Origin: Tachypleus tridentatus
Taxonomy: Eukaryota; Arthropoda; Merostomata; Xiphosura; Limulidae
DNA: 64,000 nt
Assembly: GCF_004210375.1 (NCBI RefSeq)
Contig: NC_134829.1
Coordinates: 27,110,034 to 27,174,033, forward strand
Reading direction: 5' to 3'
This document shows positions 1-64,000 of the stretch, piece by piece. The notes below the pieces were generated by a model. The model had not been told where the DNA came from. It saw nothing but the letters and a program-made list of their open reading frames with translations, and ran no database searches. Each line of letters opens with the position of its first letter. The first letter of the stretch is position 1. The position numbers and the translations under genes were made by a program.

Positions 1-3000
1 TGTCACTAGTTGAAGTGGCTAAACTTTCATTATGTCACTAGTTGAAGTGGCTAAACTTTCATTATGTCACTAGTTGAAGTGGCTAAACTTTCATTATGTC
101 ACAAGTTGAAGTGGCTAAACTTTCATTATGTCACAAGTTGAAGTGGCTAAACTTTCATTATGTCACTAGTTGAAGTGGCTAAACTTTCATTATGTCACTA
201 TCTGAAGTGGCTAAACTTTCATTATGTCACTAGTTGAAGTGGCTAAACTTTCATTATGTCACTAGTTGAAGTGGCTAAACTTTCATTATGTCACTAGTTG
301 AAGTGGCTAAACTTTCATTGTGTCACGAGTTGAAGTGGCTAAACTTTCATTATGTCACTAGCTAAAGTGGCTAAACTTTCATTATGTCACTAGTTGAAGT
401 GGCTAAACTTTCATTATGTCACTAGCTGAAGTGGCTAAACTTTCATTATGTCACTAGTTGAAGTGGCTAAACTTTCATTATGTCACTAGTTGAAGTGGCT
501 AAACTTTCATTATGTCTAGTTGAAGTGGCTAAACTTTCATTATGTCACTAGCTGAAGTGGCTAAACTTTCATTATGTCACTAGTTGAAGTGGCTAAACTT
601 TCATTATGTCACTATTGAAGTGGCTAAACTTTCATTATGTCACTATCTGAAGTGGCTAAACTTTCATTATGTCACTAGTTGAATTGGCTAAACTTTCATT
701 ATGTCACCAGTTGAAGTGGCTAAACTTTCATTATGTCACTAGTTGAAGTGGCTAAACTTTCATTATGTCACTATCTGAAGTGGCTAAACTTTCATTATGT
801 CACTAGTTGAAGTGGCTAAACTTTCATTATGTCACTAGCTGAAGTGGCTAAACTTTCATTATGTCACTAGTTGAAGTGGCTAAACTTTCATTATGTCACT
901 AGTTGAAGTGGCTAAACTTTCATTATGTCACTATATGAAGTGGCTAAACTTTCATTGTGTCACTAGTTGAAGTGGCTAAACTTTCATTATGTCACTAGCT
1001 GAAGTGGCTAAACTTTCATTATGTCACTAGTTGAAGTGGCTAAACTTTCATTATGTCACTATCTGAAGTGGCTAAACTTTCATTATGTCACTAGCTGAAG
1101 TGGCTAAACTTTCATTATGTCACTAGTTGAAGTGGCTAAACTTTCATTATGTCACTAACTGAAGTGGCTAAACTTTCATTATGTCACTAGTTGAAGTGGC
1201 TAAACTTTCATTATGTCACTAGTTGAAGTGGCTAAACTTTCATTATGTCACACTGAAGTGGCTAAAATTATGTCTAAACTTTCATTTCTAGTTGAAGTGG
1301 CTAAACTTTCATTATGTCACTAGTTGAAGTGGCTAAACTTTCATTATGTCACTAGTTGAAGTGGCTAAACTTTCATTATGTCACTAGCTGAAGTGGCTAA
1401 ACTTTCATTATGTCACTAGTTGAAGTGGCTAAACTTTCATGTCACTATGTCACTAAACTTTGATGTGGCTAAACTTTCATTATGTCACTAGTCTGAAGTG
1501 GCTAAACTTTCATTATGTCACTAGTTGAAGTGGCTAAACTTTCATTATGTCACTGAAGTGGCTAAACTTTCATTATGTCACTAGTTGAAGTGGCTAAACT
1601 TTCATTATGTCACTAGTTGAAGTGGCTAAACTTTCATTATGTCACTAGTTGAAGTGGCTAAACTTTCATTATGTGTCTGAAGTGGCTAAACTTTCATTAT
1701 GTCACTAGTTGAAGTGGCTAAACTTTCATTATGTCACTAGTTGAAGTGGCTAAACTTTCATTATGTCACTAACTGAAGTGGCTAAACTTTCATTATGTCA
1801 CTAGTTGAAGTGGCTAAACTTTCATTATGTCACTAGGTGAAGTGGCTAAACTTTCATTATGTCACTAGTTGAAGTGGCTAAACTTTCATTATGTCACTAG
1901 TTGAAGTGGCTAAACTTTCATTATGTCACTATATGAAATGGCTAAAATTTCACTATGTCACTAACTGAAGTGGCTAAACTTTCATTATGTCACTAGCTGA
2001 AGTGGCTAAACTTTCATTATGTCACTAGTTGAAGTGGCTAAACTTTCATTATGTCACTAGTTGAAGTGGCTAAACTTTCATTATGTCACTTTGAAGTGGC
2101 TAAACTTTCATTATGTCACTAACTGAAAGTGGCTAAACTTTCATTATGTCACTAGCTAAAGTGGCTCAACTTTCATTATGTCACTAGTTGAAGTGGCTAA
2201 ACTTTCATTATGTCACTAGTTGAAGTGGCTAAACTTTCATTATGTCACTAGTTGAAGTGGCTAAACTTTCATTATGTCACTAGTTGAAGTGGCTAAACTT
2301 TCATTATGTCACTAGTCTGAAGTGGCTAAACTTTCATTATGTCACTAGTTGAAGTGGCTAAACTTTCATTGTGTCACTAGTTGAAGTGGCTAAACTTTCA
2401 TTATGTCACTAACTGAAGTGGCTAAACTTTCATTATGTCACTAGTTGAAGTGGCTAAACTTTCATTATGTCACTAGTTGAAGTGGCTAAACTTTCATTAT
2501 GTCACTAACTGAAGTGGCTAAACTTTCATTATGTCACTAGCTAAGTGGCTAAACTTTCATTATGTCACTAGTTGAAGTGGCTAAACTTTCATTATGTCAC
2601 TAACTGAAGTGGTTAAACTTTCATTATGTCACTAGTTGAAGTGGCTAAACTTTCATTATGTCACAAGTTGAAGTGGCTAAACTTTCATTATGTCACTAGC
2701 TAAAGTGGCTAAACTTTCATTATGTCACTGGTTGAAGTGGCTAAACTTTCATTATGTCACTACTGAAGTGGCTAAACTTTCATTATGTCACTATCTGAAG
2801 TGGCTAAACTTTCATTATGTCACTAGTTGAAGTGGCTAAACTTTCATTATGTCACTAGTTGAAGTGGCTAAACTTTCATTATGTCACTTATGAAGTGGCT
2901 AAACTTTCATTATGTCACTATCTGAAGTGGCTAAACTTTCATTATGTCACTAGTAAAGTGGTGGCTAAACTTTCATTATGTCACTATGTCACTGAAGTGG

Positions 3001-6000
3001 CTAAACTTTCATTATGTCACTAGTTGAAGTGGCTAAACTTTCATTATGTCACTAGTTGAAGTGGCTAAACTTTCATTATGTCAAGTGGCTAAACTTTCAT
3101 TATGTCACTATCTGAAGTGGCTAAACTTTCATTATGTCACTAGCTAAACTTTCATTATGAAGTGGCTAAACTTTCATTATGTCACTAGTTGAAGTGGCTA
3201 AACTTTCATTATGTCACTAGTTGAAGTGGCTAAACTTTCATTATGTCACTAGTTGAAGTGGCTAAACTTTCATTATGTCACTAGTTGAAGTGGCTAAACT
3301 TTCATTATGTCACTAGTTGAAGTGGCTAAACTTTCATTATGTCACTAGTTGAAGTGGCTAAACTTTCATTATGTCACTAGCTGAAGTGGCTAAACTTTCA
3401 TTATGTCACTATCTGAAGTGGCTAAACTTTCATTATGTCACTAGTTGAAGTGGCTAAACTTTCATTATGTCACTAGTTGAAGTGGCTAAACTTTCATTAT
3501 GTCACTAAACTTTCATTATGTCACTAGCTGAAGTGGCTAAACTTTCATTATGTCACTACTGAAGTGGCTAAACTTTCATTATGTCACTAAGTGGCTAAAC
3601 TTTCATTATGTCACTAGTTGAAGTGGCTAAACTTTCATTATGTCACTATCTGAAGTGGCTAAACTTTCATTATGTCACTAGTTGAAGTGGCTAAACTTTC
3701 ATTATGTCACTAGTTGAAGTGGCTAAACTTTCATTATGTCACTAGCTGAAGTGGCTAAACTTTCATTATGTCACTACTGAAGTGGCTAAACTTTCATTAT
3801 GTCACTAGTTGAAGTGGCTAAACTTTCATTATGTCACTATCTGAAGTGGCTAAACTTTCATTATGTCACTAGTTGAAGTGGCTAAACTTTCATTATGTCA
3901 CTAGCTGCTAAACTTTCTATGTCAAGTTAAAGTGGCTAAACTTTCATTATGTCACTAGTTGAAGTGGCTAAACTTTCATTATGTCACTAGTTGAAGTGGC
4001 TAAACTTTCATTATGTCACTAGTTGAAGTGGCTAAACTTTCATTATGTCACTAGTTGAAGTGGCTAAACTTTCATTATGTCACTAGTTGAAGTGGCTAAA
4101 CTTTCATTATGTCACTAGTTGAAGTGGCTAAACTTTCATTATGTCACTAGTTGAAGTGGCTAAACTTTCATTATGTCACTAGTTGAAGTGGCTAAACTTT
4201 CATTATGTCACTAGTTGAAGTGGCTAAACTTTCATTATGTCACTAGTTGAAGTGGCTAAACTTTCATTATGTCACTAGTTGAAGTGGCTAAACTTTCATT
4301 ATGTCACTAGCTGAAGTGGCTAAACTTTCATTATGTCACTAACTGAAGTGGCTAAACTTTCATTATGTCACTAGTTGAAGTGGCTAAACTTTCATTATGT
4401 CACTAGTTGAAGTGGCTAAACTTTCATTATGTCACTAGCTGAAGTGGCTAAACTTTCATTATGTCACTAGTTGAAGTGGCTAAACTTTCATTATGTCACT
4501 AGTTGAAGTGGCTAAACTTTCATTATGTCACTAACTGAAGTGGCTAAACTTTCATTATGTCACTAGATAAAGTGGCTAAACTTTCATTATGTCACTAGTT
4601 GAAGTGGCTAAACTTTTATTGTGTCACTAGTTGAAGTGGCTAAACTTTCATTATGTCACTAGCTGAAGTGGCTAAACTTTCATTATGTCACTATAGTTGA
4701 AGTGGCTAAACTTTCATTATGTCACTATCTGAAGTGGCCACATTTTCAATATGTCACTTATGAAGTGGCTAAACTTTCATTATGTCACTACTGAAGTGGC
4801 TAAACTTTAATTATGTCACTAGTGGCTAAACTTTCATTATGTCACTAGTTGAAATGGCTAAACTTTCATTGTGTCACAAGTTAAAGTGGCTAAACCTTCA
4901 TTATGACACTATATGATGTGGCTAAACTTTCATTATGTCACTAGTGGCTAAACTTTCATTATGAAGTGGCTAAACTTTCATTATGTCACTAGCTGAAGTG
5001 GCTAAACTTTCATTATGTCACTAGTTGAAGTGGCTAAACTTTCATTATGTCACTAGTTGAAGTGGCTAAACTTTCATTATGTCACTAGCTGAAGTGGCTA
5101 AACTTTCATTATGTCACTAGCTGAAGTGGCTAAACTTTCATTATGTCACTAGTTGAAGTGGCTAAACTTTCATTGTGTCACTAGTTGAAGTGGCTTAACT
5201 TTCATTATGTCACTAGCTAAAGTGGCTAAACTTTCATTATGTCACTAGTTGAAGTGGCTAAACTTTCATTATGTCACTAGCTGAAGTGGCTAAACTTTCA
5301 TTATGTCACTAACTGAAGTGGCTAAACTTTCATTATGTCACAAGCTAAAGTGGCTCAACTTTAATTATGTCACTAGCTAAAGTGGCTCAACTTTCATTAT
5401 GTCACTAGTTGAAGTGGCTAAACTTTCATTATGTCACTACTGAAGTGGCTAAACTTTCATTATGTCACTAGTTGAAGTGGCTAAACTTTCATTATGTCAC
5501 TAGTTGAAGTGGCTAAACTTTCATTATGTCACTATCTGAAGTGGCTAAACTTTCATTATGTCACTAGCTGAAGTGGCTAAACTTTCATTATGTCACTAGC
5601 TAAAGTGGCTAAACTTTCATTATGTCACTAGTTGAAGTGGCTAAACTTTCATTATGTCACTAGTTGAAGTGGCTAAACTTTCATTATGTCACTAGTTGAA
5701 GTGGCTAAACTTTCATTATGTCACTAAACTTTATTATGTTGAAGTGGCTAAACTTTCATTATGTCACTAGTTGAAGTGGCTAAACTTTCATTATGTCACT
5801 ATTGAAGTGGCTAAACTTTCATTATGTCACTAGTTGAAGTGGCTAAACTTTCATTGTGTCACGAGTTGAAGTGGCTAAACTTTCATTATGTCACTAACTG
5901 AAGTGGCTAAACTTTCATTATGTCACTAGTTGAAGTGGCTAAACTTTCATTATGTCACAAGTTGAAGTGGCTAAACCTTCATTATGTCACTATCTGAAGT

Positions 6001-9000
6001 GGCTAAACTTTCATTATGTCACTAGTTGAAGTGGCTAAACTTTCATTATGTCACTAGTTGAAGTGGCTAAACTTTCATTATGTCACTAGTTGAAGTGGCT
6101 AAACTTTCATTATGTCACTAGTTGAAGTGGCTAAACTTTCATTATGTCACTAGTTGAAGTGGCTAAACTTTCATTATGTCACTATATGAAATGGCTAAAA
6201 TTTCATTATGTCACTATCTGAAGTGGCTAAACTTTCATTATGTCACTAGCTAAAGTGGCTAAACTTTCATTATGTCACTAGTTGAAGTGGCTAAACTTTC
6301 ATTGTGTCACTAGTTGAAGTGGCTAAACTTTCATTATGTTACTAACTGAAGTGGCTAAACTTTTTCACTTATGTCTAAACTTTCATTATGTCACTAGCTG
6401 AAGTGGCTAAACTTTCATTATGTCACTAGCTAAAGTGGCTAAACTTTCATTATGTCACTAGTTAAAGTGGCTAAACTTTCATTATGTCACTAGTTGAAGT
6501 GGCTAAACTTTCATTATGTCACTATATGATGTGGCTAAACTTTCATTATGTCACTAGTTGAAGTGGCTAAACTTTCATTATGTCACAAGCTAAAGTGGCT
6601 CAACTTTAATTATGTCACTAGCTAAAGTGGCTCAACTTTCATTATGTCACTAGTTGAAGTGGCTAAACTTTCATTATGTCACTAGTTGAAGTGGCTAAAC
6701 TTTCATTATGTCACTAGTTGAAGTGGCTAAACTTTCATTATGTCACTAGTTGAAGTGGCTAAACTTTCATTATGTCACTAGTTGAAGTGTAAACTTTCAT
6801 TATGTCACTAGTTGAAGTGGCTAAACTTTCATTATGTCACTAGTTGAAGTGGCTAAACTTTCATTATGTCACTAGTTGAAGTGGCTAAACTTTCATTATG
6901 TCACTAGTTGAAGTGGCTAAACTTTCATTATGTCACTAGTTGAAGTGGCTAAACTTTCATTATGTCACTAACTGAAGTGGATAAACTTTCATTATGTCAC
7001 TAGCTGAAGTGGCTAAACTTTCATTATGTCACTAGTTGAAGTGGCTAAACTTTCATTATGTCACTATGAAGTGGCTAAACTTTCATTATGTCACTAGTTG
7101 AAGTGGCTAAACTTTCATTATGTCACTAGTTGAAGTGGCTAAACTTTCATTATGTCACTAGTTGAAGTGGCTAAACTTTCATTATGTCACTAGTTGAAGT
7201 GGCTAAACTTTCATTATGTCACTATATGAAATGGCTAAAATTTCACGATGTCACTATCTGAAGTGGCTAAACTTTCATTATGTCACTAGTTAAAGTGGCT
7301 AAACTTTCATTATGTCACTAGTTGAAGTGGCTAAACTTTCATTATGTCACTAGTTGAAGTGGCTAAACTTTCATTATGTCACTAGTTGAAGTGGCTAAAC
7401 TTTCATTATGTCACAAGCTAATGTGGCTCAACTTTAATTATGTCACTAGCTAAAGTGGCTCAACTTTCATTATGTCACTAGTTGAAGTGCCTAAAATTTC
7501 ATTATGTCACTATGCTGAAGTGGCTAAACTTTCATTATGTCACTAACTGAAGTGGCTAACCTTTCATTGTGTCACTAGTTGAAGTGGCTAAACTTTCATT
7601 ATGTCACTAACTGAAGTGGCTAAACTTTCATTATGTCACTAGCTAAAGTGGCTAAACTTTCATTATGTCACTAGTTGAAGTGGCTAAACTTTCATTATGT
7701 CACTAGTTGAAGTGGCTAAACTTTCATTATGTCACTAGTTGAAGTGGCTAAACTTTCATTATGTCACTAGTTGAAGTGGCTAAACTTTCATTATGTCACT
7801 ACTGAAGTGGCTAAACTTTCATTATGTCACTAGCTGAAGTGGCTAAACTTTCATTATGTCACAAGTTGAAATGTCTAAACTTTCATTGTGTCACAAGTTG
7901 AAGTGGCTAAACTTTCATTATGTCACTATCTGAAGTGGCTAAACTTTCATTATGTCACTAGTTGAAGTGGCTAAACTTTCATTATGTCACTAGTTGAAGT
8001 GGCTAAACTTTCATTATGTCACTAGTTGAAGTGGCTAAACTTTCATTATGTCACTAGTTGAAGTGGCTAAACTTTCATTATGTCACTATATGAAGTGGCT
8101 AAACTTTCATTATGTCACTAGTTGAAGTGGCTAAATTTTCGTTATGTCACTACTTTCTGAAGTGGCTAAACTTTCATTATGTCACTAGTTGAAGTGGCTA
8201 AACTTTCATTGTGTCACTAGTTGAAGTGGCTAAACTTTCATTATGTCACTAACTGAAGTGGCTAAACTTTCATTATGTCACTAGTTGAAGTGGCTAAACT
8301 TTCATTATGTCACTAGTTGAAGTGGCTAAGCTTTCATTATGTCACTAGTTGAAGTGGCTAAACTTTCATTATGTCACTAGTTGAAGTGGCTAAACTTTCA
8401 TTATGTCACTAGTTGAAGTGGCTAAACTTTCATTATGTCACTAGTTGAAGTGGCTAAACTTTCATTGTGTCACGAGCTGAAGTGGCTAAACTTTCGTTAT
8501 GTCACTAACTGAAGTGGCATAGCTTTCATTATGTCACTAGTTGAAGTGGCTAAACTTTTATTATGTCACTGATTGAAGTGGCTAATCTTTCATTATGTCA
8601 CTAACTGAAGTGGCTAAACTTTCATTATGTCACTAGCTGAAGTGGCTAAACTTTCATTATGTCACTATCTGAAGTGGCTAAACTTTCATTATGTCACTAG
8701 TTGAAGTGGCTAAACTTTCATTATGTCACTGAAGTGGCTAAACTTTCATTATGTCACTGAAGTGGCTAAACTTTCATTATGTCACTAGTTGAAAGTGGCT
8801 AAACTTTCATTATGTCACAAGCTAAAGTGGCTCAACTTTCATTATGCCACTAGTTGAAGTGCGTAAACTTTCATTATGTCACTATATGAAGTGGCTAAAC
8901 TTTCATTATGTCACTAGTTGAAGTGGCTAAACTTTCATTATGTCACTAGTTGAAGTGGCTAAACTTTCATTATGTCACTAGTTGAAGTGGCTAAACTTTC

Positions 9001-12000
9001 ATTATGTCACTAGTTGAAGTGGCTAAACTTTCATTTTCACTATTGAATGGCTAAACTTTCATTATGTCACTGAAGTGGCTAAACTTTCATTATGTCACTA
9101 GCTGAAGTGGCTAAACTTTCATTATGTCACTAGTTGAAGTGGCTAAACTTTCATTATGTCACTAGTTGAAGTGGCTAAACTTTCATTCATGTCACTTTCA
9201 TTATGTTGAAGTGGCTAAACTTTCATTATGTCACTAGTTGAAGTGGCTAAACTTTCATTATGTCACTAGCTGAAGTGGCTAAACTTTCATTATGTCACTG
9301 GCTAAACTTTTGAAGTGGCTAAACTTTCATTATGTCACTAGGTAAAGTGGCTAAACTTTCATTATGTCACTAGTTGAAGTGGCTAAACTTTCATTGTGTC
9401 ACTAGTTGAAGTGGCTAAACTTTCATTATGTCACTAACTGAAGTGGCTAAACTTTCATTATGTCACAAGCTAAAGTGGCTCAACTTTAATTATGTCACTA
9501 GCTAAAGTGGCTAAACTTTCATTATGTCACTAGTTGAAGTGGCTAAACTTTCATTATGTCACTAACTGAAGTGGCTAAACTTTCATTATGTCACTAGTTG
9601 AAGTGGCTAAACTTTCATTATGTCACTAGTTGAAGTGGCTAAACTTTCATTGTGTCACTAGTTGAAGTGGCTAAACTTTCATTATGTCACTATCTGAAGT
9701 GGCTAAACTTTCATTATGTCACTAGCTGAAGTGGCTAAACTTTCATTATGTCACTAGTTGAAGTGGCTAAACTTTCATTATGTCACTATCTGAAGTGGCT
9801 AAACTTTCATTATGTCACTATCTGAAGTGGCTAAACTTTCATTATGTCACTAGTTGAAGTGGCTAAACTTTCATTATGTCACTAGTTGAAGTGGCTAAAC
9901 TTTCATTATGTCACTAGCTGAAGTGGCTAAACTTTCATTATGTCACTAGCTGAAGTGGCTAAACTTTCATTATGTCACTATTGAAGTGGCTAAACTTTCA
10001 TTATGTCACTAGCTGAAGTGGCTAAACTTTCATTATGTCACTATTGAAGTGGCTAAACTTTCATTATGTCACTAGTTGAAGTGGCTAAACTTTCATTATG
10101 TCACTAGTTGAAGTGGCTAAACTTTCATTATGTCACTATGAAGTGGCTAAACTTTCATTATGTCACTAGTCACTGAAGTGGCTAAACTTTCATTATGTCA
10201 CTAGCTGAAGTGGCTAAACTTTCATTATGTCACTAGCTGAAGTGGCTAAACTTTCATTATGTCACTAGTTGAAGTGGCTAAACTTTCATTATGTCACTAG
10301 TTGAAGTGGCTAAACTTTCATTATGTCACTAGTTGAAGTGGCTAAACTTTCATTATGTCACTAGCTGAAGTGGCTAAACTTTCATTATGTCACTAGCTAA
10401 AGTGGCTAAACTTTCATTATGTCACTAGCTGAAGTGGCTAAACTTTCATTATGTCACTAACTAAAGTGGCTAAACTTTCATTATGTCACTAGTTAAAGTG
10501 GCTAAACTTTCATTATGTCACTAGTTGAAGTGGCTAAACTTTCATTATGTCACTAGTTGAAGTGGCTAAACTTTCATTATGTCACTAGTTGAAGTGGCTA
10601 AACTTTCATTATGTCACTAGTTGAAGTGGCTAAACTTTCATTATGTCACTAGTTGAAGTGGCTAAACTTTCATTATGTCACTACTGAAGTGGCTAAACTT
10701 TCATTATGTCACTAGTTGAAGTGGCTAAACTTTCATTGTGTCACTAGTTGAAGTGGCTAAACTTTCATTATGTCACTAACTGAAGTGGTTAAACTTTCAT
10801 TATGTCACTAGTTGAAGTGGCTAAACTTTCATTATGTCACTACTGAAGTGGCTAAACTTTCATTATGTCACTATCTGAAGTGGCTAAACTTTCATTATGT
10901 CACTAGTTGAAGTGGCTAAACTTTCATTATGTCACAAGTGGCTAAACTTTCATTATGTCACTAGTTGAAAGTGGCTAAACTTTCATTATGTCACTAGCTG
11001 AAGTGGCTAAACTTTCATTATGTCACTAGTTGAAGTGGCTAAACTTTCATTATGTCACTAGTTGAAGTGGCTAAACTTTCATTATGTCACTAACTGAAGT
11101 GGGCTAAACTTTCATTATGTCACTAGTTGAAGTGGCTAAACTTTCATTATGTCACTAGTTGAAGTGGCTAAACTTTCATTGTATCACTAGTTGAAGTGGC
11201 TAAACTTTCATTATGTCACTAGTTGAAGTGGCTAAACTTTCATTATGTCACTAGTTGAAGTGGCTAAACTTTCATTATGTCACTAACTGAAGTGGCTAAA
11301 CTTTCATTATGTCACTAGTTGAAGTGGCTAAACTTTCATTATGTCACTAGTTGAAGTGGCTAAACTTTCATTGTGTCACTAGTTGAAGTGGCTAAACTTT
11401 CATTATGTCACTAGCTAAAGTGGCTAAACTTTCATTATGTAACTATATAAAATGGCTAAAATTTCACCATGTCACTATCTGAAGTGGCTAAACGTTCAAG
11501 ATGTCACTAGTTGAAGTGGCTAAACTTTCATTATGTCACTAGTTGAAGTGGCTAAACTTTCATTATGTCACTAGTTGAAGTGGCTAAAAACTTTCATTAT
11601 GTCACTAGTTGAAGTGGCTAAACTTTCATTATGTCACTATCTGAAGTGGCTAAACTTTCATTATGTCACTAGTCTGAAGTGGCTAAACTTTCATTATGTC
11701 ACTAGTTGAAGTGGCTAAACTTTCATTATGTCACTAGTTGAAGTGGCTAAACTTTCATTATGTCACTAGTTGAAGTGGCTAAACTTTCATTATGTCACTA
11801 GCTGAAGTGGCTCAACTTTCATTATGTCACTAGCTAAAGTGGCTAAACTTTCATTATGTCACTAGTTGAAGTGGCTAAACTTTCATTATGTCACTTTCAT
11901 TATGCTGAAGTGGCTAAACTTTCATTATGTCACTAACTAAAGTGGCTAAACTTTCATTATGTCACTAACTGAAGTGGCTAAACTTTCATTATGTTACTAG

Positions 12001-15000
12001 GTAAAGTGGCTCAACTTTCATTATGTCACTAGTTGAAGTGGCTAAACTTTCATTATGTCACTAGTTGAAGTGGCTAAACTTTCATTATGTCACTAGTTGA
12101 AGTGGCTAAACTTTCATTATGTCACTATATGAAATGGCTAAAATTTCGCTATGTCATTAACTGAAGTGGCTAAACTTTCATTATGTCATGTGGCTAAACT
12201 TTCATTATGTCACTGAAGCTGAAGTGGCTAAACTTTCATTATGTCACTAGTTGAAGTGGCTAAACTTTCATTATGTCACTAGTTGAAGTGGCTAAACTTT
12301 CATTATGTCACTAACTGAAGTGGCTAAACTTTCATTATGTCACTAGTTAAAGTGGCTAAACTTTCATTATGTCACTAGTTGAAGTGGCTAAACTTTCATT
12401 ATGTCACTAGTTGAAGTGGCTAAACTTTCATTATGTCACTAGGTGAAGTGGCTAAACTTTCATTATGTCACTAGTTGAAGTGGCTAAACTTTCATTGTGT
12501 CACTAGTTGAAGTGGCTAAACTTTCATTATGTCACTAGGTAAAGTGGCTAAACTTTCATTATGTCACTAGTTGAAGTGGCTAAACTTTCATTATGTCACT
12601 AACTGAAGTGGCTAAACTTTCATTATGTCACTAGCTAAACTTTCATTATGAAGTGGCTAAACTTTCATTATGTCACTAGTTGAAGTGGCTAAACTTTCAT
12701 TATGTCACTAGTTGAAGTGGCTAAACTTTCATTGTGTCACTAGTTGAAGTGGCTAAACTTTCATTATGTCACTAGCTGAAGTGGCTAAACTTTCATTATG
12801 TCACTAGTTGAAGTGGCTAAACTTTCATTATGTCACTAGTTGAAGTGGCTAAACTTTCATTATGTCACTAGTTGAAGTGGCTAAACTTTCATTATGTCAC
12901 TAGTTGAAGTGGCTAAACTTTCATTATGTCACTAACTGAAGTGGCTAAACTTTCATTATGTCACTAGCTAAAGTGGCTAAACTTTCATTATGTCACTATC
13001 TGAAGTGGCTAAACTTTCATTATGTCACTATCTGAAGTGGCTAAACTTTCATTATGTCACTAGTTGAAGTGGCTAAACTTTCATTATGTCACTAGTTGAA
13101 GTGGCTAAACTTTCATTATGTCACTAGTTGAAGTGGCTAAACTTTCATTATGTCACTAGTTGAAGTGGCTAAACTTTCATTATGTCACTATATGAAATGG
13201 CTAAAATTTCACGATGTCACTATCTGAAGTGGCTAAACTTTCATTATGTCACTAGCTGAAGTGGCTAAACTTTCATTATGTCACTAGTTGAAGTGGCTAA
13301 ACTTTCATTATGTCACTAGTTGAAGTGGCTAAATTTTCATTATGTCACTAACTGAAGTGGCTAAACTTTCATTATGTCACTAGCTAAAGTGGCTAAACTT
13401 TCATTATGTCACTAGTTGAAGTGGCTAAACTTTCATTATGTCACTAGTTGAAGTGGCTAAACTTTCATTATGTCACTAGTTGAAGTGGCTAAACTTTCAT
13501 TATGTCACTAGTTGAAGTGGCTAAACTTTCATTATGTCACTATATGAAGTGGCTAAACTTTCATTATGTCACTACTGAAGTGGCTAAACTTTCATTATGT
13601 CACAAGCTAAAGTGGCTAAACTTTCATTATGTCACTAGCTGAAGTGGCTAAACTTTCATTATGTCACTAGTTGAAGTGGCTAAACTTTCATTATGTCACT
13701 AACTGAAGTGGCTAAACTTTCATTATGTCACTAGTTAAAGTGGCTAAACTTTCATTATGTCACTATGTCACTTGAAGTGGCTAAACTTTCATTATGTCAC
13801 TAGCTGAAGTGGCTAAACTTTCATTATGTCACTAGTTGAAGTGGCTAAACTTTCATTATGTCACTATGAAGTGGCTAAACTTTCATTATGTCACGATCTA
13901 AAGTGGTTAAACTTTCATTATGTCACTAGCTGAAGTGGCTAAACTTTCATTATGTCACTATATGATGTGGCTAAACTTTCATTATGTCACTAGTTGAAGT
14001 GGCTAAACTTTCATTATGTCACTAGTTGAAGTGGCTAAACTTTCATTATGTCACTAGTTGAAGTGGCTAAACTTTCATGTCATGTCACTTTCTAGTTGAA
14101 GTGGCTAAACTTTCATTATGTCACTAGTTGAAGTGGCTAAACTTTCATTATGTCACTATATGAAATGGCTAAACTTTCATTATGTCACTATCTGAAGTGG
14201 CTAAACTTTCATTATGTCACTAGCTGAAGTGGCTAAACTTTCATTATGTCACTAGTTGAAGTGGCTAAACTTTCATTATGTCACTATATGAAATGGCTAA
14301 ACTTTCATTATGTCACTATGTTGAAGTGGCTAAACTTTCATTATGTCACTAGCTGAAGTGGCTAAACTTTCATTATGTCACTGAAGTGGCTAAACTTTCA
14401 TTATGTCACTAGCTGAAGTGGCTAAACTTTCATTATGTCACTAGTTGAAGTGGCTAAACTTTCATTATGTCACTATGAAGTGGCTAAACTTTCATTATGT
14501 CATTATGTCACTGAAGTGGCTAAACTTTCATTATGTCACTATTGAAGTGGCTAAACTTTCATTAGTAAACTTTCATTATGTCACTAAAGTGGCTCAACTT
14601 TAATTATGTCACTAGCTAAAGTGGCTCAACTTTCATTATGTCACTAGTTGAAGTGGCTAAACTTTCATTATGTCACTATATGAAATGGCTAAACTTTCAT
14701 TTTCATTATGTCACTATGTCATGAAGTGGCTAAACTTTCATTATGTCACTAGCTGAAGTGGCTAAACTTTCATTATGTCACTAGCTAAAGTGGCTAAACT
14801 TTCATTATGTCACTAGTTGAAGTGGCTAAACTTTCATTATGTCACTAACTGAAGTGGCTAAACTTTCATTATGTCACTAACTGAAGTGGCTAAACTTTCA
14901 TTATGTCACTATCTGAAGTGGCTAAACTTTCATTATGTCACTAGATGAAGTGGCTAAACTTTCATTATGTCACTAGTTGAAGTGGCTAAACTTTCATTAT

Positions 15001-16517
15001 GTCACTAGGTGAAGTGGCTAAACTTTCATTATGTCACTAGTTGAAGTGGCTAAACTTTCATTATGTCACTAGTTGAAGTGGCTAAACTTTCATTATGTCA
15101 CTAGTTGAAGTGGCTAAACTTTCATTATGTCACTAACTGAAGTGGCTAAACTTTCATTATGTCACTAGCTGAAGTGGCTAAACTTTCATTATGTCACTAG
15201 TTGAAGTGGCTAAACTTTCATTATGTCACTAGTTGAAGTGGCTAAACTTTCATTATGTCACTAGCTAAAGTGGCTAAACTTTCATTATGTCACTATTGAA
15301 GTGGCTAAACTTTCATTATGTCACTAGCTAAAGTGGCTAAACTTTCATTATGTCACTAGTTGAAGTGGCTAAACTTTCATTATGTCACTAGTTGAAGTGG
15401 CTAAACTTTCATTATGTCACTATATGAAGTGGCTAAACTTTCATTATGTCACTAGTTGAAGTGGCTAAACTTTCATTATGTCACTAGTTGAAGTGGCTAA
15501 ACTTTCATTATGTCACTAACTGAAGTGGCTAAACTTTCATTATGTCACTAGCTGAAGTGGCTAAACTTTCATTATGTCACTATATGAAGTGGCTAAACTT
15601 TCATTATGTCACTATCTGAAGTGGCTAAACTTTCATTATGTCACTAGTTGAAGTGGCTAAACTTTCATTATGTCACTAGTTGAAGTGGCTAAACTTTCAT
15701 TATGTCACTAGTTGAAGTGGCTAAACTTTCATTATGTCACTAGTTGAAGTGGCTAAACTTTCATTATGTCACTATATGAAATGGCTAAAATTTCACGATG
15801 TCACTATCTGAAGTGGCTAAACTTTCATTATGTCACTAGCTAAAGTGGCTAAACTTTCATTATGTCACTAGTTGAAGTGGCTAAACTTTCATTATGTCAC
15901 TAGTTGAAGTGGCTAAACTTTCATTATGTCACTAGTTGAAGTGGCTAAACTTTCATTATGTCACTAGTGGCTAAACTTTCATTATGTCAAGCTGAAGTGG
16001 CTAAACTTTCATTATGTCACTAGTTGAAGTGGCTAAACTTTCATGTCATGTGGCTAAACTTTCATTATGTCACTAGTTGAAGTGGCTAAACTTTCATTAT
16101 GTCACTAACTGAAGTGGCTAAACTTTCATTATGTCACTATTTGAAGTGGCTAAACTTTCATTATGTCACTAGTTGAAGTGGCTAAACTTTCATTATGTCA
16201 CTAACTGAAGTGGCTAAACTTTCATTATGTCACTAGTTGAAAGTGGCTAAACTTTCATTATGTCACTAACTGAAGTGGCTAAACTTTCATTATGTCACTA
16301 GTTGAAGTGGCTAAACTTTCATTATGTCACTATATGAAATGGCTAAAATTTCACGATGTCACTATCTGAAGTGGCTAAACTTTCATTATGTCACTAGTTG
16401 AAGTGGCTAAACTTTCATTATGTCACTAGTTGAAGTGGCTAAACTTTCATTATGTCACTATATGAAATGGCTAAAATTTCATGATGTCACTATCTGAAGT
16501 GGCTAAACTTTCATTAT

Positions 16518-16965
16518 GTCACTAGCTAAAATGACTAAACTTTGAAGATATCATTAATTGAAGTTGATAAAATTTCAAGAAGACACTACCTGAAGTGTGT
16601 AAACTTTCATTATGTCACTATCTGATGTGGCCACATTTTCAATATGTCAGTAGATGAAGTGGCTAAGCTTTCATTATGTCACTAGTTGAAGTGGCTAAAC
16701 TTTCATTATGTCACTATCTAAAATGGATAAACTTTTAAGATATCAAAACCTGAATTGGATGAATTTTCAACATGCCATTAGGTGAAATGGATAAACTTTC
16801 AATATGTCACTATCTGAAGTGAGTAAACTTTCATTATGTCACTAGTTTAAGTGGCTAAACTTTCATTATGTCACTAGTTGAAGTGGCTAAACTTTCATTA
16901 TGTCACTAACTGAAGTGGCTAAACTTTCAAGATGTCTTAAGCTGAATTGGATAAACATTCATTAT
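16518..16965. repeat. Diverged satellite block, first copy
   Basis: This run of diverged 32-bp-type units contains TTTGAAGATATCATTAATTG and AACATGCCATTAGGTG. The same ordered run recurs about 1.5 kb downstream at 18029-18400 (offset 1511 bases early in the block, 1484 later). Normal monomers lie between the two copies. Confidence 0.85.
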
Positions 16966-18028
16966 ATAACTAGTTGAAGTGGCTAAACTTTCATTATGTC
17001 TAGTTGAAGTGGCTAAACTATTATGTATGAAGTGGCTAAACTTTCTATGTCATTATGTGGCTAAACTTTCATTATGTCACTGAAGTGGCTAAACTTTCAT
17101 TATGTCACTAACTGAAGTGGCTAAACTTTCATTATGTCACTAGCTAAAGTGGCTTAACTTTCATTATGTCACATTATGTCACTAGCTGAAGTGGCTAAAC
17201 TTTCATTATGTCACTAGTTGAAGTGGCTAAACTTTCATTATGTCACTATATGAAATGGCTAAAATTTCGCTATGTCATTAACTGAAGTGGCTAAACTTTC
17301 ATTATGTCACTAACTGAAGTGGCTCAACTTTAATTATGTATGTCATGTCACTAGCTGAAGTGGCTAAACTTTCATTATGTCACTAGCTAAAGTGGCTAAA
17401 CTTTCATTATGTCACTAGTTGAAGTGGCTAAACTTTCATTATGTCACTATATGAAATGGCTAAAATTTCGCTATGTCATTAACTGAAGTGGCTAAACTTT
17501 CATTATGTCACAAGCTAAAGTGGCTCAACTTTAATTATGTCACTAGCTAAAGTGGCTCAACTTTCATTATGTCACTAGTTGAAGTGGCTAAACTTTCATT
17601 ATGTCACTAACTGAAGTGGCTAAACTTTCATTATGTCACTATCTGAAGTGGCTGAAGTGGCTGAAAACTTTCATTATGTCTCTAGTTGAAGTGGCTAAAC
17701 TTTCATTATGTCACTAGTTGAAGTGGCTAAACTTTCATTATGTCACTAGGTGAAGTGGCTAAACTTTCATTATGTCACTAGTTGAAGTGGCTAAACTTTC
17801 ATTGTGTCACTAGTTGAAGTGGCTAAACTTTCATTATGTCACTAACTGAAGTGGATAAACTTTCATTATGTCAGTAGCTAAATGGCTAAACTTTCATTAT
17901 GGCACTAGTTGAAGTGGCTAAACTTTCATTATATCACTAGTTGAAGTGGCTAAACTTTCATTATGCCACTATATGAAATGGCTAAAATTTCACGATGTCA
18001 CTATCTGAAGTGGCTAAACGTTCAAGAT

Positions 18029-18455
18029 GTCACTAGCTAAAATGACTAAACTTTGAAGATATCATTAATTGAAGTTGATAAAATTTCAAGAAGACACTAC
18101 CTGAAGTGTGTAAACTTTCATTATGTATCTGATGTATTTGAAGTGGCTAAGCTTTCAAGATGTCACTAGTTGAAGTGGATAAACTTTCATTATGTTACTA
18201 TCTAAAATGGATAAACTTTCAAGATGTCACAACCTGAATTGGATGAATTTTCAACATGCCATTAGGTGAAATGGATAAACTTCCAATATGTCACTATCTG
18301 AAGTGAATAAACCTTCATTATGTCACTTGTTAAAGTAGCTAAATTTTCAATATGTTACTGACTGAAGTGGCTTAACTTTCAAGATGTCTTAAGGTGAATT
18401 GGATTATCTTTCAAGATGTCACTAACTGAAGTGGATAAACTTTTAATATGTCAGA
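18029..18455. repeat. Diverged satellite block, second copy at array edge
   Basis: This is the second copy of the diverged block at 16518-16965, followed by the end of the array. Units here match the monomer poorly, which is typical of array edges that escape homogenisation. Confidence 0.85.
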
Positions 18456-19730
18456 AACTGTTTGCCAGTTAACAGTGAAAGATAGCTTGTTCCTTTATCA
18501 ATTTTGTTTGGTTTGTTATTAAGGACACCAGGTTATATATGCTGTACCCACCACGGGTTTCAAATCACGGTTTCTAGCAGTACGGCAACATACATGCTGC
18601 TGTGCCTATGGGGGCGTCTTCTTGTATTGTATCAGTTCAAAACTAAGGACGATAATCTGTATGTCGCTCTTTGTGTAACCTTACATGAAAATTGTGATCA
18701 AGCGATGTGAATTCACACCTATATAATATGTTGTAGGCAGCCATCCTTTTTATGTTAATTATGCTAATGTTTCTTGCACCGTTGGAAAGAAAAATCACAA
18801 CATTGTTTTCATTACTTCAAATAATAAACAAATAATGAAAACAACAACCTTAACAATAAAACATTTTGTATGCGTAATCGAATTCATGCTCACGAGTATA
18901 ACATAAATCTAATATTATAAAACAAGTCCTTACAAGGAATGAAAAATGTTAGAGATTGTGAAAGATAATTATTCATAAAAAAAAAAAAGTGAAAATGTAA
19001 ACTTTGTAATTTATATTGTACAAGACTGGACCCCGATAGCTCGTAAGCCCAAAGTCTAACAACGCTAAAATTCGGAAAATGTTCCATTGGAGAACGCATT
19101 GCAGATAGCTCGTTTTGGAAAGAATGACAGTACCATGTTTCCCACTGACCGATGAGGATCTATCCCCCCTAAAAAATACTAGACTGTTTGTACTCTGAAT
19201 ATCTATTTATCGTAATCTAATAAAAAAAAAATCTTAGGTTGTAAAAACGGTGTGATCAAAAGTAGTTTGAGCGTGCGACTAAAAGGAGTGACATCAAAAT
19301 CTATGATCAAACTGGTCGCTAGGCTTATAGCTGTGATTATAATTGTACTGCAAAATTTATTCATTAGATAGCCAGGCCGCGTATCTTGCATTCTTTATTT
19401 TTGTAATAATCATATATAAACATTTATAAATATGTAAATGTCATGTATATACTTGTCACGTTAAATACTTTTGTCCTTATTTTACAAAACCAATCAGTGC
19501 CTCTACAGTATTGAGATAATTCCTGGAAAATAATTATATTTACAGCTCATGCGTGCCTTCAACAATGCAAATCTAGCGACGTGTCTTCTCTTCAATAAAC
19601 CATCATTTCAATACACGTTATTCAATGAAAGGAAATTATGTCACCTTAGATGTATATTCAGACTTCCGGTAATGAATACGTTTGCACGTATAGTATAATT
19701 TCGAGACTTCTTCAAGTTAATTTGATTTCT
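18456..19730. other. Non-coding flank of satellite; no gene seen
   Basis: This is AT-rich sequence. Open frames of 60-70 codons occur on both strands, but the one I checked (18504) starts with TTG, and none shows a recognisable motif or splice context. A short stretch around 18533-18588 (CCCACCACGGGT) resembles a decayed fragment of the third SINE family, minus orientation. Confidence 0.6.
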
Positions 19731-19944
19731 TTTGTTTTCTCGCAAAGCTACATGAGGGAATATCTGCGCTAACCGTTCTTAATTTAGCAGGGACTGTAAA
19801 CTCTTGGGCTACTCTTTTACCACCGAATTATGGGATCGACTGTCACATTACAGTGCCTCACAGCTGAAAGGGAGAGCACGTTTGATGGAACGAGGATTCG
19901 AACTCACGACCCTCAGATTATGAGTCGAGCGCCCTAACAGGCCC
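19731..19944 (-). mobile_element. tRNA-derived SINE, family A, internally deleted
   Basis: Read on the minus strand it has the tRNA-like head (A-box region, then a B-box like GTTCGAAT), the body and the tail ending GTAGCTTTGCG. The middle is shortened compared with full copies such as 50268-50545. It is diverged, so it is an old copy. Confidence 0.85.
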
Positions 19945-20463
19945 TCTTCAATTTGTATACTTCGCTACACAGAAACATTTATTAAGTGATTCAGTGTGGT
20001 ATCATTAACCCACGCTCCTGTTTATTCAGCCTAATATCATTAAATCGAATCAACAGTTAAGATAATATCACCATTTAAACATTTTGATTTTTAATTATCT
20101 TTCTAGATCTGTTTCAGATTTCGTTAAAAATCGAAAAGTAACAAAGAATCTTATTTTATGTTGGATACTCTTATTTCGTTTTCACAAAACCAACTCCTCA
20201 AATTAAACTTTCCAAAATCGTTTTAAGCCCAAACAAAACAGGTCGTTTTAATTTGTTTTGTGAATTCTAAGTACCTATCACAAGCCATAATCACTTGAAG
20301 CACGTGTTTTGTTTTGTTTAAAAGAAAATATTCAATAATTAAGTTTACTAAGGATAGAAACATCAACACTTTCATTTCAGTGACTTAAAAATAAATCCTG
20401 AGATCTCAGATGATGATGGTAGCTGCTAGGGGCAGAACTCTCTAATGGTAAAAGAGTAATCAT

Positions 20464-20736
20464 GGCCCAGCATGGCCAGGTGGTTAGGGCGCTCAACTCG
20501 TAATCTGAGGGTCGCGGGTTCGAATTCCCGTCACATCAAACATGCTCAACCTTTCGGCCGTAGGAGCGTTATAATGTTACGATAAATTCCACTATTCATT
20601 GGTAAAAAAGTAGCCCAAAAGTTGGTTGTGGGTGGTGATGACTTGCTGCCTTCCCTCTAGCCTTACGCTGCTAAATTAGGGGCGGCTAGTGCAGATACCC
20701 CTCGTGAGCTTTGTGTGAACTTCAAAAGCAAACAAA
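20464..20736 (+). mobile_element. tRNA-derived SINE, family A, full length
   Basis: It starts with GGCCCAGCATGGCCAGG (tRNA acceptor and D-arm region), has a B-box GGTTCGAATTCC, the body motif GTAGCCCAAAAGTTGG, and a tail AGCTTTGTGTGAAC followed by an AAACAAA-type simple repeat. The whole element is about 273 bp. Confidence 0.93.
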
Positions 20737-20737
20737 A

Positions 20738-20853
20738 TGTGGCCGAAGAGGTGGAGGTGTTGGCTAGCTACCTTTCCTCTAGTCTGACCCTGCTAAATTA
20801 GGGACAGCTAACGCAGATAGACCTCGTGTAGCTTTGCTCAAAATTCAATAAAC
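20738..20853 (+). mobile_element. tRNA-derived SINE, family A, 3' half
   Basis: This is a 5'-truncated copy in the same orientation directly after the full copy at 20464-20736. It retains TGCTAAATTAGGGACAGCTA and the tail GTAGCTTTGCTCAAAATTC. It may come from a tandem insertion into the previous copy's tail. Confidence 0.85.
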
Positions 20854-20859
20854 AATACC

Positions 20860-21990
20860 TTTATCGCGATTACTCGAATATATCAGTAAAAGCGACAGAC
20901 ATATTGTTTTCCAGAACTTATTTAGAACTTAGGTTTTACGCAACTTTATTTTGGATGAATCTAAAGAAACTACAGTTCATAGGTACTTGTGTTCTAGACT
21001 TTGACAATCTGCAGAACATCAAACTGTTCCTAAAAATTTCTTAATTCATTCTAACCTTCAAATTATCGCCTTTTCTTTTATCTTAAATACATCACTCACT
21101 ACCAGTCGAATCCAAATATTGAATCATATTGAGTAATTTTGTGTTTCTGCCTATTAGAAACATAGTGTAAACAAATAGCCAAACCTGCGGTAAAGTTTAA
21201 TAGGATTAACTTTTGTTTGTTTTGTGTGTTTTTTGTTTGTTTAGTGTTTTTTTGCTTTTTGTGTAACTTGTATTATATAACGGACCAATAAAATATTGGA
21301 CCTAGAAACAATTTGGTGCATGAGGACCTTAGAAATATACAATTAAAAAGCTAACGAATTGAAATAGTTAAAAGTTACTTAAGACACGAGCATATCCTTT
21401 GGCTCTACATTTTAACGAATCTGTTTTAATTTCCGAAATTGTCCATTTGTGTAGAGATATACAAAAAATGCGTGTTTTATTTGGATGCCTTGTTCGGACG
21501 TTCTTGATTAATCTTCAGAAGAAGGATGCGAAATATGCCAAAAACTATTCAGTTTAGAAAATAATATTAATTAACGTAAAAGACCAAAGTCCAACATGTC
21601 ATTCACCCAAACAACAAAACAAACATTGACACAGCAAAGAAATGAGAGAACAGTTAGGTGTAAAAGGTGTTTATCACAATAAGAAATGTAAATCGGATAT
21701 AAATAATGATGCTTTAACAGGAAAAAAGAATATCAAGTTTTTTTCTTTGTGTTTCCATCACACTGAGACAAAACAGCATGAATGTTGAATGTAGTTTCAT
21801 TACGTACCAGGTTTCACAAGACCGAGCTTTTACAACAACAACAAAAATGTGTTTAGAAATAAACATGTTCTAGCACTGCGTTTGTTCTTCAGGATACCTG
21901 AAATTAGGTCAGTTACACTGCACTGACCCGTTTCCTGAGCGAAATTGTATTATGCAGCCGAGTACCTGGAGTCAACAATCCGTGTTGGTC
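20860..21990. other. Non-coding region upstream of gene; no gene seen
   Basis: This is AT-rich sequence with short T and TTTG runs around 21220-21260. No conserved coding motif or mobile-element signature was recognised. The distal promoter of the gene starting at 22195 would lie here. Confidence 0.5.
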
Positions 21991-21999
21991 GTTTCTTGC

Positions 22000-22194
22000 C
22001 ATCGTCAGTACTGAACCAGAACTTGTGACGGGCTGGAGATTCTAAGGCGTAGAGTCATTGACCTCTACATTGGACAGCTATAGTTTCAAGATTCATTTTA
22101 ACAAGACGCTTAGCTTTCAGAAGCTTAGTACTGCCTCTCTTCTGGTGACATAAAGAGAATCGTTATCTGCTCACAGCCTGAAGAGTCTGCTACC
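22000..22194 (+). promoter_or_regulatory. Probable core promoter and 5'UTR of the membrane-protein gene
   Basis: An arthropod-type initiator match TCAGT lies at about 22006, within CGTCAGTACTG, and no TATA box is obvious. The sequence from there to the ATG at 22195 has no in-frame need for another exon, and the start context TACCATGG is favourable. The transcription start is inferred from the motif only. Confidence 0.35.
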
Positions 22195-22278
22195 ATGGAG
22201 AAACCGAAGGATGGAGCTTCTGTTGCGGATTATGGTTCTGATGGCCATAGCTCTATAGGGTCGGACTTTCCCCCACCG
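22195..22278 (+). CDS. Exon 1 of membrane-protein gene
   Basis: This exon codes the first 28 residues, starting at ATG in context ACCATGG and ending DFPPP. The donor is CCG|GTTTGT, phase 0. The PPxY motif straddles the junction with exon 2. Confidence 0.8.
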
Positions 22279-25200
22279 GTTTGTCTTTTTATTTTATTTC
22301 ATCTCAGACTTTTATCTTACATCTGTGCTTAGAACTGTATAATTCTCATGCAGTATTGCACTTGTGAACATTTTTCGAACTGCAAGAACTTAAAAAAAAA
22401 AACTGAACATATAGGTGGCGCTGTTTATTTTATCCTCCTAACTTTATTAAATCCGTGAAATACTTTAGTCTGCTACTATTTAGAAATCTAAGCTTATGAT
22501 CGAATGTAAGTTCTGATGTAGAACAAAGTACAAACTGACTTCCATGTTTGTTTTGTTTTTAAAAGAATCATTTGAATGGATAAAAATCACATAATAACAC
22601 TATGGAACAATCCTAGTAATCACATAATAACACTATGGAACAATCCTAGTAATCACATAATTCTATTTTTGTTTTGAAAAATGACGGTGAATTTTCTAGT
22701 CTCAATAGTTGCACTGGATACTTGAAAGTACGGCTAATAAGTTTTCACAAAAAAGCGGAACACACTTAGCGCATAAAGCAAGAAATGAAATATTCAAAGT
22801 TTGGTTTGTTTTGAATTTTGCACAAAGCTACACAAGGGCTATCTGTGCTAGCCGTCCCTAATTTACCAGTGTAAAACCAGAGGAAAGACAGTTAGTCATC
22901 ACCACCCGTCGCCAACTCTTGGGCCACTCTTTTACCAACGAATAGTGGGATTTACCGTCACATTATAATGCCCCCACGGCTGAAAGGCCAAGCATGTTTG
23001 ATGTGACGGGGATTCGAACCCGTAACCCTCGGAATACGAGTCGAGTGCCTTAACCATCTGGCCATGCCGGGCCGATACATTCAAAGAAATGCAGAATTAA
23101 AAAATACAAAAATTCGTAATAAAACAAAATAATAAAACGAATCACAAAACCTCATTTGAAGAGGTAACAGAATAATTACGTAAAGCTTTCTTAGTAGTAC
23201 TGAACCTCAGTTCAGTATCTATTTTGTTGTACACCGTTACGAAGAGGGAATATTTATCATGAATTGAACGAGTTTTCATTCATTGCCGGTTTTATTTTTT
23301 AGTTACTTCCACTACATTGCATAATAGTAGTTGGTTATTCTGTTTTAGTGTTTTCCTTTTCGCGAACAGTTCTTACGTTTTATGCCTTTAGGGTTAAGAA
23401 ATTTCAACTTCTTTTTCCTCTACCAAAGAAAAATCGAAACATTAGAGCGTAATAAAACTTGGTATTGTAGAGGCAGAACTTAACTATATAATAATATTCT
23501 GTATTTTATTCTGAAACTTCTGAATTTATGAATCTTATAATAAAATAATTTCAGCGAAAGTAACTGGCTTGAATCTCGTGGTCTTCTGAGGAAATGATCG
23601 GATCAGTGAGTAAAACTGAACCTTTGTAAAAGAAGAAGGTTGAGATAAGCAGCAACGCTGTCTGAGCTTTAGAGCATATACAATTTAAAATTCATACTTT
23701 ATTACCATTTCTTCACATATTTCTAGGGGAGTTTGTCCCTTCTTTCCTCTACAGCTGGAGTCACTGCAGTTAAGAACAGTTTCTCATAGAATCAAGTGTG
23801 GTAAAATGCAATTTATGTTACGTACACCTGTGTTTACAGATATAGATTACGTAATACCACTTTTTGGCCCCTTGCTAGTACAGCGGTAAGTCTACGGATT
23901 TACAACGCTAAAATCAGAGGTTCGATACCTCTCGGTGGGCTCAGCAATTAAATAGCCCTATGTGGCTTTGCTATAAGAAAAACACACATCACTTTCTGTT
24001 GACCTTCAAAACTTGTAGTGAATACTGGAGAGATTAACACATTTTGATAAAACAATCTTTATACTCCATCTATGTATAAAAGAATTTTTAATGTTTAACC
24101 ATTGATATTATATAATATCATATCATATAATATCACTTTCATTTTGATGTTGGCTAGAGTTGGGAAAATTATTCTCATTCAGTCTTCTAATGAAGACTTT
24201 TAAGCATCTCTATTAGCACCAAGATAAAGTGTGTATCTGTGTTTATCTTATAGCAAAACCTCATTGGGCTTATCCGCTGTGTCCATGATTTCAGCGTTGT
24301 AAACCCGTAGACTCCTCTGTCTCAGCGGAGGACTCAAGATAAAGAGATAGAAAGTTAACTCCTCTGATTTGTTTGATAACGAAATAATTAGTTTTGATCA
24401 AAATATGGGTTCAGTTTTTTATTTTATTATACACATAAGTATAAATATCGTGTTAACGAGACATATATATAATAAGGTGTTAAATGTGGATGCAATTGAC
24501 ACTTCCCTCAAGAAGCGATCAAACGAATTAATTTTGTGTTCCTTAACTAACAGAATTTTTTTTTGTTTCTTTGCGAGCATGTCTCAGAATAACAACTTCA
24601 TTTCTCTAATAATTTCAATTTTTAGGCTTATCCTAAACGTCCTTCCTCTGCCCCAAAGATCGTCAGTATTATATCACTGACTCTCGTTATGATGACAATA
24701 CTGATTGGCGTATTTGTCTTACTTGGTTTTTATGTACAACTTCGCCACTCTGAATGTGATTGTGGACTTGAAAAGGCAAGTATTTGGTTCTGTGTATAAG
24801 TGTTGTATTTTTAAAGGCCAGCTATGGTGGTGCGACCAACTTATAAAATATTTGAGCCTATTTTTTACACTTTTAAGGATGCAATATTAAAGCACCTATA
24901 AAACTTGAAATGTGATTATACATATATCTTTGTGTTGTAAACCCCTAAATTCACCATAATGTTTTCCTACATGCATTTCAGTTGGGATGAATCGCTTTAG
25001 CGCAAAGCAAAATGTAATTTCGTATCATGACGTCAAACACTTCAATTAAGATCACATGATAACAATAATCACTTCAAGATAAGATTAAAATCACGTGATA
25101 GCAATAATTATGTCAAATTTTCATGAAGATTACGTGATAAAAAATCAAGTCAAGTTAAAGATTATGATCACGTGATAAAAACAATCACTTCAAGGTAAGA

Positions 25201-26129
25201 TAAAGATCGTGTCGTTAGATGATTTCAGTGTTCTTGTCAAAGAATATGTGTGAAATTGAAATAAAACACACAGACAGTTCATACCCTTTGATTTACATCA
25301 ACCGAAACAGAATTACTTAATCCCTTGTGTTTGAAAAATGTTTTATTATTTTTCCTTCGTTATAAAGTTTTACCCTCAGTCAGGGCCGGATTATTTATCA
25401 GGCACGATAGGTATACTGTGTACGAAAACTGCGAGTCCATGAAAAGATTCGTTAAAAGTTAATCTTTGGTTTAACTTCTGCACCAAGAGAAGATGTCTAG
25501 ACTCTACCATCGTCTTGATTCGGCACTGCCCTTAGTTTTAGGACGACTACTTCATTATTCATATCTTGTACAAGAGTATTTGTTAGTACATAAAACACTC
25601 AGAAGAGGGAGACTGACTATAAATTTGAAAATGTGCTAAGACAATTAGAAAAATATTACAATCAAGAACACTGGTATAAAACAGTCAGTTATGTTCCTTG
25701 AATTATTGAAAAACATCCGAGAAAAGCAGCGGAAATACTACCAAAATGATTTAGGCTTAGTTAGAATAAACTGCATGCTAATCATGCTTTATTGTAAATT
25801 ACATACGATAAGCTTCACATCAGTTTGTTTGTTTGTTTTGAATTTTCGCACAAAGCGACGCGAGGGATATCTCCGCTAGCCGTCCTTAAGTTAGAAATGA
25901 TATACTAGAAGGAAGGCAGCTAGTCAACATCACTCACCGCCAATTCTTGGGCTACTCTTTTACCAACAAATAGTGTGATTGAGCAAACAATATAACGCTC
26001 CCATGGCTGAAAGGGCGAATATGTTTGGTGTGACGGAGATTCGAATCCTCGACCCTCAGATTACGGGTCGAGCTCACTAATCACCTCTCCAAGCTGTTTA
26101 ATATATATAATGGATTAACGAGATTCCCA

Positions 26130-26173
<44 letters not shown>

Positions 26174-29100
26174 CTAATATTAATAAATATTAATATTTAT
26201 TATGTTAAACTTAATAATTACAGTTGTATATAAATATTTATATCGATCCCTCGTATATCACTTAACATCATTATCCTGTTTATTTGTTGTTAAGTACAAA
26301 GCTACGTAATAGGCCGATAGGCCTATCACGGTTATTGAAACCCGATTTTTAGGGACATAAGCCCTCACATTTACCACTGAACCACTAGAGGAAGATCGCC
26401 ATTTCAAGAATGTTAGTTGACTTTTAATAATGAATGAGAGATTAACCCTCGAAACCTACGTCATGATTACTTTTAACTGTACGTTCACTGTCCGTAGAAA
26501 TTGTTTATAGTAAAGGCTGAGGAGCAGTGTAGAACCTGAGAACTTAGTCCCTCTATATTTCTGAACGAAACTATTTTAATGTTTTGAAGTTAGTAAGAAA
26601 GGTGATCGCAGTCAAAATTTTGTGGTTAGTACTGAAATAGAAGTGGATTTCGTGTCTAGTATTATAACTAGAACTCATTTGTAATTTAAAATACTCATAA
26701 AGTTAACATAATATTTCAGGTTCCACAGCCATTTTCTCTAGAGAGGAGTAATCGTCAATCGAAACCAACCTATTACGACCCAGACCCTCTTCTGGCTGTT
26801 CCCAGTCGATCATCCAAGAAGATAACCGCTATTCCTCTTCGTCTTCATCTTGATGGCGACACAGGAGTAAGATGTCACAATATAAATCATAAATAAACCA
26901 GGGAAAGATGTATAATATAAACGGGATATCACTGGGGTATATTTGTGTATTAAATCGTATATACGTCTAGCTGTATTTTTCACTTGTTGGTCGCATTATG
27001 TATTTTGGGCATATTTTGTTACCGTTTGATCAGTTGGTGGTTTACTTAATATTCAAAGGCGTGTTTTTCACGCTGCTTTCAGCATTATCTTGGTCTATTT
27101 CAGCTTTCTTAAACATAGCAAGATCGATTATAGATTATAATCTACTAGAACTTTACCTAGTAGAGTTCTTGATGAGTAGTAATAAAACTAAATCGGGTAT
27201 ACATGTGCCCCACGCTTGGTACTGCATTCTGAACAAAAATATAGCTAATAAAAAGGAAACCAACAAGTATAATTAAAAAAATTAAAAACTTCGTAAATAC
27301 AAATAAGCTTCGAGATATATATATATATATGTATGTATAACCTAGCTAGCTGTACATTTGTATAACGTAGCTAGCTATATACATATGTATAACCTAGCTA
27401 GCTATAGTAATATAAAATGCTTTAAAGCTACAAAAGGTACTGAAACACAAAAAACAAACGTTCAAAACTACAAAAACTGAGGTACTTAAAATGTAAAAGG
27501 TTTTATCCCTACTTCGGCAGATCATTGTAATTATGTTAGCCTGAGCTAAAGTAGGGATAACAAACCATGAATTTTAAGTAACTCAGTTTTTGTAATTTTG
27601 ACTTTCTTTATTCAATATTTTTCGTAGCATTAGAGTTTTCTATATCATTACAGCTAGCTAGGTTATACATATATATCGATTCCTAGTTGTCTTTCTCAAA
27701 TTTAACTTATTATTATTATACGAGACTGCTTGGGATCCTTACGGATACTTACTGTTGTAACTGAACTGAATAAGAACAAGTAGAAAATCATGACTTGAAA
27801 AAAACACATAAAGAATTCTGGGTAATATTCTTCGTGTCCAACATTATGATTGAAATTTCTCCGGAAGTTGATAAACAAAGTTATCGAGTAAACATGTTTG
27901 TATAGGAAGTAAATAGTTATTTTTAAACGTATTCTTCTTGTTGTTCTGTCTTCTTAAGCGAATGATAAAGAAGAAAAATAAAGCTCGAGTCAGTTGTGAT
28001 GTTGAAAAGAAGAAAACCATGGCTCTCACTGCACAGAAGCCTAAGACGGTAGGTTTTCTTTATGGTAAAACCTTCCCTATACAGTGTGTGTTTGTGCTTC
28101 TTATAGTAAAGCCACATCAGGCTGTCTGCTGAATCCACCAAAGGGAATCAAACCCCTGATTTTAGCGTTGTAAATCCGTAGATTTAGCGCTGTATCAGCT
28201 GTGGACACAGTATTATCAAAGCTCATTAGTTCGTATAACATGACTTCCACGGTACATAAACACATTTTTATGGTTATCAGTATTATAATATTAAAATGAA
28301 AAATAACTTGTAATTAGCATTAAATTTAAATACTTTAGTATATTGTTGCAATATTATAGATTAAACACAGATATGTACGATTAAGATAAATTCAGTATTA
28401 AATAAATTGCTACAAGTTTATATAACTTATTTTGATTTTTTTCATATCTCTACGATGCTAATGTCCATTTTTCTTCAACTATTAAAATCAATTTTGTAAA
28501 GTTAAAATTGTAATGTACAGTGACATTACCATTTTCTTAAATTTTCGTTTTAACTTGATGAATCAAAAAAAGGCAGACGTTAGAATCCTTTCAAATTATT
28601 GGATAATCGAATTTGGGTTTAATATCTATAAAGTCTCCTATGAAGCTGCAGACGTCAAAGTAAAATGTGTACGTCAGGATAGGAGAATAATATGAAAGTG
28701 TTTGTTTCTTTAGTGCTAGGATAATACTCACAGGGCTATATCTAAGCTATATCTATCACACATTTCGAAACTGGAGAGGGGAGGAGGGAAGTTTGGGAAA
28801 CAAAGTAGTTCGGAGACATGTTCCCACGGAATAATTTTGCAATTACAATGACAACTTGGACCTATTTTGATATATTGGAGGAGAACATGTGAGGAAAATC
28901 AGGAACAACATATAAGTGATATTAATGTGAAAATAAACAGTCTGATGTCTAACCTAATATGACTTTCTAATATGTTTTTTTATTTTCATCTTTTCATCTG
29001 GAATTTTTACCACTAGCTATAATATTAATCACAACTCGTTATATTCTTACATAGAATCATTATTTTGGTTTGGTTTGTTTTTAATTTCACGCAATGCTAC

Positions 29101-32100
29101 AGAACGGCTACCTGCGCTAGCTGTCCCTAATTTAACAGTGTAAAACTATAGGTAAGGCAACTAGTCATCACCACCCACCGCCAGGTCTTGGGATACTCTT
29201 TTACTAACGAATAGTGGGATTGGCTGTCACTTTATAACGCCCCATGGCTGAAAGGACGAGCATGTGTGGTGCGACGGGGATTCGAACCTGCTGCTCTTAA
29301 ATTACGAGTCGAGTGCCTTAACCATGCCGGGCCATTTATTTTGAACCAAAAATTGAAAACAAATTAGGTAAATCATAATATTTTTCAAAATTACGAGAGG
29401 TGAGGGTAGAGGCAACTGCTGACTTCTTTGTGATGAATTGGGGACCCTGCTTCCTGTTCGAACGCCCATGAAAAGCACTTACACTAGCCAAATGAACATT
29501 TGAAACTTTTTGTTTTAGTACATCAAGGCTAGAGCATCCATGAATACTGTTAATCTAAACAAGCGTTTATGTTCTGGCTGGTTTCTGTAGCATTTACTAA
29601 TAAAAACACAAGGAATGTATTGAAGTGTTCCAAAACTTTATATGTTTTATTGCTATCACGAATTATTATTTGACATTACGTTCCTTTAAAAACGATATAA
29701 TCACGTGATGTTGTTTAGTGTTTGCGATGTAAAAAATTTACAGAACCTATAAGCGAAAAACGTAATGGACAAAACCGGTTTAAATCTTAATCGAGCTGAC
29801 CCAAAATGCATTTTTTCTACTACTAACATATCTTTCTTTATTTGAAGATTTTATCCAATTTTTAACTTAAGTTCTACTTATTTGGTGGATGTTCGAATAT
29901 CTGATATATTGTTTATAAACATCAATCGCCCTTTTCGTATTCCAGTTACGGCTCAAAGTGAGCTACGTCAATTTTGTTCGGTTAAAAACGAGTATAGCTT
30001 TACTGTGTACTTACTTATCTGCTTCAACGGTTCATTGACTTCTGTACTACTGTTGTTTACTGCTCGTTTCAATTTGATTATCCTGCGATTTTTAAATTTA
30101 TTCTTGCACAGATTAATACTGTTCACAGTACCATCTTTGTTTTCTCTGTGCTTACTAATCACGTGTTGTTGTTTTCAAAGTATATAAAGTAATTATCCTC
30201 GTCACGTAGTTCACGTTAAACTATTTCGTTCACCCCATTACACGACTCATAAAGCAAGCAACTCGTACGTAAATACAGTTTCTATCACATCAGACTTGTC
30301 TCATTGTTTTACTTTGTGTATTCTTTAACCTAGAATGGAACGATAATGTACTTCGCTTGTTATACAGTTTTCATCTTGGTAGTTTTCAGTACGGAACAAA
30401 TGACCTATTTTCCACGGTATTATTAATTCTTGTACTCACACTTCGGAGAACTTGCTTATTGTGAAGTGCTCAAAGGTAGAAAGGAACTCTTCTAGTCGTA
30501 ACTAAATAAATATTCACGTACTGATCATGGCTTGATAGAACTCTAAGTTTATTTATGAACTAAGACTTTTGTCGTCCTATTCATGTTCTAGAACTGTCTC
30601 ACTTTTTTTTTTCATTTTGTGCTAGGACTTCTTGTTGTTCTATTTATGTCCTAACAGTACTTTTAGTTTCATTTATCATCTAGAACTTCTTTTGGTCCTA
30701 TTTTTGTCTTAGGACTACCTTTTTGGTTTTTCTTTACCCCAGGGCTTTTCTGTCGTATTATTTTGGTGTTAGGATTATCTCTTTCTTATTTAGTTTATGT
30801 CCTCGAATTAACTTTTCATTGCCCCATTTATGTTCTAGAGTTTATTTGATGTCAATTTCAGTTATTAAGGTTAACTACCTCTTTGTTATTTCATTTATAT
30901 CCGAGAGCTACCTTTTTGTTACTCCATATACATCCTAGAGCTTCGTTATCATTCCGTTTGAGTCTTAGGACCATCTTTTTTTATTTCGTTTATGTTCTGG
31001 GATTACGTTTCTGTTGCTCCGTTTATGTCCTAGAGTTTCTTTGTAGTACACAACGGTACGTCTACAAATTTACAACGCTAAAATCAGAGGTTCGATTCCC
31101 TTCGGTGGGTTCAGCAGATAGCCTGATGTGGCTTTGTTATAAGAAAACACACGCTTTTCGTAATCCCATTTAGTTATTAAGTTCAACTACCTTTTTGTTG
31201 TTGTTTTGAATTAAGCACAAAGCTACACAATGGGCTATCTGTGCGCTGCCCACCACGGGTATCGAAACCCGGTTTTTAGCATTGTAAGTCCGCAGACATA
31301 CCGCTGAACCACTGGGGGGCGACCTTTTTGTTACTCCATTTATGTTCTATAATTGCCTTTTTGTTACTCCATATATGTTCTAGAGCTTCGTTGTCGTCCT
31401 ATTTATGTCTTAGGGCTAACTTCTTTTTTGTTATTCCATTTATGTCCTGAAGGCGACCTTGTCTTAATGCGTGTTATAAATGAAACTATATAAAAAAATT
31501 AATTATTTAAGATCCAACGATATAATTCATAATTATACACAGAACCGAGGATACTAGACTTTTGAATTTTGTCAAGGAGGTTAAATAACTATAATACTTC
31601 AATAAGTATTGTGGCAGTTGTATTACTCTAGACACAAATCAGGGTTGCGATAAAAAAAAGACGCCTCAATATGCACGTGCGAGAGCTCTAAACAAAACTA
31701 AAGCTCACTACTTTAATGTTGTTTTAACTAAGAAACTGATTCATTCATGGATAAAAACTGTTGTGTTTTTTTTTGTTGTTGTTGTTTTAGTTGATAACAC
31801 CATTGGGAAATATAACAACAGATCCACGTTTAATCCATATAATGGGTGAACGGATGGTGTTCTCGTGCCACAATGACATGCGCAACACGCATAAACCAAT
31901 GAATGATTATAAAGGTGAGTTCGGAACCTTCAGTATTTATTAATGATTGTGTTTCATGAATATTTGGTTATTCAACTATCGCAGTGAATTCATTCAAGTT
32001 TTAGGAGAATTGAAAATGGTTATTCAATTTTTAGCATAACTTTAACAGTAACATGCAAAAGAAACAGTGAACGACACTGCTCTTAAAGACGTAATTATTA

Positions 32101-32207
32101 TTACACTTCCAACGTGATAACTTATTTTAGTTTATTTTCTTTCAGAAATTCCTTCAAGATCACGCAGGGACACCAGTAACATGTGTGATTGTGATTGCAC
32201 TTGTTAA
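22195..32207 (+). CDS. Type II single-pass membrane protein, six exons, 218 aa, family not recognised
   Basis: Joining six exons (22195-22278, 24626-24775, 26720-26866, 27959-28048, 31791-31914, 32146-32207) gives one uninterrupted 218-residue frame. Intron phases are 0,0,0,0,1. All introns are GT-AG except intron 2, which is GC-AG. Residues 1-39 are a cytosolic tail with PPPAY (26-30), a PPxY ligand for WW domains. Residues 40-67 are a hydrophobic span preceded by KRPSSAPK, so the N-terminus should face the cytosol. The ectodomain has CDC (72-74), a basic stretch KKKNKAR (131-137), C140, a glycosylation site NIT (164-166), conserved-looking GERMVFSC (176-183), a furin-type site RSRR (203-206), and the end CDCDCTC (212-218). 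I cannot name the family. It could be a membrane-bound precursor whose C-terminal peptide is released. No BRICHOS or TNF signature was seen. Confidence 0.8.
22585..22660. repeat. 33-bp direct repeat, about 2.3 copies
   Basis: The unit begins AATCACATAATAACACTATG and repeats at 22585 and 22618, with a partial third copy at 22651. It lies in intron 1 and the copies are nearly identical, so the duplication is recent. Confidence 0.9.
22801..23073 (-). mobile_element. tRNA-derived SINE, family A, full length (intron 1)
   Basis: Read on the minus strand it has head GGCCCGGCATGGCCAGATGG, B-box GGTTCGAATCC, the body, and the tail GTAGCTTTGTGCAAAATTC plus AAACAAACC. It is inserted antisense in intron 1 of the membrane-protein gene. 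Confidence 0.93.
23866..23988 (+). mobile_element. tRNA-derived SINE, family B
   Basis: This is a short (about 120 bp) element: tRNA-like head with CAGCGGTAAGTCTACGGATT, B-box GAGGTTCGATACC, then a tail ATAGCCCTATGTGGCTTTGCT and AAGAAAAACACAC. Other copies are at 24230, 28085 and 31044. It sits in intron 1. Confidence 0.85.
24230..24334 (-). mobile_element. tRNA-derived SINE, family B, with target-site duplication
   Basis: This is a minus-oriented family B copy. A 10-bp duplication CAAGATAAAG flanks it exactly (24220-24229 and 24335-24344), which supports target-primed insertion and fixes the ends. The copy is diverged. Confidence 0.82.
24626..24775 (+). CDS. Exon 2: transmembrane segment
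   Basis: The acceptor is TTTTTAG|GCTTAT. The exon codes 50 residues including the 28-residue hydrophobic span and CDC after it. The donor is AAG|GCAAGT, a GC donor that otherwise matches the consensus perfectly. The nearby GT (GCAA|GTATTT) would change phase and give an early stop in exon 3. Confidence 0.82.
25045..25210. repeat. Degenerate tandem repeat with CACGTG motifs (intron 2)
   Basis: About four imperfect copies of a roughly 40-bp unit of type ATCACGTGATAACAATAATC followed by ACTTCAAGATAAG. Each unit has a palindrome ATCAC(G/A)TGAT. This could be a decayed minisatellite. Confidence 0.65.
25822..26094 (-). mobile_element. tRNA-derived SINE, family A (intron 2)
   Basis: A near full-length diverged copy, minus orientation. 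The tail side starts GTTTGTTTGTTTTGAATTTT, the body is degraded near 25890-26000, and the head ends near TTGGAGAGGTGATTAG on the minus strand. Confidence 0.88.
26281..26393 (-). mobile_element. tRNA-derived SINE, family C, decayed (intron 2)
   Basis: It matches family C (compare 31200-31321): minus-strand head CCTCTAGTGGTTCAGTGGTA, B-box GGTTTCAATAACC and tail GTAGCTTTGTACTTAACAAC. Confidence 0.78.
26720..26866 (+). CDS. Exon 3: juxtamembrane ectodomain
   Basis: The acceptor is ATATTTCAG|GTTCCA and the donor is GGA|GTAAGA, phase 0. It codes 49 residues rich in Pro, Ser and Arg, including YYDPDPLLAVPSRSSKK, and ending LRLHLDGDTG. Confidence 0.8.
27335..27678. mobile_element. Foldback or MITE-like element (intron 3)
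   Basis: Two long imperfect inverted arms, about 27385-27515 and 27545-27678, face each other. The arm ends read GTATAACCTAGCTAGCT at 27387 and its reverse complement near 27655-27668, and the arms share ACAAAAACTGAG and TATCCCTACTT. The left end also carries three tandem copies of TGTATAACNTAGCTAGCT. No coding capacity. The transcript through this intron could form a long hairpin. Confidence 0.75.
27959..28048 (+). CDS. Exon 4: basic linker with one Cys
   Basis: The acceptor follows a pyrimidine-rich stretch (GTCTTCTTAAG|CGA) and the donor is ACG|GTAGGT, phase 0. It codes 30 residues, with nine Lys and C140 in ARVSCDVEKKK. Confidence 0.75.
28085..28206 (-). mobile_element. tRNA-derived SINE, family B (intron 4)
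   Basis: On the minus strand: head with GCGCTAAATCTACGGATTTA, B-box-like GGGTTTGATTCCC and tail CAGCCTGATGTGGCTTTACT. It begins 37 bases after the exon 4 donor. Confidence 0.82.
28210..29067. other. Intron 4 sequence, no feature recognised
   Basis: This is AT-rich intron. A 60-codon open frame near 28513-28695 has no splice context that keeps the gene frame and no known motif. Confidence 0.5.
29068..29333 (-). mobile_element. tRNA-derived SINE, family A (intron 4)
   Basis: A near full-length copy in minus orientation. The head is shortened by a few bases around the A-box (GGCCCGGCATGGTTAAGGCA), the B-box is GGTTCGAATCC, and the tail is GTAGCATTGCGTGAAATT. Confidence 0.92.
31044..31153 (+). 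mobile_element. tRNA-derived SINE, family B
   Basis: Head ACAACGGTACGTCTACAAAT, B-box GAGGTTCGATTCC, tail CAGATAGCCTGATGTGGCTT and AAGAAAACACACG. It is one of the better copies of family B and shows its tail hairpin clearly. Confidence 0.85.
31200..31321 (-). mobile_element. tRNA-derived SINE, family C, with target-site duplication
   Basis: On the minus strand: head CCCCCCAGTGGTTCAGCGGT, B-box GGGTTTCGATACCC, tail CACAGATAGCCCATTGTGTA then GCTTTGTGCTTAATTC and AACAAC. An 11-bp duplication ACCTTTTTGTT (31189-31199 and 31322-31332) flanks it. The host minisatellite is rich in this motif, so the duplication is suggestive only. Confidence 0.85.
31791..31914 (+). CDS. Exon 5: ectodomain with N-glycosylation site
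   Basis: The acceptor is a long T-rich tract then TTTTAG|TTGATA. The donor is AAAG|GTGAGT, phase 1. It codes LITPLGNITTDP and GERMVFSC, which look like the most constrained part of the ectodomain. Confidence 0.82.
32146..32207 (+). CDS. Exon 6: furin-type site and Cys-rich C-terminus
   Basis: The acceptor is TTTCTTTCAG|AAATTCC. It completes the Glu codon split by intron 5, then codes IPSRSRRDTSNM and CDCDCTC before TAA at 32205-32207. The single short intron 5 (231 bp) and the clean frame support the exon. Confidence 0.8.
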
Positions 32208-32530
32208 AAGAAACGAGTTCTCAAAAATGGCCATTTCTTATTCAAATAATTTTTCTACAGCTTGTGATTGGGCTATTTTTGACACGTCGTTTGGACCAAA
32301 CTATATATATATTGAATTTTGAAGTAGCACTTTGTGAATTAGACGTTTGTATATAGTCATCGAAAGAATTAAAGATGTGGACAAGATTGGTAATTTAAAA
32401 TGTTTTTAAAAATTAATTTAGTGATCCTCAATCGTTTTTTTCGTTACTTTGGCCTAATTCTGTTTTATTTTATCTCGAGTCTTCTTAAATTGTAGACAAA
32501 ATAAAGATGTTTCTCGTGTTAAATAACATA
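32208..32530 (+). terminator. 3'UTR and poly(A) signal of membrane-protein gene
   Basis: A canonical AATAAA is at 32500-32505, about 295 bases after the stop, followed by a GT-rich stretch (TTTCTCGTGTT). Transcript cleavage is therefore expected near 32520-32530. A 48-bp minisatellite begins about 100 bases downstream. Confidence 0.6.
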
Positions 32531-32625
32531 GAACTGTATTTGTATCAGGGAAATTAGGGTCGAAAGTTCACGTAGTGTCCTCAGAAGTAAGCTCCTCTTC
32601 CTGTTTCTTACTATTCTGAAAATTG

Positions 32626-33296
32626 CATCTAAATTGTTCATGTAATACTACCTGCTGATCATTACTGGCTTTACATCTAAATTGTTCATGTAATACTACC
32701 TGCTGATCATTACTGGCTTTACATCTAAATTGTTCATGTAATACTACCTGCTGATCATTACTGGCTTTACATCTAAATTGTTCATGTAATAGTACCTGCT
32801 GATCATTACTGGCTTTACATCTAAATTGTTCATGTAATACTACCTGCTGATCATTACTGGCTTTACATCTAAATTGTTCATGTAATACTGCCTGCTGATC
32901 ATTACTGGCTTTACATCTAAATTTTCATGTAATACTACCTGCTGATCATTACTGGCTTTACATCTAAATTGTTCATGTAATACTACCTGCTGATCATTAC
33001 TGGCTTTACATCTAAATTGTTCATGTAATACTGCCTGCTGATCATTACTGGCTTTACATCTAAATTTTCATGTAATACTACCTGCTGATCATTACTGGCT
33101 TTACATCTAAATTGTTCATGTAATACTACCTGCTGATCATTACTGGCTTTACATCTAAATTGTTCATGTAATACTACCTGCTGATCATTACTGGCTTTAC
33201 ATCTAAATTGTGCATGTAATACTACCTGCTGATCATTACTGGCTTTACATCTAAATTGTGCATGTAATACTACCTGCTGATCATTACTGGCTTTAC
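32626..33296. repeat. 48-bp minisatellite, about 14 copies
   Basis: The unit begins CATCTAAATTGTTCATGTAA, continues TACTACCTGCTGATCATTAC and ends TGGCTTTA. Copies are almost identical (single changes such as TTCATG to TGCATG and two copies lacking TG), so expansion is recent. It starts about 100 bases past the poly(A) site of the membrane-protein gene and is likely length-polymorphic. Confidence 0.97.
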
Positions 33297-34260
33297 TCTT
33301 TCCTCTCCTTCTTTGTTGTTAAATAAAAATATTACTTCCCTCAGTCTAAATAAATACTTTAATAAGGCAAAATAATTACTCAAAAACATAAACTTGAAAT
33401 ACAAACGCTGTTCTGTATCATCAATTGTCAATTCAGACAACATTGTGTGTCAAAGAAAGGGAGAGAAAATAAGATATTTCTGATGGAAATAAAAATATGA
33501 GGAGGAGGAAAAAGCTTACCACAAAAATATGAGGAGGAGGGAAAAGCTGAGAATGTCTTCTTTATCCATTTACAAAAAATAAAATCATCTTCAGCAAAAC
33601 AACTATGAAAAACTATAAAACCCATTTTTCACTGAATCTCACATAACAAAACTAAGAACATCTTACAACAGATAAGGGCATTGCATAAGGTATTTCAATT
33701 CTTGTTTTAAGTTCGAGGCTCGGTTTTCGATATTTTAGAACATCAGAAATAGTTCTTATCAAGACTATACAAGAAAACTTAACGTAATTGACAACTACAG
33801 TTTAATTAATAATAACGTGGTTACGATGTATATTAGCTAGTTAAAGAACATCAAATCATTTTTGGCTAATTAATTCAAGCTCACCTGTCGCTCGACGTCA
33901 AGCCTGATGGCTAAAAATCGCGTTTGGATAACATTTTTATACTTAACAACGGGCAAACAATTTAGAACTTCTTAAATAAACGATGGTTTTTAACTCAGAT
34001 TTTGAAAGGTTAAGACAGGCAAACATATATAAATCAAACATTAGCTATATGGAGATAGATTAGGTGACATCTCTCAGTTAGGACAACTTTATATCATATG
34101 CTGGAAACGGCACTGCCAGTAGTTAGTATCTGCCTACAGTTAATGTTATATCTATCGTTAAAAATGTTAACAAAAATCAGTTATGATTTTAGACTCAATT
34201 AGAGAAACAAGTAGGTCCAAAGAAATCAATGGTTTTGTATATTTGTGTTATGTTAGTTAA
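33297..34260. other. Non-coding; small GGAGGAGGA direct repeat
   Basis: No gene was recognised. A 26-bp block around AAAATATGAGGAGGAGG is repeated at about 33493 and 33525. Confidence 0.55.
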
Positions 34261-34261
34261 T

Positions 34262-34660
34262 AACGTGGTAGTTATTACAGAAACGGGAATCTTAATCAAT
34301 TAATCAGTTGTGGGTTATTACAGCGAAAGTATATCTTAATATACTAATCAAATAGTTGTTATTACAGCGAAGATATATCTTAATACACTAATCAAATGGT
34401 TGTTATTACAGCAAAGATACGTGTCCTAATAAACTAATGAAATGGAAGTTATTGGAGCAAAACTTTGTTCTAATAAAATAATCAAATAGTTGTGATTACA
34501 GCGAAGATACGTGCCCTAATAAATTAATGAGATAGTGAATATTATACTGAATTATATTGTGGTTAGAACATCAGGCAGACATCTTATTCAACCAATCACA
34601 TGGTGACTTTTACAGCAGACGAACATCTTAACCAATCATATGGTGGTCAGTACTAACCGC
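34262..34660. repeat. Degenerate tandem repeat, roughly 55-60 bp unit
   Basis: About seven imperfect copies share TTATTACAGCGAAGATA followed by TCTTAATACACTAATCAAAT. Divergence between copies is high, so this is an old array. Confidence 0.75.
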
Positions 34661-34817
34661 GAACGTCCTCTCATTGATGTGGTAAAAAATAAAAAGCCAT
34701 TGTCAGCTTCACCCAGTAAAAATATTTTATCTGAGTAGATGAACTGTATGTTAATTTTTTAATTACGTAAATTTACATAAAATCTGTTGTTAAGATGTTT
34801 AGGGTTATCGAAATACG

Positions 34818-35079
34818 TCCAAACAAAGTGAAACAAATATAACACTTTTCGTGTAATAAAGTAAACCTCGTTGCATTACACCATATGACCTCATTCCTGT
34901 TTAATCCAAACAAAGTGAAACAAATATAACACTTTTCGTATAATAAAGTAAACCTCGTTGCATTACACCATATGACCTCATTCCTATTTAATCCAAACAA
35001 AGTGAAACAAATATAACACTTTTCGTATAATAAAGTAAACCTCGTTGCATTACACCATATGAACTCATTCCTGTTTAAT
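34818..35079. repeat. 87-bp tandem repeat, 3 copies
   Basis: Copies start at 34818, 34905 and 34992 with TCCAAACAAAGTGAAAC and are nearly identical. Because 87 is a multiple of three, a chance open frame on the minus strand repeats the same peptide. I do not consider it a gene. Confidence 0.95.
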
Positions 35080-35402
35080 CCAGAATCAGAGGAATAGTGT
35101 ACGTTTCAAAACGAAGTCGTAAGTCCAAATAATATCTTTTAAATTACATAAGACATAACGTTAGCAATGGGAATACTGAAATGTTAAATGTGTTATTTTT
35201 CATTTCTAAAAATGCTGAAAAAATGTGTAACATTGGAGTTGATGCGAAAATATTTATTTATCAATTTATGTTTTGATTTTTAGTGAAAAGAAAAGCACAA
35301 CAAAAACAAAACATTTCCCAAGTTCTTCGTACTTGTTAAACCTTTTTATTAATAGCTGTTACTTAGGAACCTAATATCCTTTTCCTCTCGTGGGTATCAG
35401 AG

Positions 35403-35674
35403 AGCCCGGCATGGCCAGGTGGTTAAGGCACTCGACTCGTAATTCGAGGGTCGCGGTTTCGAATCCCCGTCGCACTAAACACGCTCGCACCTTTCAGCCG
35501 TGAGGGCGTTTTGATGTGACTCTCAATCCCCCTATTCATTGATAAAAGAGTTGGCGGTGGGTGGTGATGATTAGCTGCCTTCACTTTAGTCTTACACTAC
35601 TAAATTAGGGATGGCTAGCGTAGATAGCCCTCGTGTAGCTTTGCGCGAAATTCAAAACAAACCAAACCAAAAGC
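35403..35674 (+). mobile_element. tRNA-derived SINE, family A, full length, with TSD
   Basis: Head GCCCGGCATGGCCAGGTGG, B-box TTTCGAATCC, body slightly deleted, tail GTAGCTTTGCGCGAAATTC plus AAACCAAACC. An 8-bp duplication TATCAGAG flanks it (35395-35402 and 35675-35682). Confidence 0.93.
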
Positions 35675-35677
35675 TAT

Positions 35678-35847
35678 CAGAGGCGTCGAAGGTGGTTAAA
35701 ACATCCATGGGTCGGACCCATGGGCGCAGGAATTTTCCTTGTTTCATTATGATATCCATGATGATTGTCTTTTCTGATTTTTTCAAGATACACCAACTAG
35801 GGACTCAGGGTAAGAGTACCGTGTGCCAGCGCCTACCGACGCCTCTG
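35678..35847. repeat. Short foldback: 11-bp inverted arms plus a 19-bp palindrome
   Basis: CAGAGGCGTCG at 35678-35688 is the exact reverse complement of 35837-35847. Inside, 35705-35723 is a perfect palindrome with a one-base centre (CCATGGGTC G GACCCATGG). The stretch is GC-richer than its surroundings. Its nature is unknown. It could be part of a small non-autonomous element. Confidence 0.6.
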
Positions 35848-36226
35848 GCGGGTATCATCAAATACTTTAATGATGAGTTACTATACTTAATAAGATCCTT
35901 TGTTATTTCCTTATGCATTTCACCAGGCGTAACGTTACACATGTACTTTTTATGCAAAAATTAACTAGAGCAAGACATTAGAAACGTGATTTCATTAAGC
36001 TTGTATCGAAATTTACAGCAATGAAATAATTTGGTCAGAACTTTCCAAGTGAAATTTATTGTGCTGCTCTGTGAAGTGTAAAATGTCATGACGTAATCAA
36101 AGAATGGGAAACACGAAGAAAATTATTTATGTAGTTCGATGAACATAATCAAGAGGAAGGAGACATCAAGAAAAATATTTATTGTTTGTCAAGAAACGCG
36201 ATGGTCGATAAATGTGAACATTGCGA

Positions 36227-36498
36227 TTTGTTTGTTTCTCAATTTCGCGCAAAGCTACATGAGGGCTATCTGCGCTAGCCGTCCCTAATTTAGCAGTGTA
36301 AGACTAGAGGGAGGGTAGCTAGTCATCACTACCCACCACCAACTCTTGGGCTACTCTTTTATCAATGAGTAGTGGGATAATCGTCACATTACAATGCCCC
36401 ACAATTGAAAGGGCAAGCATGTTTGGTGTGACGGGGTTTCGAACCCACGACCCTCAGATTACGAGTTGAGTGCCTTAACCACCTGGGCATGCCGGGCC
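36227..36498 (-). mobile_element. tRNA-derived SINE, family A, full length
   Basis: On the minus strand: head GGCCCGGCATGCCCAGGTGG, B-box GGTTCGAAACC, body intact, tail GTAGCTTTGCGCGAAATTG followed by AAACAAAC. Confidence 0.94.
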
Positions 36499-36599
36499 AT
36501 TAAATATTACGATACTTGTTCTACAACTTTATTTTATGTCACAAAATTATAAAAAAGACAAATTTCATTAGCTTTTATATTAACAAAATACTCCCAACT

Positions 36600-36701
36600 G
36601 GCATCGCCGTAAGTCAGTGGTTTATAACAGGTCTCGATACCCTTGGTGGACACCGTACTTATAGCTCATTATGTTTCTTTGTGCTTTAAAACAAACAAAA
36701 T
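36600..36701 (+). mobile_element. tRNA-derived SINE, family C, heavily decayed
   Basis: It retains GGTCTCGATACCCTTGGTGG (B-box region) and a tail TAGCTCATTATGTTTCTTTG then AAACAAAC. The head is degraded. Confidence 0.55.
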
Positions 36702-37562
36702 AACATCAATAACAAACTTTTGCTACACATATTAGTAATAAACTTACCTAGAAATTAACTTTATTTGACAACAAAATAAAATATAAGGTTGTTTGTGCTC
36801 GTAAGCACATAACATGATTAGCAGAAATTATATTATTTCACCTAAAGAGAACCGAAGGCCGCTTGAATGGATCTTGACCACTCACACCACTTGTGTTTTA
36901 TAACATCTACGATAAATCCTATCAAAGTTATTATGAGTGTACAATTTATGAGATTTTGTATTCAACAATATTCTGATGAGGTGACAAACCATGAGCTTTG
37001 AATCCCACAATATTCTCTTGACTGCACAGCTTACAAGCTTTAAATCCAATGATCTATTAGAGGCTGGTACACTTGCTACAAACAAACTGCTAACGTTCAA
37101 CAGCGTCATTTAGTTTCATCTTTTAAAATGTTCATGAAAACGGTTCATTAAATACAAAAAATAGCATGATCCGAACAAGAAATAATTTACAATCATATTT
37201 TCTAAAATAAAACATTATTCACTAGCAACTGTTGAGAAGTAGAATGCAATAATAAATTAATTAGGTCTTTAATTGAAACAATACCCATGGGGCATTTTTG
37301 ATTTATACAACATTCAGCAATGATCTCTTTCACAATATTTCTCCATCTTTGTTTTTTTTATTAGTTATGCCGACGTCATAATTAGACATAAATTATCAAT
37401 TTCATTTTCCTTTCAGTACACACTCACAAGTCTCGGTGGGATGTACCAGTCACTTTGCAAATCTTGTATATATATATATATTTAGAATCAACGATAATGT
37501 TTGAGCATATACTATTTTCATGGAAACAAACAGTATTTGCAAGCAAGATCTGAGGCAGCTGC
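36702..37562. other. Non-coding; (TA) microsatellite at about 37469-37482
   Basis: No gene or known element was recognised. The 75-codon minus frame at 36882-37109 has no recognisable motif. Confidence 0.5.
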
Positions 37563-37772
37563 GTTTGTTTGTTTTGAATTTCGCGCAAAGCTACTTAAGG
37601 GCTATCTGCGCTAGCCGTCCCTAATTTAGCAGTGTAGGACAAGAGGGAAGGCAGCTAGTCATCGGCATCCACCGCCAACTCTTGGGCTATCCTTTTACCA
37701 ACGAATAGTGGGATTGACCGTAACTTATAGCGCCCCCACGGCTGAAAGGGTGAGCGTGTTTGGTGCGACGGG
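37563..37772 (-). mobile_element. tRNA-derived SINE, family A, 5'-truncated
   Basis: It retains the tail and body on the minus strand but stops at the ACGGG just before the B-box, so the tRNA-like head is missing. Confidence 0.9.
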
Positions 37773-38698
37773 AAAACAGTATTTGTTAACGAAAATTATA
37801 AAACATCGTTATGGAACTAATTCTTGTATTGTTGAAGGTTCTGTCTCACATATTTAGTTACATTTAGAACCATCAGATATTATCGTGTCAGGAGTATATT
37901 AATTTAATATTAATATTGTATTAACTTAATATTATGTTTAGAAATACTTAAGTATTATTCTATCCGGGAATTTATTTTTTTACTCCTTTGCGTTTTTATT
38001 CGTTCTGTGGATCTGGTCCTTTTGAAATATTAGCCCTAGTTACAAAAACAAGAAACACGAGTACATGTTATTAAAAAAAGACTGTTTGAAAAGTGAAAGA
38101 GAAGTACTTTAGTCCCAACATACTGTTTAACTTCTGTTGTCCTTTGTTTTTAATCCTTCCAAAAAAGTTATTCTTTATGGTCAAACGTCTGTTTTATAAC
38201 ATATTTTATTTGCCTTCGGTGTTTTAGTTTTCAGAATTATTATGTTTCTTGCACTTTTTATGCATAACTTCCAAAAAGCAACAACATAGTTCTTAGAAGT
38301 GAATGGAAGGAACTGTTATAAACTGGGCTACTGCGTTTGGAATAACTAACAAATAATAATAAACAGGAAATTAGAATGATTGGGAAATGTAACATTTTGA
38401 TGGAATATTAAAGTTTCTTTGTGCCAAAGGTGTGTCGCTTTTGTATTAATTTTGAAGTTAAAGTATCGATATGCTATTATTATTATTACAGCGTGAAGAC
38501 ACGAGCATGGAAAAACATATTCTGAAGGAATCGGTAACTTAGAAAGAGTCATCTTGAATTTACAGCATGTATGTCCGTCGTCGTTGAAGCCTTGAAACAT
38601 AGGCTATCTCGAACTCGTACACAAATATAAATGATTTTGAATCAGAAATATAACACAAAATTTACACAGTTGTTTTAGATATGTGGTTACAGCTGTAT
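37773..38698. other. Non-coding, nothing recognised
   Basis: AT-rich sequence. The 84-codon minus frame at 38346-38600 shows no motif or repeat signature. Confidence 0.5.
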
Positions 38699-38935
38699 GG
38701 TTGTTTATTTGCTTATTGAATTTCGTGGGAAAAGCTACCCGAGGGTTATCTGCACCAGCCGTTCTTACATTAGAAGTGACAGACTAGACAACTCCACTCA
38801 CCACCAACTGTTGGGATACTCTTTATCAACGAATAGTGGAACTGACTGTCACATTATGACGACCCTACGGCTGAAAGACGAGCATGTTCGATGACGGGGT
38901 TAGAACCCACGACCAGCATGTCCTAACCACATGTA
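38699..38935 (-). mobile_element. tRNA-derived SINE, family A, decayed
   Basis: A diverged minus-oriented copy with several small deletions. It still shows the tail (AGCTTTTCCCACGAAATTC), GAATAGTGG in the body and a degraded head. Confidence 0.85.
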
Positions 38936-39726
38936 GGATTGACAACCACTTTTTAAATAAAACTTTTGCAGCAGACTAATGACAAAAAAATCGTACCCTG
39001 ACATAGGGGTGTAGAGATTAATATACAATAGGAAAATTTTATTTATTTTCAAAAATAATATATAAGTTACATTTAAACAAAAGAGGAAGTTATGGCACAA
39101 AAGAATGACGGATACAGAGAAAGAATTTAAAGTATTTCAAAGTATGTATAATTATAAAATAGCGCAGCAGATGAGGCTTAGCTGGACTAGGGCTAAGTAT
39201 AAAGTATAGTGTTATAAAATAATTTCGAACATTAAAGAAAAATATTCAACATATTTGTGTTTTGTATTTTTACATTATATTTTCATCATTCGCATTTTCT
39301 TTTCCACAAAACTACACGAGACATTGAAATACTGATATAAAGTCGTCCTAGGACTTTTGTTATGATTTGCTTTTTTATTTATTTCTTTAAAAACCCTGCC
39401 TAACTTGGGTGTGTAATTTTAAAGTCTACAGATACGACACTTCTCGTCTGAGCTGCTGTATGTGAGTAAAATTAGATTATTGACGTATTTTCTGTAATGT
39501 AATAAAGCAGCTCATCAGTTTTTGTTGTTGTATATGGTACATGCTAAAACATGTTTAATAAGAGGGCTAAAAATTAACAGTTTATTAAGGAGTACTATGT
39601 AGTATATGAATACTAACAGTATTATATATTGACGTGTAATATATTAACACTAATAGTATTAAGTAGCGACAAGAACACGATAAATGTACAATTTAATTAA
39701 ACAACATATTTCATACCTAGGTTTGG
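38936..39726. other. Non-coding, nothing recognised
   Basis: AT-rich sequence without a recognisable gene or mobile element. Confidence 0.5.
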
Positions 39727-39997
39727 GGCCCAGCATGGCCAGGTGGTTAAGGCACTCGAGTCGTAATCCGAGGGTCCGCGGGTTCGAATCCCCGTCACAC
39801 CAAACATGCTCGCTCTTTCAGCCGTGGGGGTGTAATAACGTGACGGTCAGTACCACTATTCATTGGTATAAGAGTGGCCAAAGAGTCGGCGGTGGGTGGT
39901 AATGACTAGTTGCCATCCCCCTTGTCTTACACTGCTAAATTATGGACGAATAGCGCTCGTGTAGGTTTGCGCGAAATTCATAATAAACCAAACCAAA
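39727..39997 (+). mobile_element. tRNA-derived SINE, family A, full length
   Basis: Head GGCCCAGCATGGCCAGGTGG, B-box GGTTCGAATCC, body intact, tail slightly shortened (GTAGGTTTGCGCGAAATTC) with AAACCAAACC. Confidence 0.94.
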
Positions 39998-41764
39998 CTC
40001 AGCTTTTGATAACTGTAACAATAATAAAATATTAATTTAGCAGAAAGATAACATAAACAATAATTCAGAGAATTTTTTCTTTATTTTTTTTCTTGCAGTT
40101 CAAAAGTAGACAATAAAACAATTTTGGCTGTAAGTTTTATCTCTTTTGGTGACAAATTTCAATATTTGAGGCTGGCATTGTTTTTGTAAATCCTCAGAAT
40201 GTTTGCATCCGAAAAGTTAATAAGAATGCAGAAATGTGTTGCAACTTTATTTTTTGTCATTTTATGACATCTTCTCTTTGGCAGCCATTACTCAGGAAAG
40301 CCGTCATGCAACTCGTGCAGTCTTTTGTCTTATTTTATTCACATTGTTACTGTTTAATGATCTTTAACCAATGATTTTAAAAAGTGCTGGTTTTTATAGA
40401 TTGAGGGTTTTCGGAGAGACCTTAGCGAGATTTTTTAACCATTTCCAATATGGTTTTTGATCATTAACTTTTTAAATATACTAAGTATGTTGTATTATTT
40501 ACAAACAAGAGTACCCGTCCCCAGTGACAGAACAGTTTAAGTTAATCTCTCAATTTAAATTATTTCATGGACTTTAAAAAGATTAATTGTGTTGCACTCT
40601 TAGTTTCCATCAAAGTCAAACCTCTGAGCTACTTACACTTACTTACTGAGCGAAAAGTAAATGTTGATCATTTCAGTTATTCTTAGAGCCACTTAACAGT
40701 AACACAGAGTAAATCTATTTTTATTAATTAAGTTAAATGAATGATGAATAAAAAGCAACGGGCGGTGTAATTAATTCCTAACAGCTGATTGTAAAATATC
40801 CTGCTTGTAAAATAAAATTTGGCATCACCACTATTCATGTCTGCTCTCCCGTCGTTTCAAAAGTCAATGTTGAGCTTTGCCTGCGTGAGCAGCTTTTCAA
40901 ACTGGAGACAGCACCACATTTCGCAATATATATAACATTATTTTGGACCCTTGTGGCTTAAAAGTCTTCCTTTTCATACTTAGAGACCTTTCTTGGAAAT
41001 AAGGTTGCATGGACTTTTTGACAGGTTACTCTAATTAATATATTATTACCTTTTATATTATTAACCTAAAATTCAACATTATTGTTTGTCGCTATTTCTA
41101 CAACAAAAATTGAGAGATTTGGTGAAAATCTACAAGTAACCGTGAACTTTCAGCTCATTTGTGCTTTCTTTTCGAATCTTTTGTAATACACTTATATGAC
41201 CTATAAAGAATTTGTAGGTTGTTTTAAGGATACTGCATTCTTCCATCTTTTTTTTTAATAACGTAAAAACATGCACAAATTGGCTAAAAATGAGAAAAAT
41301 CTCTGCAGGGATTTTTAAAGGCGTTCCTTCTCCAAGACAACTGTTGTAAGATAAAGTGGATTGGAAGTAAAGAGATGTAGCAGTTGAGTCGAGAAACTTG
41401 GCAGAAAAGGCAAATAAGTTGCGCCACTTCTTGTTTAAAGCAGCCCATTTGACAGATGAGATGTAATAAAGATTTCTACTGTCTGAATCTGGTACATTTA
41501 ATGCATTAATTTTGCTAACAATCTTGAGCTTTGTTTTTACGTAAAACAAGAGGTAAGAAATATCCTAAAATAATTTTAATTAGGAATACTTCTCTAATTC
41601 ACGTTAAAAGTTTGTGTTAACCCTAGTATAAATGGGAACTTAAATGATAGTGTAGATCAGTAAAGAGAAGAAAACAGCAACAATATATTTATTATCCGCG
41701 ATATTGCTGGTTTTGATTGTTCTGAAAAACGAGCCAAGATGCTGAAAATTTTATTTGAAATATT
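39998..41764. other. Non-coding; 139-codon frame at 41130-41549 not accepted
   Basis: No repeat or gene was recognised. The minus-strand open frame at 41130-41549 begins with TTG rather than ATG, has no motif I recognise and no supporting splice sites, so I treat it as chance. Confidence 0.5.
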
Positions 41765-41970
41765 TGACTTGTAGAATTTTGTTGTAGTGTTAGTTTTGGT
41801 CAATCTTAACTATTTACAATACCTAGTGCAGTAGCGATAAGCGGGTTCTTCCACAATCCATTTTAATTTTTCAATATATAAGACAATTTAATATGAATAT
41901 TGTTTGCTATTGAACTAGTAAGTTAGCATGTCAAATTTAGTTTGGATTATTTAACTTTTCTAGGAAACGA
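41765..41970. repeat. Unnamed dispersed repeat, copy 1
   Basis: It shares CTTGTAGAATTTTGTTGTAG, then GCGGG plus TTCAATAT-type sequence, and CTAGTAAGTTAGC with the block at 52034-52465, in the same order and orientation. I do not recognise the family. Confidence 0.55.
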
Positions 41971-42407
41971 CGTGTCCACAGACAGACAGAACGGTTTCTT
42001 TGATATTGGATAGTTAACGCACCAGTATGGTTTAACACATGTAATGCACGTGAAGAAAAACTGTACCCCTATTTTTATAGTCAACCCTGGGCTGGAGCTG
42101 GATATTTATCATATCAAGTATTCATGTGTTGTATTAACAGTAATCGTATTCAGTAGTGGTGTGGTATTCACAGCTAAATTTATTTCGACGCAGATGTCAG
42201 ATGGACCCGTTTAATAACAAGAGGATCGAACAGGAAAATTGTCAAGTAATCGCGGTTTGAAAATTGAATCAGTTTGATGCTGTGAGAAATACCTAGACTG
42301 AACGCTGTTGGATAATGTTAAACAATCGTCAGTATGACACAAAGCAAAACAACAAAAACAGTGGTCGTGGTTAAAAGGGCGATTCCCTTAACGGGATTAG
42401 GAAATAA

Positions 42408-42615
42408 TTGTTTGTTTTTAATTTCGAGCAAAGCTACACGAGAACTATCTGCACTAGCCTTCCGTAATTTAGCAGTATAAGACTAGAGGGAAGACAGCTA
42501 GTCATCACCACCTACCGCCAACTCTTGGGCTACTCTTTTACCCAACGAATAGTGGGATTGTCCGTCACATTATAACGCCTCCACGGTTGAAAGGTCGAGC
42601 ATGTTTGGTGCTACG
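42408..42615 (-). mobile_element. tRNA-derived SINE, family A, 5'-truncated with perfect 15-bp TSD
   Basis: A minus-oriented copy that stops before the B-box. The exact duplication GGGATTAGGAAATAA (42393-42407 and 42616-42630) flanks it. The SINE itself has GGGATT at the break point, so the 5' junction shows microhomology between the SINE and the target. Confidence 0.93.
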
Positions 42616-42910
42616 GGGATTAGGAAATAAATTAATAGCTTCTTTTCTCTCTCTTCAGGCAGATCTCTGTCGAACTAAACACTTAGAAAATCAGTTAAAA
42701 TTTTTAAAATCACCAAGGCTCGTGACTATAATGAATAATGGTTCCTTTTTGTGATCATCACCAGATGACTAGTGCCTCTCTCACAGCATTCCCTAGATAA
42801 TACATACAGACATCATCCACCTAACCAACAAAAGGATGATAATTTAATGTCTTGACTCCTTTCTACACTGGCGTATGAAGTTGCAACAACATCCCCACGA
42901 GCAAACTATA

Positions 42911-43145
42911 AGCTATCTTCTATGGATAACAACAAATATATGAAAGTAGAAGCTATCTCCTGTGGATAACAACAAATATATGAAAGTAGAGCTATCTCCT
43001 ATGGACAACAACAAATATATGAAAGTAGAAGCTATCTCCTATGGATAACAACAAATATATGAAAGTAGAAGCTATCTCCTATGAATAACAACAAATATAT
43101 GAAAGTAGAAGCTATCTCCTATGGATAACAACAAATAAATGAAAG
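42911..43145. repeat. 40-bp minisatellite, 6 copies
   Basis: Units of 39-40 bp begin AGCTATCTCCTATGGATAAC and end with ATGAAAGTAGA. Starts are at 42911, 42951, 42990, 43030, 43070 and 43110. Confidence 0.95.
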
Positions 43146-44140
43146 CTGTTTAAAAAAAGTTTTAGCGGTTTTCCAAACCATGTATTTATACCAGCATTAC
43201 ATAAAACGGTCTAAATAAATAAAAGTAATTTTTATACTACTAAAGATGGTGGAAAGCACAAGATATTTGCATATCACAGTGGCAAGTGGTATTTACACAA
43301 TATACTGAGGAACCACAAAATAACATTCAGTGTTAAAGTGCACAGAAGTAAGACTGTTAGAAGTTAGACTAACATGTTGGAGAAGACAGTATAAACGATA
43401 CGCCTACATTAATGTTTCGTGTAATAAAGTTTAGATTACTAAAATAATTAGTACTAAAACTGACAGACTGCGTATTTGTTACATTGATGAAGCATTGATA
43501 GATAAAGTAAAGCGTGAAAACTAGTAATTTAGGATTGATCCCAGCTTATAAATTGTTTTAATGAAGCATAATGTTAAATCAAACGTGTTAATTTACTCAT
43601 GCTGCAATGGTAAACCTAAAACTACCGAAGTGTACAATGTTTTAAACACACTTGATGAACCCAATTATTGATAATAGGAGTAATGTTACCGAGATACAGT
43701 AGGACTAATACTAACTTATTAAATCTAATTATTTCTCGACTGTAGGAGTAAAGTTAGTGAGACAATTTAGGAATATTGCTAACTTATAATAAAGCAATAA
43801 ACTCTCAGTAATGCGACTTCTACTTAATAGGACTAAAGTTAACTTATAGAATACGCTTATTACTTTCCTCAGGAAGTAAGACACAAAGTAATTTATTTTA
43901 TCTTATATACCCTGTTTGATTTAATCAAATATTTTCCTTGTTTTTCCTAAGACTTCTAAAAAGGTTCGCATTCAGTAAACCCAACTTCCTAACTGTTGAG
44001 ATCTTGGCCTTAAGTGTGTAACTTTTCAATTATTATATCTCGTATGATTCTTTGAATTAAGCTGTATGTTCTTTGATATGCCAGAAGATTTTTTTTCAGA
44101 ACAATAGGGAATAAAAGGCATCTGATGTTTTGATAAACAG
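43146..44140. other. Non-coding; faint degenerate repeat 43660-43860
   Basis: No gene was recognised. Around 43660-43860 loose repeats of TAGGAGTAAAGTTA and CTAACTTAT occur about every 60 bases, probably an old tandem array. Confidence 0.45.
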
Positions 44141-44333
44141 AGGAAAGGCAGCTAGTCATCACCACCCGCCGCCAACTCTTGGACTACTATTTTACCAACG
44201 AATAGTGGGATTGACCGTCACATTATAACGCCCCCACGGCTGAAAGAGCGAGCATGTTTGGTGTGACGGGTATTTGAAGCTGCGACCCTCGGATTACGAG
44301 TCGAGTGCCTTAACCACCTGGGCCATGCCGGAC
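44141..44333 (-). mobile_element. tRNA-derived SINE, family A, 3'-truncated
   Basis: The head and body are present on the minus strand (GTCCGGCATGGCCCAGGTGG, then the body), but the tail half is missing beyond 44141. It abuts a second SINE head-to-head. Confidence 0.88.
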
Positions 44334-44511
44334 CTGGCCAGGTGGTTAGGGCATTCGATTCGCAGTCTGTGGGTTGTGAGTTCGAATACACATTCCACCA
44401 AACATGGTCGGTCTTTTAATCGCGAGGGCATTATATTGTCTTTCACTGCAAAATTAAAGACAACTAGCGCAACTTGATCTCGTATAATTTTGCGTGAACT
44501 TCCAAACAAAT
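44334..44511 (+). mobile_element. tRNA-derived SINE, variant subfamily of A
   Basis: Head CTGGCCAGGTGGTTAGGGCA, B-box GAGTTCGAATAC, shortened body and a tail GTATAATTTTGCGTGAACTT. The head differs from the main family around the anticodon arm (TTCGATTCGCAGTCTGTGGG). It is fused head-to-head to the copy at 44141-44333. Confidence 0.8.
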
Positions 44512-45466
44512 CAGTTAATGCTAAGGTTTATAAATGTTCGAGCCAGTGAGTGAGGTATTTATATATAATGAATAAAAAATGCCAAAGGTTCTATTACTTT
44601 CTACGAAAACGTGTTTCTCGAATAGGTTCAATTTCTACTTCTTCCGATAACTGTTAAGTTCAACACGCTCAGTTATACCACTGAAAAAATGCCAATACTT
44701 GCTTACTTAACGTTGGAATTAATTAATATAACAGATTGTTAATTTATTGTATGCAGAAAGACAAGTTGGAAGTATATTAATTTTACATTTTCTCTTTCGA
44801 AATTTGTAAGTTACTATATCCTAAATTATGTCATCAGTTATTTTATTAAATACATTTGTTGTATAAACTGAGAACGTAGTTAGTCTATTCTAAATTAAAT
44901 TATCGTCATAACAACCTAGTTTCGTAATGAAAATGAAGGCGGCTGACAAAACATACAACGTTTCATTTACAAGTTTGAACGTTTCGGTATAACGTATTCC
45001 ATCGTAATACAAACATGTAAAAATGTATTACAAAGATGATTATTACTACAACTTCAATATAATACAAAATAGTCATTAATTGATTCAGTTATTAGAAAAA
45101 CTTGTAAGTGGATAAAACATAGTTTATATATATATTAGCAGTTGAGTTATGTATGAAACTTTAAAACAGTTCTATGTTTAAAGAGCTTTGTGAATCATTT
45201 ATATAACAATCGTGCATATCTATCAGTCACACGTGATTTTCAGCACAAGCAAGCTTCGTTGTGTCACGAATATAGACCTATTAGGCCGTTTCATATGAAA
45301 TAGCCGAGTTTCGCTTAGTTGAAGAGTGACTAGGATTAGATAAGCTGGATGCAGTAACTTGACTGTATGCTATTCCGTATTGACGAGAGTGCTGTGCTTT
45401 TAATTTGTCTGTCATACCAGGTTGTATTATAATTAATTTCAGTGTTTCTTTGAAACCCTATACAAG

Positions 45467-46068
45467 ATGATGTATTCAAAAAAATTGAAACTACGTTTTT
45501 GTATGTGTTCAAATTGGGGAAAAATACAACTGAGGCCGCTAAAACGTCAATTTGGATTTTAGACAAGAAACTATTTCTCAACGAACTGTTAGGCGTTGAC
45601 TCCAGAAATTTTGTTCTGGTGAGATGAACCCCGAGGGAAGCCTCAGTCTGTTGTGAATTAAGAAAGATTAAGAGTTAATGTGTACGCTAACCCACAAACG
45701 ACAGTTTGGCACTCGCAGCAGACTTGCTTATTATCTCCTTTACGGCACTTGGAGTTGTCTCACCTGACCTATCTCCAAATTATTATCTCCTTTACGGCAC
45801 TTGGAGTTGTCTCACCTGACCTATCTCCAAATTATTATCTCCTTTACGGCACTTGGAGTTGTCTCACCTGACCTATCTCCAAATTATTATCTCCTTTACG
45901 GCACTTGGAGTTGTCTCACCTGACCTATCTCCAAATTATTATCTCCTTTACGGCACTTGGAGTTGTCTCACCTGACCTATCTCCAAATTATTATCTCCTT
46001 TACGGCACTTGGAGTTGTCTCACCTGACCTATCTCCAAATTATTATCTCCTTTACGGCACTTGGAGTT
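45467..46068 (+). pseudogene. Mariner transposase remnant
   Basis: With frame changes the stretch 45500-45600 reads like the mariner N-terminal helix-turn-helix region (FKLG, TTEAAK, then RQETISQRTVRRW). The repeated segment reads SPDLSPNYYLLYGT, matching the family's SPDLAPSDYHLF region near the third catalytic Asp. The middle of the protein is deleted, so it cannot be active. Assignment rests on my memory of the family. Confidence 0.8.
45731..46068. repeat. 52-bp tandem repeat, 6.5 copies, inside mariner
   Basis: Copies start at 45731, 45783, 45835, 45887, 45939, 45991 and 46043 with TTATCTCCTTTACGGCACTT and are identical or nearly so. The unit derives from the transposase segment around SPDLSPNYY. 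Expansion is much younger than the decay of the element. Confidence 0.97.
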
Positions 46069-46389
46069 GTTTTCCTGGAACAAAATAGTTAGGAATCATG
46101 AGAGTATTGTCAAAGCCTTTGAAGAATTTATTGTCTCCTAAACAACAAAGTTTTATAAAGACGGAATATTTTCATTAGTATCCTGTTGGGAGAAAACCAT
46201 TGCAGCAAATAGAGTGTATTATAATTAATAAAAATGGTGTTTGTTAAAAATAAGGCATTTTAATTTTTACCTATACGATCGGCCATTTCATATGAAACGA
46301 GTTAATATGTTAATATAAAGTGATTGTGGGTTTGAGATTTATGGATTTTTGAAAGTTTTTATGTTAGTGTAAGGAAGGAGCATTGTACT

Positions 46390-47960
46390 AGTTTGTTTAT
46401 CATCGTGATTTTGTAGAGTCTGCTGACGCTTTGACGGCTTTCATTAAACATCCATCATCCAGTAGAAATAACATTATTACCAACGTACATTCTTCACAAA
46501 CTGCTCATGCCATTTTGTTTTTAGAAAAACATAGCTTGGCATTTCGCGTTGTGATATCAAAGGTATAAACTCTTCCAAAAATCCTAACAATTTTCAGGCC
46601 TTGCTGAAACTGATGAAATATTGATATCTTATTTTTATCACTCCTAAACAGAAAATGCTACATGTTTATCTCTCCACTTACAAAAGACATCATCACTGTA
46701 ATAGTATATTATGTAATTCGAGTAAAATTTATTGATGAAGTAATAAAAGGCTGGATTATATTCTGTTCTTGCTGATAAAGTGTCTTTTCATAATGTGGAA
46801 CGTTTACCAATAAGTGTCCGATTTGTAGATGACAACTGTAAAATTATGGAAGAATTTATTTACTTTGTTAAGGTAAAGAGAGACAGAGTAACGTGTATTG
46901 TATGTGCAATTACAAAGATTTTGACTGATATTAGATTATCTCTAAATGAATGGCCAAGGATTTTATGGAGCATCCACCATAACTGGCGAAAGATCTGGAG
47001 TCCAAAAGCAAATTCCAGATATGCAAAGCAAGGCCTTGTACACTCATTGTATAATCTTACACTTGTACAGTTCCATCAGTATGAAGTCATATCGATCAAG
47101 TTAAAGGAATAACTACTTGAATTAAATGCTCACCTAAATGTTAAGAGTTATCAAAGGCAATCTATGAAAAGAGCATCCATTATGGAGTAACTTCATCACG
47201 TCTTCCACCACTCAATATGTGCATTAAACGCTGGGTTGAGAATACTGAGATTTGGGGAAAATTCGTTTTACGTCGGCCATTTTTACTTCATATGTGTGCA
47301 GAGAGAATAATTCTTTAAATGTTTAACGACGACTGGACTGCTGAAGATGAGAAAAATGGTATATCTTATCTAAAGATACTGGAATCCTTTGTACTCCTTT
47401 TTGTTTAACAGCTTAAAACTTTCCATTTACTATTTTAAAGTAGCTTCTGTAAATCTGCAAGGTCCAAGACATTGTTTCTGGTTCTTCCTAATAGAACAAT
47501 ATCGTAAAGAACTGACTTCACTGAGAGTGAAAGTGGAAGATTACTTACACCATATTCTCAAACACAGCAGTAAAATAGGAAACAAATCCAATCTTAATGT
47601 TAACATAACACTAGTTAGTCAACGACAAACCTAAGGTGTAAATACAGAATATAGTTCCGTGGAAGATTACTTTAATAAAACAGTAAACATTTCTTTTGAT
47701 GACAACATTATTAGTAATCTTTCTCTCAGATTTGATCCACATGTAAAGCAAACAGCTTCAATTGATAAACTTATGCTATCAAAACTTATGTAAGTTTTCT
47801 ATCTCTGATATCAAACAGACTATAGATTTTTAAAAGAAAGATTTGTGAAATGCTGAAAATTTTGATAAAGAACTTCATTCGATTTGGCATCAAACCGATC
47901 ATAACAGATTCTATGTTTTTAATTCTGTAAATACATCTGAAATGGCATCTTACAGAAAAC
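46390..47960 (+). pseudogene. hAT-type transposase pseudogene (ZMYM1/DUF4371-like)
   Basis: Reading across frames, segments appear in the right order for the ZMYM1-like hAT transposase family: LAFR and NPNNFQALLKL (about 46500-46620), then HNVERLPISVRFVDDNCKI and EEFIYFVKV (46780-46880), GQGFYGASTITGERSGVQKQ and ALYTHC (46950-47055, other frame), YFKVASVNLQGPR and IEQYRKELTSLR (47410-47530), SVEDYFNKTV and LRFDPHVKQ (47650-47755), and SISDIKQTIDF (47790-47835). At least three frameshifts and several stops make it dead. The first part looks like the region after the TTF zinc finger and the last part leads toward the dimerisation domain, which is degraded. Terminal inverted repeats were not found. 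Confidence 0.78.
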
Positions 47961-48507
47961 GTATTTAGAATACAATATTTCAATATAGAACATGATCAGA
48001 AACCATCATCAGTAAGTGTATGAAAGCGGTAAGAAATGAAAAAAATGAGTTGGAACAGTAATTGTGGTGGTCGCAATAAACCCAAGTGAAAGAATTAGTG
48101 GTCAGTATTCTCTCTCCTCTAGGTATCACGCGAAGCTTCCTCGTGTTACCTGTTGCATTAGCTTTATCAATACATTTTACATTCAAAAGAAGACAATAAA
48201 ACAAAACATATACACGGAGTGTTGATAATAACAGTTGTTAAAGGGTGGGAAATAAACTTATGTGTGCGTATAATACACCTATATATGTGCAGAAAATAAT
48301 AATAAAACTTAAAATACTCAACTGTTAAGCCTGGTTTGTAACATTAAACATCGCTTTTGCTACTTGCAGTGGGCAGGAGAAAAATAACCCATTGTTCAGT
48401 TTCATGCTTAACAACAAATAAACATATGAAAACCGTTTTTAACAGTAATTTTGACCTATATAAATATAATAGTACAGTCTGTTGTATGTCCATGTAACTA
48501 CTTCGTA

Positions 48508-48765
48508 GGATTTGGATGGATCGTCATCAAGATTTGTATGGGGATTCAATGGGTCTATGAAAAGATATGTACTAATTTTTAATTTTTCTGTTTTGCGTGT
48601 TGCGGGTTTTATGGGTGTTTTAAGTGATCTCGTTTTTTTACTACTATTTCTCTCTCTGTTGATAGATCTTTACCAAATTTGGCATGAGGATTTGTTGGAT
48701 CCCTGAGGAGATACACGTAAAATTAAAGTTTCATATTTTATGTTTTGCAGTTTTTAATTGGCTTT
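48508..48765. repeat. Two diverged copies of a roughly 150-bp repeat
   Basis: GGATGGATCGTCATCAAGAT (48513) and GATAGATCTTTACCAAATTT (48661) head two similar blocks. Each continues with a GGATT(C/T)... GGGTC/GGATC... GAGATA pattern and then a T-rich stretch with TTTTGCG/TTTTGCA. I do not recognise the family. Confidence 0.6.
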
Positions 48766-48935
48766 TTTATTTTTTAATACTTACATATACGGGAAACAAT
48801 TATTCATCTCCTAAGATAATCTTTTATAAATATAATCATGAATTTATATAATTTCCGGTTACTCCAGTTTGTATAACAATACTTTATCTTCCTAATAATG
48901 GATCTGTTCCAGTTTTAGATAATACAGTCCAATAT

Positions 48936-49198
48936 GGCCTGGCATGGCCAAGCGCGTAAGGCGTGCGACTCGTAATCCGAGGGTCGCGGGTTCGCGCCCG
49001 AGTCGCGCTAAACATGCTCGCCCTCCCAGCCGTTTGACGGTCAATCTCACTATTCGTTGGTAAAAGTAGCCCAAGAGTTGGTGGTGGGTGGTGATGACTA
49101 GCTGCCTTCCCTCTAGTCTTACACTGCTAAATTAGGGACGGCTAGCACAGATAGCCCTCGAGTAGCTTTGTGCGAAATTCCAAAAAACAAACAAACAA
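48936..49198 (+). mobile_element. tRNA-derived SINE, family A, full length with perfect TSD
   Basis: Head GGCCTGGCATGGCCAAGCGC, B-box GGTTCGCGCCC, small body deletion, tail GTAGCTTTGTGCGAAATTCC and (AAAC)n. A 12-bp duplication ACAGTCCAATAT (48924-48935 and 49199-49210) flanks it. The tail hairpin here is the GCACA/TGTGC form. Confidence 0.95.
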
Positions 49199-49650
49199 AC
49201 AGTCCAATATAATAAAACCACATAACTAAAAAATAGAAGCAATTTCTTACAGACACTGGTAAATATTTGAAAATCGTAGGTGTAATTTTTTCGCAGTTTT
49301 TCAGGATATTTACACTGTTTTCCAAATAAGATATAACCAAGATGATTTTCTGATGCATTTTGTTTGAGGGTGTGGTTTGTGTAGCTTACATTTAAAATTT
49401 TGTCGTATTAATTAAACATTTTAGTGACACAATCAAGATATTACTAACGGTTTAAAAGCGCTTGCTAACATCTTCTCAAACAAATGTTTCATTATGTAGT
49501 GTTACAACTTTTGCCAAAGCGCTTACATTGACAGAAAGTAATACCTCGTTTAGCATCAGGAAGATAACTGGTTTTGTATGATTTATTTTGCTTTTATATA
49601 AACTAGTAACTATTTTAGTGTCTTAGAAAGACGTTGATTTATTCTAAGAG

Positions 49651-49855
49651 TGTATGTTTTTGAATTTCGCGCAAAGCTTCACGAGGGCTGACTGCACCTG
49701 CCGTTCCTAATTTAGCAGCGAAATACTAGAAGGAAGACAGTTAGTAATCACCACCCACCGCCAGCTCTTGAGCTACTCTTTTCTTTCACCATTGAATAGT
49801 GAGATTGACAATAATATTATAACGCCCCCACAGCTGAAATGGTATATTTGGTGGG
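49651..49855 (-). mobile_element. tRNA-derived SINE, family A, 5'-truncated with TSD
   Basis: Tail and body are present, and the head is missing beyond the ATTTCAGCTG region. An 11-bp duplication TATTCTAAGAG flanks it (49640-49650 and 49856-49866). Confidence 0.92.
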
Positions 49856-50110
49856 TATTCTAAGAGACAGTCTGAATGAAGGTGAAGGTAACAGACAGAG
49901 TTGCATTATTCAGAATCTCTACGAAGTAATGAAGCTACCTGATGTCCCAATTCCATGTATCAAAACATCAATAAAACGATACCAAAGCGTTAGAGCGTAG
50001 TTAGTTTCAAATTTCCGTTCTATAAAGGCACTGCCTTTTAACAAGTGCATAAAAAATTACAGCAAAAATAATACGATTTTTAAGATGTATAGAGACATAT
50101 ATATCAGCAA

Positions 50111-50233
50111 TTTTGTTTGTAATTAAGCACAAAGCTACACAATAAACTATCTATGTTGTGCCTAACACGGGTATCGAAACTCGATGTTAAGTGTTACAAG
50201 TTTGCAGACTTACTGTTCAGTCATTGGAGGGCC
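50111..50233 (-). mobile_element. tRNA-derived SINE, family C
   Basis: Minus-strand head GGCCCTCCAATGACTGAACA, B-box GAGTTTCGATACCC and tail GTAGCTTTGTGCTTAATTAC. A probable 9-bp imperfect duplication TAT(C/T)AGCAA lies at 50102-50110 and 50237-50245. Confidence 0.8.
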
Positions 50234-50267
50234 ATGTATTAGCAAACTAAAAGTGACTGTTTGATAG

Positions 50268-50545
50268 GACCCGGCATGGCCAGGTGGTTAAGGAACTCGA
50301 CTCGTAATCTGAGGGGTACCGGTTCGAACCCCCGTCACATCAAACATGCTCGCCCTTTCAGCCGTGGGGGCGTTATAATGTGACGGTCAATCCCAATATT
50401 CGTTGGTAAAAGAGTAGCCCAAGAGTTGGCGGTGGGTGGTGATGACCAGCTGCCTTCCCTTTAGTCTTACACTGCTAATTTAGGGACGGTTAGCGCAGAT
50501 AGCTCTCGTGTAGCTTTGCGCGAAATTTCAAACAAACCAAACCAA
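50268..50545 (+). mobile_element. tRNA-derived SINE, family A, full-length reference copy
   Basis: Head CCCGGCATGGCCAGGTGG, a slightly altered B-box GGTTCGAACCC, complete body, tail GCGCAGATAGCTCTCGTGTA then GCTTTGCGCG and AAACAAACCAAACC. A 12-bp imperfect duplication ACTGTTTGA(T/C)AG flanks it (50256-50267, 50546-50557). The tRNA-like head folds with an anticodon position reading CGT, so it may derive from tRNA-Thr. That is inference. Confidence 0.95.
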
Positions 50546-50632
50546 ACTGTTTGACAGAATACATATAACCGATTTACCATTATACGTTTATTTTAATACC
50601 TACAATTATTACAATATAGTTTTTTTTTTTTT

Positions 50633-51252
50633 ATGTGACGTATACCGTTGGATGTGTATTGCGCAAGTCCCGCCTGTTCTCTAACTTTACAAATTCTTGA
50701 GAGTAAGAATCAACAACATTGTTGAGGTTTCGAGAAACTCAAGTAATTCGTATAAAAGTAGCTAGCCGAGAGACAGTGGAAGAAAATTATTATTGATCAG
50801 CTACAATCAGTTTGCGTTAAGCCTCGGAAGCTACAATTGTTATTAACGCCTGTTAATAGGAAAACTACAGAATTTGACCTGAACGTTAAAAGATTTCGAA
50901 CATTACAAACTATTTAACTTCAACGAATTAACCTCAGACGTTATTATTTTTACGATAACATTAAGTATCTTCGCCGGGAAAAGTCAGCTTGCAATGATGT
51001 GAGGCGAAAAAAGAACCAAGCTAGCTAGCTTAAGCGAGATGTGACAACTCAGAATTAATTTGCTTGTCGTGGACCTGGATCGTCGATAAAATATTCAATT
51101 CTAAATCGGATACAAAACTCAGTATTGCATGTAAGCTTGTGAACCTCTTGTATATAAATCATTATTTGTAATAACAGTTATTCTAGATTGTATCGTTGTT
51201 AGTATATTAAAATACATCTGTGTTAAAAATAAAATTGTGTGTATCAATCTTG
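50633..51252 (+). mobile_element. Possible solo LTR with TATA box and poly(A) signal
   Basis: A TGTGACGTATACC start, a strong TATAAAAG at 50751-50758 and an AATAAA near 51229 form a compact transcription cassette with no reading frame. This layout resembles a Ty3/gypsy-type LTR. No clear target duplication or second copy was found in the window, so a promoter of a non-coding RNA is an alternative. Confidence 0.35.
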
Positions 51253-51332
51253 TTGGCATATGCCATAAATGCGATACATATTAATATTTAATTAACTTCT
51301 AAATTAAACTTTTTGGCTATTTGAAATATTAT

Positions 51333-51614
51333 TTGTTTGGTTGGTTGGTTTTGAATTTCGCGCAAAGCTACACTAGAACTATCTGCGCTAGCCGTCCCTA
51401 ATTTAACAGTGTAAGACTAGAGGGAAGGCAGCTAATCATCACCACCCACTATCAACTTTTGAGCTACTCTTTTACCAACGAATAGTGGGATTGACTATCA
51501 CATTTATAACGCCCCTACGCCTCAAAGGGCGAGCATGTTTGGTGTGACGGGGATTTGAGCCCGTGACCCTCAGATTACGAGTCGAGTGCCTTAACCACCT
51601 GGTCATGCCGAACC
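51333..51614 (-). mobile_element. tRNA-derived SINE, family A, full length
   Basis: Minus-strand head GGTTCGGCATGACCAGGTGG, B-box GGCTCAAATCC, full body, tail GTAGCTTTGCGCGAAATTC and AACCAACCAAACA. Confidence 0.94.
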
Positions 51615-51924
51615 AAGTACACTAAGTCAACATCCTTTTTATTATACAAGTATCACGTAAGGACACCAGAGTAGTTGGTATTTAAAGCATCTATATAAAT
51701 AATACGCTTTAGTTAGTCTGTCCAGAAGCGATCAATCGCTACAAATCTCTATTGTTAGAAAGAACTTTGACCGTGGCGTCCGGTTTGCATATAACTTTCC
51801 ATTTAGAGTCACTTTACATGATTTTTGCATAGTTAATTTTTTAATGCAATGAATGAAGTACATGATGGTACACGGTCATTGTCATCAGGTGACGACTGGT
51901 TCCCATTTCAGTTTTAGTTAGTTT

Positions 51925-52033
51925 TTGTTTATTGTTTATTTCCAGTTAACCAAAAAGATGCACAATGGGGCATCTTTGCTCTGCCAACCACGAGTATCGA
52001 AACCGGGTTTCCAGCGTTAATCCACAGATACAC
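51925..52033 (-). mobile_element. tRNA-derived SINE, family C, decayed
   Basis: It retains GAAACCCGG/GGTTTCGATACTCG on the minus strand and a degraded tail. No target duplication was found. Confidence 0.65.
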
Positions 52034-52465
52034 TTGTAGGATTTTGTTGTAGTGTGAATTTTGTTTAATTGTTACTACAGTAACAATATAGAGTTATTCT
52101 AACTCGTATTCTGAGGGTCGCGGGTTCGCATCCCCGTCGCGCCAAACATGCTCGTCCTTTCAGTCATGGGGGCGTTATAATGTGACGGTCAATCTCACTC
52201 TTCGTTTGTAAAAGAGTAGCCCAAGAGTTGGTGGTGGGTGGTGATGACTAGCTGCCTTTCCTCTAATCTTACACTGCTATTTTAGGGACGGCTAGCACAG
52301 ATAGCCCTCGTGTAGCTTTGTGCAAAATTCCAAAACAAACAAACAAAATTCTATAAACTATCTGCATTTTTCAATAAGCGGGAAAGTTTAATGTTATTTT
52401 TGTTTGCCTCTAGACTACTAAGTTAGCGTTTCAAGTTTGAACTGGATTGGTCAATATGTTTATTT
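52034..52465. repeat. Unnamed dispersed repeat, copy 2, split by a SINE
   Basis: The left part (52034-52096) and right part (52351-52465) match consecutive parts of 41765-41970 (CTTGTAGGATTTTGTTGTAG; then TTCAATAAGCGGG and ACTAAGTTAGCGTTTCAA). The SINE at 52100-52350 interrupts it. A short duplication ATTCTA occurs on both sides. Confidence 0.55.
52100..52350 (+). mobile_element. tRNA-derived SINE, family A, head-truncated
   Basis: It begins within the anticodon arm (ACTCGTATTCTGAGGG). B-box GGTTCGCATCC, full body, tail GTAGCTTTGTGCAAAATTCC and (AAAC)n. It sits inside an unnamed dispersed repeat. Confidence 0.92.
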
Positions 52466-53760
52466 ACCTGTACGTAATATCCTAAAACAAATTAATATTT
52501 CACTAAATTCAATTACTATTGGCTTTCTCAACTTATTTAAATCTAAAATACACATGCGTAGTTCATTAAAAACTTTATGCTTATCACTTGGTAAACAGGC
52601 ATTCAAACGCTTCTCCATATCAGCTAAATTCGCTTTCATTACAACTTTACATTTATTTTACTTTGTAATAACTTAGATTCGATCGTTTCATAGAACACCT
52701 TTAAACTATTTTTCTTTACTATAGGCTTTATTCTTCGGTTAAATATTAACAGTTTTGTAGGCTGTATACTATTATAAATATCATTACCATACATTATCTT
52801 ATGCAGTATTATTATATATAGTTACGTCTGTGTGAATTTCTTTTTCAAATATGCTAGGATTTATCAATCTAACATATAACGCTCGCAAAAAGGCATAGCT
52901 AAAATGTTGCGCGTGAAAATTAGAGAATAAGGAAAATTCAAACAAAGGCCATGAAAACCACAGCAGTACTTTCGCGGGTCACAGCTAGTAAACGTTTAAA
53001 AATAAAAATTGTTACGCTAGTGGCTCCATCTACTAAATACCATCCCAGACATTTATTTTTATTATATCTCAACTGTACAAGATACTAAATTTTAATCTTT
53101 TTTTTTTTTGCACACACACATATGTGCGTGTAATATTTAATAGGTTTCATACTTTATATCTTCCCCTAAAACAAATTTGTATTACAATACGGAAACTATT
53201 TGAAAATTTATTTAAGTGTCAGGCAGTCAGTCAACTGAGTTAGAATCAACTGTGATATGTTGTGTGCATTGCCCATATCTATTTCTCCTACTGTAAGCCA
53301 AGTGTGGTCTAGTTTGAAAAAAAACAAAACTTTTTATAGTGCAATAGCTAAAATATGTACATAATCAGTTAACTTAATATTTCAAGAACACTGGTTTAAC
53401 CAGTTAAATGTTGAATTATATATTTATGTATATTGAATATGTAGTTTTTAAATTACAACAGAATATTTCTAAAAATGCCACAAAAATATTGTTAAATTTA
53501 CGAACAATGTTAAAGCTAGTACATTTATACGTATTTACGAAAAAAGTTCATAAATACAAAACATTAAAAACAAACTGCAATTAAAATATGCTGAAATAAA
53601 GTTAGATTACTCTGCAAAGAAATCTATTAAGAACTCATTGTTTGTATCACATTTTCCAATTAGAAAACAAAGTTAAATTTTGTTTAGTATTATTTCATGC
53701 AATATATAAAATAGTGTATTTAAAATCATTTGCATCTAATCTGGGCTTAAATGAGTTAGG
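52466..53760. other. Non-coding, nothing recognised
   Basis: Very AT-rich sequence. A stretch near 52965-52990 (TTCGCGGGTCACAGCTAGTA) resembles ends of dispersed repeats in other invertebrates, but I cannot name it. Confidence 0.45.
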
Positions 53761-53763
53761 TTT

Positions 53764-54034
53764 CGTTCATTTTTAATTTCGAGCAAAGCTACATGGCAGC
53801 TATCTGCACTAGCCATCCCTTATTTAACAGTGTAAAACTAGATGGAAGGCAGCTAATCACCACCACCCACTGCCAACTCTTGGGCTATTCTTTTACCAAC
53901 AAATAGTGGAATTGACTGTCAAGTTATAATGTCCCCATGGCTGAAAGGGTGAGAGTGTTTGGTGTGATGGGGATTTGAACCCACGACTCTCGGATTATGA
54001 GGCAAGTGCCTTAACCACCTGGCCATACCAGGCC
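53764..54034 (-). mobile_element. tRNA-derived SINE, family A, full length
   Basis: Minus-strand head GGCCTGGTATGGCCAGGTGG, B-box GGTTCAAATCC, body complete, tail GTAGCTTTGCTCGAAATTA. Imperfect flanking duplication GCTTAA(A/G)TGAG. Confidence 0.93.
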
Positions 54035-54243
54035 TGCTTAAGTGAGACAGACAATGCCTGAAATTAGGTGTATGGGTACTTCATGGTAATCACTCAATAT
54101 TATTCTGAACTTTCACATCCAATTTTTTGTTTCTCCTCTTATTAACATACATAAACTGTATCTGTTAAAAGTCCTTTTGAAAGATGATATTAAACAGGTG
54201 TTACATTTTTTTTTATCATTCAATTTTAATATTCTGTTCCATT

Positions 54244-55174
54244 TGATTGATTGATTTAAGTGTTTTTTGGCACAAAGCAGCTAGGCTATCTGTGCCAAAC
54301 ATCCGGCCAAAAGGTAAAAATAAAGTAAATGCAGTAAAATACATAAAAGGAAATGAAGATAAAACAAAACACCATTGAAAAACAGAAAAAGCATAAAACC
54401 AATGTTGACATCTAGTTTACAATGGTAAGAGAGAAAGCAGAGTAAAAGAAGTTGTAAGGTATTTACTCTAGCAAAAAGGTAATGAACATAACCCACCAGG
54501 AAGACTAACAGGTAAGTACAAGAACTACCGTTAGTCACCTGAAGTTGGTCTTTCCAGTCCTGGTACCCGGTTATGTGTCAACAGCCATTATCAAAATGTA
54601 AAATAATAGAAGTTTTAAAAGACACATAGCAAAATCGTAATAATGAGTAGCCAAATGTCGGGTAAAAAGGTAATTGTGAAGTAAATGGAGTAAAAGTTTT
54701 AAAAGTAAATGAATGTAAAAACAAAACAGCAATTAAAACAGAAAATGGCGTAAAACCAATGTTGACATCCAGTCTGCAAACTTGTAAAGGACTTCTGTAG
54801 CAGAATGGTAATGATCATAACCCACCAGGAAGACTAACAGGTAAGTTCAAGAACCACCGTCAGTCACCTGAAGTTGGTCTTTCCAGTCCTGGTTCCGGGT
54901 TATGTGTCATTATGGCCAGTACTTAGAGGTAAAGTAATAAAAGTGTTAAATGACATGCAGCAAAAGTGTAATAACAACTCGCCAGGACGACTAACGAGTA
55001 GTTCAAACGGATAGTTCAAACAGCAGCATTAGTCACCTGAAGTTGGCCTTTCCAGTCCTGGTGTAGAGTTATTTAATGTTCTGGCCATTTTCCAATGTCA
55101 AATTAAACTAGAGAGAATGAAACTGTAAAAACGTAACCACAATTAAAAAGGTGTAATGAATAAATATCCAACAC
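54244..55174 (-). other. LINE 3'UTR with triplicated module, hairpin and simple tail
   Basis: Three copies of a module containing GTCACCTGAAGTTGGTCTTT and CCAGTCCTGG (plus strand) lie at about 54491-54580, 54820-54910 and 54978-55075. At the extreme 3' end, 54269-54296 is a hairpin with a perfect 6-bp outer stem GGCACA/TGTGCC and an inner AGC/GCT pairing. Reverse transcription probably starts after it. The tail is TTAAATCAATCAATCA. Confidence 0.8.
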
Positions 55175-58100
55175 TTAAATGAGATTAAAAAAATTAATGG
55201 CCATTAAAAAACCAAAAACTTTATCAAGGTGGACAGTGTCACCATCACCAATAACACTGTCCAATGTTACAGATAAACCCTGGGAAAAAACATGTTTAAA
55301 ATATTGCCGTAGTTGAGAATTGTAACGATGGCAAGAAAGTAAAATGTGACTGATAGTGATTTGAGTGTTACACAAACTACACATTGGTGCATCAGTTCCA
55401 GATAAAAGAAAACGATGAGTTAAAAAACTGTGACCAATGCGTAGTCTAGTTAGAACAACTTCCTCCTTCCGAACTTTATGGAAGCTAGATGGCCAAAGCC
55501 CAATATAGGGTTTTATTTGAAAAAGCTTGTTGTCACGTTGCTCACTCCAAGTGGACTGCCAGCTGGCACGGATCCGACTCTTGAATACACGACCATAGTC
55601 CATGTACGGAATAGGCACAATGGTGATAGTGCCGGAGCAGATAGATTTAGCTGCCGTGTCTGCAAGCTCGTTCCCACGAATACCAACATGGCCTGGTATC
55701 CAGAAAAACTGGATAGAAGTGGCAGTTAATGAGAAATGGGCCAATGAGTTTTGAATATCAGCAAGAACAGTGTGTGAACCAACGTGTAGCGATTCCAGGG
55801 CCTATATAGAACTAAGAGAGTCAGTATAAATAGTGCAGTTGGAGTACTGCTCAGCTGCAATATGATCCAGGGCAAGAGATATGGCATACAGTTCAGCAGT
55901 GAACACAGAAGCTGTAGAGGGGATTCTGCTCGCAACTACCAAACCGCAGCAAACCATAGCAGAGCCCACTGAATTACCCGATTTGGAACCATCTGTATAA
56001 ATTGGAATGGAATGATTGTTTGAAAGATGTTCATTAAATAAAAGACGGTACCTCCAATGTGGAGTATCTGCCTTTTTCAGATGACTGAAAGAAAGGTCAC
56101 ATTTGAGGGCAGTAATAAGCCATGGTGGGATGGGCTGACCTGTGGAATCTGCAATGTTATCCAAGGACAGACCCAATTCATCCAATTGCGCTCTGATACG
56201 AAGGCCAAACGGAGCAATGTCAGATCCTCTGTTCTGAAAAAGTACGGCCCACTGAGGAAGGAAAACACATCCCCAGGTAGGATGTTTTGTTAAGGAACGA
56301 AGTTTCGAAGAATATTGTAAAGATAGTTGCAAACGGCGAAGGTGCAGAGAAGGTTCATGAGATTCGACGTATAAGCTTTGAACTGGAGAGGTACGGAAAG
56401 CCCCAGTGCAGAGTCGAAGTCCTTGGTGATGAATGGGGTCCAGCATCTTTAAGGCCGAGGGTCTGGCAGAGCCATAGACTATTGATCCATAGTCAAGTTT
56501 TGATCGAATAAGAGCACGATATACCTATAACATTGAACATCAATCTGCTCCCCAACTGGTAGAAGAGAGGTCACGGAGGATGTTCAGTGCTCTTGTGCAT
56601 TTGACCCAAAGCTGCTTTAAGTGTGGTATAAAGGTCAGCTTACAGTCAAAGATAAGCCCCAAGAACTTGGTCTCAGGGACCACTGGCAACGAAACTTCAC
56701 CGATATTAAGTTCAGGATCAGGGTGAATACCCTGTTGGCGGCAAAAGTGCATGCGTACGGTTTTAGAAAGAGAGAAATTAAAGCCGTTCGCCCTAGTCCA
56801 CTTCAGTACACGATTGAGGGCAGTTTGTAGTTGCCGCTCAATATATCTCATGTTTGACGACTGACATGGGATGTGAAAGTCGTCGACATACAGCCCATTC
56901 GCAATAGTGAGAGGGAGTTGTTCAGTGATGGCATTTATCTTTATACTGAAAAGTGTGACACTCAAAACACTGCCTTGAGGGACTCCAAGTTCCTGTACAA
57001 AAGAACGGGAAAGTGTCGAACCCACACGAACTTGGAATCTCCTGTCCATTAAAAAATTTTTAATAAACATGGGTAAATGGCCACGTAACCCATATGTATG
57101 GAGGTCTCGCAAAATGCCATACCTCCATGTTGTGTCGTAAGCCTTCTCAATGTCAAAGAATATTGATACAGGATGTTGGCATTTGAGAAAGGCTTCTCTG
57201 ATTGATGTTTTAAGACGAATTAGGTGGTCCATGATGGAGTGCTGTCGTCAGAAACCACACTGAGTGGGCCACAGGAGGTTGTTTGATTCGAGGAACCAAA
57301 GAAGATGAGCATTAACCATCCTTTCTAAGATCTTACAGAGACAGCTTGTCAAAACAATTGGAATCTTGGGATCTTTCCCTGGCTTAGAAAAATGTAAAAT
57401 AATAGCCTGGCACCAGGCATCAGGAAAAACATTCTCCTGCCAGATCCGGTTAAAGACAATCAGAAGGACATCAAGAGAAGCAGGAGATAGATGGTGCAGC
57501 ATGTCATAATGAACATCATCAGGTCCAACAGATGTACTGGCAGACTGATGAAGGGCCATTTTCAGTTCCACCAGTGTAAAGGGACAATTATAGTCAAAGA
57601 AACAGTCAGTTCGAAAGGAAAGAGGTGAACGCTCTGTCTGAGTCTTGATGGCCAAGAAGGTGGAGGAATAAGCAGAAGTGCTAGATACCCGGCAAAAGCT
57701 TTCACCTAGAGTATCAGCGATGCTCCGGACATCAGCTACCTCCTGACAATCAGAGAGTAAGATCGAGAGGGGGACAGAATTGTAGTGCACATTAACCTTT
57801 CAAATCCTGTCCCATATGATCTTGGAACTGGTGGTAGAAGATATGCTAGTTGTGAACCTAATCCAAGATTCCTTCTGGCTTTAACGTCTTACCCACCTAG
57901 TATGTGCCCGTTGGAAAGCGACGCGGTTTGAAAGTGTGGGATATCTACGAAAAGTATCCCAGGCCGGTTTTGAGACTTCTGTGATAAGTGGCAAGCAGGA
58001 TTCCACCACGGATGAGGATATCGTGGAAAACATGTCGAGGTTTTAAGAATACACTGAGCAACTGCTTGTATAATACAGCCAGTTACCGCTGCCACACAGT

Positions 58101-58869
58101 TGTCTATTGATGGCTGATTTACGATTGCAGGATCAAGTTCTGCGAGAGCAGTGAAAGTGGACCAGTCTGCCTGATCCAGCTTCCACCAGGGTACGCGGGT
58201 AGGGTGGCATCGACCACAGCCAGTCTCTCTCAAAAGGATAGGAAAATGATCACTGCCTAGTGGATTACTGCCAACCCTCCATGAAAAATGGGAGAATAAT
58301 GAAGGGGAGCAAACCGAGAGATCGGTAGCGGTAAAGGACTGACTAGGTGCATGAAACTAAGTGGAAGAACCAGTATTGAAAAGAGAAAGATTGTGATCAG
58401 AGAGCATACGCTCTACAAAGCGACCCCTCCCATCAATAACAGCACTTCCCCAGAGGGGATGATGTCCATTAAAGTCCCCCAGGATTAGAAATGGAGAAGG
58501 CAACTGTTCAACAAGAGCATCAAGGTCTGATTGATCATATGTCTCTCCAGGGGACAGGTAGAGAGAACAAACAGTGATGGTATGACCCAAGGAAACATGG
58601 ATGGCTACGGCCTCCAAGGGTGTGTTGAGTGACAAAGACAGGGTGGGCACATGCTGATCAACCAATAGTGCCACCCCTCCATGTACTCGTCCATCACACA
58701 GCCTGTCATTTCTGTACAGAGAAAACTGTTGAATGGTGACTGTATAGGCAGGTTTGAGAAATGTTTCTTGTAAGGAAATACAAACAGGATGGTAGGAAGC
58801 AATCAGTGTTTTGATATCATCCAGATTAGAACGTAAACCTCGACAGTTCCATTGTATCAAGGTGGCCAT
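55175..58869 (-). pseudogene. LINE ORF2: endonuclease, reverse transcriptase, RNase H (broken)
   Basis: ORF2 starts at ATG 58869, two bases after the ORF1 stop. The endonuclease shows WNCRGL, QETFLK, LILGDFNGHHPLWGS and, past an in-frame TAG at 58357, GSDHFPI. A frameshift near 57963 and stops at about 57900-57800 separate it from the RT. The RT has FFDIEKAYDTTW (motif A), LGVPQGSVLS (motif B), YVDD (motif C) and FLGLIFD, and is broken by TGA at 57248 (from CGA), TGA at 56540 and a TAG shortly after. RNase H follows with IYTDGSK, AELYAIS, YTDSLSS and WIPGHVGIRGNELADTAAK, so all four acidic positions are kept, with one TAG at 55802. The frame ends at 55175, giving about 1,230 codons, normal for the family. 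Confidence 0.92.
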
Positions 58870-58871
58870 TT

Positions 58872-60138
58872 TTAATGAAGGGTAGGTGAAGTGGCTGGAG
58901 AACCCTTCTGTTTACGACCACATCTTTTTTCCTTACTGTCCTTAGTCGGAGGAGGTCTATCAACCTCCATGGATCCTGCCCTGGGTCAAGTGGGCAGGTC
59001 TTTGTTATTGGAAGGGGATTCCAGTGACTGAGGATGCGAATGGATAATTGTTTTGCCTCTTGGGGTGGGAGAAAAAGATGTATCAGAAGAAATGCCTGTA
59101 TTTAAAACTGAAGGATGTGGATCTTGAGGTTTGTTGAAATGTATGGGAGGAACAGAGATGGGTGTAAAAGTTGATTCATCAACCTTTTTAACCATGGAGG
59201 TCAAAAGGCTTTACATTTGTTTTGAAAATGATTCTCTTGGAGGCACAGAGAGATCTGTCTGCATCCCCACTGCAGTTGTGGAATGAAGTGCAGCAGCATA
59301 TGTCCAAGGTGGAGTGGTGGGCAGCAATTTCCGAGCCTCAGGATAACTAATGTTATGTATCGTTTTCAAATGCTGCACCTCTTTTTCCTCCAACCATTTT
59401 GGGCAAGAACGAAAGTAAGAGGGGTGAGAACCATTGCAGTTTACGCAATGTGGGTTCATGTCACAGTCATAGGCATCGTGGTCCTTGCCTCCACAACGAG
59501 CACATGTCAGGGAACCACGACAAGATGTCTTTGAGTGGCCAAATCTCTGACATTGGAAACATCGAAGAGGGTTTGGTATGTATGGCCGAACCCTACAAAT
59601 GAGATAACCTGCCTTGATGGTGGCAGGTGCACGTGGTGAAGTAAATGTTAAAACGAGGGTATTTGTTGGCAGTGTAACTCCATCTTTGCGAGTGGAGATG
59701 CGCCTCACTGCAGAAACTCCTTGAGTGGAGAGACCAGCGAGAATCTCTGACTCGGGAACGTTCTTCAAATCCCTTTCAACAATAACTCCTCGTGAAGAAT
59801 TCAAGGTAGCATGGGGTGTAACCTCAATAGGTATATCCCCAATTGCCTTTGAATTCAAGAGGAGTTCACTGTGTTGGGATGTGGATGTTTCAACCAATAT
59901 GTCACCAGATCGAAGTTTCTTTACTTACTTTGGAGAGCCAGCAAGTCCCTCTAGTCCCTTTTGAATAAAAAAAAGGGGGCATTTGCCCTAAAGGATTTTC
60001 CGAAAGAGAATGTAATATAAGAAAATGAGGTGTGTGTGTTACTGATGTTGAAGATTGCTGTTCTGAGTATTCAAGACGTGATCGCTTACCCATTGACTGT
60101 TTTTTTACAATTTTATTTAAATTTTTTGGAGGATCCAT
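58872..60138 (-). pseudogene. LINE ORF1: CCHC zinc-knuckle nucleic-acid-binding protein (broken)
   Basis: The start is probably ATG 60138 (MDPPKNLNK). A frameshift in the A8/G5 homopolymer at about 59967-59981 and an in-frame TAA at about 59911 separate the N-terminus from the main part. The main frame holds three knuckles: CFQCQRFGHSKTSC, CARCGGKDHDAYDC and CVNCNGSHPSYFRSC, followed by KTIHNISYPEARKLL. It then continues through a TAA at 59211 and a TGA at 58986 in the same frame to the natural stop at 58872-58874. In I-type elements this protein coats the element RNA. The apparent start at 59897 is TTG and not real. Confidence 0.88.
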
Positions 60139-60577
60139 AGGAAAAGGAAAAATTTCGGAACCCACTGACCTCACCCACCATGGAGCCCTACAAGGGGACG
60201 CACTACAAAGTCATGCAAGGACAATGCAGCAACGCCAGGGTTTCGTGAGCACTATACCCAAACACCAGCATCAGGCACAATGTCCACAACACCCATTGAG
60301 AACTTCCAACACTGGTACTTGGTTGACTCTAGCCCAAGTGGACCAGCCAATTGACCCAAGGGGGGCCACCCAAAGGCCGCCCATCTACAGGAATTCGAGG
60401 CCAAAGTGGTGTGTTAGGGTTGGACCCCTCAACCACCAGGATCCTCTCCTCCCCTTCACGGGTCGCCACGCACGGCAAACACATGGGTGGATATTTAGAT
60501 CCCAGAGAAGGTAACCAGACAGAACAGAACCTTCCCTGGGAGGTCCCTCACCACGTACAGGAATCCACACCGAGGGG
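60139..60577 (-). promoter_or_regulatory. LINE 5'UTR with presumed internal promoter
   Basis: About 440 bases, GC-richer than the surroundings, beginning CCCCTCGGTGTGGATTCC on the minus strand just inside the putative target duplication. LINEs of this kind carry a TATA-less internal Pol II promoter here. That role is inferred from position. The 100-160 codon frames on the plus strand are shadows. Confidence 0.6.
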
Positions 60578-60591
60578 TATTCTGTTGCATT

Positions 60592-63500
60592 ATGAACTGC
60601 CTCATCAGACACTTACTAAGAAACTCCAACCAGCTATGGTATTACAAGTGTAATGTCTTTCAATACTCATTCACCACTTACTATATTATTTTATACCTGA
60701 ATACTGTCCTGTAATAAAACTATACATTGTACTAATCTTATCTGTATTGGATTTAATAAGTAAAATTATTTTAAAACCTTACTTCAATTTGAATGTTTTG
60801 AATCTTTTCATCTTCAGTAAATTAAAAACAAAAAAATTATCTGTTTTGTGAATGCATTTCAAGAATAGTTGTCACAAAGCAAATGAAAAATATTAATATA
60901 TATAAAAGTACAATCCAAATGATTAATTTTTGGAACAGAATTTGTATAGTTTTTATTCATAAGTATTCAGTAGTATATATCATGTATGTTTTACTTAATA
61001 TCGGTTTCACTATTGTGTATTTTGAGATAGTTCTCTATGGGAGAGAAAAACAAATAAGATGATTTATTACTATTGATTGCATGATCTATACAAAATAAAT
61101 ATTTAAAACAGTTTGCTCACATATTTCTGGAGTCTTTGGAGCAAAAAGTAACAGTTACAATACAATGTATTCAGTCAGAACACTATCCTTTAAACTAATG
61201 TAAGAATCCAATATTTTAAAGAAGTTTCAAAGGCAAATGTTTGGAGGGAAAGAAAATTTTAGTGATACAAAACTAGTAATAAACTACTCGGGGCAATAAT
61301 TTAATTTCCTTTTCTTGATAGTTATATGGCTATTTTATTGTTAAGAAAAGTTACCTTTGCATTTACTCCAGGTTTTACAATCTACATAACAGATAAGTAA
61401 AATACCATACAATACAATAAAACTGGCAGAAAACCACATCAAATGCAACATATTTAGAGTGAATTTAATATATATCAAAATAAAATGACAGCAGAGTTCA
61501 AGTTCTGTAAGCTTGGATGCATTGATGAACTGTATAAAGTATTATCAATGTTTTATCAAACTAAATGTAACATTTTAAACAGTTTGGTATTTTTTTCTAT
61601 CTCTGTAAGGGCCTCTTAACTGTCTATTACTGATTACACTTGTTATTTACTCAAACAAAAAACAACTTTAACTGATGTTGTAACAAATAATTCTTCATTC
61701 TCAAGTTGTTCTTCCAGTAAAAAAATCATGTTCCCAGTCATTGGGTTCTAAACATTTTTAAAAATACACTGATACAGCTTGTCTTTTCAATTTTCACTTT
61801 ATTAAAGTAGCTTTACAATAAAATTTAACAAAAATAATTCACAACCACACACTCACAAAATTAAAGTAGGTAACTGTAACTGATAGTTCAGTGCAAGGAA
61901 AATATATACATGTGGGTGCAGTAAAAATAGGTGAAATTTATGTAACAAGTTTATAGCAAACAAAAAGTGTAAAGATACAAGTTTGTAGTAAAATAGAAAT
62001 CCACACCCAGCTAAATGAAACAGAATACAATAAAAAATTAACTCACAGGAAATGCAAAATAAAAAAAATTTAGTTTGGCAAATAATAGCTTGCCAATTAC
62101 ACTCAACTGTGTCACTGAAAACAATTTCAAATTTTGTATAATTGAGGACTAAAACCTCTTTTACCACTTAGAATTTTCAAAACCATTTTTACATACACAT
62201 ATAACGTGTATAAGAATAAACTTAACTCTATTAAACTTAGAAAAATAGTTAAACAACTAGTAAGTTCACAAAACAACTGAGGTGCATAATTACAGCCAGA
62301 CACATTATGCAAAACCACACTATTCACATTTTAAGTTTTGACCTAATCTTAAAATAACTACTTAGGTTACTTCACAAACAATTACAAATTCTTTAGTAGA
62401 ATCATTAAGGATATTTATCAGTTGTGCCAATTAATTATTCAAATACATGAGGATTGAAATTCTTTCTCAGCTTTAATATTTTTATATATATTCCAATTCA
62501 TTATAATTAACTATATGTGAAACTGAAAATTTAAAACATTATTTTAATGCAATCCAATCATACCTAAATACTTTATATTAACCTATTATAAAATAACAAC
62601 TGAAGTTCTTTCATGGGCAAAATATTTTATTGAAGGCTTTTAAATGACTTAATCATTTATTTGTATAAAATTAAAGTATATAACAATATCTGTGAAATTA
62701 ATTTTTAAATGACAAAAGTAACATTTATTATGGCAGTAAATATGAAGTTAAAGGTATAGTAACAAGTTGGTATTTGGCATAGAAGATTGTAGGTTTTCAG
62801 CTCTCTTTTTCTGTCTCCTTTAAGAACTTAAAGCAGACATGAAAACTAATTCAACAAACTGTACCACTCAACCAAAAACATACAAGTTATATGTTCATAC
62901 AAAATATGAACATTAAGTAAAAATTGAGAAAATGTAAAAGGTCTTGCAGTATACATGATGATTTTTTTTTCTTTCCTTCAAGGTGCTTAGCAATCACAAA
63001 GCTCAAAATGTAAGGCAATAAAAAAATGCCCAACACATTAATTATAAATAACCCTATGACTGTTATATTACTGTAGTGAACTTTTTATGTACAGCAGAAT
63101 CTAAAAATATTAAACATAACCTCATAAAAATATTCGATTTCATAGAAAGATGGCTAATTTTGGTATTTTTATGATACTGTGAATGCCCCTAACATACGAC
63201 AATGAATCCCATCTTAACCACAGTTCACACCCCAAGTAGCAAATAAGTTTTACTTTTTCCACAAAGCTTTTTTTCATTCTAAGTAACCCCATAAACTATG
63301 CAATACCTATCATGGGACAATCAAAGAGAGTGCTTGGTATATCAAAAGGATACTCAGAGTTTCTTTATAACATGACAAGATTTTCATACCTTCCTCCTTC
63401 TCAATTCATCAGAGTAGCAACATCTTAAACTAGCAACATACACTTTATTTTGTTTTCCAAAGTTTAACTGCAGCTTATTTTGAGAAAAAAAAGGTGCACA

Positions 63501-64000
63501 TAACTTATGGACAGATGTCTTTAATGACAAAAAGAAAAGTAAAAATATTTCTTTTTCAGTACCAACAAATCTTTATATTTACATTGAAGTGTACACTTTT
63601 ACACATATTTAGTGACTATACAACCTTTTATAAATCAATAATTTTCACAAAAATACATCCTGCACATACATGCCGTACTCTTCACATGTGAAAGGAAGAC
63701 AAACTAGAGTGCACTGTAAATGGCAAGCCAGCTGCCTAGTAGCACACAAAATTAGAGTTTAAAAAAAATTGCTCAAGGACAAAGACCATAATGTTGGCAA
63801 AACAAAAACAACAAAAAGTAAAATTGGTTAAACTTCAATATAATCAAAGATATTTCATCATGGCACTTTCATTTTAGATGTATCACTGTATAACAAACTT
63901 TCTGGTACTTTGACTGTCACTGCCTTAAAACTTTTTATTTCATTTTACTTTCTGAGCATTCACACATGGTTCTAATTGGGTTTTCTTCACACTTAAATAT
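60592..64000. other. AT-rich, SINE-free stretch; no gene recognised
   Basis: There are no SINEs, satellites or recognisable coding motifs in 3.4 kb, in contrast with about one SINE per 2.5 kb before. On the minus strand AATAAA-type signals occur (for example TTTATT at about 61799). This could be the long 3'UTR or an intron of a minus-strand gene beyond the right edge, but nothing proves it. Confidence 0.4.

What the first reader, a model, noticed from the sequence alone, without database searches (positions are those of the whole stretch)
54244..54300. LINE 3' hairpin is shared, with compensatory changes, by three SINE families in the same window
The last bases of the LINE fold as GGCACA...TGTGCC with inner AGC/GCT around a CAGATAGCC core. 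The 3' ends of SINE family A have GCGCA...TGCGC (or GCACA...TGTGC at 48936-49198), family C GCACA...TGTGC, and family B AGCA...TGCT with AGCC/GGCT. All keep CAGATAGCC and GCTTTG, while stem bases change in pairs. Paired change argues for a selected RNA structure. Stringent LINEs are known to recognise a 3' hairpin shared with their SINEs (eel UnaL2 and salmonid SINE pairs are the classic cases). Here one I-type lineage may serve three unrelated tRNA-head SINEs, each with its own terminal simple repeat.
Basis: partly seen in the sequence, partly recalled or inferred. Interest (0 to 1): 0.85.

Follow-up and report, generated by a model that had tools for sequence, protein, structure and literature searches.

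The report
Shared hairpin ending LINEs and SINEs
A short hairpin closes several families of mobile DNA in one animal genome, both the self-copying long ones and the short parasites that probably borrow their copying enzyme; this is an abundant new case of a known arrangement.

Summary
The hairpin is real. It lies at 54269-54296 (-), at the 3' end of a LINE spanning 54244-60577 with imperfect target-site duplications. Its core CAGATAGCC occurs 307,789 times in the 2.17 Gb genome against 1,981 for the reversed pattern. It also ends two related LINE families and the three SINE families. Between LINE1 and LINE2 the hairpin is 29/32 identical while the sequence upstream is no more alike than shuffled sequence, so it looks selected. 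Stems co-vary between family consensuses (4 of 5040 arm permutations reach the observed pairing), and the B family's pair 4 is a double transversion. Copy-level support comes from SINE A alone; without A there is no significant excess, and most changes are CpG transitions. C tails fold otherwise on their own. Two corrections: SINEs B and C share one head (53/63 identical), so there are two head lineages, not three; and the window's LINE is not the best match, since A2 and C match LINE2 better and A1 matches LINE3. No LINE found shares the SINEs' terminal repeats. Most likely a stringent-type recognition hairpin.

The parts
54244..60577 (-). LINE copy (called LINE1 here), about 6.3 kb, frames broken, 3' end at 54244, terminal repeat (AATC)n
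   Evidence: Target-site duplication at both ends; endonuclease, RT and RNase H matches; 39 further copies of its 3' end scored at 92-94% identity
54269..54296 (-). 3' hairpin, 28 nt: GGCACAG / UUGUGCC outer stem, AGC/GCU inner stem; in this copy the outer stem extends to 54266-54299
   Evidence: z -4.99; which pairs the middle in a slightly shifted register
54230..54243 (.). target-site duplication next to the LINE 3' end (TATTCTGTTCCATT)
   Evidence: (9-bp exact part), extended by eye
60578..60591 (.). target-site duplication next to the LINE 5' end (TATTCTGTTGCATT, 13/14)
   Evidence: read
59211..59924 (-). LINE ORF1 piece with CCHC-like knuckles
   Evidence: Pfam zf-CCHC only E 0.93, below the cut-off
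58357..58911 (-). LINE ORF2 endonuclease piece
   Evidence: PF03372 E 1.7e-13
56540..57247 (-). LINE ORF2 reverse transcriptase piece
   Evidence: PF00078 E 9.2e-22
55175..56524 (-). LINE ORF2 RNase H, in two frames
   Evidence: PF00075 E 2.3e-05 and 1.8e-04, each under the curated cut-off
48936..49198 (+). SINE A, A2-type tail GCACA/TGTGC, 12-bp target-site duplication ACAGTCCAATAT
50268..50540 (+). SINE A, A1-type tail GCGCA/TGCGC, target-site duplication ACTGTTTGA
51332..51610 (-). SINE A, A1-type tail
52102..52345 (+). SINE A, GCACA/TGTGC tail
53762..54034 (-). SINE A, decayed, next to the LINE
22801..23073 (-). SINE A, GCACA/TGTGC tail
36227..36498 (-). SINE A, A1-type tail
35404..35670 (+). 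SINE A, A1-type tail with one changed base (GCGTA/TGCGC)
31116..31136 (+). SINE B tail core (one of three B tails; the others are at 23950-23970 + and 28107-28127 -)
31218..31240 (-). SINE C tail core, GCACA/TGTGC (second copy at 50130-50152 -, decayed)

Best explanation
The hairpin is the template-recognition element of a group of related stringent-type, I-like LINEs. After transcription, the LINE ORF2 protein would bind the last ~30 nt of an RNA carrying this hairpin and start target-primed reverse transcription in the short repeats just downstream. SINE RNAs of two head lineages (A, and B/C) carry the same hairpin and so would be copied by these enzymes. Shown here: presence, position at the 3' end, conservation across three LINE and three SINE families, and co-change of the stem between family consensuses. 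Inferred: binding, trans-mobilisation, and which LINE serves which SINE. What stays nearly fixed is the CAG-AU-AGC / GCU-UUG middle; the apical loop varies in length and sequence (9 nt in A, 10 in C, 6 in B, 6 or 3 in LINEs by register). I therefore infer that the bulge and inner stem, rather than the apical loop, carry the shared identity.
For: 307,789 exact cores against 1,981 for the reversed control. The LINE-type stem-loop pattern occurs 2,923 times, control 0. Of 89 sequenced exact-core sites, 70 are SINE (47 A, 13 B, 10 C), 15 are LINE ends and 4 unassigned (14 of the 89 placed by eye). LINE2 and LINE3 ends lie behind ORF2 C-termini about 44-79% identical by segment to LINE1's, so they are related families. 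Hairpin identity between LINE1 and LINE2 is 29/32 while upstream it is 32/63, equal to shuffled sequence. RNAalifold gives the same bulged hairpin for 15 A and 10 B tails and a shifted register of it for 15 LINE tails. On 92 distinct arm strings, 50 cells changed on both sides against 12.5 in shuffles, 0 of 500. Seven family consensuses: 44 of 49 pairs, reached by 4 of 5040 permutations. B differs from the others at pair 4 by A-U for C-G, transversions on both sides. In SINE A, |phi| of x3-y3 is 0.72 against 0.46-0.48 with the neighbouring loop marker, Mantel-Haenszel p 0.0004. A hairpin with a bulge near the loop is the form described for stringent LINEs (PMC5135761, passages).
Against: SINE A hairpins alone fold no better than shuffles; one B tail and the C tails fold otherwise when alone. 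Pair-3 and pair-4 consensus differences among A and the LINEs are CpG transitions; in 20 LINE3 copies pair 4 pairs 14 times, 13.7 expected. Permuting within families gives a significant excess only because of SINE A: 499 of 545 against 490.1 with A (6 of 5,000), 340 of 373 against 337.8 without (955 of 5,000). In SINE A, x3-y3 ranks only 19th of 903 column pairs, and in the loop-T class it is not significant (p 0.13). None of the three LINEs shares the SINEs' sequence or repeat after the stem. No protein-RNA or mobilisation test was possible.
Confidence: 0.7

Rival explanations
1. Shared ancestry plus CpG decay. The tails descend from one LINE 3' end, and the apparently paired changes are independent CpG-to-TpG or CpA mutations on the two arms (GGCGCA has a CpG, TGCGCC has a CpG) spread by subfamily replacement. 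No RNA structure is selected.
For: The pair-3 and pair-4 differences between LINE1, LINE2, LINE3, A1, A2 and C consensuses all fit CpG transitions. LINE3 copies show pair 4 as CG 6, TA 4, TG 4, CA 4, others 2, no excess of pairing. Outside SINE A no within-family excess is significant. The A1 to A2 change travels with other subfamily markers. In 100 LINE tails pair 3 shows no association (GC 13, GU 61, AU 24, AC 2; p 0.34).
Against: It does not explain why the hairpin stays 91% identical between LINE1 and LINE2 while the rest of the 3' end is saturated, the double transversion at pair 4 of B, or the pair-3 association inside one loop class of A (5 GC, 1 GU, 15 AU, 0 AC; p 0.0003).
Confidence: 0.18
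2. The direct partner of the SINEs is a further LINE family, not sampled here, whose 3' end carries the hairpin and also the SINE-like AATTCAAAAC or ATAAGAAAACACAC ends. LINE1 to LINE3 are only its relatives.
For: LINE1, LINE2 and LINE3 end CCATAAAACAC-(AATC)n, CCAATAAACATG-(ACCT)n and CCAATAAACGCC-(AACC)n, none like the SINE ends. Only 15 of 89 sampled sites were LINE ends, so a rare partner could be missed.
Against: LINE2 and LINE3 match the A and C hairpins well. Terminal repeats may drift by slippage.
Confidence: 0.4
3. The conserved stretch is a DNA or processing signal (a protein-binding site, or a 3'-processing signal of the transcript) and the stem is incidental.
For: The most conserved letters, CAGATAGC and GCTTTG, are nearly invariant rather than covarying; C tails prefer another fold.
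Against: The arms change together between families, and sliding the partner by 1-3 columns drops pairing from 90.6% to at most 68.2%.
Confidence: 0.08

Closest known systems
Eel UnaL2 / UnaSINE1 (L2-clade stringent LINE and its SINE; described in PMC5135761, passages seen)
   Same: A LINE and a SINE share a 3' hairpin with an internal loop; the hairpin is needed for copying there.
   Different: There the GGAUA loop and the (TGTAA)n repeat are shared and required. Here the loops differ between families, terminal repeats are not shared, and the LINE carries RNase H matches.
Zebrafish ZfL2-1 and ZfL2-2 (PMC4176376, abstract and two sections read)
   Same: 3' stem-loop recognised by ORF2; the stem tolerates replacement by another paired stem.
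   Different: There specificity lies in the apical loop. Here the loop differs among families while the bulge region and inner stem are nearly fixed.
Maize and sorghum L1-lineage LINEs with ZmSINE2/3 (Ohshima 2013, PMC3747384, one section read and passages)
   Same: About 50 nt of shared 3' end forming a putative hairpin with compensatory changes between several LINEs and SINEs: the closest published parallel I saw.
   Different: L1 clade in plants, with conserved loop UCU and flank CGAG; a different sequence and clade.
Plutella PxSE4 / PxSE5 and PxLINE1 (PMC8010984, passages seen)
   Same: Two SINEs share a 250-bp 5' part and differ at the 3' end, as B and C do here; one 3' tail matches a LINE (43 bp, 84%).
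   Different: 5S rRNA heads and another tail; no hairpin analysis in the passages seen.
Salmonid SINEs and their LINE
   Same: SINEs with a LINE-derived tail.
   Different: Recalled from general knowledge and named in the finding; not compared here by sequence.

Membership tests
Stringent-type LINE/SINE pair | SINE and LINE share their 3'-terminal sequence | tested here: met
   12 of 12 SINE-LINE consensus tail comparisons score above all 500 shuffles, B only narrowly; the match is confined to the hairpin, about 28 nt
Stringent-type LINE/SINE pair | 3' hairpin with an asymmetric internal loop or bulge 4-6 bp from the apical loop (PMC5135761) | tested here: inconclusive
   Met in B (2-nt AU bulge, 4 bp from the loop) and the LINE set (1-nt bulge, 4 bp from the loop); in A the AU bulge is 3 bp from the loop. 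The C set folds otherwise
Stringent-type LINE/SINE pair | SINE and LINE share the terminal tandem repeat | tested here: not met
   LINE1 (AATC)n, LINE2 (ACCT)n, LINE3 (AACC)n against A AAAC-rich, B ACAC, C AAC-rich; only these three LINE families were seen
Stringent-type LINE/SINE pair | Compensatory stem changes | tested here: inconclusive
   Consensus level yes (4 of 5040, not corrected for ancestry). Copy level: SINE A yes, LINE1-type pair 4 p 0.017 and pair 3 p 0.34, all groups without A not significant
Stringent-type LINE/SINE pair | The LINE protein binds and copies the SINE RNA | not testable with these tools
   Needs a retrotransposition or in vitro assay
UnaL2-type (L2 clade) pair | GGAUA apical loop and (TGTAA)n tail; LINE without RNase H (the last recalled) | tested here: not met
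   Loops CTAGCT, CTAGTT, CTAGTA in LINEs; RNase H matches after RT
I-like LINE | APE-type endonuclease and RT in ORF2 | tested here: met
   PF03372 E 1.7e-13, PF00078 E 9.2e-22
I-like LINE | RNase H domain after RT | tested here: met
   Two collinear pieces in two frames, E 2.3e-05 and 1.8e-04; 25 and 22.1 bits against a curated cut-off of 25.8, each piece covering part of the profile
I-like LINE | ORF1 with CCHC knuckles | tested here: inconclusive
   CX2CX4HX4C motifs are visible, but Pfam zf-CCHC scores 10.2 against a cut-off of 20.8
I-like LINE | Position in an RT tree | not tested
   No reference set of LINE reverse transcriptases was at hand
tRNA-headed SINE | tRNA-like 5' part with A and B boxes | tested here: inconclusive
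   ARAGORN finds no tRNA at default threshold; at a lowered threshold one C copy folds as a cloverleaf (output cut after the first sequence); B-box-like GGTTCGAATCC is visible

The most novel reading that the evidence does not exclude
A recognition code unlike that of the L2-type pairs: at least three I-like LINE families share one hairpin, read mainly through its AU bulge and AGC/GCU inner stem and not through the apical loop. The SINEs then follow their LINEs: older A1 (GCGCA/TGCGC) matches LINE3 (same stem, more diverged copies) and younger A2 (GCACA/TGTGC) matches LINE2, with LINE1 in the G-U intermediate state, so that SINE subfamily turnover would record a change in the helper's hairpin.
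Probability: 0.27. Interest if true: 0.7.

Novelty: new member of a known kind. Interest (0 to 1): 0.45.

Why it matters
A genome in which one hairpin is shared by several LINE families and several SINE families, with hundreds of thousands of core copies and natural stem and loop variants, is a ready-made mutational scan of what a LINE reverse transcriptase reads in its template. This case adds an I-like group, gives explicit identity letters to test (AU bulge, AGC/GCU), and separates likely real co-change (pair 4 of B) from CpG decay that merely looks compensatory.

Tried and rejected
Relatives outside the genome: three exact tail patterns in viral contigs gave 0, and the LINE RT gave no confirmed relative there. 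Rfam: no family. A paper search by tail letters listed 40 of 484 papers, whose titles looked unrelated; this does not show the families are unpublished, since Repbase is not in the library.

A loose motif rule gave 34 hits against 18-32 in shuffles and was dropped as evidence. MAFFT on whole tails misplaced the B arms and one row was given on the wrong strand, so arms were aligned with the loop left out. LINE3's GGTGCA/TGCACC copies first looked like true compensation; the LINE3 sample then showed no excess over independence, so I rejected that reading. The idea that the window LINE is the direct helper was set back in favour of LINE2 and LINE3 as closer matches. A first within-family permutation (507 of 562 against 494.5, 0 of 5,000) held a misassigned, three misparsed and one frame-shifted row; the cleaned one is weaker and is the one I rely on. 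An argument that A-C is depleted against G-U in LINE tails was dropped: 2 seen, about 4 expected from the counts.

Rows dropped: near-identical tails counted once; six tails assigned by name by eye (L120, L124, L191, L228 to B, L162 to C, L231 to LINE1); L262 and L263 (indel); L238, L260, L261 (duplicates); L276 (indel) but still; L135, L213, L234 (odd loops); one B copy (L137 at 2884) counted among the 47 A, moved and left out with other non-8-nt loops. One search used 92 of 93 strings. LINE1 copies L128-L157, LINE2 copies L239-L259 and LINE3 copies L262-L282 were chosen as best matches to one copy each, so their low divergence is biased. Of the about 100 places listed, 89 were read; seven further members of one tandem array and the last three listed were not fetched.

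Full report
What is there. The finding's coordinates fall on the 3' end of a LINE on the minus strand. The LINE runs from 60577 down to 54244. A 9-bp exact repeat flanks it, and reading on by eye gives a 14-bp duplication with one mismatch, 54230-54243 and 60578-60591. It has broken frames with endonuclease, RT and RNase H matches. The last structured element, 54269-54296 (-), is GGCACAGATAGCCTAGCTGCTTTGTGCC, followed by AAAAAACACTTAAATCAATCAATCA. The window holds about 19 SINE A copies or fragments, three B and at least two C tails.

How common it is. The own genome is held (2.167 Gb, 205 contigs; window = C5:27110034-27174033). CAGATAGCC occurs 154,610 + 153,179 times against 1,010 + 971 for the reversed pattern. 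I read 89 of the roughly 100 listed places. By script 38 were A, 13 B, 7 C, 11 LINE1, 1 LINE2, 2 LINE3, 3 unassigned and 14 unmatched by the rule or removed as duplicates. By eye those 14 are 9 A, 3 C, 1 LINE2 and 1 copy of an unassigned repeat. The totals are 47 A, 13 B, 10 C, 15 LINE and 4 unassigned. In 50 kb taken at 20 preset places SINE A covers 4.6%, B and C 1.2%, these LINEs 2.6%.

Three LINE families, not one. The window's LINE1 3' end has many near copies (40 scored of 2,466 candidates, 92-94% apart from the window's own copy). LINE2 (40 scored of 1,042) ends GGCACAGATAGCCTAGTAGCTTTGTGCC AATAAACATGAAATACCTACC. LINE3 (40 scored of 2,276) ends GGCGCAGATAGCCTAGTTGCTTTGCGCC AATAAACGCCAAACAACCAACC (read). 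Both lie behind ORF2 C-termini similar to LINE1's (L238 58-79%, L260-L262 44-73% amino-acid identity by segment). The LINE1-LINE2 upstream identity is 32/63 against a shuffled mean of 0.52, while the hairpin is 29/32; LINE1 and LINE3 are also alike upstream (47/61). Between LINE1 and LINE2 the hairpin stands out as the preserved island of an otherwise saturated 3' end.

Fold. RNAalifold on 15 A tails and on 10 B tails gives the same shape: an outer stem (GCRCAG/UUGYGC in A; AGCAG/UUGCU in B), a 2-nt AU bulge, an inner stem (AGC/GCU in A; AGCC/GGCU in B) and a loop. The 15 LINE tails fold in a shifted register with AGA/UUU paired and one C bulged. Six C tails do not give it: their consensus fold pairs GCAGAGCACA with other partners, UGU and GCUUUGU. 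Alone, LINE1 hairpins beat shuffles clearly (z -2.78, -4.99), L161 (-1.75), L229 (-1.89) and a C tail (-1.79, in the other fold) less so, two A tails not (-0.35, -0.12), and a B tail (-1.32) folds otherwise.

Covariation, between families. The consensus arms of A1, A2, B, C, LINE1, LINE2 and LINE3 pair at 44 of 49 positions (pairs 1-7). Of 5,040 ways to reassign 3' arms only 4 do as well, those that swap identical arms; five families taken as more independent give 1 of 120. The families are not fully independent, so this is not a strict p-value. Pair 3 is G-C in A1, B, LINE3; A-U in A2, C, LINE2; G-U or A-U in LINE1. Pair 4 is C-G in all but B, which has A-U: transversions on both sides. On 92 distinct arm strings, 50 cells show changes on both sides against 12.5 (sd 9.9) in shuffles, 0 of 500 reaching it; the number of pairs with such changes (4) is reached by 85 of 500 and the number of further pair types (16) by 49 of 500.

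Covariation, within families. This is weaker. The pair-3 and pair-4 consensus differences other than B's are CpG transitions. After cleaning, permuting columns within seven groups (140 copies, pairs 2-5, B 2-4) gives 499 of 545 pairs against a mean of 490.1 (sd 2.5), reached by 6 of 5,000; permuting whole arms, by 11 of 5,000. Without SINE A it is 340 of 373 against 337.8, reached by 955 and 1,015 of 5,000. So the within-family signal is SINE A's. There x3-y3 has |phi| 0.72, rank 19 of 903 column pairs; the 15 strongest, as printed, look like subfamily markers. It exceeds its links to the loop marker (0.46, 0.48) and stays after stratifying on it: loop-A class 5 GC, 1 GU, 15 AU, 0 AC (p 0.0003); loop-T class 12 GC, 3 GU, 3 AU, 2 AC (p 0.13); Mantel-Haenszel p 0.0004. 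In 100 LINE-type tails pair 4 gives CG 64, TG 24, TA 8, CA 4 (odds ratio 5.3, p 0.017), pair 3 GT 61, AT 24, GC 13, AC 2 (p 0.34), and the two unpaired controls 0.66 and 0.53. In 20 LINE3 copies pair 4 pairs 14 times, 13.7 expected: old copies decay independently. If selection acts, it acts on masters before insertion, and copies then drift.

Heads. B and C heads are 53/63 identical (score 92, shuffle maximum 38); A against B or C is within the shuffle range. B and C are one head lineage with two tails that differ at both arms of the stem. A similar case, two SINEs with one 5' part and different 3' ends, is described for Plutella PxSE4 and PxSE5 (PMC8010984, passages).

Who serves whom. Local alignment of consensus tails puts A2 and C closest to LINE2 (46, 45), A1 closest to LINE3 (42), and B slightly nearest LINE3 (31), all above 500 shuffles; the window's LINE1 is best for none. 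Flank divergence medians are 5.3% for A with A-U at pair 3 and 11.6% for A with G-C, against 3.7% LINE2, 4.3% LINE1, 9.3% LINE3; the LINE values are biased low by best-match choice. The parallel is suggestive only. None of the three LINEs carries the SINE sequence or repeat after the stem, which in eel UnaL2 is shared and needed (PMC5135761, passages). A closer partner may exist.

Mechanism. By analogy with UnaL2, ZfL2 and other stringent LINEs (PMC4176376: abstract and two sections; PMC5135761: passages), the hairpin is most likely bound by ORF2 and sets where reverse transcription starts. In zebrafish the apical loop gives specificity. Here the loop is CTAGCT-like in LINEs, CCTCGTGTA in A, CCATTGTGTA in C and YGATGT in B, while CAGATAGC and GCTTTG are nearly invariant; note that most tails were found through that core, which favours its constancy. 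I therefore propose that the AU bulge and inner stem are what is read. This step is inference.

Comparison with print. Shared LINE/SINE 3' hairpins with compensatory changes are published, closest for maize and sorghum L1-lineage elements (PMC3747384, section 4.3 and passages). Of nine paper searches I saw titles and abstract starts only, apart from the papers named here; none of these mentions this tail. One search returned nothing. The library omits Repbase, so the families may already be named there.

Noticed in passing
window 1-18453: A satellite array of a 32-bp unit (TGTCACTAGTTGAAGTGGCTAAACTTTCATTA), about 550 copies, fills the first 18 kb.
   Followed up: no
window 54310-55062: The LINE 3' untranslated region holds imperfect repeats: its last stretch recurs at 54650-54909 (76%) and 54959-55062 (72%), upstream of the hairpin.
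   Followed up: no
G000:C1:268805-269376 (L164): A tandem array in which a SINE-A-like tail recurs at spacings of 43, 86-88 or 174 bp: the tail seems to have seeded a satellite.
   Followed up: no
window 51918-52030 (-): A decayed C-like SINE whose tail reads GCAAAGATGCCCCATTGTGCATCTTTTTGG; its head resembles C by eye.
   Followed up: no
window 32626-33296 and 45728-46070: Two young tandem arrays, 48-bp unit (98% matches) and 52-bp unit (100% matches).
   Followed up: no
G000: SINEs A, B and C cover about 6% of 50 kb taken at 20 preset places. If so, the published view that SINEs are a small share of repeats there (PMC7815833, passages) would need another look.
   Followed up: partly
L239:2-562: Next to one LINE2 end lies an ORF1 stretch 96% identical in amino acids to the window LINE's ORF1 (187 residues), probably a neighbouring LINE1 insertion.
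   Followed up: no
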